From the NCBI RefSeq assembly GCF_019966595.1, contig NZ_JAINFJ010000016.1, forward strand, positions 1-59,831: a DNA stretch of 59,831 nucleotides. The letters are read 5' to 3'. The notes under the pieces were generated by a model, which saw only the letters and a program-made list of their open reading frames with translations, was not told the DNA's origin and made no database searches. Source of the stretch: Oricola indica. GTDB taxonomy: Bacteria > Pseudomonadota > Alphaproteobacteria > Rhizobiales > Rhizobiaceae. Each line of letters opens with the position of its first letter. Within the stretch, counting starts at the first letter, position 1. Positions 1-59,831 of the stretch are shown here, one piece after another. The translations under genes and the position numbers were made by a program.

Positions 1-402
1 GGCAAAGCCCGCCTCCGAAAAGCCGAACTCACCTATTTGCGGGGCGCGAACTTGCTTGCCGAAAAGGCGGTCAACATCCGTTCCGAAGCGCGGTCGGCTT
101 ACACGAACTACCGTGCGCGTCACGAGATTGGCTGTCATTACAAGCGTAACGTTCTGCCGTTGCGCCAGACCATCGAGCAGGAAAGCCTGCTCACCTACAA
201 CGGCATGATCACCAACACATTCGAGCTGCTCGCGGATACGCGGGCGAAGATCAACACGCTGATCATGTCGGTCAACGCCAAGCGCGACTTCTGGCTGGCC
301 GACGCTGATCTGAACGCGGCAATTTACGGCCCGGGTTTCGGCGGCGGAAGCGGTGGTGATGCCGCGCCCGCCATGGCCGACGCCGGTGGTGCGGGACATT
401 GA
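1..402 (+). CDS. Outer-membrane efflux protein, TolC family (C-terminal part)
   Basis: The reading frame is open from the first base, so the gene begins upstream and only about 133 C-terminal residues are seen. The long helical stretch rich in Ala, Glu, Arg and Leu, with a segment like RNVLPLRQTIEQESLLTYNG, matches the last repeat of TolC/OEP channel proteins, which form the outer-membrane exit duct of tripartite efflux pumps. The tail is Gly/Ala/Asp-rich and probably disordered. It sits directly before a multicopper oxidase, cupredoxin and CusF-like gene, so the pump is inferred to handle copper or silver. Family assignment is from general resemblance; the substrate is inference from neighbours. 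Confidence 0.75.
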   Translation, partial: GKARLRKAELTYLRGANLLAEKAVNIRSEARSAYTNYRARHEIGCHYKRNVLPLRQTIEQESLLTYNGMITNTFELLADTRAKINTLIMSVNAKRDFWLADADLNAAIYGPGFGGGSGGDAAPAMADAGGAGH

Positions 403-419
403 TGGAGAGGATTTCAGCA

Positions 420-1811
420 ATGATGAACAGACGACAGATGCTAGGCGTGGGCGCCGCCGGAGCGGCGCTCGTTTCGGCAAGAGCTTTTGCCTCGACCGCC
501 AATCTGGGCTTGCCGGAAGCCGCGGTGATGGAAAGCCCGCTGACCCAGCCGCCGGTCGCACCTACCACCGGACCGGATTACAATCCGGTGGTCACGCTAA
601 ACGGCTGGACTCTGCCCTACCGGATGAACAACGGCGTCAAGGAATTCCACCTCGTCGCCGAACCAGTCGAACGTGAACTTGCTTCAGACATGACGGCCTA
701 TCTTTGGGGTTATAACGGTCAATCGATCGGCCCGACCATCGAGGCCGTCGAGGGTGATCGTGTTCGCATCTATGTCACGAACAAGCTGCCCGAGCACACA
801 TCCGTGCACTGGCACGGGATCATACTCCCATCGGGAATGGACGGCGTTGGCGGCCTGTCGCACCAGGCGATCCCGCCCGGCAAGACCTATATCTACGAGT
901 TCGATCTCGTGAAATCTGGCACCTTCATGTACCACCCGCATGCCGACGAAATGGTGCAGATGGCCATGGGCATGATGGGTTTCTTCATCGTGCACCCGAA
1001 GGACCCGGCCTTCATGCCGGTAGACCGCGATTTCCTGATCATGCTCAACGCCTTCGACATCGATCCCGGCTCCTACGTGCCGAAGATCATGACGATGACG
1101 GACTTCAATCTGTGGACGTGGAACAGTCGCATCTTTCCGGATATCGACCCGCTGGTCGTTTCGCTCAATGACCGGGTCCGTGTGCGGGTGGGCAACCTGA
1201 CGATGACCAACCACCCGATCCATATGCATGGCTACGATTTCGAGGTCACCTGCACCGATGGCGGCTGGGTGCGGCCAGAAGCCCGCTGGCCGGAAGTGAC
1301 GATCGATATTCCGGTCGGCGCCATGCGCGCCTATGAGTTCGACGCCGTGCACCCCGGCGACTGGGCGATTCATTGCCACAAATCGCACCACACAATGAAT
1401 GCCATGGGTCATGACGTGCCAACCTTTATCGGCGTCGACAAGTCGCGGGTGACTACGCAAATCCGTCGCCTGCAGCCGGAATACATGCCGATGGGCACGG
1501 CCGGGATGGCCGACATGGGCGAGATGTCCATGGAACTGCCCGACAACACAGTGCCGATGATGGCCGGTTGGGGGCCTTACGGTCCGCTTGAGATGGGCGG
1601 CATGTTCTCGGTCGTCAAAGTCCGCGAAGGGATTTCGGCCGGCGATTACGCAGATCCCGGCTGGTACGAAAGCCCGCCAGGCACCGAGGCCTATGAGTGG
1701 ACGGGCGAACTGCCCGACTTCGCCTCGCAGAACAGTTCCGCAACACAGATCACGCCCGCACCGGGCGGACAGATGAATGGGCATGGTGCCCATTCGATGA
1801 AGAAGGGCTGA
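420..1811 (+). CDS. Tat-exported two-domain multicopper oxidase (copper oxidase)
   Basis: A 463-residue multicopper oxidase, probably oxidising Cu(I) or phenolic substrates in the periplasm. I chose the ATG at 420 because a GGAGAGG lies 9 bases upstream and the protein then starts with a Tat signal (MMNRRQMLG). The copper-ligand motifs are HWHG (about residue 130), HPH (about 175), HPIHMHG (about 265) and HCHKSHHTMNAM (about 319). Only some 85 residues separate the second and third motifs, so the middle cupredoxin domain of the usual three-domain CopA or laccase type seems absent. The last 130 residues hold a Met-rich stretch (MPMGTAGMADMGEMSM). First intact gene of a set with the cupredoxin and CusF-like genes. 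Confidence 0.9.
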   Translation: MMNRRQMLGVGAAGAALVSARAFASTANLGLPEAAVMESPLTQPPVAPTTGPDYNPVVTLNGWTLPYRMNNGVKEFHLVAEPVERELASDMTAYLWGYNGQSIGPTIEAVEGDRVRIYVTNKLPEHTSVHWHGIILPSGMDGVGGLSHQAIPPGKTYIYEFDLVKSGTFMYHPHADEMVQMAMGMMGFFIVHPKDPAFMPVDRDFLIMLNAFDIDPGSYVPKIMTMTDFNLWTWNSRIFPDIDPLVVSLNDRVRVRVGNLTMTNHPIHMHGYDFEVTCTDGGWVRPEARWPEVTIDIPVGAMRAYEFDAVHPGDWAIHCHKSHHTMNAMGHDVPTFIGVDKSRVTTQIRRLQPEYMPMGTAGMADMGEMSMELPDNTVPMMAGWGPYGPLEMGGMFSVVKVREGISAGDYADPGWYESPPGTEAYEWTGELPDFASQNSSATQITPAPGGQMNGHGAHSMKKG

Positions 1812-1841
1812 TTGGAAATCAGCTCAACTAGGAGACATGAA

Positions 1842-2324
1842 ATGAGACTTGCACTTTTGGCGTTGATGCTGGCGCTGAGCACACCCTACGCAATTGCCGC
1901 TGGCTCGCATGCCGGCGGCCACGGTCATGATGAGATGTCAGTCGGCATGCCGGGCGACGCCGCGAAAGTCGACCGCGCCATCGATATCGTCATGAGCGAA
2001 ACCGACGATGGCGACATGGTGTTCGAGCCTGCCTCGATTTCCGTCAAAGCGGGTGAGACCATCCGCTTTGTGGTTAGGAACACCGGCGAACTGGAGCACG
2101 AGTTCGTCCTCGATACGCACGAGAAAATGATGGAGCACAAGGCGCTGATGGAGAAGTTCCCGGAGATGGAACATGACGATCCGAACGCCGTGCGCTTAAT
2201 CGAGAAGACCGATGGCGAAGTGATCTGGACATTTTCCAACGCCGGCGACTTCGAGTTCGGCTGTCTGATCCCCGGCCACTACGAGTCCGGCATGAAGGGC
2301 ACCGTCACGGTCGCCGCGAACTGA
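1842..2324 (+). CDS. Periplasmic cupredoxin (plastocyanin/azurin-like)
   Basis: A 160-residue exported blue-copper-type protein. The start at 1842 has an AGGAGA 7 bases upstream and gives a clear signal peptide (MRLALLALMLALSTPYAIAA). A His/Met-rich linker follows (SHAGGHGHDEM), then a cupredoxin fold with GELEHEFVLD (first His ligand) and CLIPGHYESGM (Cys, His and Met ligands). It lies 30 bases after the multicopper oxidase and before the CusF-like gene. Such a protein can shuttle electrons to the oxidase or store periplasmic copper; which of these it does is inference. Confidence 0.88.
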   Translation: MRLALLALMLALSTPYAIAAGSHAGGHGHDEMSVGMPGDAAKVDRAIDIVMSETDDGDMVFEPASISVKAGETIRFVVRNTGELEHEFVLDTHEKMMEHKALMEKFPEMEHDDPNAVRLIEKTDGEVIWTFSNAGDFEFGCLIPGHYESGMKGTVTVAAN

Positions 2325-2367
2325 CCTTTACCCTCTCCCTCAACCAATACACGAAGGAAGCACCCAC

Positions 2368-2649
2368 ATGAAAAAACTCATCATCACGCTCGCAGCCGCC
2401 GCGCTGGCTCTTGCGGCAAATGTCGCGTTTGCCACCGAGTACACGAAAGGTACGGTCAAGAAGATCGACATGAAATCCGGAAAAGTCACCATTATCCACG
2501 AGGAGCTGAAAAACCTCGAGATGCCGGCGATGACGATGGTCTTCTATCCGGCCGATGAAGCGATGCTCGCGAATTTGAAAGAGGGGCAATCGATTGAATT
2601 CGTCGCGGACCGTATCAATGGCAAGTTGATGGTCGTCGAGTTGAAGTAA
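2368..2649 (+). CDS. CusF-like periplasmic copper-binding protein
   Basis: A 93-residue protein with a signal peptide (MKKLIITLAAAALALAANVAFA) and a single CusF/DUF-type small barrel. CusF hands Cu(I) or Ag(I) to the CusABC efflux pump. The metal-binding region reads HEELKNLEMPAMTM: the His and the two Met ligands of E. coli CusF are present, but the Trp that caps the metal in E. coli (in NWPEMTM) is Met here. A GAAGGAAG ribosome-binding site precedes it. It ends the copper set that starts with the efflux channel fragment, which supports a pump-partner role. Confidence 0.85.
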   Translation: MKKLIITLAAAALALAANVAFATEYTKGTVKKIDMKSGKVTIIHEELKNLEMPAMTMVFYPADEAMLANLKEGQSIEFVADRINGKLMVVELK

Positions 2650-2661
2650 ATCGCATAGCGC

Positions 2662-2691
2662 GTTCGCAGGTTCGCAGGTTCGCAGGTTCGC
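2662..2691. repeat. Short tandem repeat, 8-bp unit, 3.75 copies
   Basis: The unit GTTCGCAG is repeated head to tail four times, the last copy losing its final two bases, just after the CusF-like stop codon. It looks like replication slippage in a spacer; I see no coding or regulatory meaning. Confidence 0.8.
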
Positions 2692-2733
2692 CGGGCGCCC
2701 GCGAAGCGTCCGGCAAACAGCTATGGAGGAAGG

Positions 2734-3237
2734 ATGGCTGGCAGAGATGTTTTCAAGAAGGCCAGACCTGTCATCATCCTGACAGGTCGCCTGCGGGGGG
2801 TGCTGCCTCGATACATATTCGCGGCAACATGGCCGGTGCTCGAACTTGTACCTTGGAAGTTCGGCATCGCTCTTCGATATCTGTGGGCAAAACGTCTAGT
2901 AAAACTCGCGGGGACAATATGGTGTTCGAAACTGGTGTGTGTGTGACCTTTTGGGAGCAGATCGAGCTTGGCGAGAACGTTTCGATTTCGATTTTGTGGC
3001 GGGTCCGCATGCGATGAAATACTGTCCCATGCACCGCGACATGATCGTTTCTGGTGTTCGTATCTTCGCCGTCGCTGAACTTGCGCCTCGTACGGTCATT
3101 GGTGCCAATTCGGTCATACGAAAGGGAACTATGAGCCAGGACTCTATGCCGGAGCGCCGGCTGTGCTCAAAAAAGCTCTGCCAACTCGAAAGGATCGATT
3201 GCCCGATCCGAAATCGGATCAAATCCAGCCGAATTGA
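2734..3237 (+). pseudogene. Hexapeptide-repeat acyltransferase (CysE/LacA/WcaF type), broken
   Basis: The pieces lie in different frames. The start (MAGRDVFKKARPVIILTG, then WPVLELVPWKFGIALRYLWA) resembles the N-terminus of LbH acyltransferases. The next frame gives GDNMVFETGVCVTFWEQIEL and GENVSI. A later stretch gives TVIGANSVIRKG, and after another frame change EPGLYAGAPAVLKKAL, the classic end of these enzymes. The middle hexapeptide repeats are missing, so there are at least two frameshifts and an internal deletion. A good ribosome-binding site (GGAGGAAGG) remains. Function was probably transfer of an acetyl group to a sugar or antibiotic; the gene is dead. Confidence 0.72.
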
Positions 3238-3640
3238 CTATCATCGGGGCTGGTTATCCGGCATCGTACGTTCGATGAGCCACTCAGAACAGAGGCAGAT
3301 CGCCGCCCAGAGTGTCGCATGGACCGCGAGATTGGACGCCCGGAAGGCGGATTTTACGCCGCTCACCATGACAATGGCATCTGTTATGGAACCGATCAAA
3401 AATGCACAAAAATGAAGCAAAGCGCAATGCGGGGCCCAATCGTTTCGGGATCTCCGATGGCCGGCAGATTACCGGGGCATGTTAGCATTGGCAACAGTGT
3501 GACTGATACAAATCGAGATGCTACTACCGCAATGGATTGCCTTGGCGACTGGATAGTCAGGTGGCCTTGAGCAACAGCGAAAACGATCGAAAGGAGCCCG
3601 GCAAGTGCAGCTGCAACCGACCGGCACTGGTGGCCCGCAC
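3238..3640. other. Gap without an intact gene; possible membrane-protein remnant on the minus strand
   Basis: No convincing gene. On the minus strand, about 3241-3460 reads as a hydrophobic tail (for example ALLHFCAFLIGSITDAIVM, then NLAVHATLWAAICLCSEWL) ending in a stop at 3241-3243, without a start. This could be the end of a deleted membrane protein. The plus-strand open frame at 3319-3570 lacks recognisable features. Confidence 0.25.
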
Positions 3641-4503
3641 TCAGAGGAGCGACCCGATTTCATCGTAGACGCGTCGGGTGGCCACGGCACCTTGAGCAAT
3701 GCAATGACGCTTCAACCGGAATTCCAGAGTGCCGATCGTCTGCGAGAATGCGGGCCGGATAACTAGATCCGCCTGCGCGAAACGCAGACTTGCGTGTTCG
3801 TACTGGCAGACTTCAATAGAACGCAGCATCGCCTGCAGGCCGTTCTTCGGACCAGTAGTGTTTTCGGGCTGGCTGGGGTCGACGGCGATCACAACTTCGA
3901 CCCCAGTGTTCCTTGCGACGTCCACGGGGGCAATATCGGCATACGCTCCGTCCATTAGCACATGAGGACCTTTGAAAAGGGGGGGTAGCACTCCAGCCAG
4001 CGCCGCACTGGAGTAGACATAATCCGTCGCATGACCTTTGCTGAATATCACGCGTTTGCCTGACAGCATGTCCGTTGCACAAACGAATACCGGAACGCGG
4101 CCATCCTCCAGATTTTTCCCTTCGTCAGGCTTGACAGGACACCACGACCCCAAGTCTCGGTGCGTGCGCCAAAGCCCCAGCCGAAATACATGTCCCTCGC
4201 GGCAAGGAGCGCAATCCGGAGGCCCCTCAGCCTTGCAATCAAACCTGGCAGACGAAAGTCGGGCGTTGCCGGAAACCCGCTGGTGTCCATCTCAACCAAT
4301 TCGTCATACCAGTTGTCGTTGAGCGCATAGGTGGCCGCGACAACCGCCCCCATCGATACGCCTACAATAGCGCTGGGGACGTAGCCTCTGGAGACCAGCG
4401 CCCTGAGAACACCCACATGTGCCAGCCCCCTAGCTCCGCCGCCGCTAAGAACAAGGGCAAAGGACTTGCAATGTTGTTGGCGTGGTTCTGTCCAACTTGT
4501 CAT
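3641..4503 (-). pseudogene. Patatin-like phospholipase, one frameshift
   Basis: All hallmarks of a bacterial patatin (Ser-Asp dyad lipid acyl hydrolase) are present: oxyanion loop SGGGARG, nucleophile elbow GVSMG and DGAYAD carrying the catalytic Asp. The first two lie in one frame (start MTSWTEPRQQ at 4503) and the last in another. Reading through, TKGK must be followed by NLEDGRVPVFVCATDML, which needs one extra A in the A5 run (T5 on the plus strand at 4113-4117). So a single-base deletion separates the halves. This could be a real inactivation or a homopolymer sequencing error; correcting it gives about 287 residues, close to the usual length. Confidence 0.8.
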
Positions 4504-4743
4504 TGTTTGGCTCTGCCCCTGAGAATTTGCCCGCAGTTTAGCGAAATGTTGCGTGAGCCCTAGCGGCATCGTACCTTCCCGAAAGACTGACGCGCGCCAT
4601 AGCCAGTGTTGCCGATTGATGGGCCATGCCCATAGCAAAGTTTCGCCACCGTTTTCACCTGTCTGTGTAACAGCCGAATCCGAGTAGCGTCTATCGATTG
4701 ACGGTCTTTTTAGACAGCAAGGATTATTAGACAGGAGCTAACA

Positions 4744-7095
4744 ATGAAGACTATGACCCTCGAGGTCCGCGGGCTGTTCGAGGAACTCGATCATCTCGCT
4801 GTCGAACGCCATCTGGCAGTGCTTCACGGCGTTCACCGAGCCGAAGCGAACCCGGCCTCGGCGAGTGTGACCGTGCGATATGACGAAACCATGATGGACG
4901 AGGAGACCCTGCGCAGAACGATCGAAAACTGCGGTTTTCATTGCGCCGGAGAGCAGCTTCCGGACCACATCTGCAAGATGGACCATAAGGATCTTGCCGG
5001 TCACAAGCCCCATGCCGCTCATGGCGCAAAGGCGCCTGCGTCTCACGAGGAAATTGCGCACGAGATGGGGCATGGCGCCGGACACGACATGGCGGCCATG
5101 GTCAAGGATATGCGTAACCGTTTCTGGGTCGCGTTGCTCTTCACCATCCCGATCTTCACCTATTCGCCGATGGGTGGGATGTTCACGCCGCCGGCGCCTC
5201 CCTTCGGCCTACGGCTGGACCTTTGGTTGTTCTTCCTTGGCAGCGCCGCGATCGTCTGGCCAAGCTGGCCGTTTTTCGTCGCCGCCTGGCGCGCGTTGAA
5301 AAACGGCACTCTCAACATGGCCGTGCTTGTGGTCCTGTCGGTCGGCACGGGATATTTCTTCAGTGTCGGATCGACCTTCTTCTTCCCCGGTGTGCAATTC
5401 TACGAGGCCGTGGCGGTTCTGCTCGTCTTCATTCTGCTTGGCCATTGGCTGGAAATGCGAGCCCGTGCGGGTGCCTCCGAGGCGATCCGTGCGCTGCTCG
5501 ATCTGGCGCCGCCCATGGCCGTGGTCCTGCGGGACGGACGGGAGACCGAGGTGCCGACCGCCGAGGTTTTGGCCGGTGAGACAGTCATCATCCGCCCGGG
5601 CAACAAGATCCCCGTCGATGGCGAGGTGATCGAGGGCGAGTCGGTCGTCGACGAATCCATGCTCACGGGCGAATCCATGCCGGTCAACAAGAAACCCGGC
5701 GACCAAGTCGTGGGCGCCACGATCAACAAGACCGGCAGCTTCCGCTTCAAGGCGACGAAGGTCGGCTCGGATTCCGCACTCGCGCAGATCGTCAAGCTGG
5801 TGCAGGAGGCACAGAACTCCAAGGCGCCGTCGCAGCTTTTGGCCGACAAGGCGTCCCAATGGCTGGTGCTGATCGCGGTTATCATCGGGCTTGCGACCTT
5901 TTCGGTCTGGTTCTGGTGGATCGGCTCGCCGCTGCTCTTCGCCGTCACACTGACGATCACGGTCTTCGTGATCGCCTGTCCCGACGCGCTTGGCCTCGCC
6001 ACACCGATGGCGGTGATGGTCGGCACCGGGATCGGGGCGCGAAACGGCATCCTGTTCAAGAACGCAGCTGCGCTTGAAGAGGCAACCAAGCTCGAAGTAA
6101 TCGTGTTCGACAAGACCGGGACGCTGACCATGGGGCAGCCGCGTGTCGTGGACGTGGTGTCAGCCGAAGGAACGGATGCCGATACTGTCCTGCAGATGGC
6201 CGCGGCGGTGGAGCGCGGGTCCGACCACCCGCTGGCGCTGGCAATCATCGAACGCGCAGGGGGGCTGGACTTGCCCGCGACCAGCGGCTTTCTCAACATC
6301 GAGGGAAAGGGAGCGCAGGCCGAAATCGAAGGCAAACGGGTCTATCTTGGCAATCGCAGGCTGATGGATGAGCAGAAGATCGATCTCGCCGGACTTTCGG
6401 AGGCGGCGGACAAACTGAAGGGTGCGGGGCGCACGGTGGTGCATGTGGCCCGTGGCGGGCGACTTTTGGGCCTCGTGGCCATCGCCGACGCACCGCGGCC
6501 CAGTGCCAAGGCAACGGTTGCGAAGTTGCGCGAACGGGGCGTCGAGGTGGCGATGCTGACCGGCGACAACGAGGGTACAGCCAAACGCATCGCCGCGGAA
6601 CTGGGCATCGATATTATCCTGGCGGATGTGCTGCCGGGCCAGAAGGCCGACAAGGTCAAGGAACTGCAGGCCCGGGGCAAGCGGGTGGGCATGGTCGGCG
6701 ACGGCGTCAACGACGCTCCGGCGCTGACGCAGGCCGATGTCGGTTTTGCCATCGGTGCAGGCACCGACGTGGCTATGGAAAGCGCCGATGTGGTGCTTAT
6801 GAAAAGCGACCCGCACGACGTTCTCGGCGCGATCGAGTTGTCGCGCGCCACCTTGCGTAAGATGCGCCAGAACCTGTTCTGGGCGGTGGCCTACAACGTC
6901 GTGGCGTTTCCCGCGGCGGCCGGGGTGTTCTATCCGCTCGTGGTCAGTCCCGCCGTGGCAGCGATTGCGATGTCGGGCAGTTCGGCGCTCGTGGCGGTGA
7001 ACGCACTGCTCCTGAAACGCACCCGTTTGGACGGCGTCAAACAGACCGGGCAGCCGGTCACTGCTGCCGCCGGACAGCCGACCGCCGAAGCCTGA
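4744..7095 (+). CDS. P1B-type metal-transporting ATPase with a CPD motif
   Basis: A 783-residue inner-membrane heavy-metal ATPase. The N-terminal ferredoxin-like domain lacks CxxC (GLFEELDH in its place) and is followed by a His-rich linker (residues 80-115). Core motifs: TGES about 308, DKTGT about 456 with the phosphorylated Asp, SDHPLA, and GDGVND about 652. The transmembrane metal motif is CPD (residues 412-414, [12 protein letters not shown]) rather than the CPC of Cu, Ag, Zn or Cd pumps. Later membrane segments keep AYN and MSGSS as in copper pumps, so Cu(I) is the likely but unproven substrate. AGGAGC precedes the start. The next gene is a type II GAPDH 43 bases downstream. Confidence 0.92.
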
Positions 7096-7138
7096 ACGCC
7101 TCAAAGACGCAGGGTGTTACCAGAGAAAGGAAACAACA

Positions 7139-8194
7139 ATGTCTGAAGCGAGAAAGATCAGGATTGCCGTGAATGGCTATGGCGTAATTGGGAAGCGCGT
7201 CGTGGACGCTGCAATGCGTCAGGACGACATGGAACTTACCGGCGTCGCAGACATTGCCACCGATTGGCGTGCCGGCGTGATTGGGGCGAAAGGTATCAGG
7301 CTCTTCGCCGCGAACAACGAAGTGGCGAAGGGCATGCGCGACGCCGGCCACGATGTCTCCGGTGTGCTCGACGACCTGCTTGCTGCATCGGATATCGTCG
7401 TCGACTGTACGCCCAAACGGGTCGCGGCCCAGAACGTGCCGCGTTACCGCGAGCTAGGGATCAAGTTCATCGTCCACGGTGGCGAAAAGCACGAGGTCAC
7501 GGGCCATTCCTTCGTTGCGGACGTTAGCTATGCTACCGCGGTCGGACGGGAAAGTACGCGCGTGGTCTCGTGCAACACGACATCGATCGTACGCACGCTG
7601 GGTGCACTCAAGCGGACGGGACTTCTGAAGCGGGCGCGCGGCACACTTCTTCGCCGCGCGACAGACCCTTGGGAAAGTCATATTGGCGGCATCATGAACA
7701 CGCTTGTCCCCGAGGCAGAGATCCCCAGCCACCAGGGTCCGGATGCGCAGAGCGTTGACCCGGAACTGGATGTCGTAACGATGGCCGTGAAGGTGCCTGA
7801 AACACTGGCGCACCTTCACTACTGGACCGTGCAACTCAGTCGCGCGGCCGAGAAGAACGAGATTCTGCGGGCCTTCGCGTCGTCGTCGCGGATCGCATTG
7901 ATCGACATCGGTGCCGGGCTAAGTGCACTCAACTCGGTGAAGGAACTCATGGCGGACCTAGGCCGCCCACACGACAATCTCTACGAAGTTGCCCTTTGGG
8001 CCGATATGCTCAAGGTTCAGGGAAAAGAGCTTTTCTACGCCTACATGGTCGACAATCAGGCCATTGTGATCCCTGAAACGATCGACGCCATACGTGCTCT
8101 CGTCGGCACGGTAAGGGACGGAGCGGCGTCCATCGCGAAGACCGACGCGGCACTCGGAATTGGGCGATGGCCCGAATTGACGACCCGTCGATAA
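7139..8194 (+). CDS. Type II (archaeal-type) glyceraldehyde-3-phosphate dehydrogenase
   Basis: A 351-residue NAD(P)-dependent GAPDH of the archaeal class, oxidising glyceraldehyde 3-phosphate to 1,3-bisphosphoglycerate. Visible features are the N-terminal Rossmann motif (IRIAVNGYGVIGKRV), the cofactor-domain signature DIVVDCTPKR, and the active-site Cys in SCNTTSIVRTL (about residue 144). GAPDH cysteines are known targets of copper and oxidants, so a spare enzyme of a different class next to a copper ATPase may be a metal-tolerant substitute; that is inference. An AGAGAAAGGAA lies upstream of the ATG. Confidence 0.9.
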   Translation: MSEARKIRIAVNGYGVIGKRVVDAAMRQDDMELTGVADIATDWRAGVIGAKGIRLFAANNEVAKGMRDAGHDVSGVLDDLLAASDIVVDCTPKRVAAQNVPRYRELGIKFIVHGGEKHEVTGHSFVADVSYATAVGRESTRVVSCNTTSIVRTLGALKRTGLLKRARGTLLRRATDPWESHIGGIMNTLVPEAEIPSHQGPDAQSVDPELDVVTMAVKVPETLAHLHYWTVQLSRAAEKNEILRAFASSSRIALIDIGAGLSALNSVKELMADLGRPHDNLYEVALWADMLKVQGKELFYAYMVDNQAIVIPETIDAIRALVGTVRDGAASIAKTDAALGIGRWPELTTRR

Positions 8195-8428
8195 AAGCGG
8201 ACCCTCGGGTTTCGCACGGAAAGCGCGCCTGGATCGGTCGGTTGGATCAAGCACTCGTGATCCTTGCAGGGAAGGTCGGGAAAACCGTTCGCTCAGGACC
8301 CTGACGACCGGACGAAATGCCCAACGAGCCGATCACAAGACGGTCCGAACCGGAACTGCGGTGACGGCTTCCCGAAAGATAGCTATCGTACCGGCAACCA
8401 TAGAAACGTAAACGTCGAGATCACATCC

Positions 8429-9115
8429 ATGTGCCTGTCCCAGGAAGTCAGCTTTGCAGCCAGCGCCTTTTTGGTCGTGGGTGGAACTTATGCCGTCACG
8501 CGGGCCTGGGCGATCAATCGCCGATATCTGCCGGTGGCGCTAATGCCTGTCTTCGCTGGTCTGCAGCAGTTCATGGAAGGAAACGTCTGGTGGGGCGTGA
8601 ACTCCGGCGACCCGGCCACCACGCTTCTGGGCGCGCTGGGGTTCATCTTCTTCACTTGGTTCATGTGGCCCTTCTGGATCCCGCTCGCATCCTGGGTGCT
8701 GGAGCCTCCCGACAGTCGGCGTCGGCCCTGGATGGCTGCGATGTCAGTGGCCGGCCTTGCGTTCGGGCTGGCCCTCTACGTACCGCACCTGGCCAATCCG
8801 GATTGGGTTGAGGTAACGGTGAAGCAGGATTCGCTGGCTTATGAAGGCACCATGATTCTCGACTATCTGATGCCGCGCTGGATGACTTATGTGATCTATC
8901 TGTTTTTGATTATAGCGCCGCCAGCGATGTCGACTTACTACCACATGCGCTGGTTCGCGCTAACCGTCGTCGGGGTGGTCGTGGTCGACATCCTATTTCT
9001 GCGCTACGCCTATATCTCATTCTTCTGTCTGCTGGCCGGTCTTGGCACCCTGCACTTGATCTATATCATTGCGCGAAACAAGTGCGCACGCGAATGTCCT
9101 GTCCTGTTTTCTTGA
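8429..9115 (+). CDS. Membrane protein of the DUF6629 type
   Basis: A 228-residue integral membrane protein. I place the start at ATG 8429 because the protein then opens with MCLSQEVSFAAS, typical of the family (MCFSA... start), and the upstream extension is not membrane-like. There are about seven hydrophobic segments, with the family signature GLQQFMEGNVWWG near residue 50 and a C-terminal Cys pair (CARECP). Function is unknown. It lies between the GAPDH gene and an ECF sigma factor, separated by 35 bases from the latter. Confidence 0.7.
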   Translation: MCLSQEVSFAASAFLVVGGTYAVTRAWAINRRYLPVALMPVFAGLQQFMEGNVWWGVNSGDPATTLLGALGFIFFTWFMWPFWIPLASWVLEPPDSRRRPWMAAMSVAGLAFGLALYVPHLANPDWVEVTVKQDSLAYEGTMILDYLMPRWMTYVIYLFLIIAPPAMSTYYHMRWFALTVVGVVVVDILFLRYAYISFFCLLAGLGTLHLIYIIARNKCARECPVLFS

Positions 9116-9150
9116 GCGGCTAACCATCCGCGAGACGAAGGACACTATCG

Positions 9151-9792
9151 ATGTGTAAATCCGCTGGCCCAGCTCTTGACCGTGGCCGCGCTGAAAGCTT
9201 GGCTCTCTCACAGACTCTTGTAACGAGCCGGAGCGCGTTTCTCGGCTTCTTGATGAAGCGGCTTGGGAATCGTGCTGACGCGGAGGATGTTCTGCAGGAA
9301 TTCTGCATGCGCGTTCTGGCGCGGAAAGATCAGTTGCGCGAGGTGGATCGCATGGATGCCTGGCTCTATGCGGTGTTGCGCTCCGCGCTCAACGACCATT
9401 ACCGCAAGTCGGGCAGATTCAGCCGTCTGATAGATGCTGTCGCGCTGGAGGCTCAGTCTGCTGTGGTCGCGGATGACCCTGTCGAAGACATGGACGTGAT
9501 CTGTGAGTGCGTCAAAGGGTTGGTCACCGAATTGCGGCCGACCGATGCAGAATTGATCCGCCGCATAGACATCGACAACGATGATCGCGCGGCGGTGGCG
9601 GCGGAACTGGGGCTGAGACCCGGAACGCTGAATGTACGTCTTCACCGCGCCCGTGCCGCTCTGGGTGACGCGCTTCTGGCCCATTGCGGACCGTGCTGCC
9701 GTCATGGTTTTGACGATTGCTCGTGTTCACCGCCCGGGTGTGAGCATCCTGTCGAAGCGACCGATTGCCAGGTCGAAGACACCGCCTCGTAA
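9151..9792 (+). CDS. ECF-type RNA polymerase sigma factor with Cys-rich tail
   Basis: A 213-residue extracytoplasmic-function sigma factor. Region 2 (about 25-95) contains GNRADAEDVLQEFCMRVL and DAWLYAVLRSALNDHYRK. Region 4 (about 125-175) contains AAVAAELGLRPGTLNVRLHRARAAL. A tail beginning CGPCCRHGFDDCSC holds seven Cys and could bind a metal or sense thiol oxidation. No separate anti-sigma gene lies beside it, so the tail may be the sensor. It probably directs the genes to 13884, but I did not identify a matching promoter. Confidence 0.88.
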   Translation: MCKSAGPALDRGRAESLALSQTLVTSRSAFLGFLMKRLGNRADAEDVLQEFCMRVLARKDQLREVDRMDAWLYAVLRSALNDHYRKSGRFSRLIDAVALEAQSAVVADDPVEDMDVICECVKGLVTELRPTDAELIRRIDIDNDDRAAVAAELGLRPGTLNVRLHRARAALGDALLAHCGPCCRHGFDDCSCSPPGCEHPVEATDCQVEDTAS

Positions 9793-9855
9793 CGCGGTTC
9801 CGTAACGCTGTGCTCCGAAGGGCGTCTTCAGACCCAAGACGCTCGGGAGGATTGC

Positions 9856-10233
9856 ATGACCAGGGAACCGGCAGAAGCGCAGGCGATCCTAGACCTGGTT
9901 TCGGATGTGCTTTGCAAGTGTCAAGGAGCGGTGCAGGCCGATGTCGGGGCACTGTCGGGAGAGTTGTTTCTCAAGGTAGACGTCGAAGGTCGGACTCTCC
10001 AGTTTGCGGCGGATGCCTTGGGGCTCACCACACATGAGCCCAGAACGATGCTCTTTCTGTTCTGGCGCCAAATGGCCGGTGCCCTCGTCGGGTCGGTGTC
10101 AGGCGCACGGTTGCCAGACGCCATTCAGACACGCGGGGACGGCGCGCCAAGGGGTCAACTCTCAATGCCCCGGATGGGGCTGGTCGTGATGCAAAGACAA
10201 AGCCGACATCGGCGAGCCCCCGCACGCATGTAA
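9856..10233 (+). CDS. Hypothetical protein
   Basis: A 125-residue protein, not recognised. It starts at an ATG after GGGAGGATTGC, a good ribosome-binding site, 63 bases after the sigma factor. The N-terminal half is acidic and contains two Cys (VLCKCQ); the C-terminal 40 residues are Arg-rich and may be a read-through of a shortened gene. It could be a small partner of the sigma factor, but nothing in the sequence proves that. Confidence 0.45.
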   Translation: MTREPAEAQAILDLVSDVLCKCQGAVQADVGALSGELFLKVDVEGRTLQFAADALGLTTHEPRTMLFLFWRQMAGALVGSVSGARLPDAIQTRGDGAPRGQLSMPRMGLVVMQRQSRHRRAPARM

Positions 10234-10303
10234 CGAAAGCACGGAGCGAGCGTCTTTCCTTGTGAACCGCGCAAACAGCGTTCATCAGGAAAGGAACACG
10301 GAA

Positions 10304-10450
10304 ATGCTCGCAACTCTCATTCTCGCTGGTGCTCTCGTTTCTGAACTGCTCGCACGCACGGCTATCGACCTGCCGCGTGATCGCCCCACAGTCAACGAGG
10401 CCGTCGTAGTCATTCCGGCAGAAACCCCGAGGCGCCCGCGCCGGCACTGA
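10304..10450 (+). CDS. Small hypothetical protein, 48 residues
   Basis: An ATG at 10304 follows AGGAAAGGAA at a good distance. The product has one hydrophobic segment (MLATLILAGALVSELLA) and a Pro/Arg-rich end (PRRPRRH). It could be a small membrane-anchored peptide. It lies 43 bases before the flavoprotein gene. Confidence 0.4.
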   Translation: MLATLILAGALVSELLARTAIDLPRDRPTVNEAVVVIPAETPRRPRRH

Positions 10451-10493
10451 GAACAGCACTCGGACTACCGCTTGACGATCGTCGGAAGGCGCG

Positions 10494-11651
10494 ATGACGA
10501 ACTCAACCAAGATAGTTATCGTCGGGGCCGGGCCAGCCGGCCTTGCCTGCGCGATCGTTTTGGCGCGCGCCGGTCGCCAGGTGGTTGTACGTGAGTGGAA
10601 GGATCCTGTAGGCCACAGGTTCCACGACGATTTTCAGGGGCTTGAGAACTGGACCAGGGAACTGGACGTTCTCGAGGAACTGGCCGCCGCCGGGATCACC
10701 GCCGATTTTGACCATCATTCATTCGACCGCGGCACGGTATTCGGTCCGTCCGGACATCGGTATGCCGTGAAGGGTAGACGACCGCTTTTCTCTTTACTGC
10801 GGCGCGGTTCTGGCCAAGGCAAGCTCGACGCTGCGCTTCTGGCACAGGCCAGCGCCGCGGGTGTCGAGGTCCGTTTCGGCGACAGGGAGAAGACGTTCGC
10901 CGACGTGGGCGTCTTGGCCGCCGGGCCGCTCGAGGCCGGCGTGATCGCGGCAGGGCACGTTTTTGAGACAGACATGCCCGACGGGGCTTGGCCGGCGCTT
11001 GGTGACGATGTTGCGCCCGGCGGATACGCCTACCTGCTGGTTCAGGGCGGTCGGGGCACTGTGGCGAGTTGCATGTTCACAGGTTTTCGCGACCAGGCCC
11101 GTCATGTGAGGGCGGCAGAGGAGTTCTTTCGCGCCCATGCCGGTCTTGAGATGCGCAATGCCCGCGGCTTCGGCGGGTATGGCGCCTACCGATGGCCTCG
11201 TAGCGCCATGCAGGGCGTTCATCCGGTGATCGGCGAACATGCGGGCTTTCAGGACGCGCTTGCCGGCTTTGGAATACGCCATGCGATCCGCTCGGGCGTT
11301 CTGGCGGCGGAATGCCTGCTGACAGGCAACGACTATGTCGCCCGCTGGAAATCGGAACTTGGTCCGCTTTTGGAAGCAGGAATCGTCAACCGCTGGTTGT
11401 TCGGCCTGGGCGGCGAGGCCGGCATGCGCATCGCCAGCCGCAAGTTAGCTACTGGCGATGCGGGGGGCGTGCTCCGCCGTGCATATGATCTGATCACCTT
11501 CAGGCGCCTGGCGCTGCCGCTTGCCCGTCGCCGCTATCGCAAGGCTCTGGAGGACCTGAGTTGCAGCCACGTCGATTGCGATTGCGTCTGGTACCTCCAT
11601 GGCGATCACGGTTCAGCGGGGGCAAATGAAAAAGCGGGAGAAACTGTATGA
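10494..11651 (+). CDS. FAD-dependent oxidoreductase (geranylgeranyl-reductase-like)
   Basis: A 385-residue flavoprotein. The dinucleotide-binding motif IVIVGAGPAGLACAIVLAR is at residues 7-25. The region GIRHAIRSGVLAAECLLTG (about 260) is the second FAD-contact motif of the geranylgeranyl reductase / tryptophan halogenase-like family. The C-terminus has Cys residues (CSHVDCDCVW) unusual for the family. It overlaps the next gene (cyclopropane fatty acid synthase) by ATGA, so both are translationally coupled and probably act on membrane lipids. The exact substrate is unknown. Confidence 0.78.
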   Translation: MTNSTKIVIVGAGPAGLACAIVLARAGRQVVVREWKDPVGHRFHDDFQGLENWTRELDVLEELAAAGITADFDHHSFDRGTVFGPSGHRYAVKGRRPLFSLLRRGSGQGKLDAALLAQASAAGVEVRFGDREKTFADVGVLAAGPLEAGVIAAGHVFETDMPDGAWPALGDDVAPGGYAYLLVQGGRGTVASCMFTGFRDQARHVRAAEEFFRAHAGLEMRNARGFGGYGAYRWPRSAMQGVHPVIGEHAGFQDALAGFGIRHAIRSGVLAAECLLTGNDYVARWKSELGPLLEAGIVNRWLFGLGGEAGMRIASRKLATGDAGGVLRRAYDLITFRRLALPLARRRYRKALEDLSCSHVDCDCVWYLHGDHGSAGANEKAGETV

Positions 11652-12982
11652 AACTCAAACCGCTCCTTCGCGCTTCGGGGCTAGGTCGTCGGGCTCCGCT
11701 TGCGCTCTGGCTTCTTGATGGTGCGCTGCGCAAACTCATCCCTACGGGTACGCTCGAAGTTCGATTGCCAGATGGCGAAACCAGGCGCTACGGCACGGGA
11801 ACTCCCGCGATTGCGATTGTGATCCGCGACTGGCCGACACTCCGCCGGATCGCCGTCCATCCAGACCTCGCTCTCGGTGAAGCATGGATGGAAGGCGGAC
11901 TGTCGGTCGAAAAGGGCGATCTCTACGGCCTGATCGCCCTTTGTCTGGAGAATTACCAGAACGTCCGTTTGCCATGGCTATGGCGTTTCCGCGACCGGCT
12001 GAGGATGACGCTCAGGCGGTTCACAATGTACAATCCTATCCCGCGGTCGCGCCGGAATGTCGCCCATCACTACGATCTGGGCGACGATCTGTACGACCTC
12101 TTTCTCGACGCCGAGCGGCAGTATTCCTGCGCCTATTTCGAGACCTCCGAAGAGAGTCTCGAGATCGCGCAGGTTCAGAAGATGCGCCACATCGCGGCCA
12201 AACTGCGCGTGCTGCCGGGACAGAAGGTGCTCGACATCGGTTCCGGCTGGGGTGGTTTGGGGATGTATCTTGCCCATGTGTCCGACGCGCAGGTGACCGG
12301 GGTCACGCTGTCGGTGGCTCAGCAGAAATACGCCACCGATCGGGCGCGGACCGATGGGCTAAATGACCGGGTCCGCTTTGATCTGCGCGACTATCGCCAC
12401 CAGACTGGCCGCTTCGACCGGATCGTATCGGTCGGCATGTTCGAGCATGTCGGCGTCGGGCATTACGGCGAGTATTTTGGCACACTCGCGAACCTGCTCG
12501 ATACGGACGGTGTCGCGCTAGTGCATACGATCGGGAGTGCTCGCCCGCCGCGAGCGCCTGACCCTTGGATAACAAAGTACATCTTTCCAGGCGGCTATGT
12601 TCCGTCGCTTTCGGAAATCGTCCCGGAGGTTGAACGGGCGGGTCTCGTAATCGCGGATATCGAAGTGCTCCGCCTTCACTATGCCGAAACGCTGAAATCC
12701 TGGAGGGACCGCTTCATGGCGCACTGGTCCGAGGCGGCCGCGCAATATGATGAACGCTTCTGTCGGATGTGGGAATTCTACCTCGCGTCCTGCGAAGCAG
12801 GGTTCCGCCATAACTTTCTGGTCGTGTTCCAGATCCAGCTTGCACACCGATTGGACGCTGTCCCCATGACACGGGACTATATGGAATCCACCAAAAGGCA
12901 GCTGCCCGATTTGAGCCGCGGCAGGAATGCGGATACCGTGAAGTCGAACGCGCGCAGAGAGGGCAGGGTCGCGGCCGAATGA
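11648..12982 (+). CDS. cfa: Cyclopropane-fatty-acyl-phospholipid synthase
   Basis: A 444-residue enzyme that transfers a methylene group from S-adenosylmethionine to the double bond of membrane phospholipid acyl chains. The SAM-binding motif VLDIGSGWGGLGMYLA is at about 195-210. The stretch HHYDLGDDLYDLFLD (about 139) and the C-terminal FLVVFQIQLAHR are typical of Cfa. Cyclopropanated lipids protect membranes from acid and oxidative stress. The start overlaps the flavoprotein stop by ATGA and the end overlaps the EamA transporter gene by 4 bases. Confidence 0.93.
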   Translation: MKLKPLLRASGLGRRAPLALWLLDGALRKLIPTGTLEVRLPDGETRRYGTGTPAIAIVIRDWPTLRRIAVHPDLALGEAWMEGGLSVEKGDLYGLIALCLENYQNVRLPWLWRFRDRLRMTLRRFTMYNPIPRSRRNVAHHYDLGDDLYDLFLDAERQYSCAYFETSEESLEIAQVQKMRHIAAKLRVLPGQKVLDIGSGWGGLGMYLAHVSDAQVTGVTLSVAQQKYATDRARTDGLNDRVRFDLRDYRHQTGRFDRIVSVGMFEHVGVGHYGEYFGTLANLLDTDGVALVHTIGSARPPRAPDPWITKYIFPGGYVPSLSEIVPEVERAGLVIADIEVLRLHYAETLKSWRDRFMAHWSEAAAQYDERFCRMWEFYLASCEAGFRHNFLVVFQIQLAHRLDAVPMTRDYMESTKRQLPDLSRGRNADTVKSNARREGRVAAE

Positions 12983-13884
12983 CCATCCGCAAAGCATCGC
13001 TGATCGTCTTGGTCATGTTCCTGTGGGCCGTCTGCTTCCCTCTCATCGTGGCGGGTTTTGCCTACGCCCCACATCTGACCTTCGCTTCCTTGCGGGCGTT
13101 TCTCGCCGGATCGGCGCTCGTGGCCCTCGGGATGATATTTGGCCGACCCTGGCCGCGAGGCATGCGGGTATGGCTCGCGATCGTCGGCATCGGTTTCGGG
13201 GCCACGTCGCTCGGATTTCTTGGCATGTTCATGGCCTCGGAATTCATCTTGCCCGGACTCGCCACGGTGCTGGCCAACGCGCAGCCGCTAATGGCCGCGG
13301 CGCTTGCAACCGCAGTCTTGGGCGAGAGTTTGAGTGGGCGCGGCAAGGCGGGCCTCGCCTTGGGGTTTATCGGCATCGTGCTGATTGCCGCGCCACAGTT
13401 TCAGGCACCTGCGGGGAGCGCGTTTGGGCTCGGCGCCGCTTACATCCTGCTGGCGGCCCTGGGCATCACGATCAGCAACGTCCTTATCCGCGCGCTGGCG
13501 GAGCGTGCAGATACCCTGTTGGCGATGGGAAGTCAGATGCTGATCGGTGGGGTCCCTCTCACGGTGGGTGCGTTTCTTTACGAAGAACCGATGTCGGTCA
13601 CGTTCTCACCGCAGTTCGTTCTTATTCTGCTCGCGATCAGTCTCTTCGGTACATCGCTTGCCTATTGGCTGTGGAGCGAGATTCTTCGAACGACCGACCT
13701 TAGCCGCGCCAACGCCTTCGCTTTCCTGGTGCCTGGCTTCGGACTTGCCATGGGCGGCATCTTTTTCGGAGAGTCCATCGGACTTTTGACGAGTTTGGGC
13801 ATCCTTGTTGCGCTTGTCGGTATCGCCATGACCAATACCGATCGTTCCGAAGCCGAACAGTCTCCGGAGTCATGCGCGAAGTAA
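12979..13884 (+). CDS. EamA/DMT-family transporter
   Basis: A 301-residue inner-membrane protein with ten hydrophobic segments in two EamA repeats (about 5-135 and 150-290). Typical features are the early SLRAFLAGSAL segment and the ends of both repeats (GESLSGRGKAGLALGFIGIV; GESIGLLTSLGILVALVGIA). The family exports amino acids, nucleotides and other metabolites; no substrate can be inferred. It overlaps cfa by ATGA, so the flavoprotein, cfa and this gene form one operon. Confidence 0.88.
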   Translation: MTIRKASLIVLVMFLWAVCFPLIVAGFAYAPHLTFASLRAFLAGSALVALGMIFGRPWPRGMRVWLAIVGIGFGATSLGFLGMFMASEFILPGLATVLANAQPLMAAALATAVLGESLSGRGKAGLALGFIGIVLIAAPQFQAPAGSAFGLGAAYILLAALGITISNVLIRALAERADTLLAMGSQMLIGGVPLTVGAFLYEEPMSVTFSPQFVLILLAISLFGTSLAYWLWSEILRTTDLSRANAFAFLVPGFGLAMGGIFFGESIGLLTSLGILVALVGIAMTNTDRSEAEQSPESCAK

Positions 13885-13989
13885 TCCGCGGCAGCCAGGA
13901 AATCAAAAAACGTGTAATGTATCCGGGTCTCGGGCGTCTTGATTATGAAGCGCTTTTGTACGCGCGCTTTGACAAAATGAGGTCCTGAC

Positions 13990-14274
13990 ATGACCAGCAT
14001 CAGCAACACGCCCCGCGCCGCGCATATCCCAATTCAGGCTCTGGGCTGGAGCCTCGGCATTTTCTTCGCAATCACTTACACGATCTGCGTGGTCTTCGAC
14101 TTGGCCTTTCCCGGCCAGAGCATGACCGGCCTCTGGAATCCGCTACTGCCATGGGTCGATAATATCAGCCTCGGAAACTACGTCCTCGGCGTCGCCGAAA
14201 CCCTGCTTTACGGCTGGTTCGTCGCGCTGATCTTCGGCCCGTTATTCAACTTATTTGCTGAACGGAGTTCATGA
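13990..14274 (+). CDS. DUF5676 small membrane protein, copy 1
   Basis: A 94-residue protein with two membrane segments: ALGWSLGIFFAITYTICVVF and ETLLYGWFVALIFGPLFNLF. It is clearly paralogous to the protein at 33589-33912, sharing the FPG.SM pattern and the YGW(F/Y)VALIFGPLFN end. DUF5676 proteins are common in metal-resistance islands but have no assigned role. It overlaps the DUF3141 gene by ATGA. The upstream 100 bases hold a weak dyad (AAGCGC...GCGCTT) but no clear promoter. Confidence 0.8.
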   Translation: MTSISNTPRAAHIPIQALGWSLGIFFAITYTICVVFDLAFPGQSMTGLWNPLLPWVDNISLGNYVLGVAETLLYGWFVALIFGPLFNLFAERSS

Positions 14275-16061
14275 TGGCCACGACCGGATCCCCCAAACGG
14301 CAGCTCAAGTCGGTAGCGACTGGAGCGGCCGCTTCACCGGCCAACCAAAGCGGCCCGAAAACTGAAGAACCGAAGGCCGCGCAGGTCGAAAGACCGACCG
14401 CTGCCGCCTCGACGTATCCTCAAGACCTGTTTGAGCGCTGGGTCCTGTTCATGGACACGCTACGCGAGCGTGCCGACAACATGATCGAGCATGAGCGGCG
14501 GGGGATGCCGCCGCTTCTGGAGTTCAAGTACGAAACCCTTCTCGACGCACGCCGCTTCGAACGTCCCGCCAACTACGCGTTGCTAAGAATCACCGAAGTC
14601 GGCGACGACTGCTGGGATGATTGCGTCGACAAGGCCAAGCCGCCGGTGATCGTGGTCGACCCCCGCGCCGGCCACGGCCCCGGCATCGGTGGCTTCAAGC
14701 GCGATAGCGAGGTGGGTATCGCCATGCACGAGGGCCACCCGGTCTATTTCGTCGTGTTCTTTCCCGAACCCGAATCCGGACAGACCCTGGCCGATGTGCA
14801 CCATGCGTTGCGCCGTTTCGTCGAGGAAATCGCGAGGTGTCACCCGGACCATCCACCCGTTCTCTATGGCAACTGCCAGGCGGGCTGGGCGATCACACTT
14901 CTGGCTGCTGACTGCCAGGGTCTTGCTGGTCCGATTGTCCTCAACGGCTCGCCGCTCTCGTATTGGGCCGGTGAAGCGGGAACCAACCCGATGCGAATGA
15001 TGGGCGGACTTGCCGGAGGCACCTGGGCCGCGCACATGACCGCGGACCTTGGCGACGGACGTTTCGACGGCGCGTGGCTTGCGCAAAACTTCGAGAACCT
15101 GCAGCCTGAAAAGGCGATCTGGGACAAGTACGCCCACCTGTTCTCGCATATCGACAATGAGCGCGTCCGGTTCCTGGAATTCGAGCGGTGGTGGAATGGC
15201 TACTACACGCTGAGCCGCGAGGAGATCCTCGCGATCACCGAAAACCTCTTCATCGGCAACAAGCTGGAGACCGGTGAAATGCGGATCTGCGAGGGCTGCA
15301 CCGCCGATTTGCGGCGAATCCAGAACCCGATCGTGATCTTTGCCTCCGAGGGCGACAACATCACCCCGCCGGCGCAGGCATTGGGCTGGATCCCGAAAGT
15401 CTATGCGGACACCGCCGCGCTTAAGGCTGCGGGGCAGCGGATCGTCTATCTCATCAACCCCCATGTCGGGCATCTCGGCATCTTCGTCTCGGCCTCGGTG
15501 GCGCGACTAGAACACCGCGCGATCCTCGAAAGCCTTGACGAGATCGAGACCCTTGGGCCCGGCCTCTACGAAATGAAGATCGACAATCCCACCGGCGATC
15601 CCGACTGCAAGAAACCGGCCTATTCGGTCAGCTTCGAGGCGCGCCACGTCTCTGACATCGGCGAGGCGCACTCCGAGGATGCGCTCAGGAACGTCGCACA
15701 GGTCTCCCGCACGGGTGAGGCGGCTTACGATCTGTTCCTGGGCCCTTGGCTAAGGGCGCTGACCACACCGCAATCGGCGGAGGCCCTGCGCGCGATGCAT
15801 CCGATGCGTTGGACCCGCCTCATGTTCTCGGCGCGCTACAACCCGTGGATGGGTGCCGTGCAGGCCGTGTCCGATGCAATCCGCTCACACCGCAAGCCCC
15901 TGCCCGATGACGACCCCCAACTGAAGGCCGAACGCGAGACCATGGAGCGGATCGGGGCCAGTCTCGGGGCGATGCGTGTAGCCCGCGATCAAGCCATCGC
16001 AACCTTGTTCAAGGCACTATACGCCCCCGGCGCCTTGATCGTAGACCAAGAGAAGGAATGA
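14271..16061 (+). CDS. DUF3141 protein (PHA-synthase-like alpha/beta hydrolase)
   Basis: A 596-residue protein. The central domain (about 90-440) is an alpha/beta hydrolase with GNCQAG at the nucleophile elbow, a Cys nucleophile as in poly(3-hydroxyalkanoate) synthases. FASEGDNITPP carries the likely acid and PHVGHLGIFVS the catalytic His. The N-terminal helix region YPQDLFERWVLFMDTLRERA resembles that of PhaC partners. The ATG at 14274 is an equally good start. Its neighbours are acetate kinase and phosphotransacetylase, so a role in acyl-CoA or storage-polyester metabolism is plausible but unproven. Confidence 0.82.
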   Translation: MMATTGSPKRQLKSVATGAAASPANQSGPKTEEPKAAQVERPTAAASTYPQDLFERWVLFMDTLRERADNMIEHERRGMPPLLEFKYETLLDARRFERPANYALLRITEVGDDCWDDCVDKAKPPVIVVDPRAGHGPGIGGFKRDSEVGIAMHEGHPVYFVVFFPEPESGQTLADVHHALRRFVEEIARCHPDHPPVLYGNCQAGWAITLLAADCQGLAGPIVLNGSPLSYWAGEAGTNPMRMMGGLAGGTWAAHMTADLGDGRFDGAWLAQNFENLQPEKAIWDKYAHLFSHIDNERVRFLEFERWWNGYYTLSREEILAITENLFIGNKLETGEMRICEGCTADLRRIQNPIVIFASEGDNITPPAQALGWIPKVYADTAALKAAGQRIVYLINPHVGHLGIFVSASVARLEHRAILESLDEIETLGPGLYEMKIDNPTGDPDCKKPAYSVSFEARHVSDIGEAHSEDALRNVAQVSRTGEAAYDLFLGPWLRALTTPQSAEALRAMHPMRWTRLMFSARYNPWMGAVQAVSDAIRSHRKPLPDDDPQLKAERETMERIGASLGAMRVARDQAIATLFKALYAPGALIVDQEKE

Positions 16062-16064
16062 GTG

Positions 16065-16298
16065 ATGCAATGGATCTTCGACAACTGGCTGATCTTGTTG
16101 CTCGTTGGCGGGATCATGGCCATGCATCTCTTCGGTCATGGCCATGGCGGTCATGGCGGCCATGGTTGGGGAGGCCAGAGAAAGAACACCTCCAACGACC
16201 GTACCGCTCATGTGCATGACACCCGGGATGCCCGCAGCGCCGCAAACGAAGAAGCGGCGACAGCTCGCGAACAGCCGATGGATAACGGGCGGGCATGA
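16065..16298 (+). CDS. DUF2933-like His-rich membrane peptide
   Basis: A 77-residue protein: one membrane segment (MQWIFDNWLILLLVGGIMAM) followed by a His/Gly run (HLFGHGHGGHGGHGWGG) and a charged tail. The His run could bind metal ions. A second member lies at 21898-22167. I prefer the ATG at 16065 over the GTG 3 bases upstream because of AGAAGGA. It sits between DUF3141 and acetate kinase, one base from the latter. Confidence 0.7.
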   Translation: MQWIFDNWLILLLVGGIMAMHLFGHGHGGHGGHGWGGQRKNTSNDRTAHVHDTRDARSAANEEAATAREQPMDNGRA

Positions 16299-16299
16299 G

Positions 16300-17505
16300 A
16301 TGCGACGCCCGTCCGTCCTGGTCCTGAACGCGGGGTCCTCCAGCCTCAAGTTCGCCCTCTTCGAAGCCGGGCAGGGCGGCGCGCGAATTGCTGGCGGTGC
16401 GGTTACCGGTATTGGTACGGATACCGCCCAGTTCAAGTTGACTGCGACTGGCGACGCGAAAGTCGTGGAACGAGGCGACGCATTTCCGGACCATCGCGCC
16501 GCACTCGATGCCGTAGTCTCCGAGGTCAGATCTGACCGCCTTGCGGCCTTCCCGGTCGCCGTTGGTCATCGCGTCGCCCATGGCGGGCCGGATTGCGATT
16601 GCCCGGAGGAGGTCACACCGGACCTTCTCGCGCGGCTCCGGAATCTGGTGACACTCGCGCCGCTGCATCTTCCCGCCAACATCGCGGGGATCGAGGCCAT
16701 CGCGGCCCTGCGCCCGGACCTGCCGCAGATCGCCTGTTTCGACACCGCGTTTCACAACGGCATGCCGCGGGTGGCGAGGATGACCGGCCTGCCGCGCGAG
16801 TTGGAAACACCCGAGCTTCGGCGCTACGGCTATCATGGGCTCAGCTATGAATACATCGTTGGTGCGCTGGCCCGGAACGGCGTCGATGTCGAGGCCGAGC
16901 GTCTGGTTGTCGCGCATCTCGGCAACGGGGCTTCACTGGCCGCCATCCGGGGTGGCAGGTCGATCGAAACCACGATGGGGTTTTCTCCGGTCTCCGGCGT
17001 GCCCATGGGGACGCGGTCCGGCGATGTCGATCCCGGTCTGATCCTGCACCTTCAGCGGGAAGCGGGAATGTCGCCGGAGGTTCTCGGGAACCTGTTGCGA
17101 ACCCGGTCGGGCCTCCTCGGCCTGTCGGGGATAAGCCGCGATATGAATGTTCTTATCGAGCGCCATGACGCTGCCTCTGCCGAGGTAATCAGGTACTTCT
17201 GCTATCATGTTCGGCGCCACCTGGTCGCGCTGACCGCGCCGCTCGAAGGTCTCGATCGGCTGGTCTTCACGGGCGGCATCGGTGCCAATGCCGCACCGGT
17301 GCGCGAATTGATCTGTGCCGGGCTTGGCTATCTCGGGGTCCGTATCGACCACGAGGCCAATCTGGCGGGGAGTAGGACCATCGCCGCAGCCGGTTCGCGA
17401 GTCAACGTCGAGGTCCGCCAGACCGATGAGGAACAGGTGATCGCCGATCACGTCGCACGGCTTCGCCATGAATGCGCTTGCAAACCGAAAGTGGCGTCAC
17501 GATGA
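16300..17505 (+). CDS. ackA: Acetate kinase
   Basis: A 401-residue cytoplasmic kinase interconverting acetate plus ATP with acetyl phosphate plus ADP. Family signatures visible: VLNAGSSSLKF at residues 7-17, HRVAHGG about 90, DTAFHNGMP about 150, YGYHGLSYEYI about 177 and FTGGIGANAAPVR about 320. The start is the ATG at 16300; the open frame runs further upstream but only as antisense-like read-through of the DUF2933 gene. It overlaps pta by ATGA. Confidence 0.95.
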   Translation: MRRPSVLVLNAGSSSLKFALFEAGQGGARIAGGAVTGIGTDTAQFKLTATGDAKVVERGDAFPDHRAALDAVVSEVRSDRLAAFPVAVGHRVAHGGPDCDCPEEVTPDLLARLRNLVTLAPLHLPANIAGIEAIAALRPDLPQIACFDTAFHNGMPRVARMTGLPRELETPELRRYGYHGLSYEYIVGALARNGVDVEAERLVVAHLGNGASLAAIRGGRSIETTMGFSPVSGVPMGTRSGDVDPGLILHLQREAGMSPEVLGNLLRTRSGLLGLSGISRDMNVLIERHDAASAEVIRYFCYHVRRHLVALTAPLEGLDRLVFTGGIGANAAPVRELICAGLGYLGVRIDHEANLAGSRTIAAAGSRVNVEVRQTDEEQVIADHVARLRHECACKPKVASR

Positions 17506-18533
17506 CAAGTCTGCAGTCACCCAAGACACTTGCCTCACTCGTTGCCCGTGCGCGCGCGAAAGGTCCCGTCCGCGTCGCTGTCGCCGATGCCGCGCAGGAG
17601 GTCGTTCTGGCCACCATGCGGCGGGCAATGCAAGAGGGGCTGGCCGAACCGCACCTGGTGGGCCCCCGGGCGGACATCGAGCCTCTGGCCGGGGCTGCGG
17701 GGCTGGGGCTCGACGCGGCTTGCCTGCATGGCAGCGGAGGGGACGCCGATGCGGCGGGAGTGGCGGTCAGGCTGGTGCGGGACGGCAAAGCCGACGTCGT
17801 GATGAAGGGCAATCTGCATACCGACGTCTTCATGCGCGTTCTTCTCGATGCGAATACCGGATTGCGTGTCCCGGATAAGCGCGTGAGCCATCTGTTCCTT
17901 CTGGAAGTGCCGGGACACGAACGGCTGATCGGTATTACCGACGCGGCCATCAATATTGCCCCAGACCTCGCTGCCAAGGCGCAGATCTGCCAGAACGCAG
18001 TGGATGCCTTCCACGCAATCGGCGTGGACGCACCCTGCGCCGCGGTCCTGTCGGCGGTCGAGACGGTGACGGCGTCCATAGGCTCCACCCTGGACGCCGC
18101 CAGCCTGACCCTGATGGCGCGGCGCGGACAGATCACAGGTGCCCTTGTCGACGGACCGCTTGCATTCGACAACGCGGTCTCGCCGCGTGCCGTGGCCGAA
18201 AAGGGCATCGTCTCGGACGTGGCGGGTCGTGCCGATATCCTGCTGGTGCCCGATCTGGTCAGCGGCAACATGCTGGCCAAGGCGCTCGAATATCTCGGCG
18301 GAGCCAAAGCCGCCGCCGTGGCGCTCGGACTCGCCGCGCCGGTGGTCCTGACGTCACGTGCGGATACCGAGGAGACGCGGATCGCGTCGCTTGCCCTGGC
18401 GTCGCTTCTCTGGCGGAGCAGCGGCGCACCAGGCGCCACCGGGATGGGCAAGGAATTGCACCGCACGCTGCGGGCGGCGCCGATGGCCGAGGCCGATTGC
18501 CACCCACTCCCTCTGACAAAGGCCAAGAAATGA
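17502..18533 (+). CDS. pta: Phosphate acetyl/butyryltransferase
   Basis: A 343-residue enzyme that exchanges acetyl (or butyryl) between CoA and phosphate, completing the Ack-Pta route. It has the phosphate acetyl/butaryl transferase fold with VMKGNLHTDVFMR, KRVSHLFLLEVPG and ADILLVPDLVSGNMLAKAL. It is the short form without the N-terminal regulatory domain of E. coli Pta. I use the ATG at 17502, which overlaps the ackA stop codon by 4 bases, rather than an earlier start. Confidence 0.9.
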   Translation: MTSLQSPKTLASLVARARAKGPVRVAVADAAQEVVLATMRRAMQEGLAEPHLVGPRADIEPLAGAAGLGLDAACLHGSGGDADAAGVAVRLVRDGKADVVMKGNLHTDVFMRVLLDANTGLRVPDKRVSHLFLLEVPGHERLIGITDAAINIAPDLAAKAQICQNAVDAFHAIGVDAPCAAVLSAVETVTASIGSTLDAASLTLMARRGQITGALVDGPLAFDNAVSPRAVAEKGIVSDVAGRADILLVPDLVSGNMLAKALEYLGGAKAAAVALGLAAPVVLTSRADTEETRIASLALASLLWRSSGAPGATGMGKELHRTLRAAPMAEADCHPLPLTKAKK

Positions 18534-19456
18534 GCGCCGAGAAACGAAAAAATCAGGATCGTTCGGCCGAAACCCGCGCCAGGGCATCTGGCATGTCAAC
18601 CAAACCCCGGTTCGAAGACTGCTGCGATCCGCGCGAATTGCTCGATCTTACGGGCCGCAGAGGGCTGGTGATCGGTATCGCTAACGAACGCAGTCTCGCG
18701 TGGCCCGGTGCCCTGCATTTTCGACAGTCTGGGGCGGACCTGGCCATCACCTTTGTCGGCGAACGCGCCAGACCGCATGTCGCTCCGCTGGCAGACCGAG
18801 TCGATGCGCCGATTTTCCTGCCTTGCGACGTCGGACGCGCAGGCGAACTCGAAGCCGTATTCGGCGCGATACGCGATACCTGGGGGCGTCTCGACTTCGT
18901 TCTCCACGCCGTGGGAAAGGCCCGAGCCGAGGACCTGCGTGGCCGGCTGACCGATTGTTCCGCCGGGGGCTTCGCCGAGGCCATGACCGTCTCGGTCCAT
19001 TCGCTCATCGCCATCGCCCGCCTGGCCGAACCGTTGATGACACACGGCGGCAGCCTGATTACCCTCAGCTATCTCGGCGCCGAGAAGGTGGTCGAACATT
19101 ACAACGTGATGGGCCCGGTCAAGGCCGCACTCGAATCCACCGTCAGATATCTCGCGCACGAACTCGGGCCGAAGGGCATTCGCGTGAATGCGATCTCCGC
19201 CGGTCCGGTGGCGACGCGCGCCGCGTCCGGATTGGTCGGGTCCACCGAACTTCTGGCCGCCAGCGCGAGGATCGCGCCGCTTCGACGCAATATCGAAACC
19301 GACGACGTCGGACTGGCCGCCCTGCTTCTCGCGAGCGATTACACGGCTGCCATCACTGGCGAGACCCTGCATGTCGATGCCGGAGTGCATATCGAGGGGC
19401 CGGTCGGCAGAGGTCAGATGCAGGGAGAGACCAAACCACGGGAGCAAGAGAAATGA
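18530..19456 (+). CDS. fabI: Enoyl-[acyl-carrier-protein] reductase (FabI-like)
   Basis: A 308-residue short-chain dehydrogenase of the FabI class, which performs the NADH-dependent last step of fatty acid elongation. Cofactor motif GLVIGIANERSLAWPGALHF (about 43-62), catalytic Tyr and Lys in SYLGAEKVVEHYNVMGPVKA, and RVNAISAGPVATRA. The first 30 residues are a charged extension not found in standard FabI (about 260 residues). It overlaps both pta and the following broken Rieske gene by ATGA. Probably a second, accessory FabI rather than the housekeeping copy. Confidence 0.87.
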   Translation: MSAEKRKNQDRSAETRARASGMSTKPRFEDCCDPRELLDLTGRRGLVIGIANERSLAWPGALHFRQSGADLAITFVGERARPHVAPLADRVDAPIFLPCDVGRAGELEAVFGAIRDTWGRLDFVLHAVGKARAEDLRGRLTDCSAGGFAEAMTVSVHSLIAIARLAEPLMTHGGSLITLSYLGAEKVVEHYNVMGPVKAALESTVRYLAHELGPKGIRVNAISAGPVATRAASGLVGSTELLAASARIAPLRRNIETDDVGLAALLLASDYTAAITGETLHVDAGVHIEGPVGRGQMQGETKPREQEK

Positions 19457-20063
19457 CAGACATCGACAGAAGCACGCCCGAGCCGGGTCAAGACAACTCT
19501 CAAAGCAGACAAGATTTTCTTTACTACGCATCAGCTGGAGCGGCTGCAGCGGCCACGGGTGCCGCCGTCTGGCCCCTCATTAATTCGATGAACCCGTCTG
19601 CCGACGTTCTTAGCCTGTCGACTGTACACGTCGACTTGTCCGGTATGGAACGAGGTCAACGGATTACCGTCAGTTGGCAGGGCAGGCCCGTCTTTGTCTG
19701 GCGCCGGTCACAAGAGGCCATCGATGCCGTGCGCGCCACACCGCTTGACGCGTTGGTTGACCAGACGGACAGCGCCAGAGAAAACCCGAACCACACACAG
19801 CCGGAGCCTGTACTTGACCAAAACCGGACGGCAGACGAGGCCGGTGAATGGCTGATCGTCACCGGGATCTGCACGCATCTTGGCTGCGTCCCCGTTGGCA
19901 AGGGATCGGGAGATGCTCTGGGGAGTTCGGCGGATGGTTCTGCCCTTGTCGCGGCTCGCACTAAGACACGTCCGGACGGACCAGGAAGTGGCCTGCCCCG
20001 CGCAACCTCGACTTCCCCCGCTACACGCTCGATGACGATCTGATGTTGACGATCGGGGCATGA
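19453..20063 (+). pseudogene. Rieske iron-sulfur protein, decayed copy
   Basis: The N-terminal two thirds are readable: SRQDFLYYASAGAAAAATGA (membrane anchor), WPLINSMNPSADV and GICTHLGCVPVGKG with the first cluster-binding loop. About 50 bases later the frame must change. The next frame gives GEFGGWFCPCRGSH, then TAA at 19962-19964, then DTSGR and PAPRNLDFPRYTLDDDLML. So there is a frameshift and a nonsense codon, and the cluster-ligand His of CPCHG is Arg. The intact paralog is at 35625-36167. The start overlaps fabI by ATGA. Confidence 0.88.
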
Positions 20064-20094
20064 GACCACCAACAAACAGAAGGGACTCAGAACC

Positions 20095-20787
20095 ATGAAG
20101 GCCAAGGACGTGATGAAAACCGGAGTCATCTCTATCCGCGACAACGGATCTGTCGACGAGGCGGTCAAGTTGATGCTGGACAACCACATCAGCGCTCTTC
20201 CTGTCCTCGACAGCGGCGCCAGACTGGTCGGACTCATCAGCGAGGGAGACCTCATTCGGCGGATGCGCGACGGCGAAACACAGCGCCGCTCGTGGTGGCT
20301 CGAGTTGTTTTCCGGCGAAGGCGACGCGCGGGACTACGTCAAAGCCCGCAGCCATAAGGTCGCCGACGTGATGACCCGCGATCTTGTCACGGTCGATGAA
20401 GACACACCGGTCAGCGAGATCGCGAAGACACTGGAAATCCGCCGAATCAAACGCGTTCCGGTCCTTCGGGACGGCAAGATCGTCGGGATTGTATCCCGCG
20501 CCGACCTCGTCCGCGCGCTGGCCCAGTCGAGGGAGGGAAAGCTGCCGTCGCCCGCGCCCGCTGACGAACCGCTACGCAGAGCGGTCGAGGCCGCGATCGC
20601 CGAAGTTCCCGGCGGATCGGTCAACCTGATCAACCTTCTGGTGGAGAACGGCAACGTCTCTGTCTGGGGCATTGCCGACAGCGATTTTGTCGAAAACGCG
20701 ATCCGGGTCGCCGCCGAGAATGTTGATGGTGTTCGCTCGGTTGAAGTCCATATGGGGCGCCTGCCGGCATGGGCCTATGGGATTTGA
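20095..20787 (+). CDS. CBS-domain pair plus BON domain protein
   Basis: A 230-residue cytoplasmic protein. Two CBS domains (about 1-60, AKDVMKTGVISIRDNGSVDE; about 85-145, VADVMTRDLVTVDEDTPVSE) usually bind adenine nucleotides as an energy sensor. A BON domain (about 155-225, LRRAVEAAIAEVPGGSVNL... GVRSVEVHMGRL) follows. Such proteins are often stress-induced. A ribosome-binding site (AGAAGGGAC) is present. It lies between the dead Rieske and dead cytochrome c genes, yet is itself intact. Confidence 0.88.
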   Translation: MKAKDVMKTGVISIRDNGSVDEAVKLMLDNHISALPVLDSGARLVGLISEGDLIRRMRDGETQRRSWWLELFSGEGDARDYVKARSHKVADVMTRDLVTVDEDTPVSEIAKTLEIRRIKRVPVLRDGKIVGIVSRADLVRALAQSREGKLPSPAPADEPLRRAVEAAIAEVPGGSVNLINLLVENGNVSVWGIADSDFVENAIRVAAENVDGVRSVEVHMGRLPAWAYGI

Positions 20788-21003
20788 GGTTTCTGTTGAC
20801 GGTCACCTGAAACGCCGCAGGTCCAAGTTGCTGACAGATGTAAGGGCGGTACGTTGATTGTTGAATTTGTCTTGTTGTCCGTCTTGGCGCCATCAAATGC
20901 GCAGCCAGATTGCGAGAGAAGGGCAATCCGTCGCATGATGTTCACGGGTTCAGCAGCGCTTCAATGACGCTTATGCGGTCAACTGGGAAAGGGAGAATCG
21001 AAT

Positions 21004-21473
21004 ATGTTCCGAAAAACGTTAAGACCCGTTCTACATGTGGTTGGATCAGGCTTCGGTCCAGCACTAGCACAGACCTCGGGCGAAGCGCCGACAGCACCCG
21101 GATTGCTTTTGTCGAACTTCGACGCTGAACGCGGTCGCGAACTGTTCGCATCCAAGGGCTGCGTCGTTTGCCATTCCGTCAACGGGATCGGCAGTGAAGA
21201 CGCACAGCCCTTCGCGGCGGAATACATGGACGAGAGGATGAGCCCCTTCGAGTTCGCGGCGCGCACGAGCCGCGGTGCACCGTACATGATCGAGTTGCAG
21301 GAAAAAGAATTGGGCGGTTAGATCCATCTGACAGGCTAGGAACTCGCGGCGATCATAGGCTTTGTGCATGACGGCGAAGAACAGGCGCACTTCAGCATGA
21401 ACGATATTCCTCACGAAATCGAAGAACTTACGGCGGCTACGACGACGAGGAAGACGACGATCATTCCGAGTGA
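21004..21473 (+). pseudogene. Monohaem cytochrome c, decayed copy
   Basis: The readable part contains GRELFASKGCVVCHSVNGIG (haem motif CVVCH) and SPFEFAARTSRG, closely matching the intact cytochrome at 35031-35510. Two in-frame TAG codons follow (21319-21321 and 21337-21339). The frame then continues ELAAIIGFVHDGEEQAHFSM, and a last frameshift is needed to reach the acidic end GGYDDEEDDDHSE. The partner Rieske gene upstream is also dead. A product stopping at 21321 would keep the haem motif but lose the rest. Confidence 0.85.
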
Positions 21474-21560
21474 CGGATAGGCGCTGAAAACCGCAACTCG
21501 AGCTGTAATGATTGCTACCTTCTGGCGTCTACAGGGTGAACCTTGAAATCCGAGGCACCC

Positions 21561-21743
21561 ATGGAGGACGACAAATTGACCCAATCGATGAAAAGCGCCA
21601 AAGAAGTGAAGTCCGGATGCTGCTGCAGCGGTTCCACACACGCGGCGAAAGACACTGATCGCCAATCCGGCGCGGCGGCCCAGCCATCTGCGAAGCCCGA
21701 AACACCAGCAAAAAGCGGAGGCGGGTGTTGCGGGCATGGCTGA
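21561..21743 (+). CDS. Small Cys-rich protein
   Basis: A 60-residue peptide starting at the ATG at 21561 (MEDDKLTQSM). It has a CCC cluster (SGCCCSGSTH) and a C-terminal GGGCCGHG, separated by a Lys/Ala/Pro-rich linker. The two Cys/His clusters suggest metal binding. The ribosome-binding site is weak. I do not recognise a family. Confidence 0.5.
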   Translation: MEDDKLTQSMKSAKEVKSGCCCSGSTHAAKDTDRQSGAAAQPSAKPETPAKSGGGCCGHG

Positions 21744-21897
21744 GGCGCAAAGGCAATTCTCAGCGGCTCGCTGATGGGGCAGGCTGCGAAACCGAGGCGC
21801 GCCCGCCCCATGCGCTCGCTGCCAAAACCCAATCCGCTCGGGCCCGCTTCGAGAGCGACCCGCGCACATTGCACTGACTGTTTGGAGGAAATTTGAA

Positions 21898-22167
21898 ATG
21901 GAGACGCGCGATCACCACGGCAAACTGGAGGAAGAGCCAAGGCCTGTCGCGCCCTTCTGGAAATCCCGCGCAGGCATCTATCTGATCGTCGCGCTCGCTC
22001 TGGGCGGTCTGCTTCTCGGCTACGAGCACAGAGTTCATATCTTCGCAAGCGAGTGGGTCCTGTTTCTGCCCCTGCTGCTCTTCGTCGGGATGCATTTCTT
22101 CATGCATGGCGGTCATGGTGGCCACGGCGGGCATGGTGGTCGTGGGTCGGGAGATGACAGGTTATGA
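21898..22167 (+). CDS. DUF2933 His-rich membrane protein
   Basis: An 89-residue protein with two membrane segments (GIYLIVALALGGLLLGY; VLFLPLLLFVGMHFFMH) and a C-terminal run of GGHGGHG. The N-terminus is hydrophilic (METRDHHGKLEEE). The start follows GGAGGAAATTTGAA. It overlaps the next gene by ATGA, so the two are probably made together. The His run is a possible metal ligand; the family has no known function. Confidence 0.8.
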   Translation: METRDHHGKLEEEPRPVAPFWKSRAGIYLIVALALGGLLLGYEHRVHIFASEWVLFLPLLLFVGMHFFMHGGHGGHGGHGGRGSGDDRL

Positions 22168-22811
22168 CCGACACCGGTTCCTCTTACGGCCTGTGGCTGC
22201 TTGTGGTCATCAATTCGGCGGTCTTCATTCTATTCGCTTTTAGCTTTTTCAAGCCGCAGACATCGCGCGACTGGCGCAGCTTCGGTGCCTTCAGTGCCTT
22301 CATCGTCGCACTCTTTGTCGAGATGTATGGTTTTCCGCTGACGATCTTCTTCCTCTCAGGTTGGCTTCAATCCAACTGGCCGGAGATCGACTGGTTCGCG
22401 CATGACAGCGGGCATCTACCGGAGATGATGTTTGGCTGGAGGTCGAACCCACATTTCGGACCGTTCCATTTCCTGAGCTTCGCGCTGATCGGTGGAGGTT
22501 TCTGGTTGATATCGGTGGCCTGGCACCATCTCTGGAGCGCACAGCGGGCCGGGAGACTGGCCGTCACGGGTCCCTACGCCCGGATACGGCATCCACAATA
22601 TCTGGGCTTCGTTCTCATAATGGCCGGATTCCTCGTGCAGTGGCCGACTCTCCTAACGCTTGCGATGTTCCCGGTTCTCGTTTGGATGTACGCACGCCTT
22701 GCAAAAAGCGAGGAGGCGGATAGCCAGGCTCGATTTGGCGAGGCCTGGGAGAGATATGCGGAAGATGTTCCGGCATTTGTGCCTCGATTGCGCAAGGTTG
22801 CCACGCAGTGA
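22164..22811 (+). CDS. Isoprenylcysteine carboxyl methyltransferase-family protein
   Basis: A 215-residue membrane methyltransferase-like protein. The C-terminal half carries the ICMT/PEMT signature: TGPYARIRHPQYLGFVL (RHPxY), then about 40 residues on EEADSQARFGEAWERYAEDV with the paired Glu. These enzymes use S-adenosylmethionine to methylate small lipophilic or lipid substrates. It overlaps the DUF2933 gene by ATGA, an association seen in other copper islands. The substrate is unknown. Confidence 0.82.
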   Translation: MTDTGSSYGLWLLVVINSAVFILFAFSFFKPQTSRDWRSFGAFSAFIVALFVEMYGFPLTIFFLSGWLQSNWPEIDWFAHDSGHLPEMMFGWRSNPHFGPFHFLSFALIGGGFWLISVAWHHLWSAQRAGRLAVTGPYARIRHPQYLGFVLIMAGFLVQWPTLLTLAMFPVLVWMYARLAKSEEADSQARFGEAWERYAEDVPAFVPRLRKVATQ

Positions 22812-22959
22812 ACGCGATAGTCCTGTCCCGTTCCTGCGAGGCGCAACCGAGCTTGTTTCCTCTCGGGGAACCGAAGCAATCTCCATTTTCGCTAGCGTCC
22901 GGGCGTCAGCCTGCATCTTGATCGGTGAATGAGTTTGGCATCGGGATTGGACTACGGAT

Positions 22960-24051
22960 TTGCGAATTAAGAGCGCCGAAACCACGCAGGCGATCGGAAC
23001 CGGAAATCTTGTGATCCTCGGTGGATCCGGGGATGTCAGTCAGCGGCTCATTCGGCTCCTCGCAGCCCACGCAGAATGGAAGATTTGGTCTGTTTCGAGG
23101 CGGGGCCCGGCTGTTGATACGACGCATCCAAACGTCGCCGCGATCACCCTTGACGTGGCCAGTCCCGAAGCGGCCAATTCTCTTCCCGAGGGCGCCATTT
23201 TCGTCAATCTCACGGAGGCAACGCCTCCAGAACTGGTTGCGACAATCCTCGCCAGGGGCGGCATAGTTCTCGATACGTCCGCGTCGCCAGACTATGTTGA
23301 TGACCAGAACCGGGTCGCGGTCGGGAAAACCGGGCGTCTCATCACAGGCGTGGGGACTGCTCCTGGTCTCAGCACGTTGATGGGGGCAGATCTGGCAAGG
23401 GACGGGCGGGTGCGAACGCTCCGAATCGGGCTTGAGCTGGGGATGGGCCGCCACTTCGGGCAGGCGGCGGCTGAGTGGTTCTTTCGAGCCCTTGGTAAAC
23501 CCTATGACGACCCGGCTACCGGCCGGGCCACATTTCCTGGCACGAACCCGTGGAGGTTCAAGTTCGCGCCTACAGAGACACCGCGAATGGCGCTCGACAT
23601 AGGGTTTCCCGACGCCGGTATTTTTCCCGACGGGCGCGAGGAGTCGGTTCGACACTACCTGGCCGTCGATCCGCGCCTCGTCACGCGCCTTATTGCGGCA
23701 ACACAACGGCTCGGGTTCGGACGGTGGATGGCAAGGCATTCCATAAGATTGACAAGGCTGTCCCGGTGGCTGCCTCAAATCGGGCCCACCAGAACACGTA
23801 TTGCGGCCGTTGCGTTTGATCGCGATGGCAAGGAGATTGCGTCGCACCTTTTCGAAGGCGGCGATCAGGCCGATTTGACGGCCTCAATGATATTGCTGAC
23901 AGTTGAGTCAATATGTTCCAGCGATGCTGGGCAGGAAGGGGGCAATTCCATCGTTGACCACTTGGATCTAGCGCAAGCAGTGCGCGGCCTGGCTCGCCAC
24001 TTTCCTGAAACATTGAGCATCAACACTATCACTCGGCAAAGCCCGAACTGA
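22960..24051 (+). CDS. Saccharopine-dehydrogenase-like NAD(P)-binding protein
   Basis: A 363-residue protein with an N-terminal Rossmann fold (NLVILGGSGDVSQRLIRLLA, about 17-36) and the two-domain plan of the saccharopine dehydrogenase-like family. No ATG is available between the upstream stop at 22930 and this region, so TTG at 22960 is the apparent start; the ribosome-binding site is poor. It precedes the APC permease gene by 9 bases, so they may be co-transcribed. The substrate is unknown. Confidence 0.68.
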   Translation: MRIKSAETTQAIGTGNLVILGGSGDVSQRLIRLLAAHAEWKIWSVSRRGPAVDTTHPNVAAITLDVASPEAANSLPEGAIFVNLTEATPPELVATILARGGIVLDTSASPDYVDDQNRVAVGKTGRLITGVGTAPGLSTLMGADLARDGRVRTLRIGLELGMGRHFGQAAAEWFFRALGKPYDDPATGRATFPGTNPWRFKFAPTETPRMALDIGFPDAGIFPDGREESVRHYLAVDPRLVTRLIAATQRLGFGRWMARHSIRLTRLSRWLPQIGPTRTRIAAVAFDRDGKEIASHLFEGGDQADLTASMILLTVESICSSDAGQEGGNSIVDHLDLAQAVRGLARHFPETLSINTITRQSPN

Positions 24052-24060
24052 GAAAAAAGA

Positions 24061-25401
24061 ATGACGAGGCCCGCAATGAATCACGAGGACGGCGACAACT
24101 ACAAGAAGAATTCCATCACGCTGGGCGGCGCGGTTGCCATGGGGACCGGCGTCATGATCGGCGCGGGAATCTTTGCCTTGACCGGGCAGATCGCCGAGCT
24201 TGCCGGGCCGCTCTTTCCCATTGCCTTTATCATCGGCGCGATCGTGACCGGGTTCAGTTCCTACAGCTACATCAAGATGTCCAACGCCTGGCCCTCGGCA
24301 GGGGGTATCGGGATGATCCTGCAGAAGTGCTACGGACCGGGGGCGGTTGCGGCGGGGGCGGCGCTTCTGATGGCGCTCAGCATGGTGATCGCCGAGAGCC
24401 TGGTCGCCCGGACTTTCGCCACGTACCTCTTGCGCGCCTTCGACATCGAGGGCGGGCCGCTTGTGCCCATCTTGGCTGTTGGAGTGATCCTTTTTGCCTT
24501 CCTCGTGAACATCGCGGGCAACCGGTCGATCGGGCTGTTCTCGATGGGCATGGCCGCAATCAAGATTGGCGGCATCGCGCTTTTCGGGGTAGCCGCCCTG
24601 TGGTCGAGCGGCTTCGGCTTCGCCGCGGCGTCGCGGGACGCGGTCGATTTTGGCGTAATGGGGTTCGTTGCCTCGGTCGCGCTTGCCATTCTCGCGTTCA
24701 AGGGGTTCACAACGATTACCAACAGCGGTGCCGAGATCACCGACCCGAACCGCAACGTGGGGCGCGCGATCATGATTTCGATTGCGCTGTGCGTAGTCGT
24801 CTATCTTCTTGTGGCCTTCGGCGTTGGGTCCAGCCTGACCATCGACGAGATCATCGCCGCCAAGGACTATTCGCTGGCCGAGGCGGCGGAACCGGCGCTG
24901 GGTCAGGCGGGCTTCCTGCTGACGGTCTTGTTGGCCGTCGTGGCGACGGCCTCGGCCGTGCTGGCCAGCGTTTTTGCCGTCTCGAGGATGCTTGCCATGT
25001 TGACGGAAATGAAGATGATCCCGCATCGCCATTTCGGTATGTCCGGTCCGATCCAGCGGCATACGCTGGTCTATACGGTGGTCATCGCTTCCTTCCTTGC
25101 CGTATTCTTCGATCTGAGCCGCATCGCGTCGCTCGGCGCGTTCTTCTACCTTATCATGGATATGGTTGTGCATTGGGGTGTCTGGCGTTTCCGGCGGGCG
25201 GAAATCTGCGCCTCTGGCGTCGTGCTTCTGGTGGCGTTCGGGGTGGACGCGATTGTTCTCGTCGCGTTTACCGCGATGAAGCTGCAGAGCGATTCGGCCA
25301 TCGTCGCCTATGCGGCCCTGGCGATCCTCAGCGTGTTTCTGTTCGAACGCGCCTACCTTTCGCGCTGGCTGGCACTTCAAAATGGGTCCGCCCACAGTTG
25401 A
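24061..25401 (+). CDS. APC-family amino acid permease
   Basis: A 446-residue inner-membrane transporter with about twelve membrane segments. The first carries the APC unwound-helix signature MGTGVMIGAGIFALTGQIAE (residues 28-47), and TITNSGAEITDPNRNVGRAI is the typical cytoplasmic loop. A truncated relative of this gene lies at 28551-28710 on the other strand. An alternative start is the ATG at 24076. The stop overlaps a TTG that is probably the nhaA start. Confidence 0.9.
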   Translation: MTRPAMNHEDGDNYKKNSITLGGAVAMGTGVMIGAGIFALTGQIAELAGPLFPIAFIIGAIVTGFSSYSYIKMSNAWPSAGGIGMILQKCYGPGAVAAGAALLMALSMVIAESLVARTFATYLLRAFDIEGGPLVPILAVGVILFAFLVNIAGNRSIGLFSMGMAAIKIGGIALFGVAALWSSGFGFAAASRDAVDFGVMGFVASVALAILAFKGFTTITNSGAEITDPNRNVGRAIMISIALCVVVYLLVAFGVGSSLTIDEIIAAKDYSLAEAAEPALGQAGFLLTVLLAVVATASAVLASVFAVSRMLAMLTEMKMIPHRHFGMSGPIQRHTLVYTVVIASFLAVFFDLSRIASLGAFFYLIMDMVVHWGVWRFRRAEICASGVVLLVAFGVDAIVLVAFTAMKLQSDSAIVAYAALAILSVFLFERAYLSRWLALQNGSAHS

Positions 25402-26555
25402 CGGATCATGTCACACAATCGGTTCGCGATGGGCGGCGAGCGGGCCTTGCAATGCTCGTCGGCCTTGCTCTAGGTTTGGTGGCCGCGAATTCGCCGCTGG
25501 CGGATACCTACGCGCTTATTCACCATCTGCCTCTGCGAGTGGGACCGGTCGCGTGGGCAATCGAAGCCCCCCTGATCGAGTGGATCAATCAGGGCCTTCT
25601 GACGGTCTTCTTCTTTCTGATTGGCATCCACACAAATCATGAGTTGACCCGAGGTACGCTGTCCGAACCCGGCGCGGCCGTGCTTCCGGCAAGTGCGGCA
25701 GTCGGCGGCATGATCGTGCCGGCAGCCATCTATCTTGGTCTTAATGCCGGAGAGACTATCGCCCTTCGTGGGTGGGCGATTCCGATTGCGACGGACATCG
25801 TTTTGGTCCTTGGTGTCCTTTCGCTATGTTCGGGTCAGGTTGGCCCTGCGATCGTCGCATTTGCTACGGCTGCAGCTATATTCGATGACCTTGGGTCGGT
25901 GGCTGTTATCGCTCTGTTCTACGGAGAGTTGGATCAGCTCTTGCCGCTTTGGATTGTGGCTGGCGGTTCGGCAGGCCTGCTTCTGCTCAATCGAACCCGA
26001 AAGGCCTCGCTCGTGCCTTACCTTTTCTTCGGCTGCGTTCTCTGGGCAGGACTGATCATGACCGGCCTCGAAGGAGCCGTTGCAGGTGCAATTGTCGGGT
26101 TTTCCCTGCCGCTTTCATCGTTTCCGTCAAAAGCAGCCGCGCGCGCCGAGCAGCGCATTTCGCCGTTTGCTCTGTTCTTTGTCGTGCCGGTCTTTACCTT
26201 CTTCAATGGTGGCATCGTGCTGGATTTTGTTCCCGCTGACCCACAGGCATGGTCTGTGGCAATCGGCATTGCAATTGCTTTGATTGTCGGAAAGCCTTTG
26301 GGAATTCTCGGCGGAACGCTTCTGGCGCTTCGCTTGCGCATCGGAACACTTCCTCCTGACACTTCGCTGCGAGACTTATTCGGGGTCGCACTGCTGGCTG
26401 GTGTCGGCTTCACTATGAGCCTGTTCATCGTCGGCGCGGCATTCGATGCAGCCCCGATTGCCGCAACGGCAAAACTCGCCGTTGTGAGCAGTTCAGCTAT
26501 CGCCGCCTTACTCGGCATCCTCTCGTTCAATCTCCGCCGATCGGTCGGGCGCTAG
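25398..26555 (+). CDS. nhaA: Na+/H+ antiporter NhaA
   Basis: A 385-residue NhaA-type antiporter expelling Na+ in exchange for H+. The paired Asp of the ion site appears in AAIFDDLGSVAVIALFYG, and the third conserved Asp in WAIPIATDIVLVLGVL. The membrane pattern is complete (GVGFTMSLFIVGAAF near the end). I choose the TTG at 25398 because it overlaps the permease stop (TTGA) and gives the normal N-terminal helix; the first ATG (25452) would remove 18 residues. Confidence 0.87.
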   Translation: MTDHVTQSVRDGRRAGLAMLVGLALGLVAANSPLADTYALIHHLPLRVGPVAWAIEAPLIEWINQGLLTVFFFLIGIHTNHELTRGTLSEPGAAVLPASAAVGGMIVPAAIYLGLNAGETIALRGWAIPIATDIVLVLGVLSLCSGQVGPAIVAFATAAAIFDDLGSVAVIALFYGELDQLLPLWIVAGGSAGLLLLNRTRKASLVPYLFFGCVLWAGLIMTGLEGAVAGAIVGFSLPLSSFPSKAAARAEQRISPFALFFVVPVFTFFNGGIVLDFVPADPQAWSVAIGIAIALIVGKPLGILGGTLLALRLRIGTLPPDTSLRDLFGVALLAGVGFTMSLFIVGAAFDAAPIAATAKLAVVSSSAIAALLGILSFNLRRSVGR

Positions 26556-26566
26556 CAACGGATGCC

Positions 26567-27019
26567 TCACTCCTCGTCCTCTGGCTCGACGCAAGGCTGC
26601 CAGTCCCACAGACGGTTCATCGTTGAAAAAAGGAAGGATGCTGACCAGGCAATCAGCAAGAGCCCGTTGAGGGCCTCGACACCGGCAAGAAACCGCAGAT
26701 GACCGGTCGGGACGATATCTCCGATCCCGAGCGATGTGTACATGACGGTCGAGAAATATAGGTAGTCGAGCGGGTGTGCCATGTCAGACCCCTCGAAGTC
26801 ACCGATCCCGAACCACGCCCCCGCAATCCAGAAGCCGCCCGCGAATAGCCCGATCTGAAACAGATGCGTGACGAACAGCAGGCTCACGATGGACAGCACG
26901 CGTGTATGCGACCGCATCGGAACAGACGCCATGCGACCTGAGCAGAAGCGCAGGGATGCCAGATGCAGATAGGCTGTGGTGACGAAGAGCGCGGCGGAAA
27001 TAGCTATCGAAATTAACAA
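26567..27019 (-). CDS. Two-TM potassium channel-like protein
   Basis: A 150-residue protein with three to four hydrophobic segments and a pore loop (DYLYFSTVMYTSLGIGDIVP) holding the filter TSLGIGD, equivalent to TVGYGD of K+ channels. The C-terminus is acidic (EPEDEE). There is no regulatory RCK domain. It is convergent with nhaA, 11 bases apart, which suggests a small ion-balance group. Confidence 0.83.
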   Translation of the reverse strand: MLISIAISAALFVTTAYLHLASLRFCSGRMASVPMRSHTRVLSIVSLLFVTHLFQIGLFAGGFWIAGAWFGIGDFEGSDMAHPLDYLYFSTVMYTSLGIGDIVPTGHLRFLAGVEALNGLLLIAWSASFLFSTMNRLWDWQPCVEPEDEE

Positions 27020-27127
27020 CTTACGATCCGTGTATTGATACTGTTGACCGCAATATGGGTGGCGTCCCGATGCGTCTAATCAAATTAGCATCGGCAATCT
27101 TTGGACTCTAGGTACAGTTTTTCGATC

Positions 27128-27748
27128 ATGGCCCCGATGGAGCGATTCCAGAACGTCACGTCGGAGAAACAGGCGGCAATCCTTGATGCCGCGGCGGCGG
27201 AGATCGCGACACATGGCCTGTCCGGCGCCTCGATAAATCGCGGCAGCCCGGATGAGCAAATCGTCCTTCCACCATTACTTCGAAGGCAAGTACGATCTCT
27301 ATGCCGCCGTGACGCAACGGGCGCTTGACGACCTGGTTGCCGCCATGGCGCCCGGCGCACTGCCGGCTACGAGCTTGGAATATTGGGCGATGTGGGAGGC
27401 CGTGTATAGGGCGTTTCTGCAGTGCCAGTTGACAGACCACGTCCTGGCGGCCCTGAACTGGAGCGCGATCAGCGCCCGCGCCGCCGGCACGGCACACCCT
27501 GCGCTCGAGATACTGGCAGGCCAGATGCGTCGGTGGCTCGAAGCGCTGATACTGCGGGGCCAGGCGCTAGGTGCGGTGCGAACCGATTTGCCGCAGGATC
27601 TGCTTCTCGACACCACCTTCAGGCTGCTCGAGGGCGGCGACCGTTGGTTTGCAGCAACCTGGAGCGAGATGTCCGAAGCCCGCGTCGCCGCACCGCGTCG
27701 CGGATCGTCCTCCTCTTGCGCGACATGGCCGAACACAAGGGAGACTAG
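27128..27748 (+). pseudogene. TetR-family repressor, frameshifted
   Basis: The N-terminal helix-turn-helix (TSEKQAAILDAAAAEIATHG, then LSGASINR) is in one frame and the remainder (MSKSSFHHYFEGKYDLYAAV to GALP...LLEGGDRWF) in another. A few codons of the recognition helix region are missing at about 27240. Near 27690 a second frame change is needed to reach the natural end SRIVLLLRDMAEHKGD. It would have regulated the membrane protein gene 3 bases downstream, which is also broken. Confidence 0.8.
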
Positions 27749-27750
27749 GA

Positions 27751-28221
27751 ATGAGTTTCGCCATGGAGCAGGGCTTCACCGCGGACGCGACTGGTGCTGC
27801 TCGGCCACTGAAACTGGCGCTCCTCTTCTCGATCCTTGGCGAGGCTGTGGTCCTCCTCGTCTGAGGCTTCTACCTTTTCCCCGAGGGCAGCTGGTTCAAC
27901 AAGGCTATGTGGACCCCGGTCTATTGCGGCGTTGGAATGGGCGGTGCATTCGGCGCGGTCGTGGTGTTTGGTCTTCTGGGCCGTGTGGATGGCTGGTGTG
28001 CGGTTGGGCTGACAGTGCTGCCGGCAACGGTGATGCTGGGGCTGTTTTGCAACACGCTGTGCCTGAGGCTTGATCTGACCTTCGGCTATTTCGGTGCCCA
28101 AGGCGCGGGCTTTCTGTTCATGCTCAATGGCATCGCTATGTCCGCCTTGGGCGGCGCCGTCCTTGGTTGTATGACATTCACCGAGCGGGGGCGGACCTTC
28201 CGGCCGCACTGGCTGAAGTGA
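27751..28221 (+). pseudogene. Four-TM membrane protein with an in-frame stop
   Basis: One frame runs from ATG 27751 to 28221 except for TGA at 27862-27864. Joined, it gives ALLFSILGEAVVLLV, stop, GFYLFPEGSWFNKAMW and then three more membrane segments, so a single change (probably TGG to TGA) inactivated it. About 156 codons. I do not recognise the family. It is 3 bases after the TetR remnant and overlaps the next remnant by GTGA. Confidence 0.75.
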
Positions 28222-28556
28222 CCCGCGGCCAGCGCCTGTCCCGCCCAGCGTTCCGCCCGGTCGTGCGCGCGGCGAGATGGCAAAGGGCCGTTTCACCCGG
28301 GCCGAAATCCGCGCACTCCTCACAGACACAACAGACACATGGGCCCGGTTCGAGGGGCACACGACCGAAATCCCGTACGCAAGCAGCGCGGGTGCGCGGC
28401 TCCGGCTTCTGAATGGAGCGCTGATCATCGCCGCCATTCGGTCCGCCATCGAACGTGGCGTGGAACGTGACTATGCCATCGAACTGGTCGGCGATGCGGC
28501 CTGGATCATTTACCGTTGCTTCATGGACAATCCGGACGCGGTTGTTTGGCTGACAA
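28217..28556 (+). pseudogene. Unrecognised protein, frameshifted and cut at its 3' end
   Basis: A GTG at 28217 overlaps the previous stop and gives TRGQRLSRPAFRPVVRAA; the sense then moves to the frame GRFTRAEIRALLTDTTDTWA at about 28272. The sequence stays protein-like (RLRLLNGALIIAAIRSAIER, DAAWIIYRCFMDNPDAVVW) until about 28550, where it runs antisense into a permease remnant. So it has one frameshift and a deletion of its end. It may have belonged to the hydrolase group containing ATC hydrolase, but I am not sure. Confidence 0.5.
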
Positions 28557-28710
28557 CCGCGCCGACGAGGAACAACAAAGGAAACCAGGTGCCCGCAAGT
28601 TCGGCGACCTGGCCGGTCAACGCGAAGATACCGGCACCGATCATCACTCCGGTCCCCATCGAAACTGCGCCAGTCAGCGATATGCTGTTTTTCTGATAGT
28701 CCGTCGTCAC
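28551..28710 (-). pseudogene. N-terminal remnant of an APC permease
   Basis: The first 53 residues (YQKNSISLTGAVSMGTGVMI and GAGIFALTGQVAELAG) closely match the start of the permease at 24061. The similarity stops abruptly at about 28551, where the frame runs into antisense of the neighbouring remnant. The piece marks a recombination or deletion junction. Confidence 0.8.
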
Positions 28711-28746
28711 GCCGGAATCCTTGCTTTTGTCCTGATTGCGTTGAGA

Positions 28747-29133
28747 TCAGGCCAGATCGATCGCTTTCTTCAGCATGTCACGCACATCTGCTGCGACAGC
28801 GTGAAGGCCAGCGTTGTCGACCGCTGCCATCGAGGCAACGGGATCGATGGCGCTTAGTTCTGTCCCGCCTTCGACGGCGCGCAGGATTACGTTACATGGA
28901 AGCATCGCACCGATCCGAGGCTCCAGACCGATGGCCTTGTGGGCCATGTTCGGGTTGCATGCACCGAGAATGCGATAACCGTCCATCTCGGCACCAATCT
29001 TCTTCTTCATCGTTTCCTTGACATCGATTTCGGTAAGTACGCCGAATCCTTGTTCCTTGAGCGCGTCACGCGTACGGGCATCTGCCTCGTCGATTGGCAC
29101 GTTGGGAAGAAGACGGTCGTAGGTGTATTTCAT
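28747..29133 (-). CDS. DUF302 protein
   Basis: A 128-residue soluble protein of the DUF302 family: GFGVLTEIDVKETMKKKIGA, YRILGACNPNMAHKAI and IGAMLPCNVILR are the family signature. The function is unknown; the family often occurs near copper and oxidative-stress genes. It lies 75 bases downstream of the HMA gene on the same strand and probably shares the CueR-type promoter at 29444-29474. Confidence 0.85.
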   Translation of the reverse strand: MKYTYDRLLPNVPIDEADARTRDALKEQGFGVLTEIDVKETMKKKIGAEMDGYRILGACNPNMAHKAIGLEPRIGAMLPCNVILRAVEGGTELSAIDPVASMAAVDNAGLHAVAADVRDMLKKAIDLA

Positions 29134-29208
29134 TTCATATCCTCACGTTGACTGTGACCGGGACCGGCGGGACGGACGTTTGCGTGTGGTTCAGGCCAAA
29201 TGAGCGTC

Positions 29209-29412
29209 TTAAGCTACCTCGAGAAGCTCGGAATCGTAGCCCGCGTCCTTGATAGCGACCTTGATATCCGAGGCCGGCAAGTCGCTGTTGATCTCCACGG
29301 TCTTGCTCGCCAGATCGCAGGCAATTTCCACATCAGGATCGGCGCTTTTCACGGTCTTTTCGATCGCCGCGACGCAATGACCGCAGCTCATTTCGGGAAC
29401 GCTGAATTTCAT
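29209..29412 (-). CDS. Heavy-metal-associated (CopZ-like) chaperone
   Basis: A 67-residue single HMA domain: MKFSVPEMSCGHCVAAIEKT with the MxCxxC Cu(I) site at residues 8-13, followed by the betaalphabeta pattern DPDVEIACDLASKTVEI. It would carry Cu(I) in the cytoplasm to the ATPase CopA, whose gene is divergent. The start is the ATG at 29412, preceded by TGGAGACC on its strand. Confidence 0.88.
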   Translation of the reverse strand: MKFSVPEMSCGHCVAAIEKTVKSADPDVEIACDLASKTVEINSDLPASDIKVAIKDAGYDSELLEVA

Positions 29413-29443
29413 TTTTTGGTCTCCACAGGTCTTGGATGGCTGG

Positions 29444-29474
29444 AAGATAGAGGTTCCACCAACTGGAGGGTCAA
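29444..29474 (-). promoter_or_regulatory. CueR-type promoter/operator for the HMA and DUF302 genes
   Basis: On the minus strand TTGACC (29469-29474) and TATCTT (29444-29449) are separated by exactly 19 bases, the long spacer typical of MerR-family promoters. The spacer holds a dyad (CCTCCAGTTGGTGGAA). The arrangement is visible; control by CueR is inferred from the adjacent cueR. Confidence 0.82.
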
Positions 29475-29513
29475 GCGAACTTGGCTGGTTATAAAAAAAT
29501 CGCATCCCTACCC

Positions 29514-29544
29514 TTGACCTTCCAGTGACTGGAACAATTATTTT
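29514..29544 (+). promoter_or_regulatory. CueR-type promoter/operator for copA and cueR
   Basis: TTGACC (29514-29519) and TATTTT (29539-29544) flank a 19-base spacer with the dyad TTCCAGTGACTGGAA, nearly identical to known CueR boxes. It lies 31 bases before the copA start. Confidence 0.88.
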
Positions 29545-29574
29545 CCGTGAAACAATTCTGAATTGGAGACGTCG

Positions 29575-32085
29575 ATGAACGGCAATCAGTCTGTTTCGCT
29601 TTCCATCGAAGGCATGTCGTGCGCGTCCTGTGTGGGACGGGTCGAGCGCGCGCTTTCTGGAATCGAAGGTGTCCGCGATGTTTCAGTCAATCTGGCAAAC
29701 GAAACGGCCAGGTTGACGATAGAAGACCCGGATCGGCTTGCTGAGGCCGCCAACAAGCTGGACGAACTCGGTTATCCGGCACGGCGGGCAAGCGTCACGC
29801 TGAACATCGAATCGATGTCATGTGCATCCTGTGTCGGACGGGTGGATCACGCGATCGCCGCCGTGCCGGGTGTTCTCGATGTCAACGTGAATCTGGCATC
29901 CGAAACCGCTACTGTCACATATCTTGAAGGGGCGACCGGCCCCGCCGAATTCATCGCGGCGGCGGCCGAAATCGGTTATCCGGCGGAAATCGCCGAAGCT
30001 TCCAGTTCAAGCGACCGTGTGGCCCGCAAGGAGGAAGAAGCCAGAGAGATCAAGCGCCGCACCATGTTGGCGGCTGTTCTTGCCTTGCCTGTGTTCGTGA
30101 TGGAGATGGGCAGCCATGTGATTCCTGGAATGCACGCATTCATCGGAGGCACGATCGGTCATCAGACCAGCTGGATTATCCAGTTCCTGCTGACCACAGC
30201 CGTGCTGCTCGGACCGGGGAGGGTGTTCTACCTCAAAGGTATCCCATCTCTCATCAAGGGGGCCCCGGACATGAACAGCCTCGTCGCGGTCGGAACTGGC
30301 GCGGCCTACATTTACTCCGTCATTGCGACATTCCTGCCCTGGCTTCTTCCGGATGCCGTTCGCGCGGTTTATTTCGAAGCCGCAGCGGTGATCGTGGTGC
30401 TGATCCTGTTGGGACGGTTCCTGGAGGCGCGGGCAAAGGGCCGTACCGGCGCAGCCATCCAGAAGCTTCTTGGCCTTCAGGTGAGAACCGCGCGCGTTCT
30501 GCGCGATGGTGAGCCGGTCGAAGTACCCATCGAGGAAATACGACTTGGCGATGTTCTCCTTGTGCGCCCGGGCGAGCGGATTGCCGTAGACGGCGAACTC
30601 GTGGAAGGCGAGAGCCACGTCGATGAGAGCATGATCACCGGGGAGCCGGTACCAGTCACCAAGGCAACTGGAGGTCCGGTAACCGGCGGCACGGTCAACG
30701 GGGCTGGAAGCTTCCGCTTCCGGGCAACGCGTGTGGGCGCCGATACGACCCTTTCCCAGATCATTCGTATGGTAGAAGAAGCGCAGGGTGCGAAGTTGCC
30801 GATCCAAGGCCTCGTCGACCGGATCACGCTCTGGTTCGTTCCTGCGGTCATGGCGATCGCTGCATTGACGGTCTTGATTTGGCTGATCTTCGGCCCCGAG
30901 CCGGCGCTGACCCTTGCGCTGGTGGCAGGCGTGTCTGTCCTCATCATCGCATGCCCCTGTGCGATGGGTCTTGCCACGCCAACGTCGATCATGGTCGGCA
31001 CCGGACGCGCGGCCGAGATGGGTGTTCTGTTCCGCAAGGGCGACGCATTGCAGATCCTCAGTTCGGTCGACGTGGTCGCATTCGACAAGACCGGCACTCT
31101 CACCGAAGGTCGTCCGGAACTCGTCGACGTGATCGTGGCCGAAGGATTCGACCGCGCCGATGTGCTGGCCCGCGTCGCCATGGTCGAAGAGCAGTCGGAA
31201 CACCCCATTGCCGAAGCGATCGTTCGCGGCGCGCGTCGTGAAGGAGCAGCGCGTCATGAGGTGTCGGAATTCAACTCCATGACGGGTTACGGGGTTCGCG
31301 CCCGCGTCGGAACGACCGAGGTTCTGGTTGGCGCCGACCGGCTGATGCAGCGCAAGGGCCTGGACCTGGGTGCTCTGGCCGCCGAGGAAGCGCAACTGGC
31401 CAGGCGCGGTCACACTGCCCTCTACGCCGCGATTGATGGAAAGGTGGCGGCGGTATTCGGCGTGGCGGATCCAGTGAAATCCGCAAGCGCTGCGGCCATA
31501 CAGGAGTTGCACAAGCTCGGATTGAAAGTGGCTATGATCACGGGCGACAAGCCGGAGACCGCCGAAGCCATCGCAAGGGAAACCGGAATCGATCATGTGA
31601 TCGCCAGAGTTCTTCCCGACGGTAAGGTCGCTGCGCTCGACGAACTACGCAGCAAGGGCCAAAGGATCGCTTTTGTCGGCGATGGCATAAACGACGCGCC
31701 AGCGCTCGCCCATGCCGATGTCGGGATCGCAATCGGAACCGGGACTGACGTCGCCATCGAATCCGCCGACGTCGTACTGATGTCAGGCGACCTTCGCGGC
31801 GTGGTCAACGCATTCGAGGTTTCCCGCCGGACGATGCGCAATATCCGCGAGAATCTTTTCTGGGCGTTCGGATACAACACTGCCCTGATCCCGGTCGCGG
31901 CCGGCGTACTATATCCGACGTTCGGTGTGCTTCTGTCACCCATTTTGGCAGCAGGCGCTATGGGACTATCTTCTGTCTTTGTGCTGACGAACGCGTTGCG
32001 GTTGCGGCGGATCGCTCCGGCAATGGATGAAAGGGCTTCGGCCCACCCAACTCCGGCGCGACTCGTGCCGGCGCCGGCCGAATGA
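29575..32085 (+). CDS. copA: Cu(I)-exporting P1B-1 ATPase CopA
   Basis: An 836-residue inner-membrane pump exporting Cu(I). Two N-terminal HMA domains each carry SCASC (Cys at about 16 and 83). Then come TGEP, the metal-path motif CPC (460-462, [13 protein letters not shown]), DKTGT (504), HPIAEA and GDGIND. I choose the ATG at 29575 (GGAGACGTCG upstream) over the TTG 12 bases earlier. cueR follows with its start 15 bases after the copA stop and probably shares the transcript. Confidence 0.95.
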
Positions 32086-32099
32086 GAAGGAAACTGACG

Positions 32100-32537
32100 A
32101 TGAATATTGGTGATGTCTCACGAATTTCAGGCCTGCCCGCGAAGACGATACGCTACTATGAGGACATCGGCCTCATCCGGCCGCTAAGGGGCGAAAACGG
32201 CTATCGCAGTTTCCAAGACAAGGATCTGCACAAGCTGGCGTTTCTCGGCCGCGCCCGTGCATTGGGCTTCACGATCGAGGATTGTCGGAACCTGCTGGCT
32301 CTCTATGAGGATGATGGACGGGAGAGCGCTGCCGTGAAGCATATCGCCGAAGACCATTTGGCGCGGATCGACGAAAAGATCGCGCAGCTCCGTTCCATGC
32401 GGGCCACTCTCGCTGAACTCGTCAATGCTTGTGCGGGTGACCATCGTCCGGACTGCCCGATACTTAATGATCTTGGCCATGGAGATCGACCTGCAAGCGA
32501 CCAATTGAAAAAGCCAGCAGGTAATTGCAGCCACTAA
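32100..32537 (+). CDS. cueR: Cu(I)-responsive MerR-family activator CueR
   Basis: A 145-residue regulator. The N-terminal helix-turn-helix reads MNIGDVSRISGLPAKTIRYY. The metal loop near the C-terminus is CAGDHRPDCPIL, with the two Cys eight residues apart as in E. coli CueR. It activates copper export promoters by untwisting a 19-bp spacer. The ATG at 32100 with AAGGA upstream is better than the one at 32082. Likely targets in this window are at 29444, 29514, 44706 and perhaps 59669. Confidence 0.93.
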   Translation: MNIGDVSRISGLPAKTIRYYEDIGLIRPLRGENGYRSFQDKDLHKLAFLGRARALGFTIEDCRNLLALYEDDGRESAAVKHIAEDHLARIDEKIAQLRSMRATLAELVNACAGDHRPDCPILNDLGHGDRPASDQLKKPAGNCSH

Positions 32538-32666
32538 ATCCACCTCCAATGGAGGCCGACATTTAAAAGCCTTCACCGGTCGGAAAACGGTAGGTCAGGG
32601 TCGCGTTGATAGAGATCAAGGATCGCTTCGTTTTTGCGAGTAAGCTGAAAAAAAGTAGGTTATGAA

Positions 32667-33032
32667 ATGACCGTCAAAGCCCAAAGAGAAGCCCGATTGA
32701 GAGCGCTGCCGCGTTCGCGGTCGGTATTGTGGGCGATGATAGCAATGTTCTACGTCCTCGCGCCGTTATTCCACCAATTTAGCGAGAACATTGACACTGG
32801 TTTGCACGCGGTCATCAGCGTGAGCCATTCATATGATGGTTCCGATGGCAATCGCGTTGTACCTGCTAATTCCAAGGTATGCAGTACGGCCAGTCATTGC
32901 CTGTTACCGGCTGTTCTCCTGGCCGGATTTTCTGGCATTGACGCAGGTCGTCAGCGTCAGCACTTTATTACAAAACTTCTTCCCGATCGGCTGTTCCTGT
33001 CGTTTCCATCTCCCCCTCCAAAGTCTGCCTGA
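32667..33032 (+). CDS. Hypothetical protein
   Basis: A 121-residue product, not recognised. One hydrophobic segment (SVLWAMIAMFYVLAPLFHQF) is followed by a polar part with two Cys (VCSTASHCLLPAVLL). It follows GTAGGTTATGAA. The low-complexity Pro/Ser end suggests the gene may be shortened. The surrounding spacers (32538-32666 and 33033-33257) hold nothing else I can support; the first has a CCTCC/GGAGG dyad that may end cueR transcription. Confidence 0.35.
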   Translation: MTVKAQREARLRALPRSRSVLWAMIAMFYVLAPLFHQFSENIDTGLHAVISVSHSYDGSDGNRVVPANSKVCSTASHCLLPAVLLAGFSGIDAGRQRQHFITKLLPDRLFLSFPSPPPKSA

Positions 33033-33257
33033 AACATAGGGTAACCCTGTCCGGCTGACGATGGCGCCAACCCGCGTGAGCGAATACTGAGCGCCACTGC
33101 GGCTCTTTCCGCAATAGCTCAAAAGTCTGCCTTGCCCCGTCGGATCTGCGATAGCGCCCGCTGAAATGCAGGACGCAGTTCGCATTCGTCGCCCCTGTCG
33201 GTTCGGACAAAGCCGAAAATGCAACAGCCCGTGCGGGCGATGCATAAGGAGCGGATA

Positions 33258-33596
33258 ATGGAAGCAATAATATATTTTCTCGTCTGGGCCGGACTGATCC
33301 TGCTCATGATGCGGTTTGGCTGTGGCGCTCATGTAATGGGACATGGCCACAACTCTCGAACAAAGCAGTCGGAGGGAGGTAGCAATACTGATCTGCGCTG
33401 GATTGCGCCTGAAAGTGCCATTGATCCCGTGTGCGGGATCACAGTCCATACGAATGCGGCGAAGTCCGCAGTGCATGACGGGCACGTGTTCTACTTCTGC
33501 TCGCGAGAATGCCGCGAACGCTTTGAGGCGGCACCTGATACATATCTAAATCAGGAATCTGCGACCTTGGAGACAGGGGGGGCCGTTCATGGCTGA
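33258..33596 (+). CDS. Membrane-anchored YHS-domain protein
   Basis: A 112-residue protein: one membrane segment (MEAIIYFLVWAGLILLMMRF), a Gly/His stretch (GCGAHVMGHGHN) reminiscent of DUF2933, then a YHS domain (about 60-105) with IDPVCGITV, HVFYFCSREC and ERFEAAPDTYL. YHS domains bind copper or related metals through their Cys. AAGGAGCGG lies upstream of the chosen ATG. It overlaps the DUF5676 gene by 8 bases and opens an operon that reaches the Rieske gene. Confidence 0.83.
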   Translation: MEAIIYFLVWAGLILLMMRFGCGAHVMGHGHNSRTKQSEGGSNTDLRWIAPESAIDPVCGITVHTNAAKSAVHDGHVFYFCSRECRERFEAAPDTYLNQESATLETGGAVHG

Positions 33597-33912
33597 CTCA
33601 CGCAACTCCAGTCCGGGCTATGCGATCAGGGTCGCTCCGCAGGCGTCGAACACACCGCGTATTCCGGTCATCGCTTTCGGCATGAGCCTTGGCTTGTTTC
33701 TGGCGATCACGTTCGTCCTGTGCGTCGGCTTTGACCTCATCTTTCCGGGAATGGCGATGTACCAGACATGGCTGAAACTTCTTCCCGGATTCACCTGGTT
33801 GAGTGTCCCGAGCTTCCTGCTCGGTCTGGTCGAGGCATTTGCCTACGGCTGGTATGTCGCGCTGATTTTCGGCCCTCTCTTCAACTACTTTGCGGCACGC
33901 AGGTTCCGTTGA
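33589..33912 (+). CDS. DUF5676 small membrane protein, copy 2
   Basis: A 107-residue protein, paralog of 13990-14274, with membrane segments ALG-like VIAFGMSLGLFLAITFVLCV and LVEAFAYGWYVALIFGPLFN. The N-terminal 25 residues are polar. It overlaps the YHS gene, so both are translated together. Function unknown. Confidence 0.83.
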   Translation: MADSRNSSPGYAIRVAPQASNTPRIPVIAFGMSLGLFLAITFVLCVGFDLIFPGMAMYQTWLKLLPGFTWLSVPSFLLGLVEAFAYGWYVALIFGPLFNYFAARRFR

Positions 33913-33938
33913 ACACGGCCATATTAATGGAGACCAAA

Positions 33939-35000
33939 ATGAAAACAGAAATGAAATTCGCGTTAGCGACAGCAACTCTGACTTTGCTCGGAACCGTGCC
34001 GACATTCGCGACCACCGTCTACATTCCAGAGGGGAGCGCTGGAGAAATCCTTGTTGTGGATGCCGACACCGGTTCGGTCGAGGCGCGCTGGCCAGGTTTT
34101 GAGGCTGTCCACGGTCTGGCCGGAGCACCAGGCGCACGTTACATCGTTGCGGGCAGCTATTCCGAGGTGGCGAAAGAAGAAGCAGAGGCGCCGGCGAAAC
34201 CGGAAGGCGTATCGCAAGACGAACACCAAGCGCATCACGCCCCTAGGGCGGCGAGTGTCATGCCCAAAGATGCCGGAGTAAGCATTCTGACGATAGTCGA
34301 AGCAAAGACCGGCGCGGTAGTGCGCCGGATTGAGGTTCCCGGCGCCGTCCATCACGTGGCTATGTCTCCGGACGGCCGCTACGCCGCAGTGACACATCCG
34401 ACCACAGACGGGATCAGTATCATCGATCTCGACACCTTGGCATTCAAAGCGTTCGTGCCGACTGGAACGAGCCCAAACTATGCCGTGTTTGCGCGCGATG
34501 GTAGATCGGTATTCGTTACGAACGCCGACAGCGGAACCACTAGTGAGGTTGACGTCGACAAGACGTTCGTCAAGCGCAATATCCTTTCCGGCGAGGCGCC
34601 GGAGCATGTTGTCATGTCGCACGATGGCAAGCGGCTCTATGTCGCCGATGCCTATGCCGGCAAGGTCCACGAGGTCATCATCTCGGACGGGAACATTTCC
34701 CGGTCTCTGGATGTCGGTGGCGAAATCCATGGGCTTGATCTGTCGGACGATGATGGGACGCTATTCGTTAGCGGCAAGCGCGACGACAAGATTGCCGCTA
34801 TTGACCTGAGCAGCGGCAAAGCAAAATTCGCAGCCTTAGCTCCCGCCCCCTATCACCTGACGACAATAGCCGGGACGAACAGCCTCTACGTCTCAAGTCG
34901 CGAAGAGCCCAAGGTCTGGATCGTCGACCAGGAAAACCTCGCAGTAACGGGCGAGATCGCTGTTTCAGGTGAAGGTCACGAAATGGTGGTGCTCCCCTAA
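33939..35000 (+). CDS. Periplasmic beta-propeller protein (YncE-like)
   Basis: A 353-residue exported protein. The start at 33939 follows TGGAGACC and gives a signal peptide (MKTEMKFALATATLTLLGTV). Repeats such as HHVAMSPDGRYAAVTHPTTD, HVVMSHDGKRLYVADAYAGK and IHGLDLSDDDGTLFVSGKRD are seven-bladed propeller repeats of the YVTN/YncE type. A His/Glu-rich insertion (about 70-100) could bind metal. It stands before the cytochrome c and Rieske genes, so a redox or copper-binding role is possible. Confidence 0.82.
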   Translation: MKTEMKFALATATLTLLGTVPTFATTVYIPEGSAGEILVVDADTGSVEARWPGFEAVHGLAGAPGARYIVAGSYSEVAKEEAEAPAKPEGVSQDEHQAHHAPRAASVMPKDAGVSILTIVEAKTGAVVRRIEVPGAVHHVAMSPDGRYAAVTHPTTDGISIIDLDTLAFKAFVPTGTSPNYAVFARDGRSVFVTNADSGTTSEVDVDKTFVKRNILSGEAPEHVVMSHDGKRLYVADAYAGKVHEVIISDGNISRSLDVGGEIHGLDLSDDDGTLFVSGKRDDKIAAIDLSSGKAKFAALAPAPYHLTTIAGTNSLYVSSREEPKVWIVDQENLAVTGEIAVSGEGHEMVVLP

Positions 35001-35030
35001 GAGCAGCCGGAAAAACGAAAGGAGACTGTC

Positions 35031-35510
35031 ATGTACAGATATGCAACTTCAAACGCCATGACTTCAGCCCTTCTCGGTGGAGCGATCATGTTCGGCCTGG
35101 TGACCGCTTCGTTGGGCCAGGAAAGCGGCATGATGGACGACGGTATGGTGAGCCCGGGTTTGATGAATCCTCAAATGAATCCGATACGAGGCAAGCAGCT
35201 GTTCGCGAGCAAGGGATGCGTTGTGTGCCATTCGATAAACGGCGTCGGCGGCGAGGACGCTCCGGCCCTTGATGCGTCGGCGATGCCCCTACCGATGAAT
35301 CCGTTCGAATTTGCCGCGCGCATGTGGCGGGGTGCAGAGGCGATGGTCGCAATGCAGCGTGACGAACTCGGTGCGCCGATCGAGCTCGACGGTAGCGAAC
35401 TGGCCGACATCATTGCGTTTGTCCACGATGCCGACGTTCAGGCCGAATTCTCCGAAGAGGACATTCCCGAGCGTATCGAGGATCTGATGCACGAATCCGA
35501 TGACGAGTAG
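35031..35510 (+). CDS. Monohaem cytochrome c
   Basis: A 159-residue periplasmic c-type cytochrome: signal peptide (ALLGGAIMFGLVTASLGQ), a Met-rich linker, haem motif CVVCHSIN (about 63), and a likely Met ligand in SAMPLPMNPFEF. The C-terminus is acidic (DLMHESDDE). It is the intact paralog of the pseudogene at 21004. It sits between the beta-propeller and the Rieske gene, a plausible electron partner of the latter. Confidence 0.9.
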   Translation: MYRYATSNAMTSALLGGAIMFGLVTASLGQESGMMDDGMVSPGLMNPQMNPIRGKQLFASKGCVVCHSINGVGGEDAPALDASAMPLPMNPFEFAARMWRGAEAMVAMQRDELGAPIELDGSELADIIAFVHDADVQAEFSEEDIPERIEDLMHESDDE

Positions 35511-35624
35511 ACGCCATCGCGGCGGTGGCGGTGCGTAGTCCGCCATGCGGACCTTGAAACAGGAGCGAGAGGGAACGCCGGACAATCCGGCGTGAACTCC
35601 GTCCAAAGCGCAAGGAGCAATAAT

Positions 35625-36167
35625 ATGTCCGCAATAGTCTCAGATGCCGACAAGTCGGTTACCAAACGCGATTTCATTTACGTTGCAACAGGGGCGATGG
35701 TAGTCGTGGGAGTAGGGGCGTTCGCCTGGCCGTTTATCGACAGCATGAATCCCTCGGCAAGTGTACGAAGCCTCGCAACGGTCGAAATCCCGTTGGGCGA
35801 CATTGAGGTCGGCCAGCGAGTGACGGTCATGTGGCGTGGCCGTCCTGTGTTTGTCGACAGACGGACGAAAGCTCAAATCGATGCGGCAGTCGCTGACGAC
35901 GATGCTGATCTTATCGATCCTCAAAGCGATGCAGATCGTGTGCAGAATCCCGAGTGGCTGATCGTGGTTGGGGTGTGCACGCATCTCGGCTGCATCCCAC
36001 TCGGGCAGAAGGATTCCGATCCAAGGGGCAATTGGGGTGGCTGGTACTGCCCGTGCCACGGTTCACAATACGACACGTCCGGGCGTGTAAGGCGGGGCCC
36101 TGCACCCAAGAACCTCGTCGTTCCGCCCTACGAGCTTATGGACGGCGAGAGCGTCGTTATCGGCTGA
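35625..36167 (+). CDS. Rieske iron-sulfur protein, intact orphan copy
   Basis: A 180-residue protein like the Rieske subunit (PetA) of the cytochrome bc1 complex. An N-terminal anchor (DFIYVATGAMVVVGVGAFAW) is followed by WPFIDSMNPSASV. The 2Fe-2S ligands are in CTHLGC and CPCHGSQYDTSGR. No cytochrome b or c1 gene is nearby, so it is an orphan. CAAGGAGCAA precedes the start. Its nearest companion is the cytochrome c 114 bases upstream; the same pair occurs in broken form at 19453-21473. Confidence 0.92.
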   Translation: MSAIVSDADKSVTKRDFIYVATGAMVVVGVGAFAWPFIDSMNPSASVRSLATVEIPLGDIEVGQRVTVMWRGRPVFVDRRTKAQIDAAVADDDADLIDPQSDADRVQNPEWLIVVGVCTHLGCIPLGQKDSDPRGNWGGWYCPCHGSQYDTSGRVRRGPAPKNLVVPPYELMDGESVVIG

Positions 36168-36188
36168 TCTGAGAGAGGAGGAGACAAA

Positions 36189-37574
36189 GTGACAAAATCT
36201 CCCGCAAATGCTTTGCGATTTCTCGGTGCAACCGGAACAGTAACCGGATCGCGATACCTTCTCGAAGCGAACGGACGGCGAATCCTGATCGATTGCGGTT
36301 TGTTCCAAGGGTTCAAACAACTGCGCCGGCGCAATTGGCTGCCGTTCCCCGTCCGCCCCGGTTCGATCGATGCGGTACTCCTGACACATGCGCATCTCGA
36401 TCACTCGGGATATCTGCCGGCGCTAGTGCGCGACGGGTTCGAGGGGCCGGTTTATTGTACGGAATCGACGGTGGAACTTTGCGGGCTCCTGCTGCCAGAC
36501 AGCGGTCACCTTCAAGAAGAAGATGCAAAGTATGCCAAGCGCAAACGCTATTCGAAGCATGCCGATCCGAGGCCGCTCTACACGTTGAAGGACGCGGAAA
36601 GCGCTGTTGATAGCCTGGAGGCGAAGGAATTTGATCGCCGCTTCGACCTCGGAAACGGGATAACGGCGGAATTCGTGCCTGCAGGCCATTTGCTCGGCGC
36701 AGCGCAGATCCGGATTGAGATCGATGGCCGTTCTATTCATTTCAGCGGCGATCTCGGGCGCAACTCCGATCCGCTAATGCGCGCACCTCGGTCGTTGCGC
36801 GAAGTCGACGTCCTCATCTGCGAGTCGACCTACGGCAACCGAAAGCACGCCAACATTGATCCGAAAGCGGAATTGGCGCCGGTCATCAACCGTGTCTGCT
36901 CCCGCGGCGGCGTAATCCTAATTCCGGCTTTCGCGATCGGCCGTGCGCAGGGTGTGATGTATCACATCGCGCGGCTGCGGAAACGCGGCGAAATTCCTTA
37001 TTTGCCGGTCTATTTGAACAGTCCCATGGCCGTCGATGCGACCGAAATCTATCACAATCATCACGAAGAGCATCACGTCACCTGGGACGACTGCGTTGCA
37101 ATGTTTAGGCTTGCCGAACGCGTACGCTCCGTAGCGGAATCCAAGGAGCTAAACACGCGCAGGGGGCCGATGATCATAATCTCTGCAAGCGGAATGCTGA
37201 GTGGAGGTAGGGTGTTGCATCACCTCGCCAGCTTCGGCACCGACCCGAAGAATGCCATTCTGCTCTCCGGTTATCAGGCTGGCGGCACGCGTGGCGCGGC
37301 GCTCGTCGGCGGAGCCAGGACCCTGCGCATGTTCGGTCGCGAAGTCGAGATCAATGCGGAGGTGGTGCAAATGGAGAGTTTTTCCGGTCACGCCGATGTC
37401 GACGAAATCATGACCTGGCTGACTGGCGCAGCCCGTCCTCCGGCGATGACCTATCTTACGCATGGAGAACCGGATGCGGCAGATGCGTTGCGCTGGCGCA
37501 TCGAGCATGAGTTGGGCTGGCACGTACGCGCACCGGAACATCTTGAACGGATCAGTCTGGACCATCCGAAATGA
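36189..37574 (+). CDS. Metallo-beta-lactamase/beta-CASP ribonuclease-like protein
   Basis: A 461-residue protein of the CPSF73-like bacterial group. Zinc motif LTHAHLDHSGYLP (about 62), PAGHLLGAAQIRIE, FSGDLGR, the beta-CASP segment with CESTYGNRKHA and the C-terminal SGHADVDEI. Enzymes of this family cut RNA endo- or exonucleolytically. The start is GTG at 36189 after a strong GAGGAGGAG. It overlaps the AMP phosphorylase gene by ATGA. Confidence 0.88.
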   Translation: MTKSPANALRFLGATGTVTGSRYLLEANGRRILIDCGLFQGFKQLRRRNWLPFPVRPGSIDAVLLTHAHLDHSGYLPALVRDGFEGPVYCTESTVELCGLLLPDSGHLQEEDAKYAKRKRYSKHADPRPLYTLKDAESAVDSLEAKEFDRRFDLGNGITAEFVPAGHLLGAAQIRIEIDGRSIHFSGDLGRNSDPLMRAPRSLREVDVLICESTYGNRKHANIDPKAELAPVINRVCSRGGVILIPAFAIGRAQGVMYHIARLRKRGEIPYLPVYLNSPMAVDATEIYHNHHEEHHVTWDDCVAMFRLAERVRSVAESKELNTRRGPMIIISASGMLSGGRVLHHLASFGTDPKNAILLSGYQAGGTRGAALVGGARTLRMFGREVEINAEVVQMESFSGHADVDEIMTWLTGAARPPAMTYLTHGEPDAADALRWRIEHELGWHVRAPEHLERISLDHPK

Positions 37575-39082
37575 ACCAGAGCCACAACGTTCTTCGCATT
37601 CTTAGGGCGCGCGTTGATACTTATCAGCAACCGATTGTATTTATGCGTTCGGATTGTCACGTCTGTTCCTCGGAGGGATTCTCCGCTTTGACACGTGTCA
37701 GGATAGCCTGCGGCGCTCGGTCCGTCGTTGCGACCCTCAACGTTGTTCATGACGAGGATTGGATCCCGCACGGCACCGCGCTTCTGTCGGAAGCGGCCTG
37801 GAAGGCCTTGGCACCTTCCGAAAACGCAACCGCGGCGTTCACGCATCCCGACCCTCCGCAATCCGCTTCGGCGCTGCGCGCGAAGGTGTTCGGTATAAAA
37901 CTGATACAGGACGACTTCCTCTCAATCATCCGCGATGCATTGGCCGGCAATCTCTCCGATCTCGAATTGGCGGCGTTCGTCACGGCGTGCGCGGGGGATC
38001 GCCTCGACCTCGACGAGACCATCGCCTTGACGAAAGCGATGCTGGCGGTTGGCGAGCGCATCGATTGGGGCGCCGGCTATGTCCTCGACAAACATTGTGT
38101 CGGCGGATTGCCGGGCAACCGCACGACGCCAATCGTTGTGGCGATAATAGCTGCGGCGGGAAAACGAATCCCCAAGACCTCGTCGCGCGCCATCACGTCT
38201 CCGGCGGGTACTGCCGACACGATGGAAACCATGGCGCCGGTGAGCCTCAACCTCGCCGCCATGCGCAAGGTCGTCGAGAAGGAAGGCGGCTGCGTCGTCT
38301 GGGGCGGACATGTCCGACTGAGTCCCGCCGACGACGTCCTTGTTCGGGTCGAACGCCCGCTCGATTTCGACAGCGCGGGACAGCTTGTCGCCAGCGTCTT
38401 GTCGAAGAAGGCGGCTGCCGGATCGAGTCACGTACTGATCGACATTCCGGTCGGACCGACGGCGAAGATTCGCACGGACAGTAGCGCGAGCGCGCTTTCC
38501 GGCCGGTTGGCCGCGACGGCGGAAGTGCTTGGGCTGCAACTTCGCGTGGCCAGGACAGATGGCATACAGCCGGTCGGATTCGGTATTGGCCCGGCCCTCG
38601 AGGCGCGCGATGTGTTGGCCGTGCTGCGCGGCGAGCCGTTCGCGCCAAGCGACCTTCGCGAGCGCGCCGTTCTGTTGGCGGGGGCGCTCCTGGATATGGC
38701 ACCCGACGGAAACGGTACCGGAAAAATGCGCGCGCATCAGTTGCTTGACAGCGGCGAGGCCCTGGCAAAGTTCATCGCCATCTGCGACGCGCAGGGAGGT
38801 TTTCGGGAACCCGGTGCCGCCGCGTATAGATTTCCGTTCCCGGCAAGCACGACCGGGAAGGTCGCGAGCATCGACAATCGCCGGTTGACAAAAGTCGCCA
38901 AACTCGCAGGTGCCCCATCGAACGCCGAAGCGGGAGTGTTTTGCCGTCTAAAGGTAGGAGATCGGGTCGACATCGGCGACAGGCTGTTTGAAATCTGCGC
39001 GAATACGCCAGGTGCGCTCGACTATGCCTTGGAGTTTGCGGCCGCCCATGACGGTATCGTCGAGGTGAGGGACGAGGAATGA
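37571..39082 (+). CDS. AMP phosphorylase / thymidine phosphorylase family
   Basis: A 503-residue enzyme with the archaeal AMP phosphorylase layout: an N-terminal extension of about 90 residues, then the pyrimidine phosphorylase core. DKHCVGGLPGNRTTPIVV (about 176) is the phosphate-binding signature and SPAGTADTMETMAPV follows. AMP phosphorylase turns a nucleoside 5'-monophosphate and phosphate into base plus ribose 1,5-bisphosphate. It overlaps its neighbours on both sides by ATGA, between a nuclease and a PRPP synthetase. Confidence 0.88.
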   Translation: MNQSHNVLRILRARVDTYQQPIVFMRSDCHVCSSEGFSALTRVRIACGARSVVATLNVVHDEDWIPHGTALLSEAAWKALAPSENATAAFTHPDPPQSASALRAKVFGIKLIQDDFLSIIRDALAGNLSDLELAAFVTACAGDRLDLDETIALTKAMLAVGERIDWGAGYVLDKHCVGGLPGNRTTPIVVAIIAAAGKRIPKTSSRAITSPAGTADTMETMAPVSLNLAAMRKVVEKEGGCVVWGGHVRLSPADDVLVRVERPLDFDSAGQLVASVLSKKAAAGSSHVLIDIPVGPTAKIRTDSSASALSGRLAATAEVLGLQLRVARTDGIQPVGFGIGPALEARDVLAVLRGEPFAPSDLRERAVLLAGALLDMAPDGNGTGKMRAHQLLDSGEALAKFIAICDAQGGFREPGAAAYRFPFPASTTGKVASIDNRRLTKVAKLAGAPSNAEAGVFCRLKVGDRVDIGDRLFEICANTPGALDYALEFAAAHDGIVEVRDEE

Positions 39083-39996
39083 AGCCCCTCCTTCTGTCCT
39101 TTCCCGATGATCGCGATCTGGCCCGCGAAATTGCGAATTGCATCGGAGCTGAAACCGGACGACTCGTCTGGCACCGCTTTCCCGATGGCGAGTCCCTGGT
39201 ATCGATCGACGAGGCCGTGAAGGGGCGAGACGTCATCCTCGTCGCATCTTTAAGGCATCCGGACCGGATCGCGCTGCCATTGCGGTTCGTTGTCATGACC
39301 GCGCGAGAATTCGGAGTGCGTTCACTCGGCCTCGTTGCACCCTATCTCGCCTATATGCGCCAGGACAGGAGGTTCCATCCGGGCGAGGCAGTCAGTGCGC
39401 CTCTCTTCGCGCGTTTCCTCGAGGAAGGCGTCGATTGGCTGGTTACCGCCGACCCGCATCTGCACCGCAATCCCGATCTGTCCCGGCTCTTCGAGATTTC
39501 TACCAGGACTGTAGCGACCGCCCCGCTGATCGCCGACTGGATCAAGCAGAATGTAACTCGGCCGGTCCTCATCGGACCGGATTCGGAGAGCAAACAGTGG
39601 GTCGCAAGCATAGCGGCACGGATCGACGCGCCTTACCAGATACTCGAAAAGACGCGACGCGGTGATCGCGATGTTTCGATAAGCATTCCAGATTTCTCGC
39701 AAGCCGAAAAAGGGACGCCGGTGATCGTGGACGACATCGTGTCGTCGGGCAGAACGATGATCGAGACAGCCGGACATCTCCGGGAACTCGGTCTTCCACC
39801 CGCTATATGCGTGATTATCCATCCGGTTTTTGCCGGAAATGCCTACGAGGAACTGCTCGATGCCGGCGTGGCGTCATTGGTGAGTACCAATTCAATCGCG
39901 CATCGATCGAACGCGATTTCGATCGCCGGTCCGTTGGCATCCGCCATAGGCGAACTTTCGAATTTCCAAATCAGAAAGCACGGAGACAAGAATTGA
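39079..39996 (+). CDS. Ribose-phosphate pyrophosphokinase-like protein
   Basis: A 305-residue protein of the PRPP synthetase family. It has RFPDGESLV, the ATP-region loop YLAYMRQDRRFHPGE (about 91), TADPHLHRN with the metal-binding His, and the PRPP loop PVIVDDIVSSGRTM (about 214). It likely transfers pyrophosphate from ATP to ribose 5-phosphate, or has been adapted to the product of its neighbour. It lacks several surface features of the housekeeping hexameric enzyme, so it is an accessory copy. Confidence 0.87.
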   Translation: MKPLLLSFPDDRDLAREIANCIGAETGRLVWHRFPDGESLVSIDEAVKGRDVILVASLRHPDRIALPLRFVVMTAREFGVRSLGLVAPYLAYMRQDRRFHPGEAVSAPLFARFLEEGVDWLVTADPHLHRNPDLSRLFEISTRTVATAPLIADWIKQNVTRPVLIGPDSESKQWVASIAARIDAPYQILEKTRRGDRDVSISIPDFSQAEKGTPVIVDDIVSSGRTMIETAGHLRELGLPPAICVIIHPVFAGNAYEELLDAGVASLVSTNSIAHRSNAISIAGPLASAIGELSNFQIRKHGDKN

Positions 39997-39998
39997 AA

Positions 39999-40424
39999 AT
40001 GAAATTGAACCTCCCGAAGATATTTGTTCTCGGATTCTTTGCGCTCGGAGCGGCCGTCCTACTCTCGAAATTTTTCCGGGGTGAACCCGAAACAGCGATT
40101 GTGGCCGTATCGATGCCGGAACTGTCGAGTGAAGCAAGCGTTGGTCAGATACTCTTCAACAACAACTGTGCCAGTTGCCATGGCGATCGTGCATCCGGAA
40201 CGGACAAAGGGCCTCCGCTGATCCACGACATTTACAATCCGGGACATCACTCGGATGATGCGTTCTATCTGGCAGCCATGAATGGTGTGGTCCAGCATCA
40301 CTGGCCATACGGCAATATGCCGAAGCAGGAGCAGGTCACGCCGGACGAGGTGGCGAAGATCGTCCAATATGTTCGCGAGTTGCAGGTCGCCAACGGTATA
40401 ACGTTCAAACCGCACAACATGTGA
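39999..40424 (+). CDS. Class I cytochrome c
   Basis: A 141-residue membrane-anchored or exported cytochrome: N-terminal hydrophobic segment ([19 protein letters not shown]), haem motif CASCHGD (about 54) and a likely Met ligand in [12 protein letters not shown] ribosome-binding site (CGGAGACAAG) lies inside the end of the preceding gene. The start is 2 bases after the PRPP synthetase stop, so the two are coupled, and the ATPase follows 20 bases later. Confidence 0.87.
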
Positions 40425-40444
40425 CACGACAAGGAGCGATTGCG

Positions 40445-42670
40445 ATGACCTCCCAGCACGAGCACCATTATCACACGGCGGACGCCGAAGGCACCTCTTC
40501 GGCCGGCCAAGGCCAGTATGACGAAGTTCCGGCTGGATATAGCGGACCCGTCTATACCTGCCCAATGCACCCTCAAGTGCGCCGGACGCATTCCGGATCT
40601 TGCCCGATATGCGGCATGGGGCTGGAACTGGAATCGGCAACTATGGTTGAAGAGGGGCCGAATCCCGAACTTGTCGATTTCACTCGGCGCTTATGGATTG
40701 GCGCGGTCCTGAGTATTCCTCTCCTGATCCTGACCATGGGTCCCTTCGTCGGTCTTTCCGGCGTTCGGGAGATCTTCGGAGAACGAGCAACCTTGTGGAT
40801 CGAACTTGTGCTCGGCACGCCGGTCGTTCTCTGGTCGGGTTGGCCGTTCCTTGTCCGCGGCTGGAACTCCTTCCGCACGATGAATCTGAACATGTTTAGT
40901 CTGATCGCGATGGGCGTCATGGCGGCATGGACATTCAGTGTCGTCGCCGTGCTGTTTCCAGGTATTTTCCCCGATGGCTTCCGAGATCCAGAAGGTCATG
41001 TGGGCGTTTATTTCGAAGCCGCAGCCGTCATCGTCACCTTGGTGCTCCTCGGGCAGGTGATGGAACTGCGCGCTCGTGAGGGTACCGGCAAGGCGATCCG
41101 GGCACTCCTCGATATGGCGGCAAAGACGGCCCGCGTGATACGCGACGACGGCACGGAAGAGGAAATTCCGCTCGAACATGTTGGGGTTGGCGACCGCATT
41201 CGCGTGCGTCCCGGCGACAAGGTTCCCGTGGATGGCGTGGTGGTCGATGGTCGTTCATCGATCGACGAAAGCATGATCACCGGCGAACCCGTTCCGGTCG
41301 AGAAAGTTTCAGGCGATCCAGTGACGGGCGCAACCATCAACGGCACTGGCAGCCTTATTATGGAAGCTACACGCGTCGGCGCCGACACGATGCTGAGCCA
41401 GATCGTCGAAATGGTCGCCAACGCACAACGGTCCCGGGCGCCAATCCAGAAATATGCCGACAAGGTATCCGGCTATTTCGTGCCGGCGGTGATCGCTATC
41501 GCTGTACTTGCTTTCCTGGGCTGGGCGTTTTGGGGCCCGGAACCCGCCCTTTCATATGCGCTCATCGCCGCGGTCGCGGTACTGATCATAGCCTGTCCCT
41601 GCGCCCTCGGTCTCGCCACCCCAATGTCGATCATGACGGCAACGGGACGCGGAGCTCAAGCAGGCGTGCTCATAAAGAATGCGGAGGCGCTCGAGAGGTT
41701 CGAGAAAGTTGATACGCTAATCGTCGACAAGACAGGCACGTTGACCGAAGGCAAGCCGCGATTGGTGGCGGTCCTGGCGGAGAACGGCCATGACGAGACC
41801 GAAGTGCTGCGTCTGGCGGCGTCCCTTGAACGGGGTTCGGAACACCCGCTCGCCGAAGCCATCGTAAGGGGAGCCGAAGAGCGAGGCGTGGAGATGGCCG
41901 CGGCCGGCGACTTCGAGGCCGTTACCGGCAAAGGCGTCAAGGGTACAGTGGATGGCAGAGCCGTGGCGCTCGGCAATCTCGCGATGATCCGCGAGCTTGG
42001 CCTGGAGGCGGGGGACTTGACCGAAAAAGCCAATGGCCGCCGCGATGAAGGCGAGACGGTCATGTTCGTCGTCGTCGACAATGGCGTCGCCGGACTCGTA
42101 TGCGTCGCCGATCCGGTAAAAGAAACAACCCCCGACGCGCTGAAGGCTCTGCATGAACTTGGATTCCGCATCATCATGGCGACCGGAGATAACGAACGAA
42201 CGGCGAAAGCCGTTGCTGCGCGCCTGGGCATTGACGAGATCCGCGCCGACGTGCTTCCCGAAGACAAGGCGCGCATCATCCAGGAATTGCAGCAGCAGGG
42301 TCGCAAGGTCGCGATGGCCGGCGACGGCGTGAACGACGCTCCGGCTCTGGCTCAGGCCGACGTGGGAATTGCGATGGGAACCGGCGCCGATGTCGCGATC
42401 GAAAGCGCTGGATTTACCTTGGTCAAAGGAAATCTCGACGGGATCGTCAGGGCCCGCCGTCTGGCCCACGGGACCATGCGCAACATACGGCAGAACCTGT
42501 TTTTCGCCCTGATCTACAATACGTTGGGCGTTCCGGTAGCTGCAGGCGTTCTCTTCCCGTTCTTCGGCATCCTGATTAGTCCGATGTTCGCCGCCTTCGC
42601 GATGAGCGCTTCTTCGATCTCTGTTGTCGTCAATTCGCTCAGACTGCGGCAACTGGATTTGAGATCCTGA
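40445..42670 (+). CDS. Heavy-metal P1B ATPase with HMBD domain (Cu/Ag type)
   Basis: A 741-residue pump. Instead of HMA domains the N-terminus has a His-rich stretch (HEHHYHT) and a YHS-like metal-binding domain with [11 protein letters not shown] (Cys 39) and [11 protein letters not shown] (about 52-58), as in SilP and related copper pumps. Then TGEP, CPC (384-386), DKTGT (428), SEHPLAEAI and GDGVND. It probably moves Cu(I) or Ag(I) out of the cytoplasm. AAGGAG precedes the ATG at 40445. No CueR-type box was seen upstream; it may be read from the upstream operon. Confidence 0.93.
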
Positions 42671-42744
42671 CGGAGTCGTTGTCCTGGTCTTGTCGGAAAT
42701 CGGTCGCGGCCAAGCTTGTCGTTATTGACTCGGTTTCGGCGTGA

Positions 42745-42985
42745 CGTCAGGGTAATTGTTCACACGGTTCCCGCGATGCCGAGCGCGAAGCGGGATGAAA
42801 AGGGAATGTGACGGGTGGACCCAGACCGGGCATCCAAATCACAGCCGACCCCGCGACTGTAGAATGGCGCGGCGCCATAACTCCCGAAAACGGGAGCGCC
42901 ACTGGAGACATCCGGGAAGGCGATAGCGCCGGAAAACCGCCATGAGCCAGGAGACCTGCCATGTGAACGGACGGAGAGACGTTCA
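42745..42985 (+). promoter_or_regulatory. Cobalamin (B12) riboswitch
   Basis: The leader before cbtB contains the conserved core: GATGAAAAGGGAA, CCCCGCGACTGTAG, GCCACTG and the B12 box AGCCAGGAGACCTGCC (42945-42960) in the right order. Adenosylcobalamin binding would switch off the cobalt-uptake genes downstream. Exact ends are estimated. Confidence 0.92.
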
Positions 42986-43015
42986 AGTTACTGAATGAGC
43001 AACACGGAGGTTGTC

Positions 43016-43192
43016 ATGCTCGCAACACAATCTGTTTCGCTGCCGGTTTCGGCATCAGCACGTCTGACGACTGCGCTGTTCGCTGCAATATTTGGCATGG
43101 CGTTGCTTTATCTCGCTGCGTTTGCTCATTCGGACGCACTGCACAACGGCGCCCACGACACGCGCCACGCAATCGTCGCGCCCTGCCACTAA
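43016..43192 (+). CDS. cbtB: Cobalt transporter subunit CbtB
   Basis: A 58-residue one-TM protein with the family end HSDALHNGAHDTRHAIVAPC and a final CH. The His and Cys near the end are thought to bind Co2+. The ATG at 43016 has ACGGAGG upstream; a longer start at 42995 lacks one. It follows the B12 riboswitch and precedes cbtA by 15 bases. Confidence 0.88.
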   Translation: MLATQSVSLPVSASARLTTALFAAIFGMALLYLAAFAHSDALHNGAHDTRHAIVAPCH

Positions 43193-43207
43193 GGCGCCAC
43201 GACGTAG

Positions 43208-43882
43208 ATGTTGACCCGGGTAATTCTGGCCGCGCTTGTCGCGGGATTGCTCGCTGGTGTGTTCGCGACTGCGGCGCAATCAGTGCGGGTTATCCCGTTG
43301 ATCCTCCAAGCCGAAGCTTATGAAGAGGGGGTGTCACACGCTGAGACCGAGGACGAAGTCTGGGCGCCCGAAGAAGGGTTGCAGCGGACGTTTTTTACGT
43401 TGCTCTCGAATCTCGTGACCGGTGTTGCATTCGCACTGATTTTGACGGCTATCATTCTGATATTAGACCAACCGGTGTCGCTCCGGCATGGCGCGCTTTG
43501 GGGGGCGGGCGGGTTCGCGGTTTTCGTTCTCGCCCCAAACTTCGGTCTTCCGCCTGAATTGCCCGGTATGGCGTCTGGCGATCTGACCGCAAGACAGGCC
43601 TGGTGGATCGCCACGGTCTTGCTCACTGGAGGAGGCCTACTGATTTTCGCGTTCAAGGATTCGGTTTCCTGGATGGGAGCGGGCGTAATGCTTATTGTGG
43701 CACCTCACGTATACGGTGCGCCGCAGAACCCAGCAGGTGAATCAGCCGTTCCGGCAGAACTCGCGGCAGAGTTTGCCATCGCGACCGTCGTCACCTCGGC
43801 TCTGTTCTGGCTGTTTCTTGGCGCGGTTCTTGGACAGCTTCTCTCGCGCGTGATCGAGGGCCGATCGAGTGAGCCAGGTTAG
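43208..43882 (+). CDS. cbtA: Cobalt transporter subunit CbtA
   Basis: A 224-residue membrane protein with about six segments. It has the CbtA start (MLTRVILAALVAGLLAGVFA) and family motifs PNFGLPPELPGM and HVYGAPQNPAGESAVPAELA. CbtAB is predicted to import cobalt for cobalamin synthesis. It ends just before the cytochrome b561 gene. Confidence 0.9.
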   Translation: MLTRVILAALVAGLLAGVFATAAQSVRVIPLILQAEAYEEGVSHAETEDEVWAPEEGLQRTFFTLLSNLVTGVAFALILTAIILILDQPVSLRHGALWGAGGFAVFVLAPNFGLPPELPGMASGDLTARQAWWIATVLLTGGGLLIFAFKDSVSWMGAGVMLIVAPHVYGAPQNPAGESAVPAELAAEFAIATVVTSALFWLFLGAVLGQLLSRVIEGRSSEPG

Positions 43883-43883
43883 A

Positions 43884-44399
43884 ATGCCGAGTAAGCTCTT
43901 GTCCGACCCTTGTAATGAGAAAAGGCCCAAGCGCCCTTATTCGCTCTTGCAGATCCTGCTGCACTGGCTGGTGGTAATCCTGATTTTTGAGCAATGGTAC
44001 ACGTCGCGCGCAATCCCTCGAACCCACAATCCTCTTCTTCCGCCGTCAGATGCCGATCTCTTGCAGCACGCGCTTCACATCTATGCCGGCATTGTTATTG
44101 GCATAGTCATGGCGCTTCGGCGCATGTTGGCATATGCGAGCTACCGTCGGCGGCCGCAAATTCGGCCGCGGTTGACGGAACGCCTGGCATCGATCGTTCA
44201 CGGTGGGCTCTATTTTGCAGTGTTTTTCCAAGCCGCTACAGGCTTTGTAACGACATATCTCTGGGGCCCCGCGAGGGTTTTCCATGCGTATCTCTGGGAT
44301 GTCATTCTGATACTTGCGTCTGTCCACATCGCCGCGGCCGTCTATCATCTGATACGCGGCGACGGAGTGCTCCGGCGGATGATCCCGCGGTTTCGATAA
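43884..44399 (+). CDS. Cytochrome b561-family membrane protein
   Basis: A 171-residue di-haem type membrane protein with four segments and the His ligands in LLQILLHWLVVILI, DADLLQHALHIYAGIV, ERLASIVHGGLYFAVFF and VILILASVHIAAAVYHL. Such proteins move electrons from quinol. A GTG 15 bases upstream would overlap cbtA; the ATG at 43884 follows an AGG. It could share the B12-controlled transcript. Confidence 0.83.
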   Translation: MPSKLLSDPCNEKRPKRPYSLLQILLHWLVVILIFEQWYTSRAIPRTHNPLLPPSDADLLQHALHIYAGIVIGIVMALRRMLAYASYRRRPQIRPRLTERLASIVHGGLYFAVFFQAATGFVTTYLWGPARVFHAYLWDVILILASVHIAAAVYHLIRGDGVLRRMIPRFR

Positions 44400-44419
44400 T
44401 TGCGGTTGGTCAAAGCTTT

Positions 44420-44496
44420 TGGGGCCCTCGGTCGGATTCGAACCTCCATCTTCCCGATTACAATTCGGGTGCTCTACCAAATTGAGCTACGAGGGC
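44420..44496 (-). tRNA. tRNA-Thr (anticodon TGT), T stem with two mismatches
   Basis: The minus strand folds as a tRNA: 7-bp acceptor stem GCCCTCG/CGAGGGC, D arm GCTC...GAGC, anticodon stem CCCGA/TCGGG with loop ATTGTAA (anticodon TGT, threonine), T loop TTCGAAT and an encoded CCA (44420-44422). The T stem strands GGAGG and CCGAC pair at only three of five positions, which is unusual. It may be a functional but atypical tRNA or a remnant. Confidence 0.8.
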
Positions 44497-44705
44497 TGAC
44501 GCCGCGTCAATCCTCGTATCCAATCGTGAATAAACCGTTTTCATTCAGAAACTAGCGGTTCACAGGCGCGCAGAGTGCTGCGCGATCAGTTAGGCACCCT
44601 TCAGCGTGCCAAGGTTTGACAAGCGAGCTGGGGTCAGCCGTGAAGAGCTCAATCGAGACCAGAGCGACGGAAACCGCGTCTAGCCAAACAAGGGACTCGC
44701 TTTCA

Positions 44706-44736
44706 TTGACCTTTCCGGCACTGGAACGTTTATGTG
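44706..44736 (+). promoter_or_regulatory. CueR-type promoter/operator
   Basis: TTGACC (44706-44711) and TATGTG (44731-44736) with a 19-base spacer containing TTTCCGGCACTGGAA. Same layout as the copA promoter. It lies 30 bases before the membrane protein gene at 44767. The rest of the gap from 44497 shows nothing else. Confidence 0.8.
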
Positions 44737-44766
44737 CTGCTCCTCGATCGACAAGGGAGACTGTAA

Positions 44767-45228
44767 ATGCGCAGCATTGCGAACCAGCCTGAATTCGGAG
44801 TGGCGGTCTTTTCCTTCCTCCTACATTTCGTCTGGGAATATTTGCAGGCGCCCACCTATGCAGGCATGGCGGATTTGCCGCATTGGGAGGGCGTTAAGCT
44901 CTGCACCTCCGCGACCTTCGGCGATGTTGGCTTCGCGCTAACGGCCTTCTGGGCCACCAGCGCTCTGGCGCGGTCGCGATACTGGCTCGTCGCGCCGAGG
45001 CCCCTGCATATGCTGGTTTACATGGTCGTTGGCATCACTCTAACGGTTGGTTTCGAATTCCACTACACGCAGATCAGCATGCGCTGGACCTATTCGGACC
45101 TGATGCCGCTCGTTCCGCCCTTTGGAACCGGCCTGAGCCCGCTCCTCCAATGGTTGGTGATACCGCCGCTCGTGCTCTGGTTCACGGCAAGGCAGTTGCC
45201 GAATCGCAGCGCGCCCCTGAGTCAGTAA
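44767..45228 (+). CDS. Hypothetical membrane protein under a CueR-type promoter
   Basis: A 153-residue protein with four membrane segments (FGVAVFSFLLHFVWEYLQAP near the start; PLHMLVYMVVGITLTVGFEF; LQWLVIPPLVLWFTA). Conserved-looking polar residues in membranes are His, Trp, Glu and Tyr (LHFVWEYLQAP). GGGAGACTGTAA precedes the ATG. I do not know the family. The promoter suggests copper induction; a role in copper handling is inference. Confidence 0.75.
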   Translation: MRSIANQPEFGVAVFSFLLHFVWEYLQAPTYAGMADLPHWEGVKLCTSATFGDVGFALTAFWATSALARSRYWLVAPRPLHMLVYMVVGITLTVGFEFHYTQISMRWTYSDLMPLVPPFGTGLSPLLQWLVIPPLVLWFTARQLPNRSAPLSQ

Positions 45229-45271
45229 TCTCCTTGTGTGCACACCTTTCCAAGGAAAATGGGAGAACGGG

Positions 45272-45313
45272 CGCCGGTGTAGGCAAGCCTTGTGAGGCTT
45301 GCCTACACCGGCG
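45272..45313. terminator. Perfect 19-bp inverted repeat, possible bidirectional terminator
   Basis: The arm CGCCGGTGTAGGCAAGCCT (45272-45290), the loop TGTG and the exact complement arm (45295-45313) form a very stable hairpin. It lies between two converging genes (ending at 45228 and 45354), a terminator position, but no T run follows on either side. It might instead be a small mobile repeat. Confidence 0.55.
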
Positions 45314-45353
45314 TTGAAACGCTGGGGCACCAGAATGGTCTATGCCGTGCTGC

Positions 45354-45731
45354 TCATGGTTTTCCCGCTTCATAGAAAACAGCCGGGCTTTCCGCTGCAG
45401 TACCGAAAAAGGCAAGAACATCGTAGCGCGCATTCGGATCGTCTCCCATGCCGAGTGAACCAGCCGGCATTCCGGGCGTTGCGATGCCGCGAATGTCCGG
45501 GGCTGTGCTGACCAGTTTGGCCAAGGCCTCTAGTGGCACGTGCCCTTCGACGACGTATTTCCGCCCGGCATCCAGCACTGCGGTGTGGCACGCCTCGAGT
45601 TCGGCGCTCACGCCCGCCTGTTTCTTGATCGCTGACAGGTCTTCGATGTCGTGGATTTTCACTACAGATCCTCCTGGCAGAAGAGCCAGAGAATAGGCGA
45701 AAACGGCGAGTGCGGCGAGCATCTTACGCAT
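45354..45731 (-). CDS. DUF411 protein lacking its N-terminal Cys motif
   Basis: A 125-residue exported protein: hydrophobic start (MRKMLAALAVFAYSLALLPG), then VVKIHDIEDLSAIKKQAG, ELEACHTAVL, YVVEGHVPLEALAKLV and DIRGIATPGMPAGSLGM, all typical of DUF411. Normal members have a CxCC metal motif between the signal peptide and the first of these; here some 20 residues including it are missing. Probably an internal deletion leaving a shortened protein that may be non-functional. Confidence 0.75.
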   Translation of the reverse strand: MRKMLAALAVFAYSLALLPGGSVVKIHDIEDLSAIKKQAGVSAELEACHTAVLDAGRKYVVEGHVPLEALAKLVSTAPDIRGIATPGMPAGSLGMGDDPNARYDVLAFFGTAAESPAVFYEAGKP

Positions 45732-45813
45732 GGAATTTCGGTAGCAAAAACCTTCCTGGAAAACCAGACCGCGGGCTTCACGCGGCAGTGAAGCCCGCGG
45801 CAGGAACCGCCGT

Positions 45814-45942
45814 TCAGAGGGCCGGCGGTTCTTCCCCCTGGCCGACCTCAAACCAGGTGTTCATGCCCGCGGCCGCATGTTCCAGCATGTGGCAATGATA
45901 GAGCCACTTGCCGGGATTGTCGGCGACGAGCGAGACCGAAAT
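45814..45942 (-). pseudogene. C-terminal remnant of a multicopper oxidase
   Basis: The minus strand reads RISVSLVADNPGKWLYHCHM, then LEHAAAGMNTWFEVGQGEEP and stop at 45814. HCHMLEHAAAGM is the T1/T3 copper site at the end of three-domain oxidases of the CopA type. Everything before it is gone, and it adjoins the cytochrome gene upstream, so a deletion joined the two. Confidence 0.85.
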
Positions 45943-45983
45943 ACGCGGCTGTGCCGAACGCCTGCTGCAGTAATTCGCGTCGG

Positions 45984-46886
45984 TTAGGGATCATTGGGCC
46001 CGTCCTTGTCGAGAAGATAGATCGCGATGGCACGCAGGTCGTCATCGGAGAGGAAGGCCGTTCCGTCGCGCACCACCTCGCCCATCGAGCCGCCGAAGAC
46101 ATCACCGCCCGGGGTGATGCCGCTGCGCAATGCGTAGGCAAGACTGCTGACAGTCCAACCCCGTTCTTCGAGCTTTGCCTTGGTGATCGGCGGCGACTTT
46201 CCGCCGTCGGGCAAGCCCTCAGCCCCGTGCAAGGCGAACTCGGCCTGCCTAGCGCCCAGCAGATTGCGCGGCGTGTGACAGGCTCCGCAATGCGCCGGTC
46301 CGCGTACGATGAAGCGGCCCCGGTTCCATGCCTCGCTCTTGTCTTCGCGCGGTTCGAGCGGCCCGGTATCGAGGAACATCGCCCGCCAGGCTTTCAGAGC
46401 CGGGCGGAAGTTGAACGGAAATCGGAGATCCTGTCCAGGCGCGGATTCCGAGACCGCAGGCACCGTTTGGAACGCCGCCCACAAATCGGCGATGTCCTGG
46501 TCGGAGAACCGCGAATAGAACGGGTAGGGGAAAGCCGGGTAGTAGGGTTCGCCGTCCGGCGAGACGCCCTGCCGGACGGCCTTGGAGAATTCCTGGATCG
46601 ACCAGCCGCCTATCCCGTTTACGGTGTCGGTGGTGAGGTTGGGCGAGTGGAACGTGCCGAAATCCGTCGGCAGTTTCACGCCGCCGGCCAGCGGCGCGCC
46701 TCCGTTTTCCGCGTTGGTGTGGCAGGCGATGCATCCCGACATCCGCGCAAGATACGCGCCGCGCGCCGCGTCGCCCGCGATCGATTCTAGCGCGACCGGT
46801 CGGCCGATCGGCCAGGCGTGAAGCGAGGCCGCGCCCGCCGCCGCAAGGACGGCGGCGAGCGCTCCAAGTTTGGCTATCCGTCGCAT
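45984..46886 (-). CDS. Dihaem cytochrome c
   Basis: A 300-residue periplasmic protein with signal peptide (KLGALAAVLAAAGAASLHAW) and two haem motifs, CIACHTN (about 52) and CGACHTP (about 200). SPNLTTD and GGWSIQEFSKAVRQGVSPDG are typical of the cytochrome subunits of membrane alcohol or gluconate dehydrogenases. No dehydrogenase gene is nearby; it may serve the lost multicopper oxidase. The next gene upstream is a cut cytochrome c'. Confidence 0.88.
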   Translation of the reverse strand: MRRIAKLGALAAVLAAAGAASLHAWPIGRPVALESIAGDAARGAYLARMSGCIACHTNAENGGAPLAGGVKLPTDFGTFHSPNLTTDTVNGIGGWSIQEFSKAVRQGVSPDGEPYYPAFPYPFYSRFSDQDIADLWAAFQTVPAVSESAPGQDLRFPFNFRPALKAWRAMFLDTGPLEPREDKSEAWNRGRFIVRGPAHCGACHTPRNLLGARQAEFALHGAEGLPDGGKSPPITKAKLEERGWTVSSLAYALRSGITPGGDVFGGSMGEVVRDGTAFLSDDDLRAIAIYLLDKDGPNDP

Positions 46887-46889
46887 GGC

Positions 46890-47318
46890 TCAGTTCTTTT
46901 CGAGCCGGAACTTGGTGTGGCAGGCCGAACAGGACTGCGCGATCATATTGAACACTCCGTCCGCAGGCATTGCGGCGAGCGCGGCGGCGTCGAAACTGCC
47001 GCCCCGGCCCATCATCGGCGCTGTGCCACCCATCATGGTGTTGGCCGAACCCATCATGCCGGTTCCGCCACCCATCATGCCGCCCTGCGCTTGTCCTCCG
47101 CTTCCGGACATTAAACCGTTATCCGCGGCCAGGCCTAGGCCTTCCGATAGGGTTTCGAGTTGCGCCGCCAGCGCGGAGAACTCGTCCCAGTTTGACCAGA
47201 CTTCCGCCTTGGCCTCGGAGGGTTCGCCGCCGCTTCCTTCCGGGAACAGGCCGGTCAGCGCCTCGCCGGCGTGGCGGCGGATCGTCTCCGCGCCGTCGCG
47301 GACGGCATCAGCGTTATA
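46890..47318 (-). pseudogene. Cytochrome c'-like gene cut by the Tn3-family transposon
   Basis: The C-terminal part is readable: ADAVRDGAETIRRHAGEALT, DEFSALAAQLETLSEGLG, a Met/Gly-rich stretch (GGMMGGGTGMMGSANTMM) and the haem motif QSCSACHTKFR near the end, typical of class II cytochromes. Upstream of 47319 the frame enters the transposon's terminal repeat, so the N-terminus, including any signal peptide, is lost. The missing part is not found beyond the right end of the element. Confidence 0.8.
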
Positions 47319-47356
47319 TGGCCTCTGTGCATTATCGGGACATAGATTCACGGTAG
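47319..47356. repeat. Left terminal inverted repeat of the Tn3-family element
   Basis: Begins TGGCCTCTGTGCATTATCGG and ends TTCACGGTAG, matching the reverse complement of 59352-59389 at 36 of 38 positions. The tnpA stop lies inside it, as is usual. Confidence 0.92.
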
Positions 47357-50296
47357 CTATCGGGGATTCGAAGGGGCATGAGTCCGTCGGCATCGAGTTC
47401 AATGCCGTCTGACCAGACATAATCGCCGGTGAGGTTGATCCGGTCCCAGCCCAAAGGTGAAAGCTGCGAGAGTAGAGCGGGATCAATTTTCACTCCGCGA
47501 CTTCCAAGTTCACTCACGGCGCGGTCGAGATAGCGGCAGTTGAACAGGATGATTGCGGCGGTGACGAGATTGAGTGCTGCCGCTCGCATTTGCTGATTTT
47601 CGATACCGCGATCCCGGAAGCGGCCGAGCCGGTGGAACGCAACCGCGCGCGCCAGACTGTTTCGCGCTTCGCCCCTTATTGAGTTCACCCGTGACAAGCT
47701 GGCGAAGCGCCGGATCCTTGAACCATCGCAATGTGAAGAGTGTGCGCTCGATACGGCCGACCTCGCGAAGGGCAGCGGCAAGGCTGTTTTGTTGCCGGTA
47801 GGCTGAGAGCTTTTTCAGGATCAGCGATGGGGTGATGGTTCGGTCGCGCATCGCCCTAATGACGCGATGAATGTCGGGCCAGTGATTGACGATCAGATCG
47901 CGGTTGAGCCTGTTCCCGAACAGCGGCGCGAGGCGTCCGTAACGCTTGGGCGGCTCGAAGGAATAGAGGCGGCGATCGGAGAGGCGCGGAATACGTGGCT
48001 CAAAATCAAGCCCGAGCAGGTCCATGACCGCAAACACGATATCGGAGACGCCGCCGCCATCGACGTGCAGCGCGGAAAGGTTGGCGTTGCTTTCGTGGCC
48101 GAGAATGCCGTCGAGGGCATGGATCGCTTCGCCGGCAGTGCCCGCGATCACGGTTTGATGGAGCGGTGCGTAGCGGTCGGTGATGGTGGTGTAGATTTTG
48201 ACGATCGGGTCGCGGCCGTAATGCGCGTTGACCTGACCGCCAGCCTCCCCGGCGCCACCAAGATAATAAGCCTGCCCATCGGCAGAGGCGCGCCAGCCCT
48301 CACCGAACCAGGCCGCCATTGGTTCGGCCTGTATGGCGTCGGTCAGACAGCCGAGCGCGGCGCGAAACGTCTCTTCACGCATGTGCCACGTCTGCATGCG
48401 CAGGAGCGTGCGCCGCGATGCCACGCCGCAGACCTCAGCCATCCGTGACAGGCCGAGGTTCGTCGCTTCCGCAATCATAGCTGCGAGAAAGGATCGTTCA
48501 TCGCTGGGCGGCAACCCGGTCGAGACATGACCGAAATGGCTGGTGAAACCGGTCCAACGTTCGACCTGAGACAAAACATCGGTGATGCGCGTCGTCGGCA
48601 CGAGATTGTAGCAGGTCCGGACGAACTGTCTGCCATCGTCGCGTTCGGCAAGATCGGTTTTCGGCTCTTTCGGAAACCGCAGTCGGTCACCGGAAAACAG
48701 CGCGGGATCGCCGCTGGTCAGCCCCCCTGATACCTTGAGCAGCGCAGTATCCAGTTCGGCCGCGCGGGCATCGAGCCACACATGAGGATCAGGAATATCG
48801 GAGACCTGTGCCGGGACCGGATCCGTACTCGGTGAAAGCAGCGTTTCCAGAGAGCGGTGCAGTCGGGAGGTTGGCACCCAGATGTCGCCCGCCGCCAGTG
48901 CTCCAGCCAACGCGGAATAGGTCGCCAGCTCCCAATGGGTTCGGTCGATCTTGTCGTCCGTGACGACATAGCGCTGCCATCGCCGCTCGATATGCCCGAG
49001 CGGCAAGCCATCAGGGAGCGCCGTGCGCCAGTCGCCATCGAGTTCGGCCAGGATCGCCATCGCTGCACGGAGCGGCGCGGTACCCTTGCGACCCTCGAAC
49101 GTGAACGCTTTCAGGAAGCGCGGCCCCGCCCGCTTGAACGTCCGATATTCTGGCCCGATTTCACTGATGGCATTATCTCGTCCCGGCCTCGTGGTTCGCC
49201 GGAGAAGAGCAGCGTCGGCATCGATCGTATCGAGCGAGGCGACCGCTGCGACCGCTGCTGCAATATCGCCGCCGGCGCGTGCGGCTTTGCTGACCGCCTC
49301 AAGCACGTCGGCGACACGGATTAATCGGTCGCGGCCCTGGTCGGCAGAAGCGGCAACCGTCTGTTCAAGGCGTTTGCGGGCACGCAGATGCGCTCGCCCG
49401 ATGAGCGAGTCGAACATACCGATAGCTGTGTCAGTCAGCGTGGCCTCAAACTCGCGCAGCGTCGCCACAAGAATAACATGCCGCCGCGCCGACCCCATCT
49501 GCTGGAATGCCTGCGCGGTGTAGCGGACCCCTTCGCGCGCAAATTGCTCCATTCGGGGTTCGTATCGTCTATCGATGGCGGGCGTCCTGATGCCGCGAAC
49601 CAGTGCGATCTTGTCAAGAATACCGACGAGCGAGGCAGAGGCGACGCGCGGGGTGGGTTCCCGTAGCCAGGAAAATCGGCTTTGCCTATCGTGCGTTTTC
49701 TCGGCGATAAGCGCGTCAAGTCGGCTATGGGTGGCCGGATCGAGACGATTGTCGATGTCGGCGATGATCCGGTTTTCGGCCGCGTGCATCGCTTCGGCGG
49801 CCATGCGCTCGACCACGGTGATTCCGGAAATGACTATCTTACGGAAGCGCAGTTCGTCGAGGAAGTTGCCCAACAAGACGCGTCCGTTGGTCAGGCCGAC
49901 AGCTTCGGCTTCCAGCCACGCTCGAAGCGTTGCGCGCATCGGCTTGGTGAGGTCGGTGAACCCGAAACGCGCCTTGATCGCGAGAAGCTGATCGTAGCGT
50001 GTGGGCGTCCGTCGTGCGAAACCGCCGATCACTTCTGCATCGATCCCGATCTGCTCAGCGATATGGTCGAGCATGACAGCGGGCAGCAATTCGCCGCGTC
50101 GGAGATGCCTCCCCGGATAACGCAGACAGCAAAGCTGCAAAGCATAGCCAAGCCGGGTCTCAGGCGTGCGGGCGCTGTTGATGGCAGCTAGGTCGTTTAC
50201 GTCCAGACTGTGATGGCGGACGACCGTCGTCTCGTCTTCGGGCAGCGCCAACAAAGCGTCGCGCTGAGGGCCGGTCATGTAAATGCGTGCTGGCAT
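47332..50296 (-). pseudogene. tnpA: Tn3-family transposase, one frameshift near the C-terminus
   Basis: A nearly 990-codon transposase. The N-terminal domain (LLALPEDETTVVRHHSLDVN) and the catalytic core (LHVDGGGVSDIVFAVMDLLG) are intact in one frame. The last 110 residues (EARNSLARAVAFHRLGRF to DRINLTGDYVWSDG) are in another. A single extra G in the run corresponding to CCCC at 47672-47675 explains the shift. If real, the transposase would be truncated before its conserved end; a sequencing error in a homopolymer is possible. Confidence 0.9.
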
Positions 50297-50425
50297 CGGT
50301 TATCCCTTTCAAAAATCACTTGCCTTTTGATACAGTTTTGCAAGAGGATTGTGAAAGGCATTGAGCCTTGATTTGCGGTCATGGTCATCCTGCTTCCGTA
50401 GACGGCCGTTTGTGAAAGGATCGAA
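50297..50425. other. Spacer between tnpA and tnpR (probable res site)
   Basis: A 129-base AT-richer gap between divergently transcribed tnpA and tnpR. In Tn3-family elements this position holds the resolution site and both promoters. Imperfect repeats such as TTTGTGAAAGG and ATTGTGAAAGG are visible and may be resolvase subsites. Confidence 0.6.
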
Positions 50426-51025
50426 TTGAGCACCGCACCTTATTTGATCGGCTATGCTCGCGTGTCGAAGGGGGACGACCAGTCGAACGCAGCACAGTTG
50501 CGCGCGCTGACGGCAGCGGGTTGTAAACGCGTCTTCGAAGAATCCGCCAGCGGCGGGCGATGGGACCGGCCGAGGCTCCAGGAGATGATCGGCCAGCTAC
50601 GGGATGGCGATGTCGTTGTTGTCTGGAAGCTCGACCGGCTTTCGCGAAGCCTGAAAGACCTGCTGCACTTGATGGAAAAGATCGAAGCGGCGGGGGCCGG
50701 CTTCCGGTCGCTGACCGAAGCGATCGACACGACGACACCGGCAGGCCGCATGATGATGCAGATGGTCGGCTCATTCGCCGAGTTCGAGCGCGCCATGATC
50801 CGCGAGCGGACTAGCGCAGGGCTAGCGCAGGCGCGGTTGGAAGGGCGGCTCGGTGGTCGGCGGCGCAAACTTGACGATAAGAAACGGCGTGAGATCGCCG
50901 AATCCGTTGTTGCGGGGCGCAAGTCCGGCGCCGAGATGGCGCGGCTCTATGACGTGAGCGAGCCAACCGTCTCAAGAATCGTTGCCGAATATCGTCAGCG
51001 GGAAGCCCATGAGGCCTTGGCATGA
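50426..51025 (+). CDS. tnpR: Serine resolvase
   Basis: A 199-residue serine recombinase. The catalytic Ser is in IGYARVSKGDDQ (about 14); VVWKLDRLSRSLKDLL, GRMMMQMVGSFAEFERAMIR and the C-terminal helix-turn-helix (SGAEMARLYDVSEPTVSRIV) are all typical. It resolves cointegrates formed by the transposase. The start is TTG at 50426 with GAAAGGATCG upstream. Downstream, 51026-51167 carries no gene. Confidence 0.93.
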   Translation: MSTAPYLIGYARVSKGDDQSNAAQLRALTAAGCKRVFEESASGGRWDRPRLQEMIGQLRDGDVVVVWKLDRLSRSLKDLLHLMEKIEAAGAGFRSLTEAIDTTTPAGRMMMQMVGSFAEFERAMIRERTSAGLAQARLEGRLGGRRRKLDDKKRREIAESVVAGRKSGAEMARLYDVSEPTVSRIVAEYRQREAHEALA

Positions 51026-51167
51026 CTTGGATCCGATGACCTCCATGGGGTGGAAAGCGGAAAGGCCGCTTTCAGCAGCCAACCCTTCCAAGCGGAAGAT
51101 GTCGAACGACCTACCAATTGCAGTCGATCAAGACATGGATCGTCGGCAAAGCTGCATGGACCTCCGA

Positions 51168-51572
51168 TCATTTCGGCGACAGGGTTTCAATGATCCGGCA
51201 ATCGTCGACGATGCCGCACTCGCACTGGTCGATCATTCTGTCGAGTTCGGCCTTGAGCGCCATGAGATCAGTGATCTTCTTTTCGACCTCTGCACGATGT
51301 TCGCTAGCGATGGCATCAACTGCTGCGCAGGATTGTCCGCGATTGTCGGATAGCGTGAGAAGCGCTCTGATCTGGTCGAGCGAGAAGCCCAGGTCACGTG
51401 CCCGGCGGATAAAGCTCAGCCGGTTCAGATGGTCTGGCTCGTACGCCCGATAATTGCCTTCGGTACGCGAGGGCTCGGGCAGTAGACCGTTCTTCTCGTA
51501 AAAGCGGATCGTTTCGACCTTGGTACCGGTTTGCCTTGCAAGATGACCGATCGTCAGAATTGAAGAGTTCAT
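51168..51572 (-). CDS. cadR: MerR-family Cd/Pb/Zn sensor (CadR/PbrR type)
   Basis: A 134-residue activator: helix-turn-helix ILTIGHLARQTGTKVETIRF, dimer helix, and metal ligands CAAVDAIASEH (Cys about 80) and CECGIVDDCRIIETL at the end, the pattern of PbrR/CadR. It should activate the promoters at 52795 and 52899, which carry the same ACCCT...AGGGT dyad as its own upstream region. The operator lies only 5 bases before the ATG (see 51572-51602). Confidence 0.9.
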   Translation of the reverse strand: MNSSILTIGHLARQTGTKVETIRFYEKNGLLPEPSRTEGNYRAYEPDHLNRLSFIRRARDLGFSLDQIRALLTLSDNRGQSCAAVDAIASEHRAEVEKKITDLMALKAELDRMIDQCECGIVDDCRIIETLSPK

Positions 51573-51602
51573 TTTATGACCCTATAGCGTATACAGGGTC
51601 AT
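51572..51602 (-). promoter_or_regulatory. CadR-type operator before its own gene
   Basis: The dyad TGACCCTATAGCGTATACAG, continuing GGTCA, occupies 51577-51601. Read on the minus strand, ATGACC (51597-51602) and ATAAAA (51572-51577) have a 19-base spacer. The -10 touches the start codon, so a transcript from it would be leaderless or start inside the gene; the site may mainly serve autoregulation. Confidence 0.65.
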
Positions 51603-51642
51603 GTAGGTTCTATTTGGACGTTTGTCGATCTCGATGGCTCGC

Positions 51643-52302
51643 CTAGTGCGCCGCTCTGGCGCTCTCCACCTCTTCACGCACCAGGTCGTGGAGTTGCTGC
51701 GGTCCGAAGGATTCCAGCGGCCTGCCATTCACGAAAAAGGTCGGTGTCTGGCGCACATTATTGCTCTGAACATCGGCCATATCCTGCTCAAGAACGGCGT
51801 CAATCTCGGCCGAGGACATCTCACGCCGTGCCTGCTCAACATCCAACCCAGCCGCCGCCACGATTTCCCAGGCTTTCTCGAGATCGGGTGCACCATGCAC
51901 GGCCCATTCCGGCTGTCGCGCCAGCAGGGCTTCCAGTATCGGTTCGTATCTGTCCTGAAGACGGGCTGTTTCCAGAATCCTGACGGCTTCGTCAGATCCG
52001 TCATGGAAGGGCGCGTATCGGATGACCAGGCGCGTCTCGGCAGGGAAATTCGCCATGATCTGCTTAACGGCTGGATAGAAAGCTCGGCACGCCTCGCAGG
52101 ACGGATCAAAGAATTCCACGATCGTCACCGGCGCATCCGCTGGGCCGATTACGGGTGAATGCGCCCTGACCAACGCATCACCTTGCGCCGGTGCAACGGG
52201 CTGTGCCGAGAGGCCGCCGTACCGGTCGTAGATAAAGGCACCGCCTGCAAAGACAATCAGTGCGACAAGGCCAGTGAGAAGTACGATGGACCGTCTGGTC
52301 AT
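51643..52302 (-). CDS. DsbA-family thiol oxidoreductase
   Basis: A 219-residue exported thioredoxin-fold protein: membrane anchor (SIVLLTGLVALIVFAGGAFI), redox motif FFDPSCEACRAFYPAVKQ (CEAC about 71) and the cis-Pro region NNVRQTPTFFVNGRPL. It would form or shuffle disulfides in the periplasm. It overlaps the DsbB gene by ATGA; together they form an oxidising pair on the left arm of the metal regulon. Confidence 0.9.
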   Translation of the reverse strand: MTRRSIVLLTGLVALIVFAGGAFIYDRYGGLSAQPVAPAQGDALVRAHSPVIGPADAPVTIVEFFDPSCEACRAFYPAVKQIMANFPAETRLVIRYAPFHDGSDEAVRILETARLQDRYEPILEALLARQPEWAVHGAPDLEKAWEIVAAAGLDVEQARREMSSAEIDAVLEQDMADVQSNNVRQTPTFFVNGRPLESFGPQQLHDLVREEVESARAAH

Positions 52303-52757
52303 GTTGAACGTCTCCGGTGCGCGAGAACGAGAAGAAGAGCGATGCTCCCAAAGGCGGCGAGCGATAGGTAAGGGAGCGGCAAAATGCCAAGGACCGTCAT
52401 CTCGACGCCAGAACATGACGGGCCGTCTTGTGTACAAGGCTCGATGGCTGCTGGAAGGATCCTCGCATAAAGGAGGGAGTGGAATGCAGCGATGGCGGCA
52501 CCTAGGGCAGCCAGTGGAAGTCCGTACCGGGAAACGCTGGCATCACCTCGAAAGCTAGCGACAGCCAGAATGACCGCCAGCGGAAACATGAAAGCGCGCT
52601 GATGCCAGCACAGATTGCACGGCGTCTGTCCCATGACCTCACCAATGAAGAGAGCGCTGAGCGAGGCGGCAAGCGCAATGAGCCATGCCGAGAAGACGAA
52701 CGCCCAGGTATTTGCAGTCGTGCCCGCCCCGGTGGTCATAGCACTCCCTTTCGCCAT
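52299..52757 (-). CDS. DsbB/BdbC-type disulfide bond formation protein
   Basis: A 152-residue four-TM protein that passes electrons from DsbA to quinone. Redox Cys pairs are in GQTPCNLCWHQRAFMFPLAV and EPCTQDGPSCSG. Starts at 52775, 52757 and 52739 are possible; 52757 has GGAGCG at a good distance. It lies directly downstream of a CadR-type promoter on the same strand (52795-52825). Confidence 0.9.
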   Translation of the reverse strand: MAKGSAMTTGAGTTANTWAFVFSAWLIALAASLSALFIGEVMGQTPCNLCWHQRAFMFPLAVILAVASFRGDASVSRYGLPLAALGAAIAAFHSLLYARILPAAIEPCTQDGPSCSGVEMTVLGILPLPYLSLAAFGSIALLLVLAHRRRST

Positions 52758-52794
52758 CGTTTCGCTTCGCTCCATTTACCTTTGCATTCAACTA

Positions 52795-52825
52795 TTTCTG
52801 CACCCTGTACCCACTACAGGGTCAA
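52795..52825 (-). promoter_or_regulatory. CadR-type promoter for the dsbB-dsbA arm
   Basis: On the minus strand TTGACC (52820-52825) and CAGAAA (52795-52800) flank a 19-base spacer with CTGTAGTGGGTACAG. The -10 is weak. The dyad matches that of the cadA promoter. Confidence 0.75.
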
Positions 52826-52898
52826 GGCTCCTTAATGAAGTTGTACCGCGAATTTGCACGTGGATCGCAGCGCGAAATCAAATAAACGAAGTCCACTC

Positions 52899-52929
52899 TT
52901 GACCCTATAGTTGCTACAGGGTCTATCTG
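52899..52929 (+). promoter_or_regulatory. CadR-type promoter for the P-type ATPase operon
   Basis: TTGACC (52899-52904) and TATCTG (52924-52929) with a 19-base spacer holding CTATAGTTGCTACAGGGTC. Classic MerR-type architecture, 32 bases before the ATPase start. Confidence 0.87.
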
Positions 52930-52960
52930 CGGTGTCACATTAAACCATCGAGGTGACACC

Positions 52961-55093
52961 ATGGCGGCAGCGAGCCCTTACAGACTGCGTATAGAAGGCA
53001 TGGACTGCGCCTCGTGCGCATTGAAAATCGAGACGGCGATGCAACGCCTGCCGGGCGTTAGCGACATCAATGTCAGCTACGCCAACGAGACGCTAGCATT
53101 GCAACTCGATGAAGACCGGACGGCCCTCGGCACTATTGAGCAAAAGATCCGAGCGCTCGGGTACACGCCAGTGATCGAGCAGGCTGAGACGAAGGGGGGG
53201 CCGCCTCGGAAGCGCATCACAGAGGCGTGGTGGAAAGGCAGCAAGGGTCGGCTTGTACTGCTGACCGGCGCACTGTTCATGCTTGCCTTCGCCATTGCGC
53301 GTATCCTGCCGGATTGGGAGCAATGGCTCTATTCAGGTGCGGCCCTGATCAGCGTTATCCCGTTCGCGCGGCGGGCGGTCGCCGGTGCGATGTCCGGCTC
53401 ACCCTTCACCATCGAGACGTTGATGACGGTCGCGGCACTCGGCGCGGTCGCCATCGGCGAGGCCGAAGAAGCTGCTGTCGTGATCTTCCTGTTCGCAGTG
53501 GGCGAGCTGCTTGAAACCGTGGCGGCAGGCCGTGCGCGGGCAGGCATTGAAGCGCTGATCGATCTCGTGCCCCGGGTCGCGTTCCGCGAGCGTGATGGTG
53601 TCATTGAGCAGGTCGCTGCCGAAGAGTTGGCTATTGGTGATGTCGTCGTTGTTCGGCCTGGGGACCGTGTGCCGTCTGACGGCACGGTGATTGATGGTGC
53701 ATCTGAGGTCGATGAGGCGCCCGTGACAGGCGAATCCATGCCCGTGCTTAAAGAAGCCGGCGCAAACGTCTATGCCGGCAGCATCAATGCAAATGGCGAG
53801 TTGCGAGTGTCGATCAGTCATGTCGCGGCCGACAATACCATTGCCCGCATCATCCACATGGTCGAGGAAGCTCAGGAATCAAAGGCCCCGACGGCGCGTA
53901 TGATCGACCGTTTCAGCCGCTGGTATACGCCTGGCGCTATGGTCGTCGCGGCTCTGATCGTCGTGGTGCCGCCGCTCGCCTTCGGCGGTGACTGGATGAC
54001 ATGGGTATATCGGGGTCTTGCGACGTTGCTGATTGCTTGCCCCTGCGCGCTCGTGATTTCCACGCCGGCGGCTATTGCCTCGGGTCTTGCCGCCGGCGCG
54101 CGTCAGGGATTGCTGATTAAGGGGGGCGCGGCACTGGAAATACTCGGTAAGGTCGTAACTGTTGCCTTCGACAAGACAGGAACGCTGACGCGTGGCCATC
54201 CCCAGGTGACGGACATTGTGCCGATCAATGGGGACGAGAACGCCGTCCTTGCCATTGCAGCGGCCGTCGAGCGCAGCACCAGCCATCCTCTCGGGGTTGC
54301 AATCGTGGAGGCGGCAAAAGTGCGGGGGCTCGAACTGCCCGTCACCTTCGGGGGCGGCGTTGCCACACCCGGCAAAGCGGTCACAGCGCGGTTGAAGGAC
54401 GGCTTCGCTTCGGTCGGGTCTCCCCGTCATGCCGCCGAACAGGCTGCCCTCGAAGAGAACATTGCCGAGACGATCACCACACTGGAGAGCCAGGGCAAGA
54501 CGGTCGTCGTGCTTATAAAGGGCAAGACCATCGAGGGATTGATCGCGTTGCGCGACGAACCGCGCGACGACGCTATCGAAGGTGTGAAGCGGCTGACAGA
54601 TCGAGGTGTGCGGCCACTGATGCTGACCGGCGACAACAAGCGCACGGCCGACGCCATTGCGGCCCATCTTGGCCTTGAGGCAAGCGCCGAATTGTTGCCC
54701 GACGCCAAGCTCGCCGAGATCGGTCGCCTCAAAGCTAATGGCCCGATCGCCATGGTGGGAGACGGTATCAATGACGCGCCGGCGCTCGCAGCCGCTTCCG
54801 TTGGCGTTGCCATGGGTGCAGGCACCGACGTTGCTCTGGAGACCGCAGATGCCGCGCTGCTCAGAAACCGGGTGACGGGTGTTGCCGATCTCATCGGGTT
54901 GTCACAGGCGACACTCGGCAATATTTGGCAAAATATCGCCATAGCGCTTGGTCTGAAGGCCGTCTTCCTCGTGACGACTCTATTCGGCATTACCACGCTC
55001 TGGATGGCGATTCTCGCCGATACGGGCGCTACGGTCCTCGTTACAGCCAATGCGCTGCGCCTGCTGACCTGGCGCGGCACCCGCGACAAATGA
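52961..55093 (+). CDS. cadA: Cd/Zn/Pb-exporting P1B-2 ATPase
   Basis: A 710-residue pump with one HMA domain (GMDCASCALKIETAM, Cys at 16 and 19), TGES, CPC (360-362, LLIACPCALVISTPAAI, the extended form typical of Zn/Cd pumps), DKTGT (404), SHPLGVAI and [16 protein letters not shown]. No His-rich extension. It is the first gene of a long cargo operon under the CadR-type promoter. Confidence 0.95.
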   Translation: MAAASPYRLRIEGMDCASCALKIETAMQRLPGVSDINVSYANETLALQLDEDRTALGTIEQKIRALGYTPVIEQAETKGGPPRKRITEAWWKGSKGRLVLLTGALFMLAFAIARILPDWEQWLYSGAALISVIPFARRAVAGAMSGSPFTIETLMTVAALGAVAIGEAEEAAVVIFLFAVGELLETVAAGRARAGIEALIDLVPRVAFRERDGVIEQVAAEELAIGDVVVVRPGDRVPSDGTVIDGASEVDEAPVTGESMPVLKEAGANVYAGSINANGELRVSISHVAADNTIARIIHMVEEAQESKAPTARMIDRFSRWYTPGAMVVAALIVVVPPLAFGGDWMTWVYRGLATLLIACPCALVISTPAAIASGLAAGARQGLLIKGGAALEILGKVVTVAFDKTGTLTRGHPQVTDIVPINGDENAVLAIAAAVERSTSHPLGVAIVEAAKVRGLELPVTFGGGVATPGKAVTARLKDGFASVGSPRHAAEQAALEENIAETITTLESQGKTVVVLIKGKTIEGLIALRDEPRDDAIEGVKRLTDRGVRPLMLTGDNKRTADAIAAHLGLEASAELLPDAKLAEIGRLKANGPIAMVGDGINDAPALAAASVGVAMGAGTDVALETADAALLRNRVTGVADLIGLSQATLGNIWQNIAIALGLKAVFLVTTLFGITTLWMAILADTGATVLVTANALRLLTWRGTRDK

Positions 55094-55159
55094 GCCCAAG
55101 CAGTGCGCGAAGGCAGGTCGCGGCTTCCACTTCTCGCCAAGAAAGCCGAGGTGTAATTT

Positions 55160-55777
55160 ATGAGTAATCAGTCCAAGGGCAGTGCCACTTCATCCGAGAA
55201 GAGCGAACAATGGGCGCTCGCATGGGTGCTTGCGATCAATACGGCCCAGGCAGCCATTGTGGGGGGATTAGGGTGGTGGGCTCAGTCAACAGGATTGATG
55301 GGCTCTGCACTCGATAATCTTGGCGATGCCGGTGTCTACGCTATTAGCCTTTTCGTCGTAGGTCGCGGTTTGGCGGCGAAGGTTCGAGTTGCCCGGCTGT
55401 CGGGTATCCTTCTGATGGTTTTCGCTGGTCTTCTTCTATTTGAAGTCGGTCGTCGCTTCTTCACTGGCTCCGATCCGATAGGGCCGGTCATGATTGCCGT
55501 GGCAATCGCGAGCGCGCTTACGAATATGATCTGCATGTGGTTCCTGAATTCTCATCGGGAAGGCGGCGTGCATCTGCAAGCCTCATGGATTTTCACGACA
55601 AACGACATGCTCGTGAACTCAGCCATCGCGCTTTCGGGTCTGGCCGTAATCCTTTTCAATTCGCCCTACCCGGATCTGATCATCGGCCTGGGCGTGGTTG
55701 TTGTCGTTGTCAGAAGCGGCTTGGAAATTCTTGAAAAGGCCGGGGAAGCTGGAGAGAAAGTTAATCAACATGATTAG
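55160..55777 (+). CDS. CDF-like cation transporter without C-terminal domain
   Basis: A 205-residue membrane protein with about six segments, like the transmembrane half of cation diffusion facilitators. The metal site of the second segment is SALDNLGDAG (Asp, Asn, Asp). In segment five the usual HxxxD is TTNDMLVNS, so the first ligand is Asn. The cytoplasmic dimer domain is missing. It may transport Zn or Cd or assist the ATPase. It overlaps the next gene by 8 bases. Confidence 0.78.
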   Translation: MSNQSKGSATSSEKSEQWALAWVLAINTAQAAIVGGLGWWAQSTGLMGSALDNLGDAGVYAISLFVVGRGLAAKVRVARLSGILLMVFAGLLLFEVGRRFFTGSDPIGPVMIAVAIASALTNMICMWFLNSHREGGVHLQASWIFTTNDMLVNSAIALSGLAVILFNSPYPDLIIGLGVVVVVVRSGLEILEKAGEAGEKVNQHD

Positions 55778-56273
55778 TTCACGAGCCCTATCCGCCGCCT
55801 TCCTTACCCTTGCGGTATTGATCTCTCCTGCCGTTGGTCACGACTTCCAAGCCGGTTCGATCACCATCAATCATCCGTGGTCGCGCGCGACTCCGCCGGT
55901 CGCGCCGGTAGCCGGCGGCTATCTGACGCTAACGAACGATGGCGGTATGGCCGACCGTCTGGTTTCGATCTCATCACCTCTGTCAGAACGGGCGGAAATC
56001 CACGAGTCGACCGTGATCGACGGGGTTGCCAGCATGAGGCCGGTGCAAAATGGCATCGAAATTGGGGCTGGCAAGACGGTCGAACTTCAACCTGGCGGTA
56101 TACACATCATGTTTTTGAAGCCATCGCGTCCTTTGAAGGAAGGGGAGCGGTTTGCCGCAACACTGGTGTTCGAGCAGGCCGGTACCATCGACGTTGAGTT
56201 CGCTGTGCAGAACATGGGTGCTCGTCCGGAATTTGCGAACGAACATGACGGGCACGGAGAGGCTGTCCAATGA
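55770..56273 (+). CDS. PCuAC-type periplasmic copper chaperone
   Basis: A 167-residue exported protein (signal peptide ALSAAFLTLAVLISPAVG). The copper site HESTVIDGVASM (His, Met) is followed 20-odd residues later by GGIHIMFLKP (His, Met), the H(x)nM...HxM pattern of PCuAC. The end is His-rich (NEHDGHGEAVQ). It delivers Cu(I) to Sco or cytochrome oxidase in other systems. It lies next to sco here. Confidence 0.9.
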   Translation: MISSRALSAAFLTLAVLISPAVGHDFQAGSITINHPWSRATPPVAPVAGGYLTLTNDGGMADRLVSISSPLSERAEIHESTVIDGVASMRPVQNGIEIGAGKTVELQPGGIHIMFLKPSRPLKEGERFAATLVFEQAGTIDVEFAVQNMGARPEFANEHDGHGEAVQ

Positions 56274-56890
56274 GCGGCGTCAAACTTTTCCGTCTTGTTG
56301 CATGGGTTGCCGTCGCCGCTGTCGGTGGGCTTTTCATCGGCTTGTCAGTGTCCAAGCCTTGGCAGCAGCAAAATGCGGCGGTCGCGTCTTCGACAGGCAT
56401 CGCAGCTATCGGCGGCCCGTTCCAGCTCACATCGCATCAAGGCGGGACGATCGACAATGCCGCGCTTGCTGGAAAGCCTTATCTCGCCTTCTTCGGCTTC
56501 ACCCATTGTCCCGATGTGTGTCCGACGACGCTCTACGAACTCAGCGATCTCATGAACGAGCTCGGGCCGGTGGCCGACCAGTTCAACGTACTGTTCTTCA
56601 CCGTCGATCCCGAACGAGACAGCCAAGAGCTGCTGGCTCAATACATGACAGCCTTTGATGATCGCATCCTCGCATTGCGGGGAAATCGACAGGAAACGGA
56701 CGCCGTGGTGAAGGCCTTTGCGGCCTACGCGCGAAAAGTGCCTCTGGAGGGGGGCGAATACACGATGGATCACACCGCAGGCGTCTACATGATGGATGCC
56801 GAGAGCCAATTCGTCGGCACGCTCGACATGCACGAGCCGCGTGAGATTCGCTTGCAGAAGCTCCGCCGTCTAGTGGGCGAGATTGGCTGA
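56270..56890 (+). CDS. SCO1/SenC-family copper thiol protein
   Basis: A 206-residue membrane-anchored thioredoxin-fold protein: GFTHCPDVCPTTLYELS holds the CxxxC copper site (about 83), TVDPERDSQELL follows, and the third ligand His is in YTMDHTAGVYMMD. It helps assemble the copper centre of cytochrome oxidase. It overlaps both neighbours by 4 and 1 bases. Confidence 0.92.
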   Translation: MSGVKLFRLVAWVAVAAVGGLFIGLSVSKPWQQQNAAVASSTGIAAIGGPFQLTSHQGGTIDNAALAGKPYLAFFGFTHCPDVCPTTLYELSDLMNELGPVADQFNVLFFTVDPERDSQELLAQYMTAFDDRILALRGNRQETDAVVKAFAAYARKVPLEGGEYTMDHTAGVYMMDAESQFVGTLDMHEPREIRLQKLRRLVGEIG

Positions 56891-57633
56891 TGGAGTTCTC
56901 CAGTATCGGAATGGCGACGGCTTTCGCCGCTGGCGTTATATCCTTCCTGTCGCCCTGCGTTCTGCCGCTGGTGCCGGGCTATATTTCCTACGTTGCAGGC
57001 CGCACGATTAGCCCGGACGGAATTGCGGCCGATACAGAATTCAGGGCAGCGGGCCGAACTCTCGGCCTCAGCCTCTGCTTCGTGCTCGGCTTCACGACCG
57101 TGTTTGTCATCCTTGGGGCCAGCGCCACCGTGTTGAGCCGGCTCTTGCGCATGTATCTTTTCGAAGCGAACCTGATTGGCGGAGGGATCGTTATCGTCTT
57201 CGGCCTATTCACGACCGGCCTCGTACCAATGCCCTGGCTCAATCGTGAAGCCCGGTTCCATGCCAATCCGGGCAGCGGAAGCGCTGGGGCCGCTTATCTC
57301 CTGGGTCTCGCTTTTGCGTTCGGCTGGACTCCCTGCATCGGACCAGTGCTAGGTGCGATTCTGACCCTCTCCGCTGCCAACGCCACGGTTGCAAGCGGAA
57401 CGACGCTGCTCGCCGTCTATTCCCTGGGCCTTGGCCTCCCTTTCATCTTGGCGGCTTTATTCATGCGCGGGTTCATGGCGCGGATGATGTCGATGCGCCG
57501 CACCGGCCGGGTGCTCAAAATCGTCGCTGGTGGGGTGATGGTGGTGATGGGCATCGCCATGATCACCGGCCATCTCTCTAGCTTTGCAATATGGCTGCTC
57601 CAGACGTTCCCGGCCCTCGGTCGGATCGGCTAA
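56890..57633 (+). CDS. ccdA: CcdA-type thiol-disulfide transporter
   Basis: A 247-residue membrane protein with six segments. The two reactive Cys are in ISFLSPCVLPLVPGYISY (about 21) and FGWTPCIGPVLGAILTL (about 145). It passes reducing electrons from cytoplasmic thioredoxin to periplasmic thiol proteins such as SCO, whose gene overlaps its start by one base. Confidence 0.92.
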   Translation: MEFSSIGMATAFAAGVISFLSPCVLPLVPGYISYVAGRTISPDGIAADTEFRAAGRTLGLSLCFVLGFTTVFVILGASATVLSRLLRMYLFEANLIGGGIVIVFGLFTTGLVPMPWLNREARFHANPGSGSAGAAYLLGLAFAFGWTPCIGPVLGAILTLSAANATVASGTTLLAVYSLGLGLPFILAALFMRGFMARMMSMRRTGRVLKIVAGGVMVVMGIAMITGHLSSFAIWLLQTFPALGRIG

Positions 57634-57658
57634 GCCGGAGTTTAAAGGACATTCGGAC

Positions 57659-58123
57659 ATGCTCAGGCTCGGCCTTCCACTCGCCCTTGGCGGGTTTTTC
57701 ATTGATCAGGCGACGAAGTGGTGGGTCATGGACCATGTTATGAATCCACCTCAGATCATTCCCGTCACCGGCTTCTTTAATCTCGTGCTCGGCTTTAACA
57801 CCGGCGTGAGCTTCGGATTGTTCGGCCAGGCGCCGGTTTGGCTCCTGATGGCGTTCCCGCTCGCTATAGTCGCCGGCCTCCTTATCTGGATCCATCGAAG
57901 CGACAGCCGCCTGACGGCATCCGCCCTCGGGCTCGTGGTTGGGGGGGCGCTCGGCAATCTGCTCGACCGGCTCCGGCAGGGTGCCGTGACGGATTTCCTG
58001 GATTTTTACATCGGCAGCTATCATTGGCCCGCCTTCAATCTTGCCGACGTGGCGATTGTCTGTGGGGTAGGGCTTTTGCTGATGGAGAGCATTCTGGTAA
58101 AAGGCAAAGCAAAGGCTGCATGA
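57659..58123 (+). CDS. lspA: Lipoprotein signal peptidase (LspA)
   Basis: A 154-residue four-TM Asp protease that cleaves lipoprotein signal peptides. Conserved FNTGVSFGLF and the two catalytic Asp in GNLLDRLRQGAVTDFLDF and FNLADVAI are present. Pumps for lead and cadmium often travel with an lspA (pbr operons). An AAAGGACATTC precedes the start. It overlaps the next gene by ATGA. Confidence 0.92.
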   Translation: MLRLGLPLALGGFFIDQATKWWVMDHVMNPPQIIPVTGFFNLVLGFNTGVSFGLFGQAPVWLLMAFPLAIVAGLLIWIHRSDSRLTASALGLVVGGALGNLLDRLRQGAVTDFLDFYIGSYHWPAFNLADVAIVCGVGLLLMESILVKGKAKAA

Positions 58124-59232
58124 ACAGAAGCCCTCGCCAGCTATCCGTGAGCCATGGTTCGGAGGAAATAGACGTTCTAGTGATCGGCGCGGGTCAAGCG
58201 GGACTCGCAGCCGGCTATTATCTTGCCCGACCAGAGCTTTCATTCCAAATCGTCGATCGCCATGCCCGCGTCGGCGACAGTTGGCGCCATCGCTACGATT
58301 CCCTGACCCTGTTCACTCCGCGCGCATTTAGTTCGCTGCCTGGTCTTGCGCTCGATGGGGACCCAGAAGGCTATCCAACGCGAGACGAGTTTGCGAATTA
58401 TCTCGAAACCTACGCCAGCCATTTCGACCTACCGGTGCATTCCGGAAATGGTGTGGCTCGGCTCGAACGCCGGGCCGATGAGCGGTTCGCCGCGCAACTC
58501 GACGATGGCAGGTACATAGTAGCGAAGGCAGTGATCGTCGCGACGGGTGCGTTTCAGAAACCGATAATCCCAACGATTGCTGCCGGCTTCGACAGCGCAG
58601 TCAAGCAACTAACACCGGAAAGTTATCACAATCCCAGTGATCTCCCGCTTGGCATGGTCCTTATTGTCGGAGATGGAGCAAGCGGACGCGACATCGCAGC
58701 CGAGCTGGCTTTGACCCATGAAGTGGTGCTTGCGGCTGGACGCAGCCGCCGTCTGTTTCCCGAGCGCATTCTGGGCCAGAGTACATGGTGGTGGCTGCAC
58801 ACATTGGGCTTGATGAGAGCAAGGCCCGAATCGACGATAGGACGCGTGATGCGGCGCGCGGACCCCTTTCCTGACAGGGATCGGAGCCTTGACGACTTGG
58901 AACGAAGGGGCGTAGCCGTCGCGAAACGCTTAGTCTCTTCACAAGACCGCCTCGCATTCTTTGCCGATGGATCGAAACGGGTGATCGATTCCGTCATCTG
59001 GTGCATCGGATATCGAGACGATAGCGCATGGCTCCAGATTCCAGGCAGTACCCGTTCCAACGGAAGCATTCTGCAAGAAGGCAGCCTTTCTCCCGTACCG
59101 GGCCTTTTTCATCTAGGACGTCCGTGGCAGCGAAATCGTGCTTCAGCCTTCGTGATGGGCGCTGGTGAAGATGCTTCCGCAGTTGTCGCCGCATGCGCGA
59201 AATTCTGCTCCGGTCGCGACGTGCCGGTATGA
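58120..59232 (+). CDS. Flavin-containing monooxygenase (CzcO-like)
   Basis: A 370-residue FAD/NADPH protein: FAD motif VLVIGAGQAGLAAGYYLAR (about 19-37), NADPH motif MVLIVGDGASGRDIAAELA (about 178), and VIWCIGYRDDSAWL near the end. Such enzymes are frequent at the ends of Zn/Cd/As resistance cassettes, with uncertain substrates. The start at 58120 overlaps lspA by ATGA. The last cargo gene; 59233-59351 up to the right repeat is non-coding. Confidence 0.85.
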   Translation: MNRSPRQLSVSHGSEEIDVLVIGAGQAGLAAGYYLARPELSFQIVDRHARVGDSWRHRYDSLTLFTPRAFSSLPGLALDGDPEGYPTRDEFANYLETYASHFDLPVHSGNGVARLERRADERFAAQLDDGRYIVAKAVIVATGAFQKPIIPTIAAGFDSAVKQLTPESYHNPSDLPLGMVLIVGDGASGRDIAAELALTHEVVLAAGRSRRLFPERILGQSTWWWLHTLGLMRARPESTIGRVMRRADPFPDRDRSLDDLERRGVAVAKRLVSSQDRLAFFADGSKRVIDSVIWCIGYRDDSAWLQIPGSTRSNGSILQEGSLSPVPGLFHLGRPWQRNRASAFVMGAGEDASAVVAACAKFCSGRDVPV

Positions 59233-59351
59233 TAGGTCGCGGTGACGTCGGCCACCTGCAGCGTCTGGTTTCAGAAGCAATGACCTGCCTCAGGGACGTC
59301 CCGGATGGCGTCGCTTGTTGCCCGACCGCGTTGGTACCGTCCAGCAGGTTC

Positions 59352-59389
59352 CTACCGTGAATCTATGTCCCAATAATGCACAGGGGCCA
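59352..59389. repeat. Right terminal inverted repeat of the Tn3-family element
   Basis: Begins CTACCGTGAATCTATGTCCC and ends CAGGGGCCA, the reverse complement of the left repeat apart from two positions. It lies 119 bases after the last cargo gene. Confidence 0.92.
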
Positions 59390-59668
59390 GGTGCAACCTG
59401 CATGGAAATCCAATGACGGTGGCATCATTCATCATCGGAATTTAGCCTTTTGGGGTGTCACAGGAAACCCTGATCCTCTTCAGATGCCACTTCTAGTTGG
59501 CCGTCTTTGATGCTCAGACGGTCAACCAACCAAAATGGATTTCAGTTCCGATGAACGATCAGATTGAGGCTACATTTGGTCATATCTGAATTAATCGGGG
59601 AGAATGGGCTTATTTCTCCAGGATAGAAACCGTTTTTCGTCGTTGCGTGAAAAATTTGAGGGAACGGT
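59390..59668. other. Non-coding flank to the right of the transposon
   Basis: I see no gene, RNA or repeat here. It does not contain the missing start of the cytochrome c' gene from the left flank. Confidence 0.5.
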
Positions 59669-59699
59669 GAAACCTTCCAGCGCTGGAACGTCATTGATG
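59669..59699 (+). promoter_or_regulatory. CueR-like operator, weak promoter
   Basis: A perfect 14-base palindrome TTCCAGCGCTGGAA (59675-59688) is followed by C, as in the copA box. Placing GAAACC (59669-59674) and TTGATG (59694-59699) at the usual spots gives a 19-base spacer, but both hexamers are poor. It lies 26 bases before the interrupted gene. Confidence 0.65.
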
Positions 59700-59725
59700 T
59701 GGCATCCGCAAATACGGAGGTGAAG

Positions 59726-59754
59726 ATGAGTTACAGTCGATTTTTCGCGATGAT
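59726..59754 (+). pseudogene. Start of a gene interrupted by an IS3-family element
   Basis: After ACGGAGGTGAAG an ATG at 59726 gives MSYSRFFAMI, then the IS begins. From memory, this start resembles small copper-island membrane proteins of the DUF305-associated type (MSYxRFFAMIATS), but ten residues are too few to be sure. Confidence 0.4.
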
Positions 59755-59831
59755 TGAACCGCCCCGGGTTTGCCGGAGGCTCCAACTCCTGAGTAGGATG
59801 GAGCATCATGAGCAAGACGACGAACAAGTAT
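59755..59831 (+). mobile_element. Left end of an IS3-family insertion sequence
   Basis: The sequence switches to TGAACCGCCCCGGGTTTGCC, a terminal-repeat type common in IS3-family elements, followed by a short leader and orfA. The rest lies beyond the window. Confidence 0.75.
59808..59831 (+). CDS. IS3-family transposase OrfA (first 8 codons)
   Basis: ATG at 59808 after AGGATGGAGC gives MSKTTNKY, the usual beginning of OrfA in this IS group. The gene leaves the window after eight codons. Confidence 0.65.

Follow-up and report, generated by a model that had tools for sequence, protein, structure and literature searches.

Gene content of the locus

The analysed stretch (hereafter, the window) comprises 59,831 nucleotides of the Oricola indica genome, contig C7 in our numbering. 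It carries five genes of one orientation among genes for copper handling, and the following features are discussed below.

about 19454..20062, + strand: another Rieske gene of this family, with a frameshift and an interruption, presumably a pseudogene, or else an assembly error
29563..32085, + strand: Cu(I) P-type ATPase of the CopA type with two HMA domains (profile matches)
32082..32537, + strand: MerR-family regulator, CueR-like (Pfam MerR)
33258..33596, + strand: YHS-domain protein (Pfam PF04945, 42.8 bits, cut-off 30.3)
33589..33912, + strand: DUF5676 protein (PF18926, 36.1 bits, cut-off 27.6) with two TM-like windows
33939..35000, + strand: YncE-type seven-bladed beta-propeller (Pfam, 32.2 bits, cut-off 27.1)
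35031..35510, + strand: monohaem cytochrome c (PF00034, 31.9 bits, cut-off 21.3)
35625..36167, + strand: Rieske [2Fe-2S] protein (bc1/PetA family), an orphan in the copper-island group (TIGR01416, trees and conserved columns; Pfam Rieske domain, 37.5 bits, cut-off 20.3)
40421..42670, + strand: second copper P-type ATPase with an HMBD domain, recurring in many related loci

An earlier, sequence-only reading had described the five genes from YHS to Rieske as co-oriented, closely spaced and headed by two membrane proteins. This description holds: all five ORFs lie on the + strand, the Pfam assignments agree, and TM-like segments are found in both the YHS protein (one, N-terminal, predicted by hydropathy) and the DUF5676 protein (two). 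As had also been stated, the YHS domain contains a Cys. The YHS gene has a second in-frame ATG at 33219. It shares 8 bases with the DUF5676 gene, and the two adjoin each other in related copper loci too. The aligned piece of the CueR-like regulator is 100% identical to the annotated cueR of an N. rhodophyticola plasmid. The possibility that a CueR operator precedes the YHS gene was considered and rejected, as pattern counts did not exceed those in shuffled sequences (29 observed, shuffled mean 30.4; 5 observed, shuffled mean 3.0) and the pattern search found no CueR-like site before this gene; the best such site near a copper gene is at 29518, with two mismatches, before the CopA gene.

Distribution and association with copper genes

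The full five-gene order was found in only four fetched loci besides the window (L023, L078, L079 and L083), the first three of them near-identical to the window, while in other related loci parts of the set are rearranged or absent. A fixed five-gene operon is rejected on these grounds, and the earlier proposal that the genes form one module is unsupported. The five genes are instead recurring parts of alphaproteobacterial copper islands. What does recur in alphaproteobacteria, in support of the earlier reading, is an orphan Rieske among copper genes, often beside its own cytochrome.

Copper markers, defined as single-sequence tblastn matches (E 1e-5), were present in 33 of the 44 Rieske-bearing loci. 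Five of the 11 loci without a marker (L232, L236-L239) hold Rieske proteins distant from or outside the orphan group; L028 (a Bosea plasmid) and L154 lie inside it, and at L105, L106, L109 and L110 the cytochrome is present. A class survey by Rieske gave matches in 331 of 387 genomes, of which the 29 highest-ranking loci (window excluded) and 12 further genomes with multiple matches were examined. Among these 29 best loci, all five unlinked Rieske genes had copper markers within about 18 kb (the neighbourhoods of L227 to L230, with 29-35% identity, were left out), against none of the 20 bc1-linked loci searched alike; the latter were 20 of 23 such loci, nine of them shortened by contig ends or starts.

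The cytochrome gene directly precedes the Rieske gene on the same strand, at less than 200 bases, in 17 of the 44 Rieske loci. Comparison of 74 cytochrome sequences revealed a Met-rich stretch before the CxxCH motif. The best 80 of 98 relatives were kept, and of 80 cytochrome loci 77 were counted (L127, L143 and L156 had no CYC match); a Rieske gene is present in 20 and a propeller gene in 30 of these 77. The cytochrome set, like that of the 37 propellers described below, contains one sequence per locus including the window, with exact duplicates removed and near-duplicates retained.

The orphan Rieske protein

Judged by its sequence, the orphan Rieske belongs to the bc1 family (PetA), and no cytochrome b of its own is encoded close to it. 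It scores 208.3 bits against NCBIfam TIGR01416 (cut-off 97.4) and has both cluster boxes (CTHLGC and CPCHGS), the Ser and Tyr of high-potential Rieske proteins and the GPAP loop. The cluster ligands and these Ser and Tyr residues are found in all 32 orphans compared. The N-terminal TAT signal/anchor is also present (PF10399, 62.1 bits, cut-off 24); the TAT motif contains Lys-Arg in the window protein, and 29 of the 32 orphans have Arg at its first position. Of 61 columns conserved in bc1 Rieske proteins, 54 are kept in at least 85% of the orphans. Arg65 occurs in 32/32 orphans vs 6/51 bc1-linked rows, and these six branch beside or among the orphans; two further bc1-linked rows, L212 and L214, have it as well.

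In a tree of 84 sequences the 32 orphans required two label changes, compared with a mean of 25.8 after shuffling, and a wider quick tree required four. In the 11 genomes compared, the orphans group together, away from the resident bc1 Rieske proteins; a single orphan clade was neither rejected nor demonstrated by the AU test (p 0.161). Frameshifted (WIN_19492, L084, L119) and partial (L127, L136) sequences were dropped from the first tree, along with rows identical across the last 150 residues; the second omitted about half of the bc1-linked rows and retained the six basal ones. The bc1-operon and island Rieske proteins of genome G622 are sisters (SH-aLRT 98), a pattern that exchange would produce. 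The sequence-only reading had named a placement within ordinary PetA as evidence against itself: the protein does belong to the PetA family, but it groups with other copper-island orphans.

The chromosomal petA and its cytochrome b are on another contig (C11). A second, complete cytochrome b gene, 76-77% identical to the chromosomal one, was found on contig C8, with no Rieske match beside it in the fetched stretch. By eye, the ORF translations just upstream of the C8 gene resemble a transposase remnant. A PF00033 search of the genome revealed no cytochrome b beyond those on C11 and C8, hence none on C7, in agreement with the earlier description of a Rieske without cytochrome b nearby; none was found in the 112 fetched loci with a marker match either. 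Two Rieske genes and one cytochrome b gene, the latter beside the resident Rieske gene, were the situation in 10 of 12 genomes checked. It is well established that a Rieske protein alone cannot form a Qo site. Because of this, and because no cytochrome b was found at these loci and bc1-conserved residues are retained, the alternative independent quinol route proposed earlier is unsupported.

The propeller and its putative histidine hub

We consider the histidine hub of the propeller, overlooked in the earlier reading, to be the most interesting feature of the locus. Ten histidines are invariant in all 37 propellers, including that of the window. Seven of them (H58, H138, H139, H223, H264, H306 and H347, numbered from the ATG at 33939) are assigned to the hub and come from all blades except the fourth. 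The other three (H96, H99 and H100) form an HxxHH motif, invariant in 37/37 sequences, in the His/Glu-rich insert, whose presence had been noted before and whose conservation is now evident. An AF2 model of the propeller (pLDDT 87.3) has seven blades, with the hub histidines at, or at most three residues from, the start of the innermost strands; since the model came without coordinates, the hub geometry is that suggested by strand order. Hub histidines are not unique to this propeller family, as control propellers have them too: a second YVTN propeller at L073 carries His at four of the eight positions under comparison, plus a His-rich insert of its own, and the control propeller at L239 has His at one of eight. 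Single His also occur in hydrazine synthase beta and NirF. From its sequence, the island protein is likely a periplasmic multi-copper-binding protein.

Proposed function and alternatives

We read the five genes as accessories of a mobile island for periplasmic copper defence. The best overall explanation of the individual parts, to which we assign an even chance, combines a Rieske that swaps into bc1, a CuZ-like propeller and membrane partners of ATPases. First, the island Rieske would be a paralogue of the iron-sulphur subunit of bc1 that has spread horizontally and most likely docks on the host cytochrome b, where it would serve as an interchangeable or reserve subunit. Second, the Met-rich monohaem cytochrome c would be the likely electron acceptor of the Rieske, or a copper-tolerant relay. 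Third, the seven hub histidines may form a CuZ-like multi-copper site in a periplasmic copper-binding propeller, probably loaded or gated by the HxxHH insert. Finally, the YHS and DUF5676 proteins could be small membrane partners of the copper ATPases. Of all this, the protein families, their conservation, the neighbourhoods of the genes, the grouping of the orphan Rieske proteins and the His pattern at sequence level are observed; the geometry of the hub, the docking on cytochrome b of the host, copper as the bound metal, electron transfer among the components and a function during copper stress are inferred.

Four other readings were weighed. The propeller may be a metallochaperone similar to AztD that delivers or scavenges copper (or zinc), without redox function, the Rieske and cytochrome being unrelated hitch-hikers. 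The loose gene order favours this possible but rather improbable reading, as does AztD itself, whose His3 pore site and second site, to which His99 and His102 of a hairpin contribute, in the part of the source available (PMC6689063), much resemble the hub and HxxHH. However, the NCBIfam AztD model NF038015 gives only 29.1 bits (cut-off 400), the hub has seven histidines rather than three, and the cytochrome and Rieske recur as a pair.

It is unlikely, in our estimate, that the parts form a periplasmic chain independent of bc1, in which the membrane-anchored Rieske would carry electrons one at a time from cytochrome c to the copper propeller or back, for instance in Cu(I) oxidation with the respiratory oxidase as the final sink. 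The 17 Rieske loci with an adjacent cytochrome point in this direction, as does the presence of a His-ring propeller and of Met-rich cytochromes next to copper ATPases; but the 54 retained bc1 columns are more than a free carrier seems to need, and the cytochrome often lacks a Rieske or a propeller at its locus, as the counts over the 77 loci indicate.

We find it more doubtful still that the propeller is a stand-alone CuZ-type protein, disseminated by copper-resistance plasmids and islands, with multinuclear copper on the seven hub histidines, the Met-rich cytochrome c replacing CuA as the route by which electrons enter or leave it and a plug-in Rieske connecting the system to the quinol pool via the host bc1; this would be a new copper redox system, e.g., a cytochrome-coupled Cu(I) oxidase or a small-molecule reductase. 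Very improbable is a split second bc complex, restricted to this genome, of the orphan Rieske and the C8 cytochrome b, which the completeness of that gene, the missing Rieske match and the apparent transposase remnant might suggest, but a second cytochrome b was found in none of the 11 other checked genomes with such a Rieske.

Under the preferred explanation, copper binding by the hub would mean that N2O reductase is not the only protein with a CuZ-like site and that small exported proteins, encoded on many plasmids and islands, have one too, a help in studying the assembly and origin of such sites. A Rieske able to swap into bc1 would mean that mobile elements carry spare parts for a core respiratory enzyme and provide metal resistance by protecting or rerouting the target, not by exporting the metal. 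A copper island with a Rieske, a cytochrome and a His-hub propeller suggests a little-studied form of periplasmic copper and electron handling. In the portion of the open-access literature covered, neither a CuZ-like site outside N2O reductase nor a mobile replacement Rieske was found, nor was any paper on DUF5676.

Comparison with known systems

The CuZ site of N2O reductase has the same ligand scheme of hub histidines, as described in the accessible part of PMC11573801. According to that description and the island sequences, both proteins appear to share seven blades, seven hub histidines with none in blade IV, one consecutive His pair and a blade I His from the C-terminal strand; the pair belongs to blade III in the island propeller and to blade II in the solved enzyme. 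In the clade III L-NosZ proteins P0001 and P0002, motif order places the pair in the same blade as in the island propeller. Six of the seven hub columns coincide with those of P0002 and one is off by one, whereas with P0001 five coincide, one is off by one and one is unmatched. This order-preserving match comes from MAFFT, the second BLASTP piece and motif order; with hhalign, profile alignment yielded registers shifted by repeats, and a shift also affects the best BLASTP piece. The island protein is shorter (353 residues, where the matched part of P0001 and P0002 has about 500), has the HxxHH insert as an extra and ends at the last propeller strand, without the CuA cupredoxin domain.

In NosZ of clades I and II the catalytic Lys follows the blade VII/VI His by 15 residues, and in P0001 K294 follows H279; at this position none of the 37 island propellers has Lys (R in 20, A in 12, S in 3 and D in 2). 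The clade III NosZ model NF052460 gives 65.5 bits (cut-off 700), with 15 of 17 members matched, less than TIGR03866 (110 bits, 17 of 17), all scores being below cut-off. The best NosD score in the genome is 20.7 bits (cut-off 300), the 14 control genomes also falling below the cut-off, and PF18764 (nos_propeller) matched neither this genome nor the controls and so is uninformative. An N2O reductase in the strict sense is rejected by the lack of CuA and of a catalytic-Lys equivalent and by the sub-threshold L-NosZ and NosD scores.

The zinc metallochaperone AztD, likewise a periplasmic propeller, combines a His site in the pore with a second site whose HxxH pair sits on a hairpin; it differs in having eight blades, three pore histidines and a zinc ABC transporter as a partner (PMC6689063, as far as available). 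YncE/YVTN propellers (1l0q, 3vgz) share the fold and repeat family (profile E 1.5e-49 with 1l0q; Foldseek TM-score 0.77), and in the aligned parts the hub positions hold no His in 1l0q and mostly none in YncE.

For the Rieske, functionally redundant unlinked subunits have a precedent in Rubrivivax gelatinosus and Rhodospirillum rubrum, according to the available part of PMC6256036, which cites Ouchane 2005. Compared by description, these cases resemble ours in that the genome has a complete bc1 and also encodes a Rieske of the bc1 family apart from cytochrome b; unlike them, the protein described here belongs to a horizontally spread group that is associated with copper islands and frequently has a Met-rich cytochrome beside it.

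The five genes and their contig

Five ORFs on the + strand lie within 33258-36167; one pair overlaps, and no spacer exceeds about 115 bases. Pfam and NCBIfam assign them to the YHS, DUF5676, YVTN/YncE-type propeller, cytochrome c, and bc1-type Rieske families (TIGR01416 score of the Rieske protein 208.3 bits, cut-off 97.4). The five co-oriented, closely spaced genes proposed in the sequence-only reading are thus real, and the set is conserved in parts and copper-linked. A two-HMA copper ATPase gene and a CueR-like regulator gene are located on its 5' side; on the 3' side come genes for a beta-CASP MBL protein, an AMP/thymidine-phosphorylase-type enzyme, PRPP synthetase, a second copper ATPase, CbtA, and cytochrome b561. 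The contig, the whole of which is the window (59,831 bases), also carries a Tn3 transposase gene. The MBL, phosphorylase, PRPP synthetase, and ATPase genes form a cassette (36189-42670), whose order is kept in many Rhodobacterales copper loci. Further features are as follows (G000, own genome; C8, one of its other contigs; L numbers, fetched loci):

about 19454-20062, another Rieske gene of this family, interrupted and with a frameshift
43208-44399, CbtA, then cytochrome b561 (periplasmic metal/redox genes)
56270-57633, SCO1 and a DsbD-type protein (further periplasmic metal/redox genes, same contig)
G000:C8:49787-51088 (L182, 9285-10589), complete second cytochrome b of the own genome

The frameshifted Rieske copy sits behind acetate kinase, Pta, and a gene that we read as SDR-like; frameshifted or degraded Rieske genes also occur in L084, L119, and L235.

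Neighborhoods of related genes

A near-identical gene set is found on a plasmid of Nitratireductor rhodophyticola, followed by cytochrome c, copper ATPase, CbtAB, and multicopper oxidase genes. Other plasmids keep parts of it: all except the Rieske gene in Hoeflea; a Rieske gene preceding YHS-DUF5676 in Indioceanicola; propeller, MBL, phosphorylase, PRPP synthetase, copper ATPase, and then cytochrome-Rieske in Ruegeria; propeller, YHS-DUF5676, and copper ATPase in the gammaproteobacterium Halomonas. No marker was found on the Rieske plasmid of Bosea, and the annotated neighbors on that of Ensifer include a cation transporter and no named copper gene.

In 77 loci retrieved with the cytochrome as the sole query (from the best 80 of 98 relatives), neighboring genes were identified by single-sequence searches (see table).

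Table. Neighbors of the cytochrome gene
Neighbor; all 77 loci; 42 loci with at least 5 kb on each side
Copper P-type ATPase; 47; 31
Propeller; 30; 20
Rieske; 20; 12
DUF5676; 18; 15
YHS; 5; 4
Cytochrome b; 0; 0

Among the 112 loci with any marker match, 44 contain a Rieske gene, and 33 of these 44 have a copper marker (a tblastn match, E 1e-5, to a copper gene). The cytochrome gene lies directly 5' of the Rieske gene, on the same strand and within 200 bases, in 17 of the 44, three of which (L023, L078, L079) are near-identical copies.

When 387 alphaproteobacterial genomes were searched with the Rieske protein alone, 331 matched. In the best 29 loci besides the window, cytochrome b adjoins the Rieske gene in 23 and is absent in five, and one locus is truncated by a contig end. 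All five unlinked Rieske genes have copper markers in the fetched 18 kb (CueR-like regulator in L058; copper ATPase in L059, L060, and L062; multicopper oxidase in L061), compared with none of 20 bc1-linked loci from the same survey and search, several of which are shorter. This control supports the Rieske-copper link and upholds the earlier placement of an orphan Rieske among copper genes. None of the 112 loci with a marker match holds a cytochrome b. In 12 further multi-match genomes, the unlinked Rieskes of at least 57% identity are those of L219, L220, L221, and L231. The last three, of which the L231 Rieske is degraded, are near copper markers; L219 has none nearby, and its Rieske (L232 in the wider tree) groups with ordinary bc1 rows. 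More distant unlinked Rieskes (L222 to L225, 37-49%) had no copper marker. A Rieske homolog near position 8000 of L236 (G552:C71:20946-21455) has the cluster boxes CTYRGA and CPVCTS, both His ligands thus being lost.

Rieske lineage and proposed docking

In the first tree (84 rows: 32 orphan, 51 bc1-linked, one of unknown linkage), for which the bootstrap had not settled, the orphan label required two changes, compared with 25.8 in shuffles. The window Rieske was placed among orphans from other families, and orphans were apart from resident bc1 Rieskes in the 11 genomes having both. In a quick tree built from a wider set (76 rows) the label needs four changes, and one orphan clade was not rejected by the AU test (p 0.161). 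The single exception there to the separation from resident Rieskes is genome G622, whose bc1-operon Rieske (L212) and island Rieske (L233) are sisters (support 98), consistent with exchange between these sites or with duplication. Arg65 is present in 32/32 orphans versus 6/51 bc1-linked rows, and also in the later bc1-linked rows L212 and L214. The bc1-linked rows have 61 columns with at least 90% conservation, and 54 of those hold in at least 85% of the orphans.

The own genome has one intact chromosomal PetA gene, adjoining cytochrome b on contig C11, as well as the orphan Rieske and the frameshifted copy. The C8 cytochrome b is 76-77% identical to the chromosomal one, and no Rieske match was found across the fetched stretch around its gene; 5' of it we read, from the translation and with no model match, a transposase-like remnant. 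Ten of 12 genomes checked have two Rieskes and a single cytochrome b, beside the resident Rieske. The exceptions are the own genome, with two cytochromes b and two intact Rieskes, and a genome of 61% completeness, with one Rieske and no cytochrome b. Quinol oxidation by a Rieske protein requires cytochrome b. Given this need, the lineage data, the kept bc1 columns, and the one-cytochrome-b genomes, we favor docking of the orphan Rieske on the host's cytochrome b.

Unlinked Rieskes are described as functionally redundant in Rubrivivax and Rhodospirillum in PMC6256036 (citing Ouchane 2005). In PMC6247083, where the word Rieske is absent, silver is reported to damage cbb3 oxidase and succinate dehydrogenase.

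Cytochrome and propeller

CxxCH is kept in 73 of 74 cytochromes. Met residues number 0 to 8 (median 5.5) among the 45 residues ahead of it, and at least three His occur within the last 35 residues in 34/74; this composition suggests that the cytochrome may contact copper.

Seven histidines of the propeller (33939-35000), H58, H138, H139, H223, H264, H306, and H347, and three of its HxxHH insert, H96, H99, and H100, are invariant in 37/37 propellers, window included, and all ten are kept in the Halomonas and Martelella plasmid homologs. The AF2 model (17 sequences; mean pLDDT 87.3, insert region below 60) has seven blades by strand order, blade I being closed by the C-terminal strand. Each blade except IV contributes one histidine of the predicted hub, blade III contributing two; all seven lie at most three residues from where the innermost strands start. 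Blade IV has Asn-Tyr there. The propeller is likely a multi-copper-binding protein. A distinct YVTN propeller is encoded in locus L073 (about 5033-5896) alongside a member of this family; it has several histidines at the hub and a His-rich insert of its own.

Comparison with N2O reductase

Fold alone is indecisive, since the top Foldseek match was an archaeal YVTN propeller (TM-score 0.77) and N2O reductase 5i5j ranked 13th (0.74). Proteins above the clade III (L-NosZ) model cut-off numbered two (P0001 and P0002, in 2/398 genomes). BLASTP against L-NosZ gave a single order-preserving piece of 20% identity, the other pieces being repeat-shifted; hhalign also prefers shifted registers, and the TIGR03866 and hydrazine synthase beta models score above L-NosZ, all below cut-off. 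Such low identity, shifted alignments, and better rival scores speak against close L-NosZ kinship. The CuA domain of N2O reductase is absent from the window propeller, its catalytic Lys position is R, A, S or D across the 37 propellers, and no NosD scored above cut-off in the own genome. N2O reduction by the propeller is unlikely.

The arrangement of the hub histidines can be set beside that of both L-NosZ proteins, where the motifs run H, HH, Asp-Tyr, H, H, H, H. By MAFFT alignment, P0002 matches six of the seven His columns exactly and the remaining one with an offset of one; P0001 matches five exactly and one with an offset of one, while H58 has no match. We infer that the aligned L-NosZ histidines are copper ligands. 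The copper site CuZ, as described in PMC11573801, has seven histidines from all blades except IV, that of blade I coming from the C-terminal strand; its two consecutive histidines are in blade II, whereas the pair of the window propeller is in blade III.
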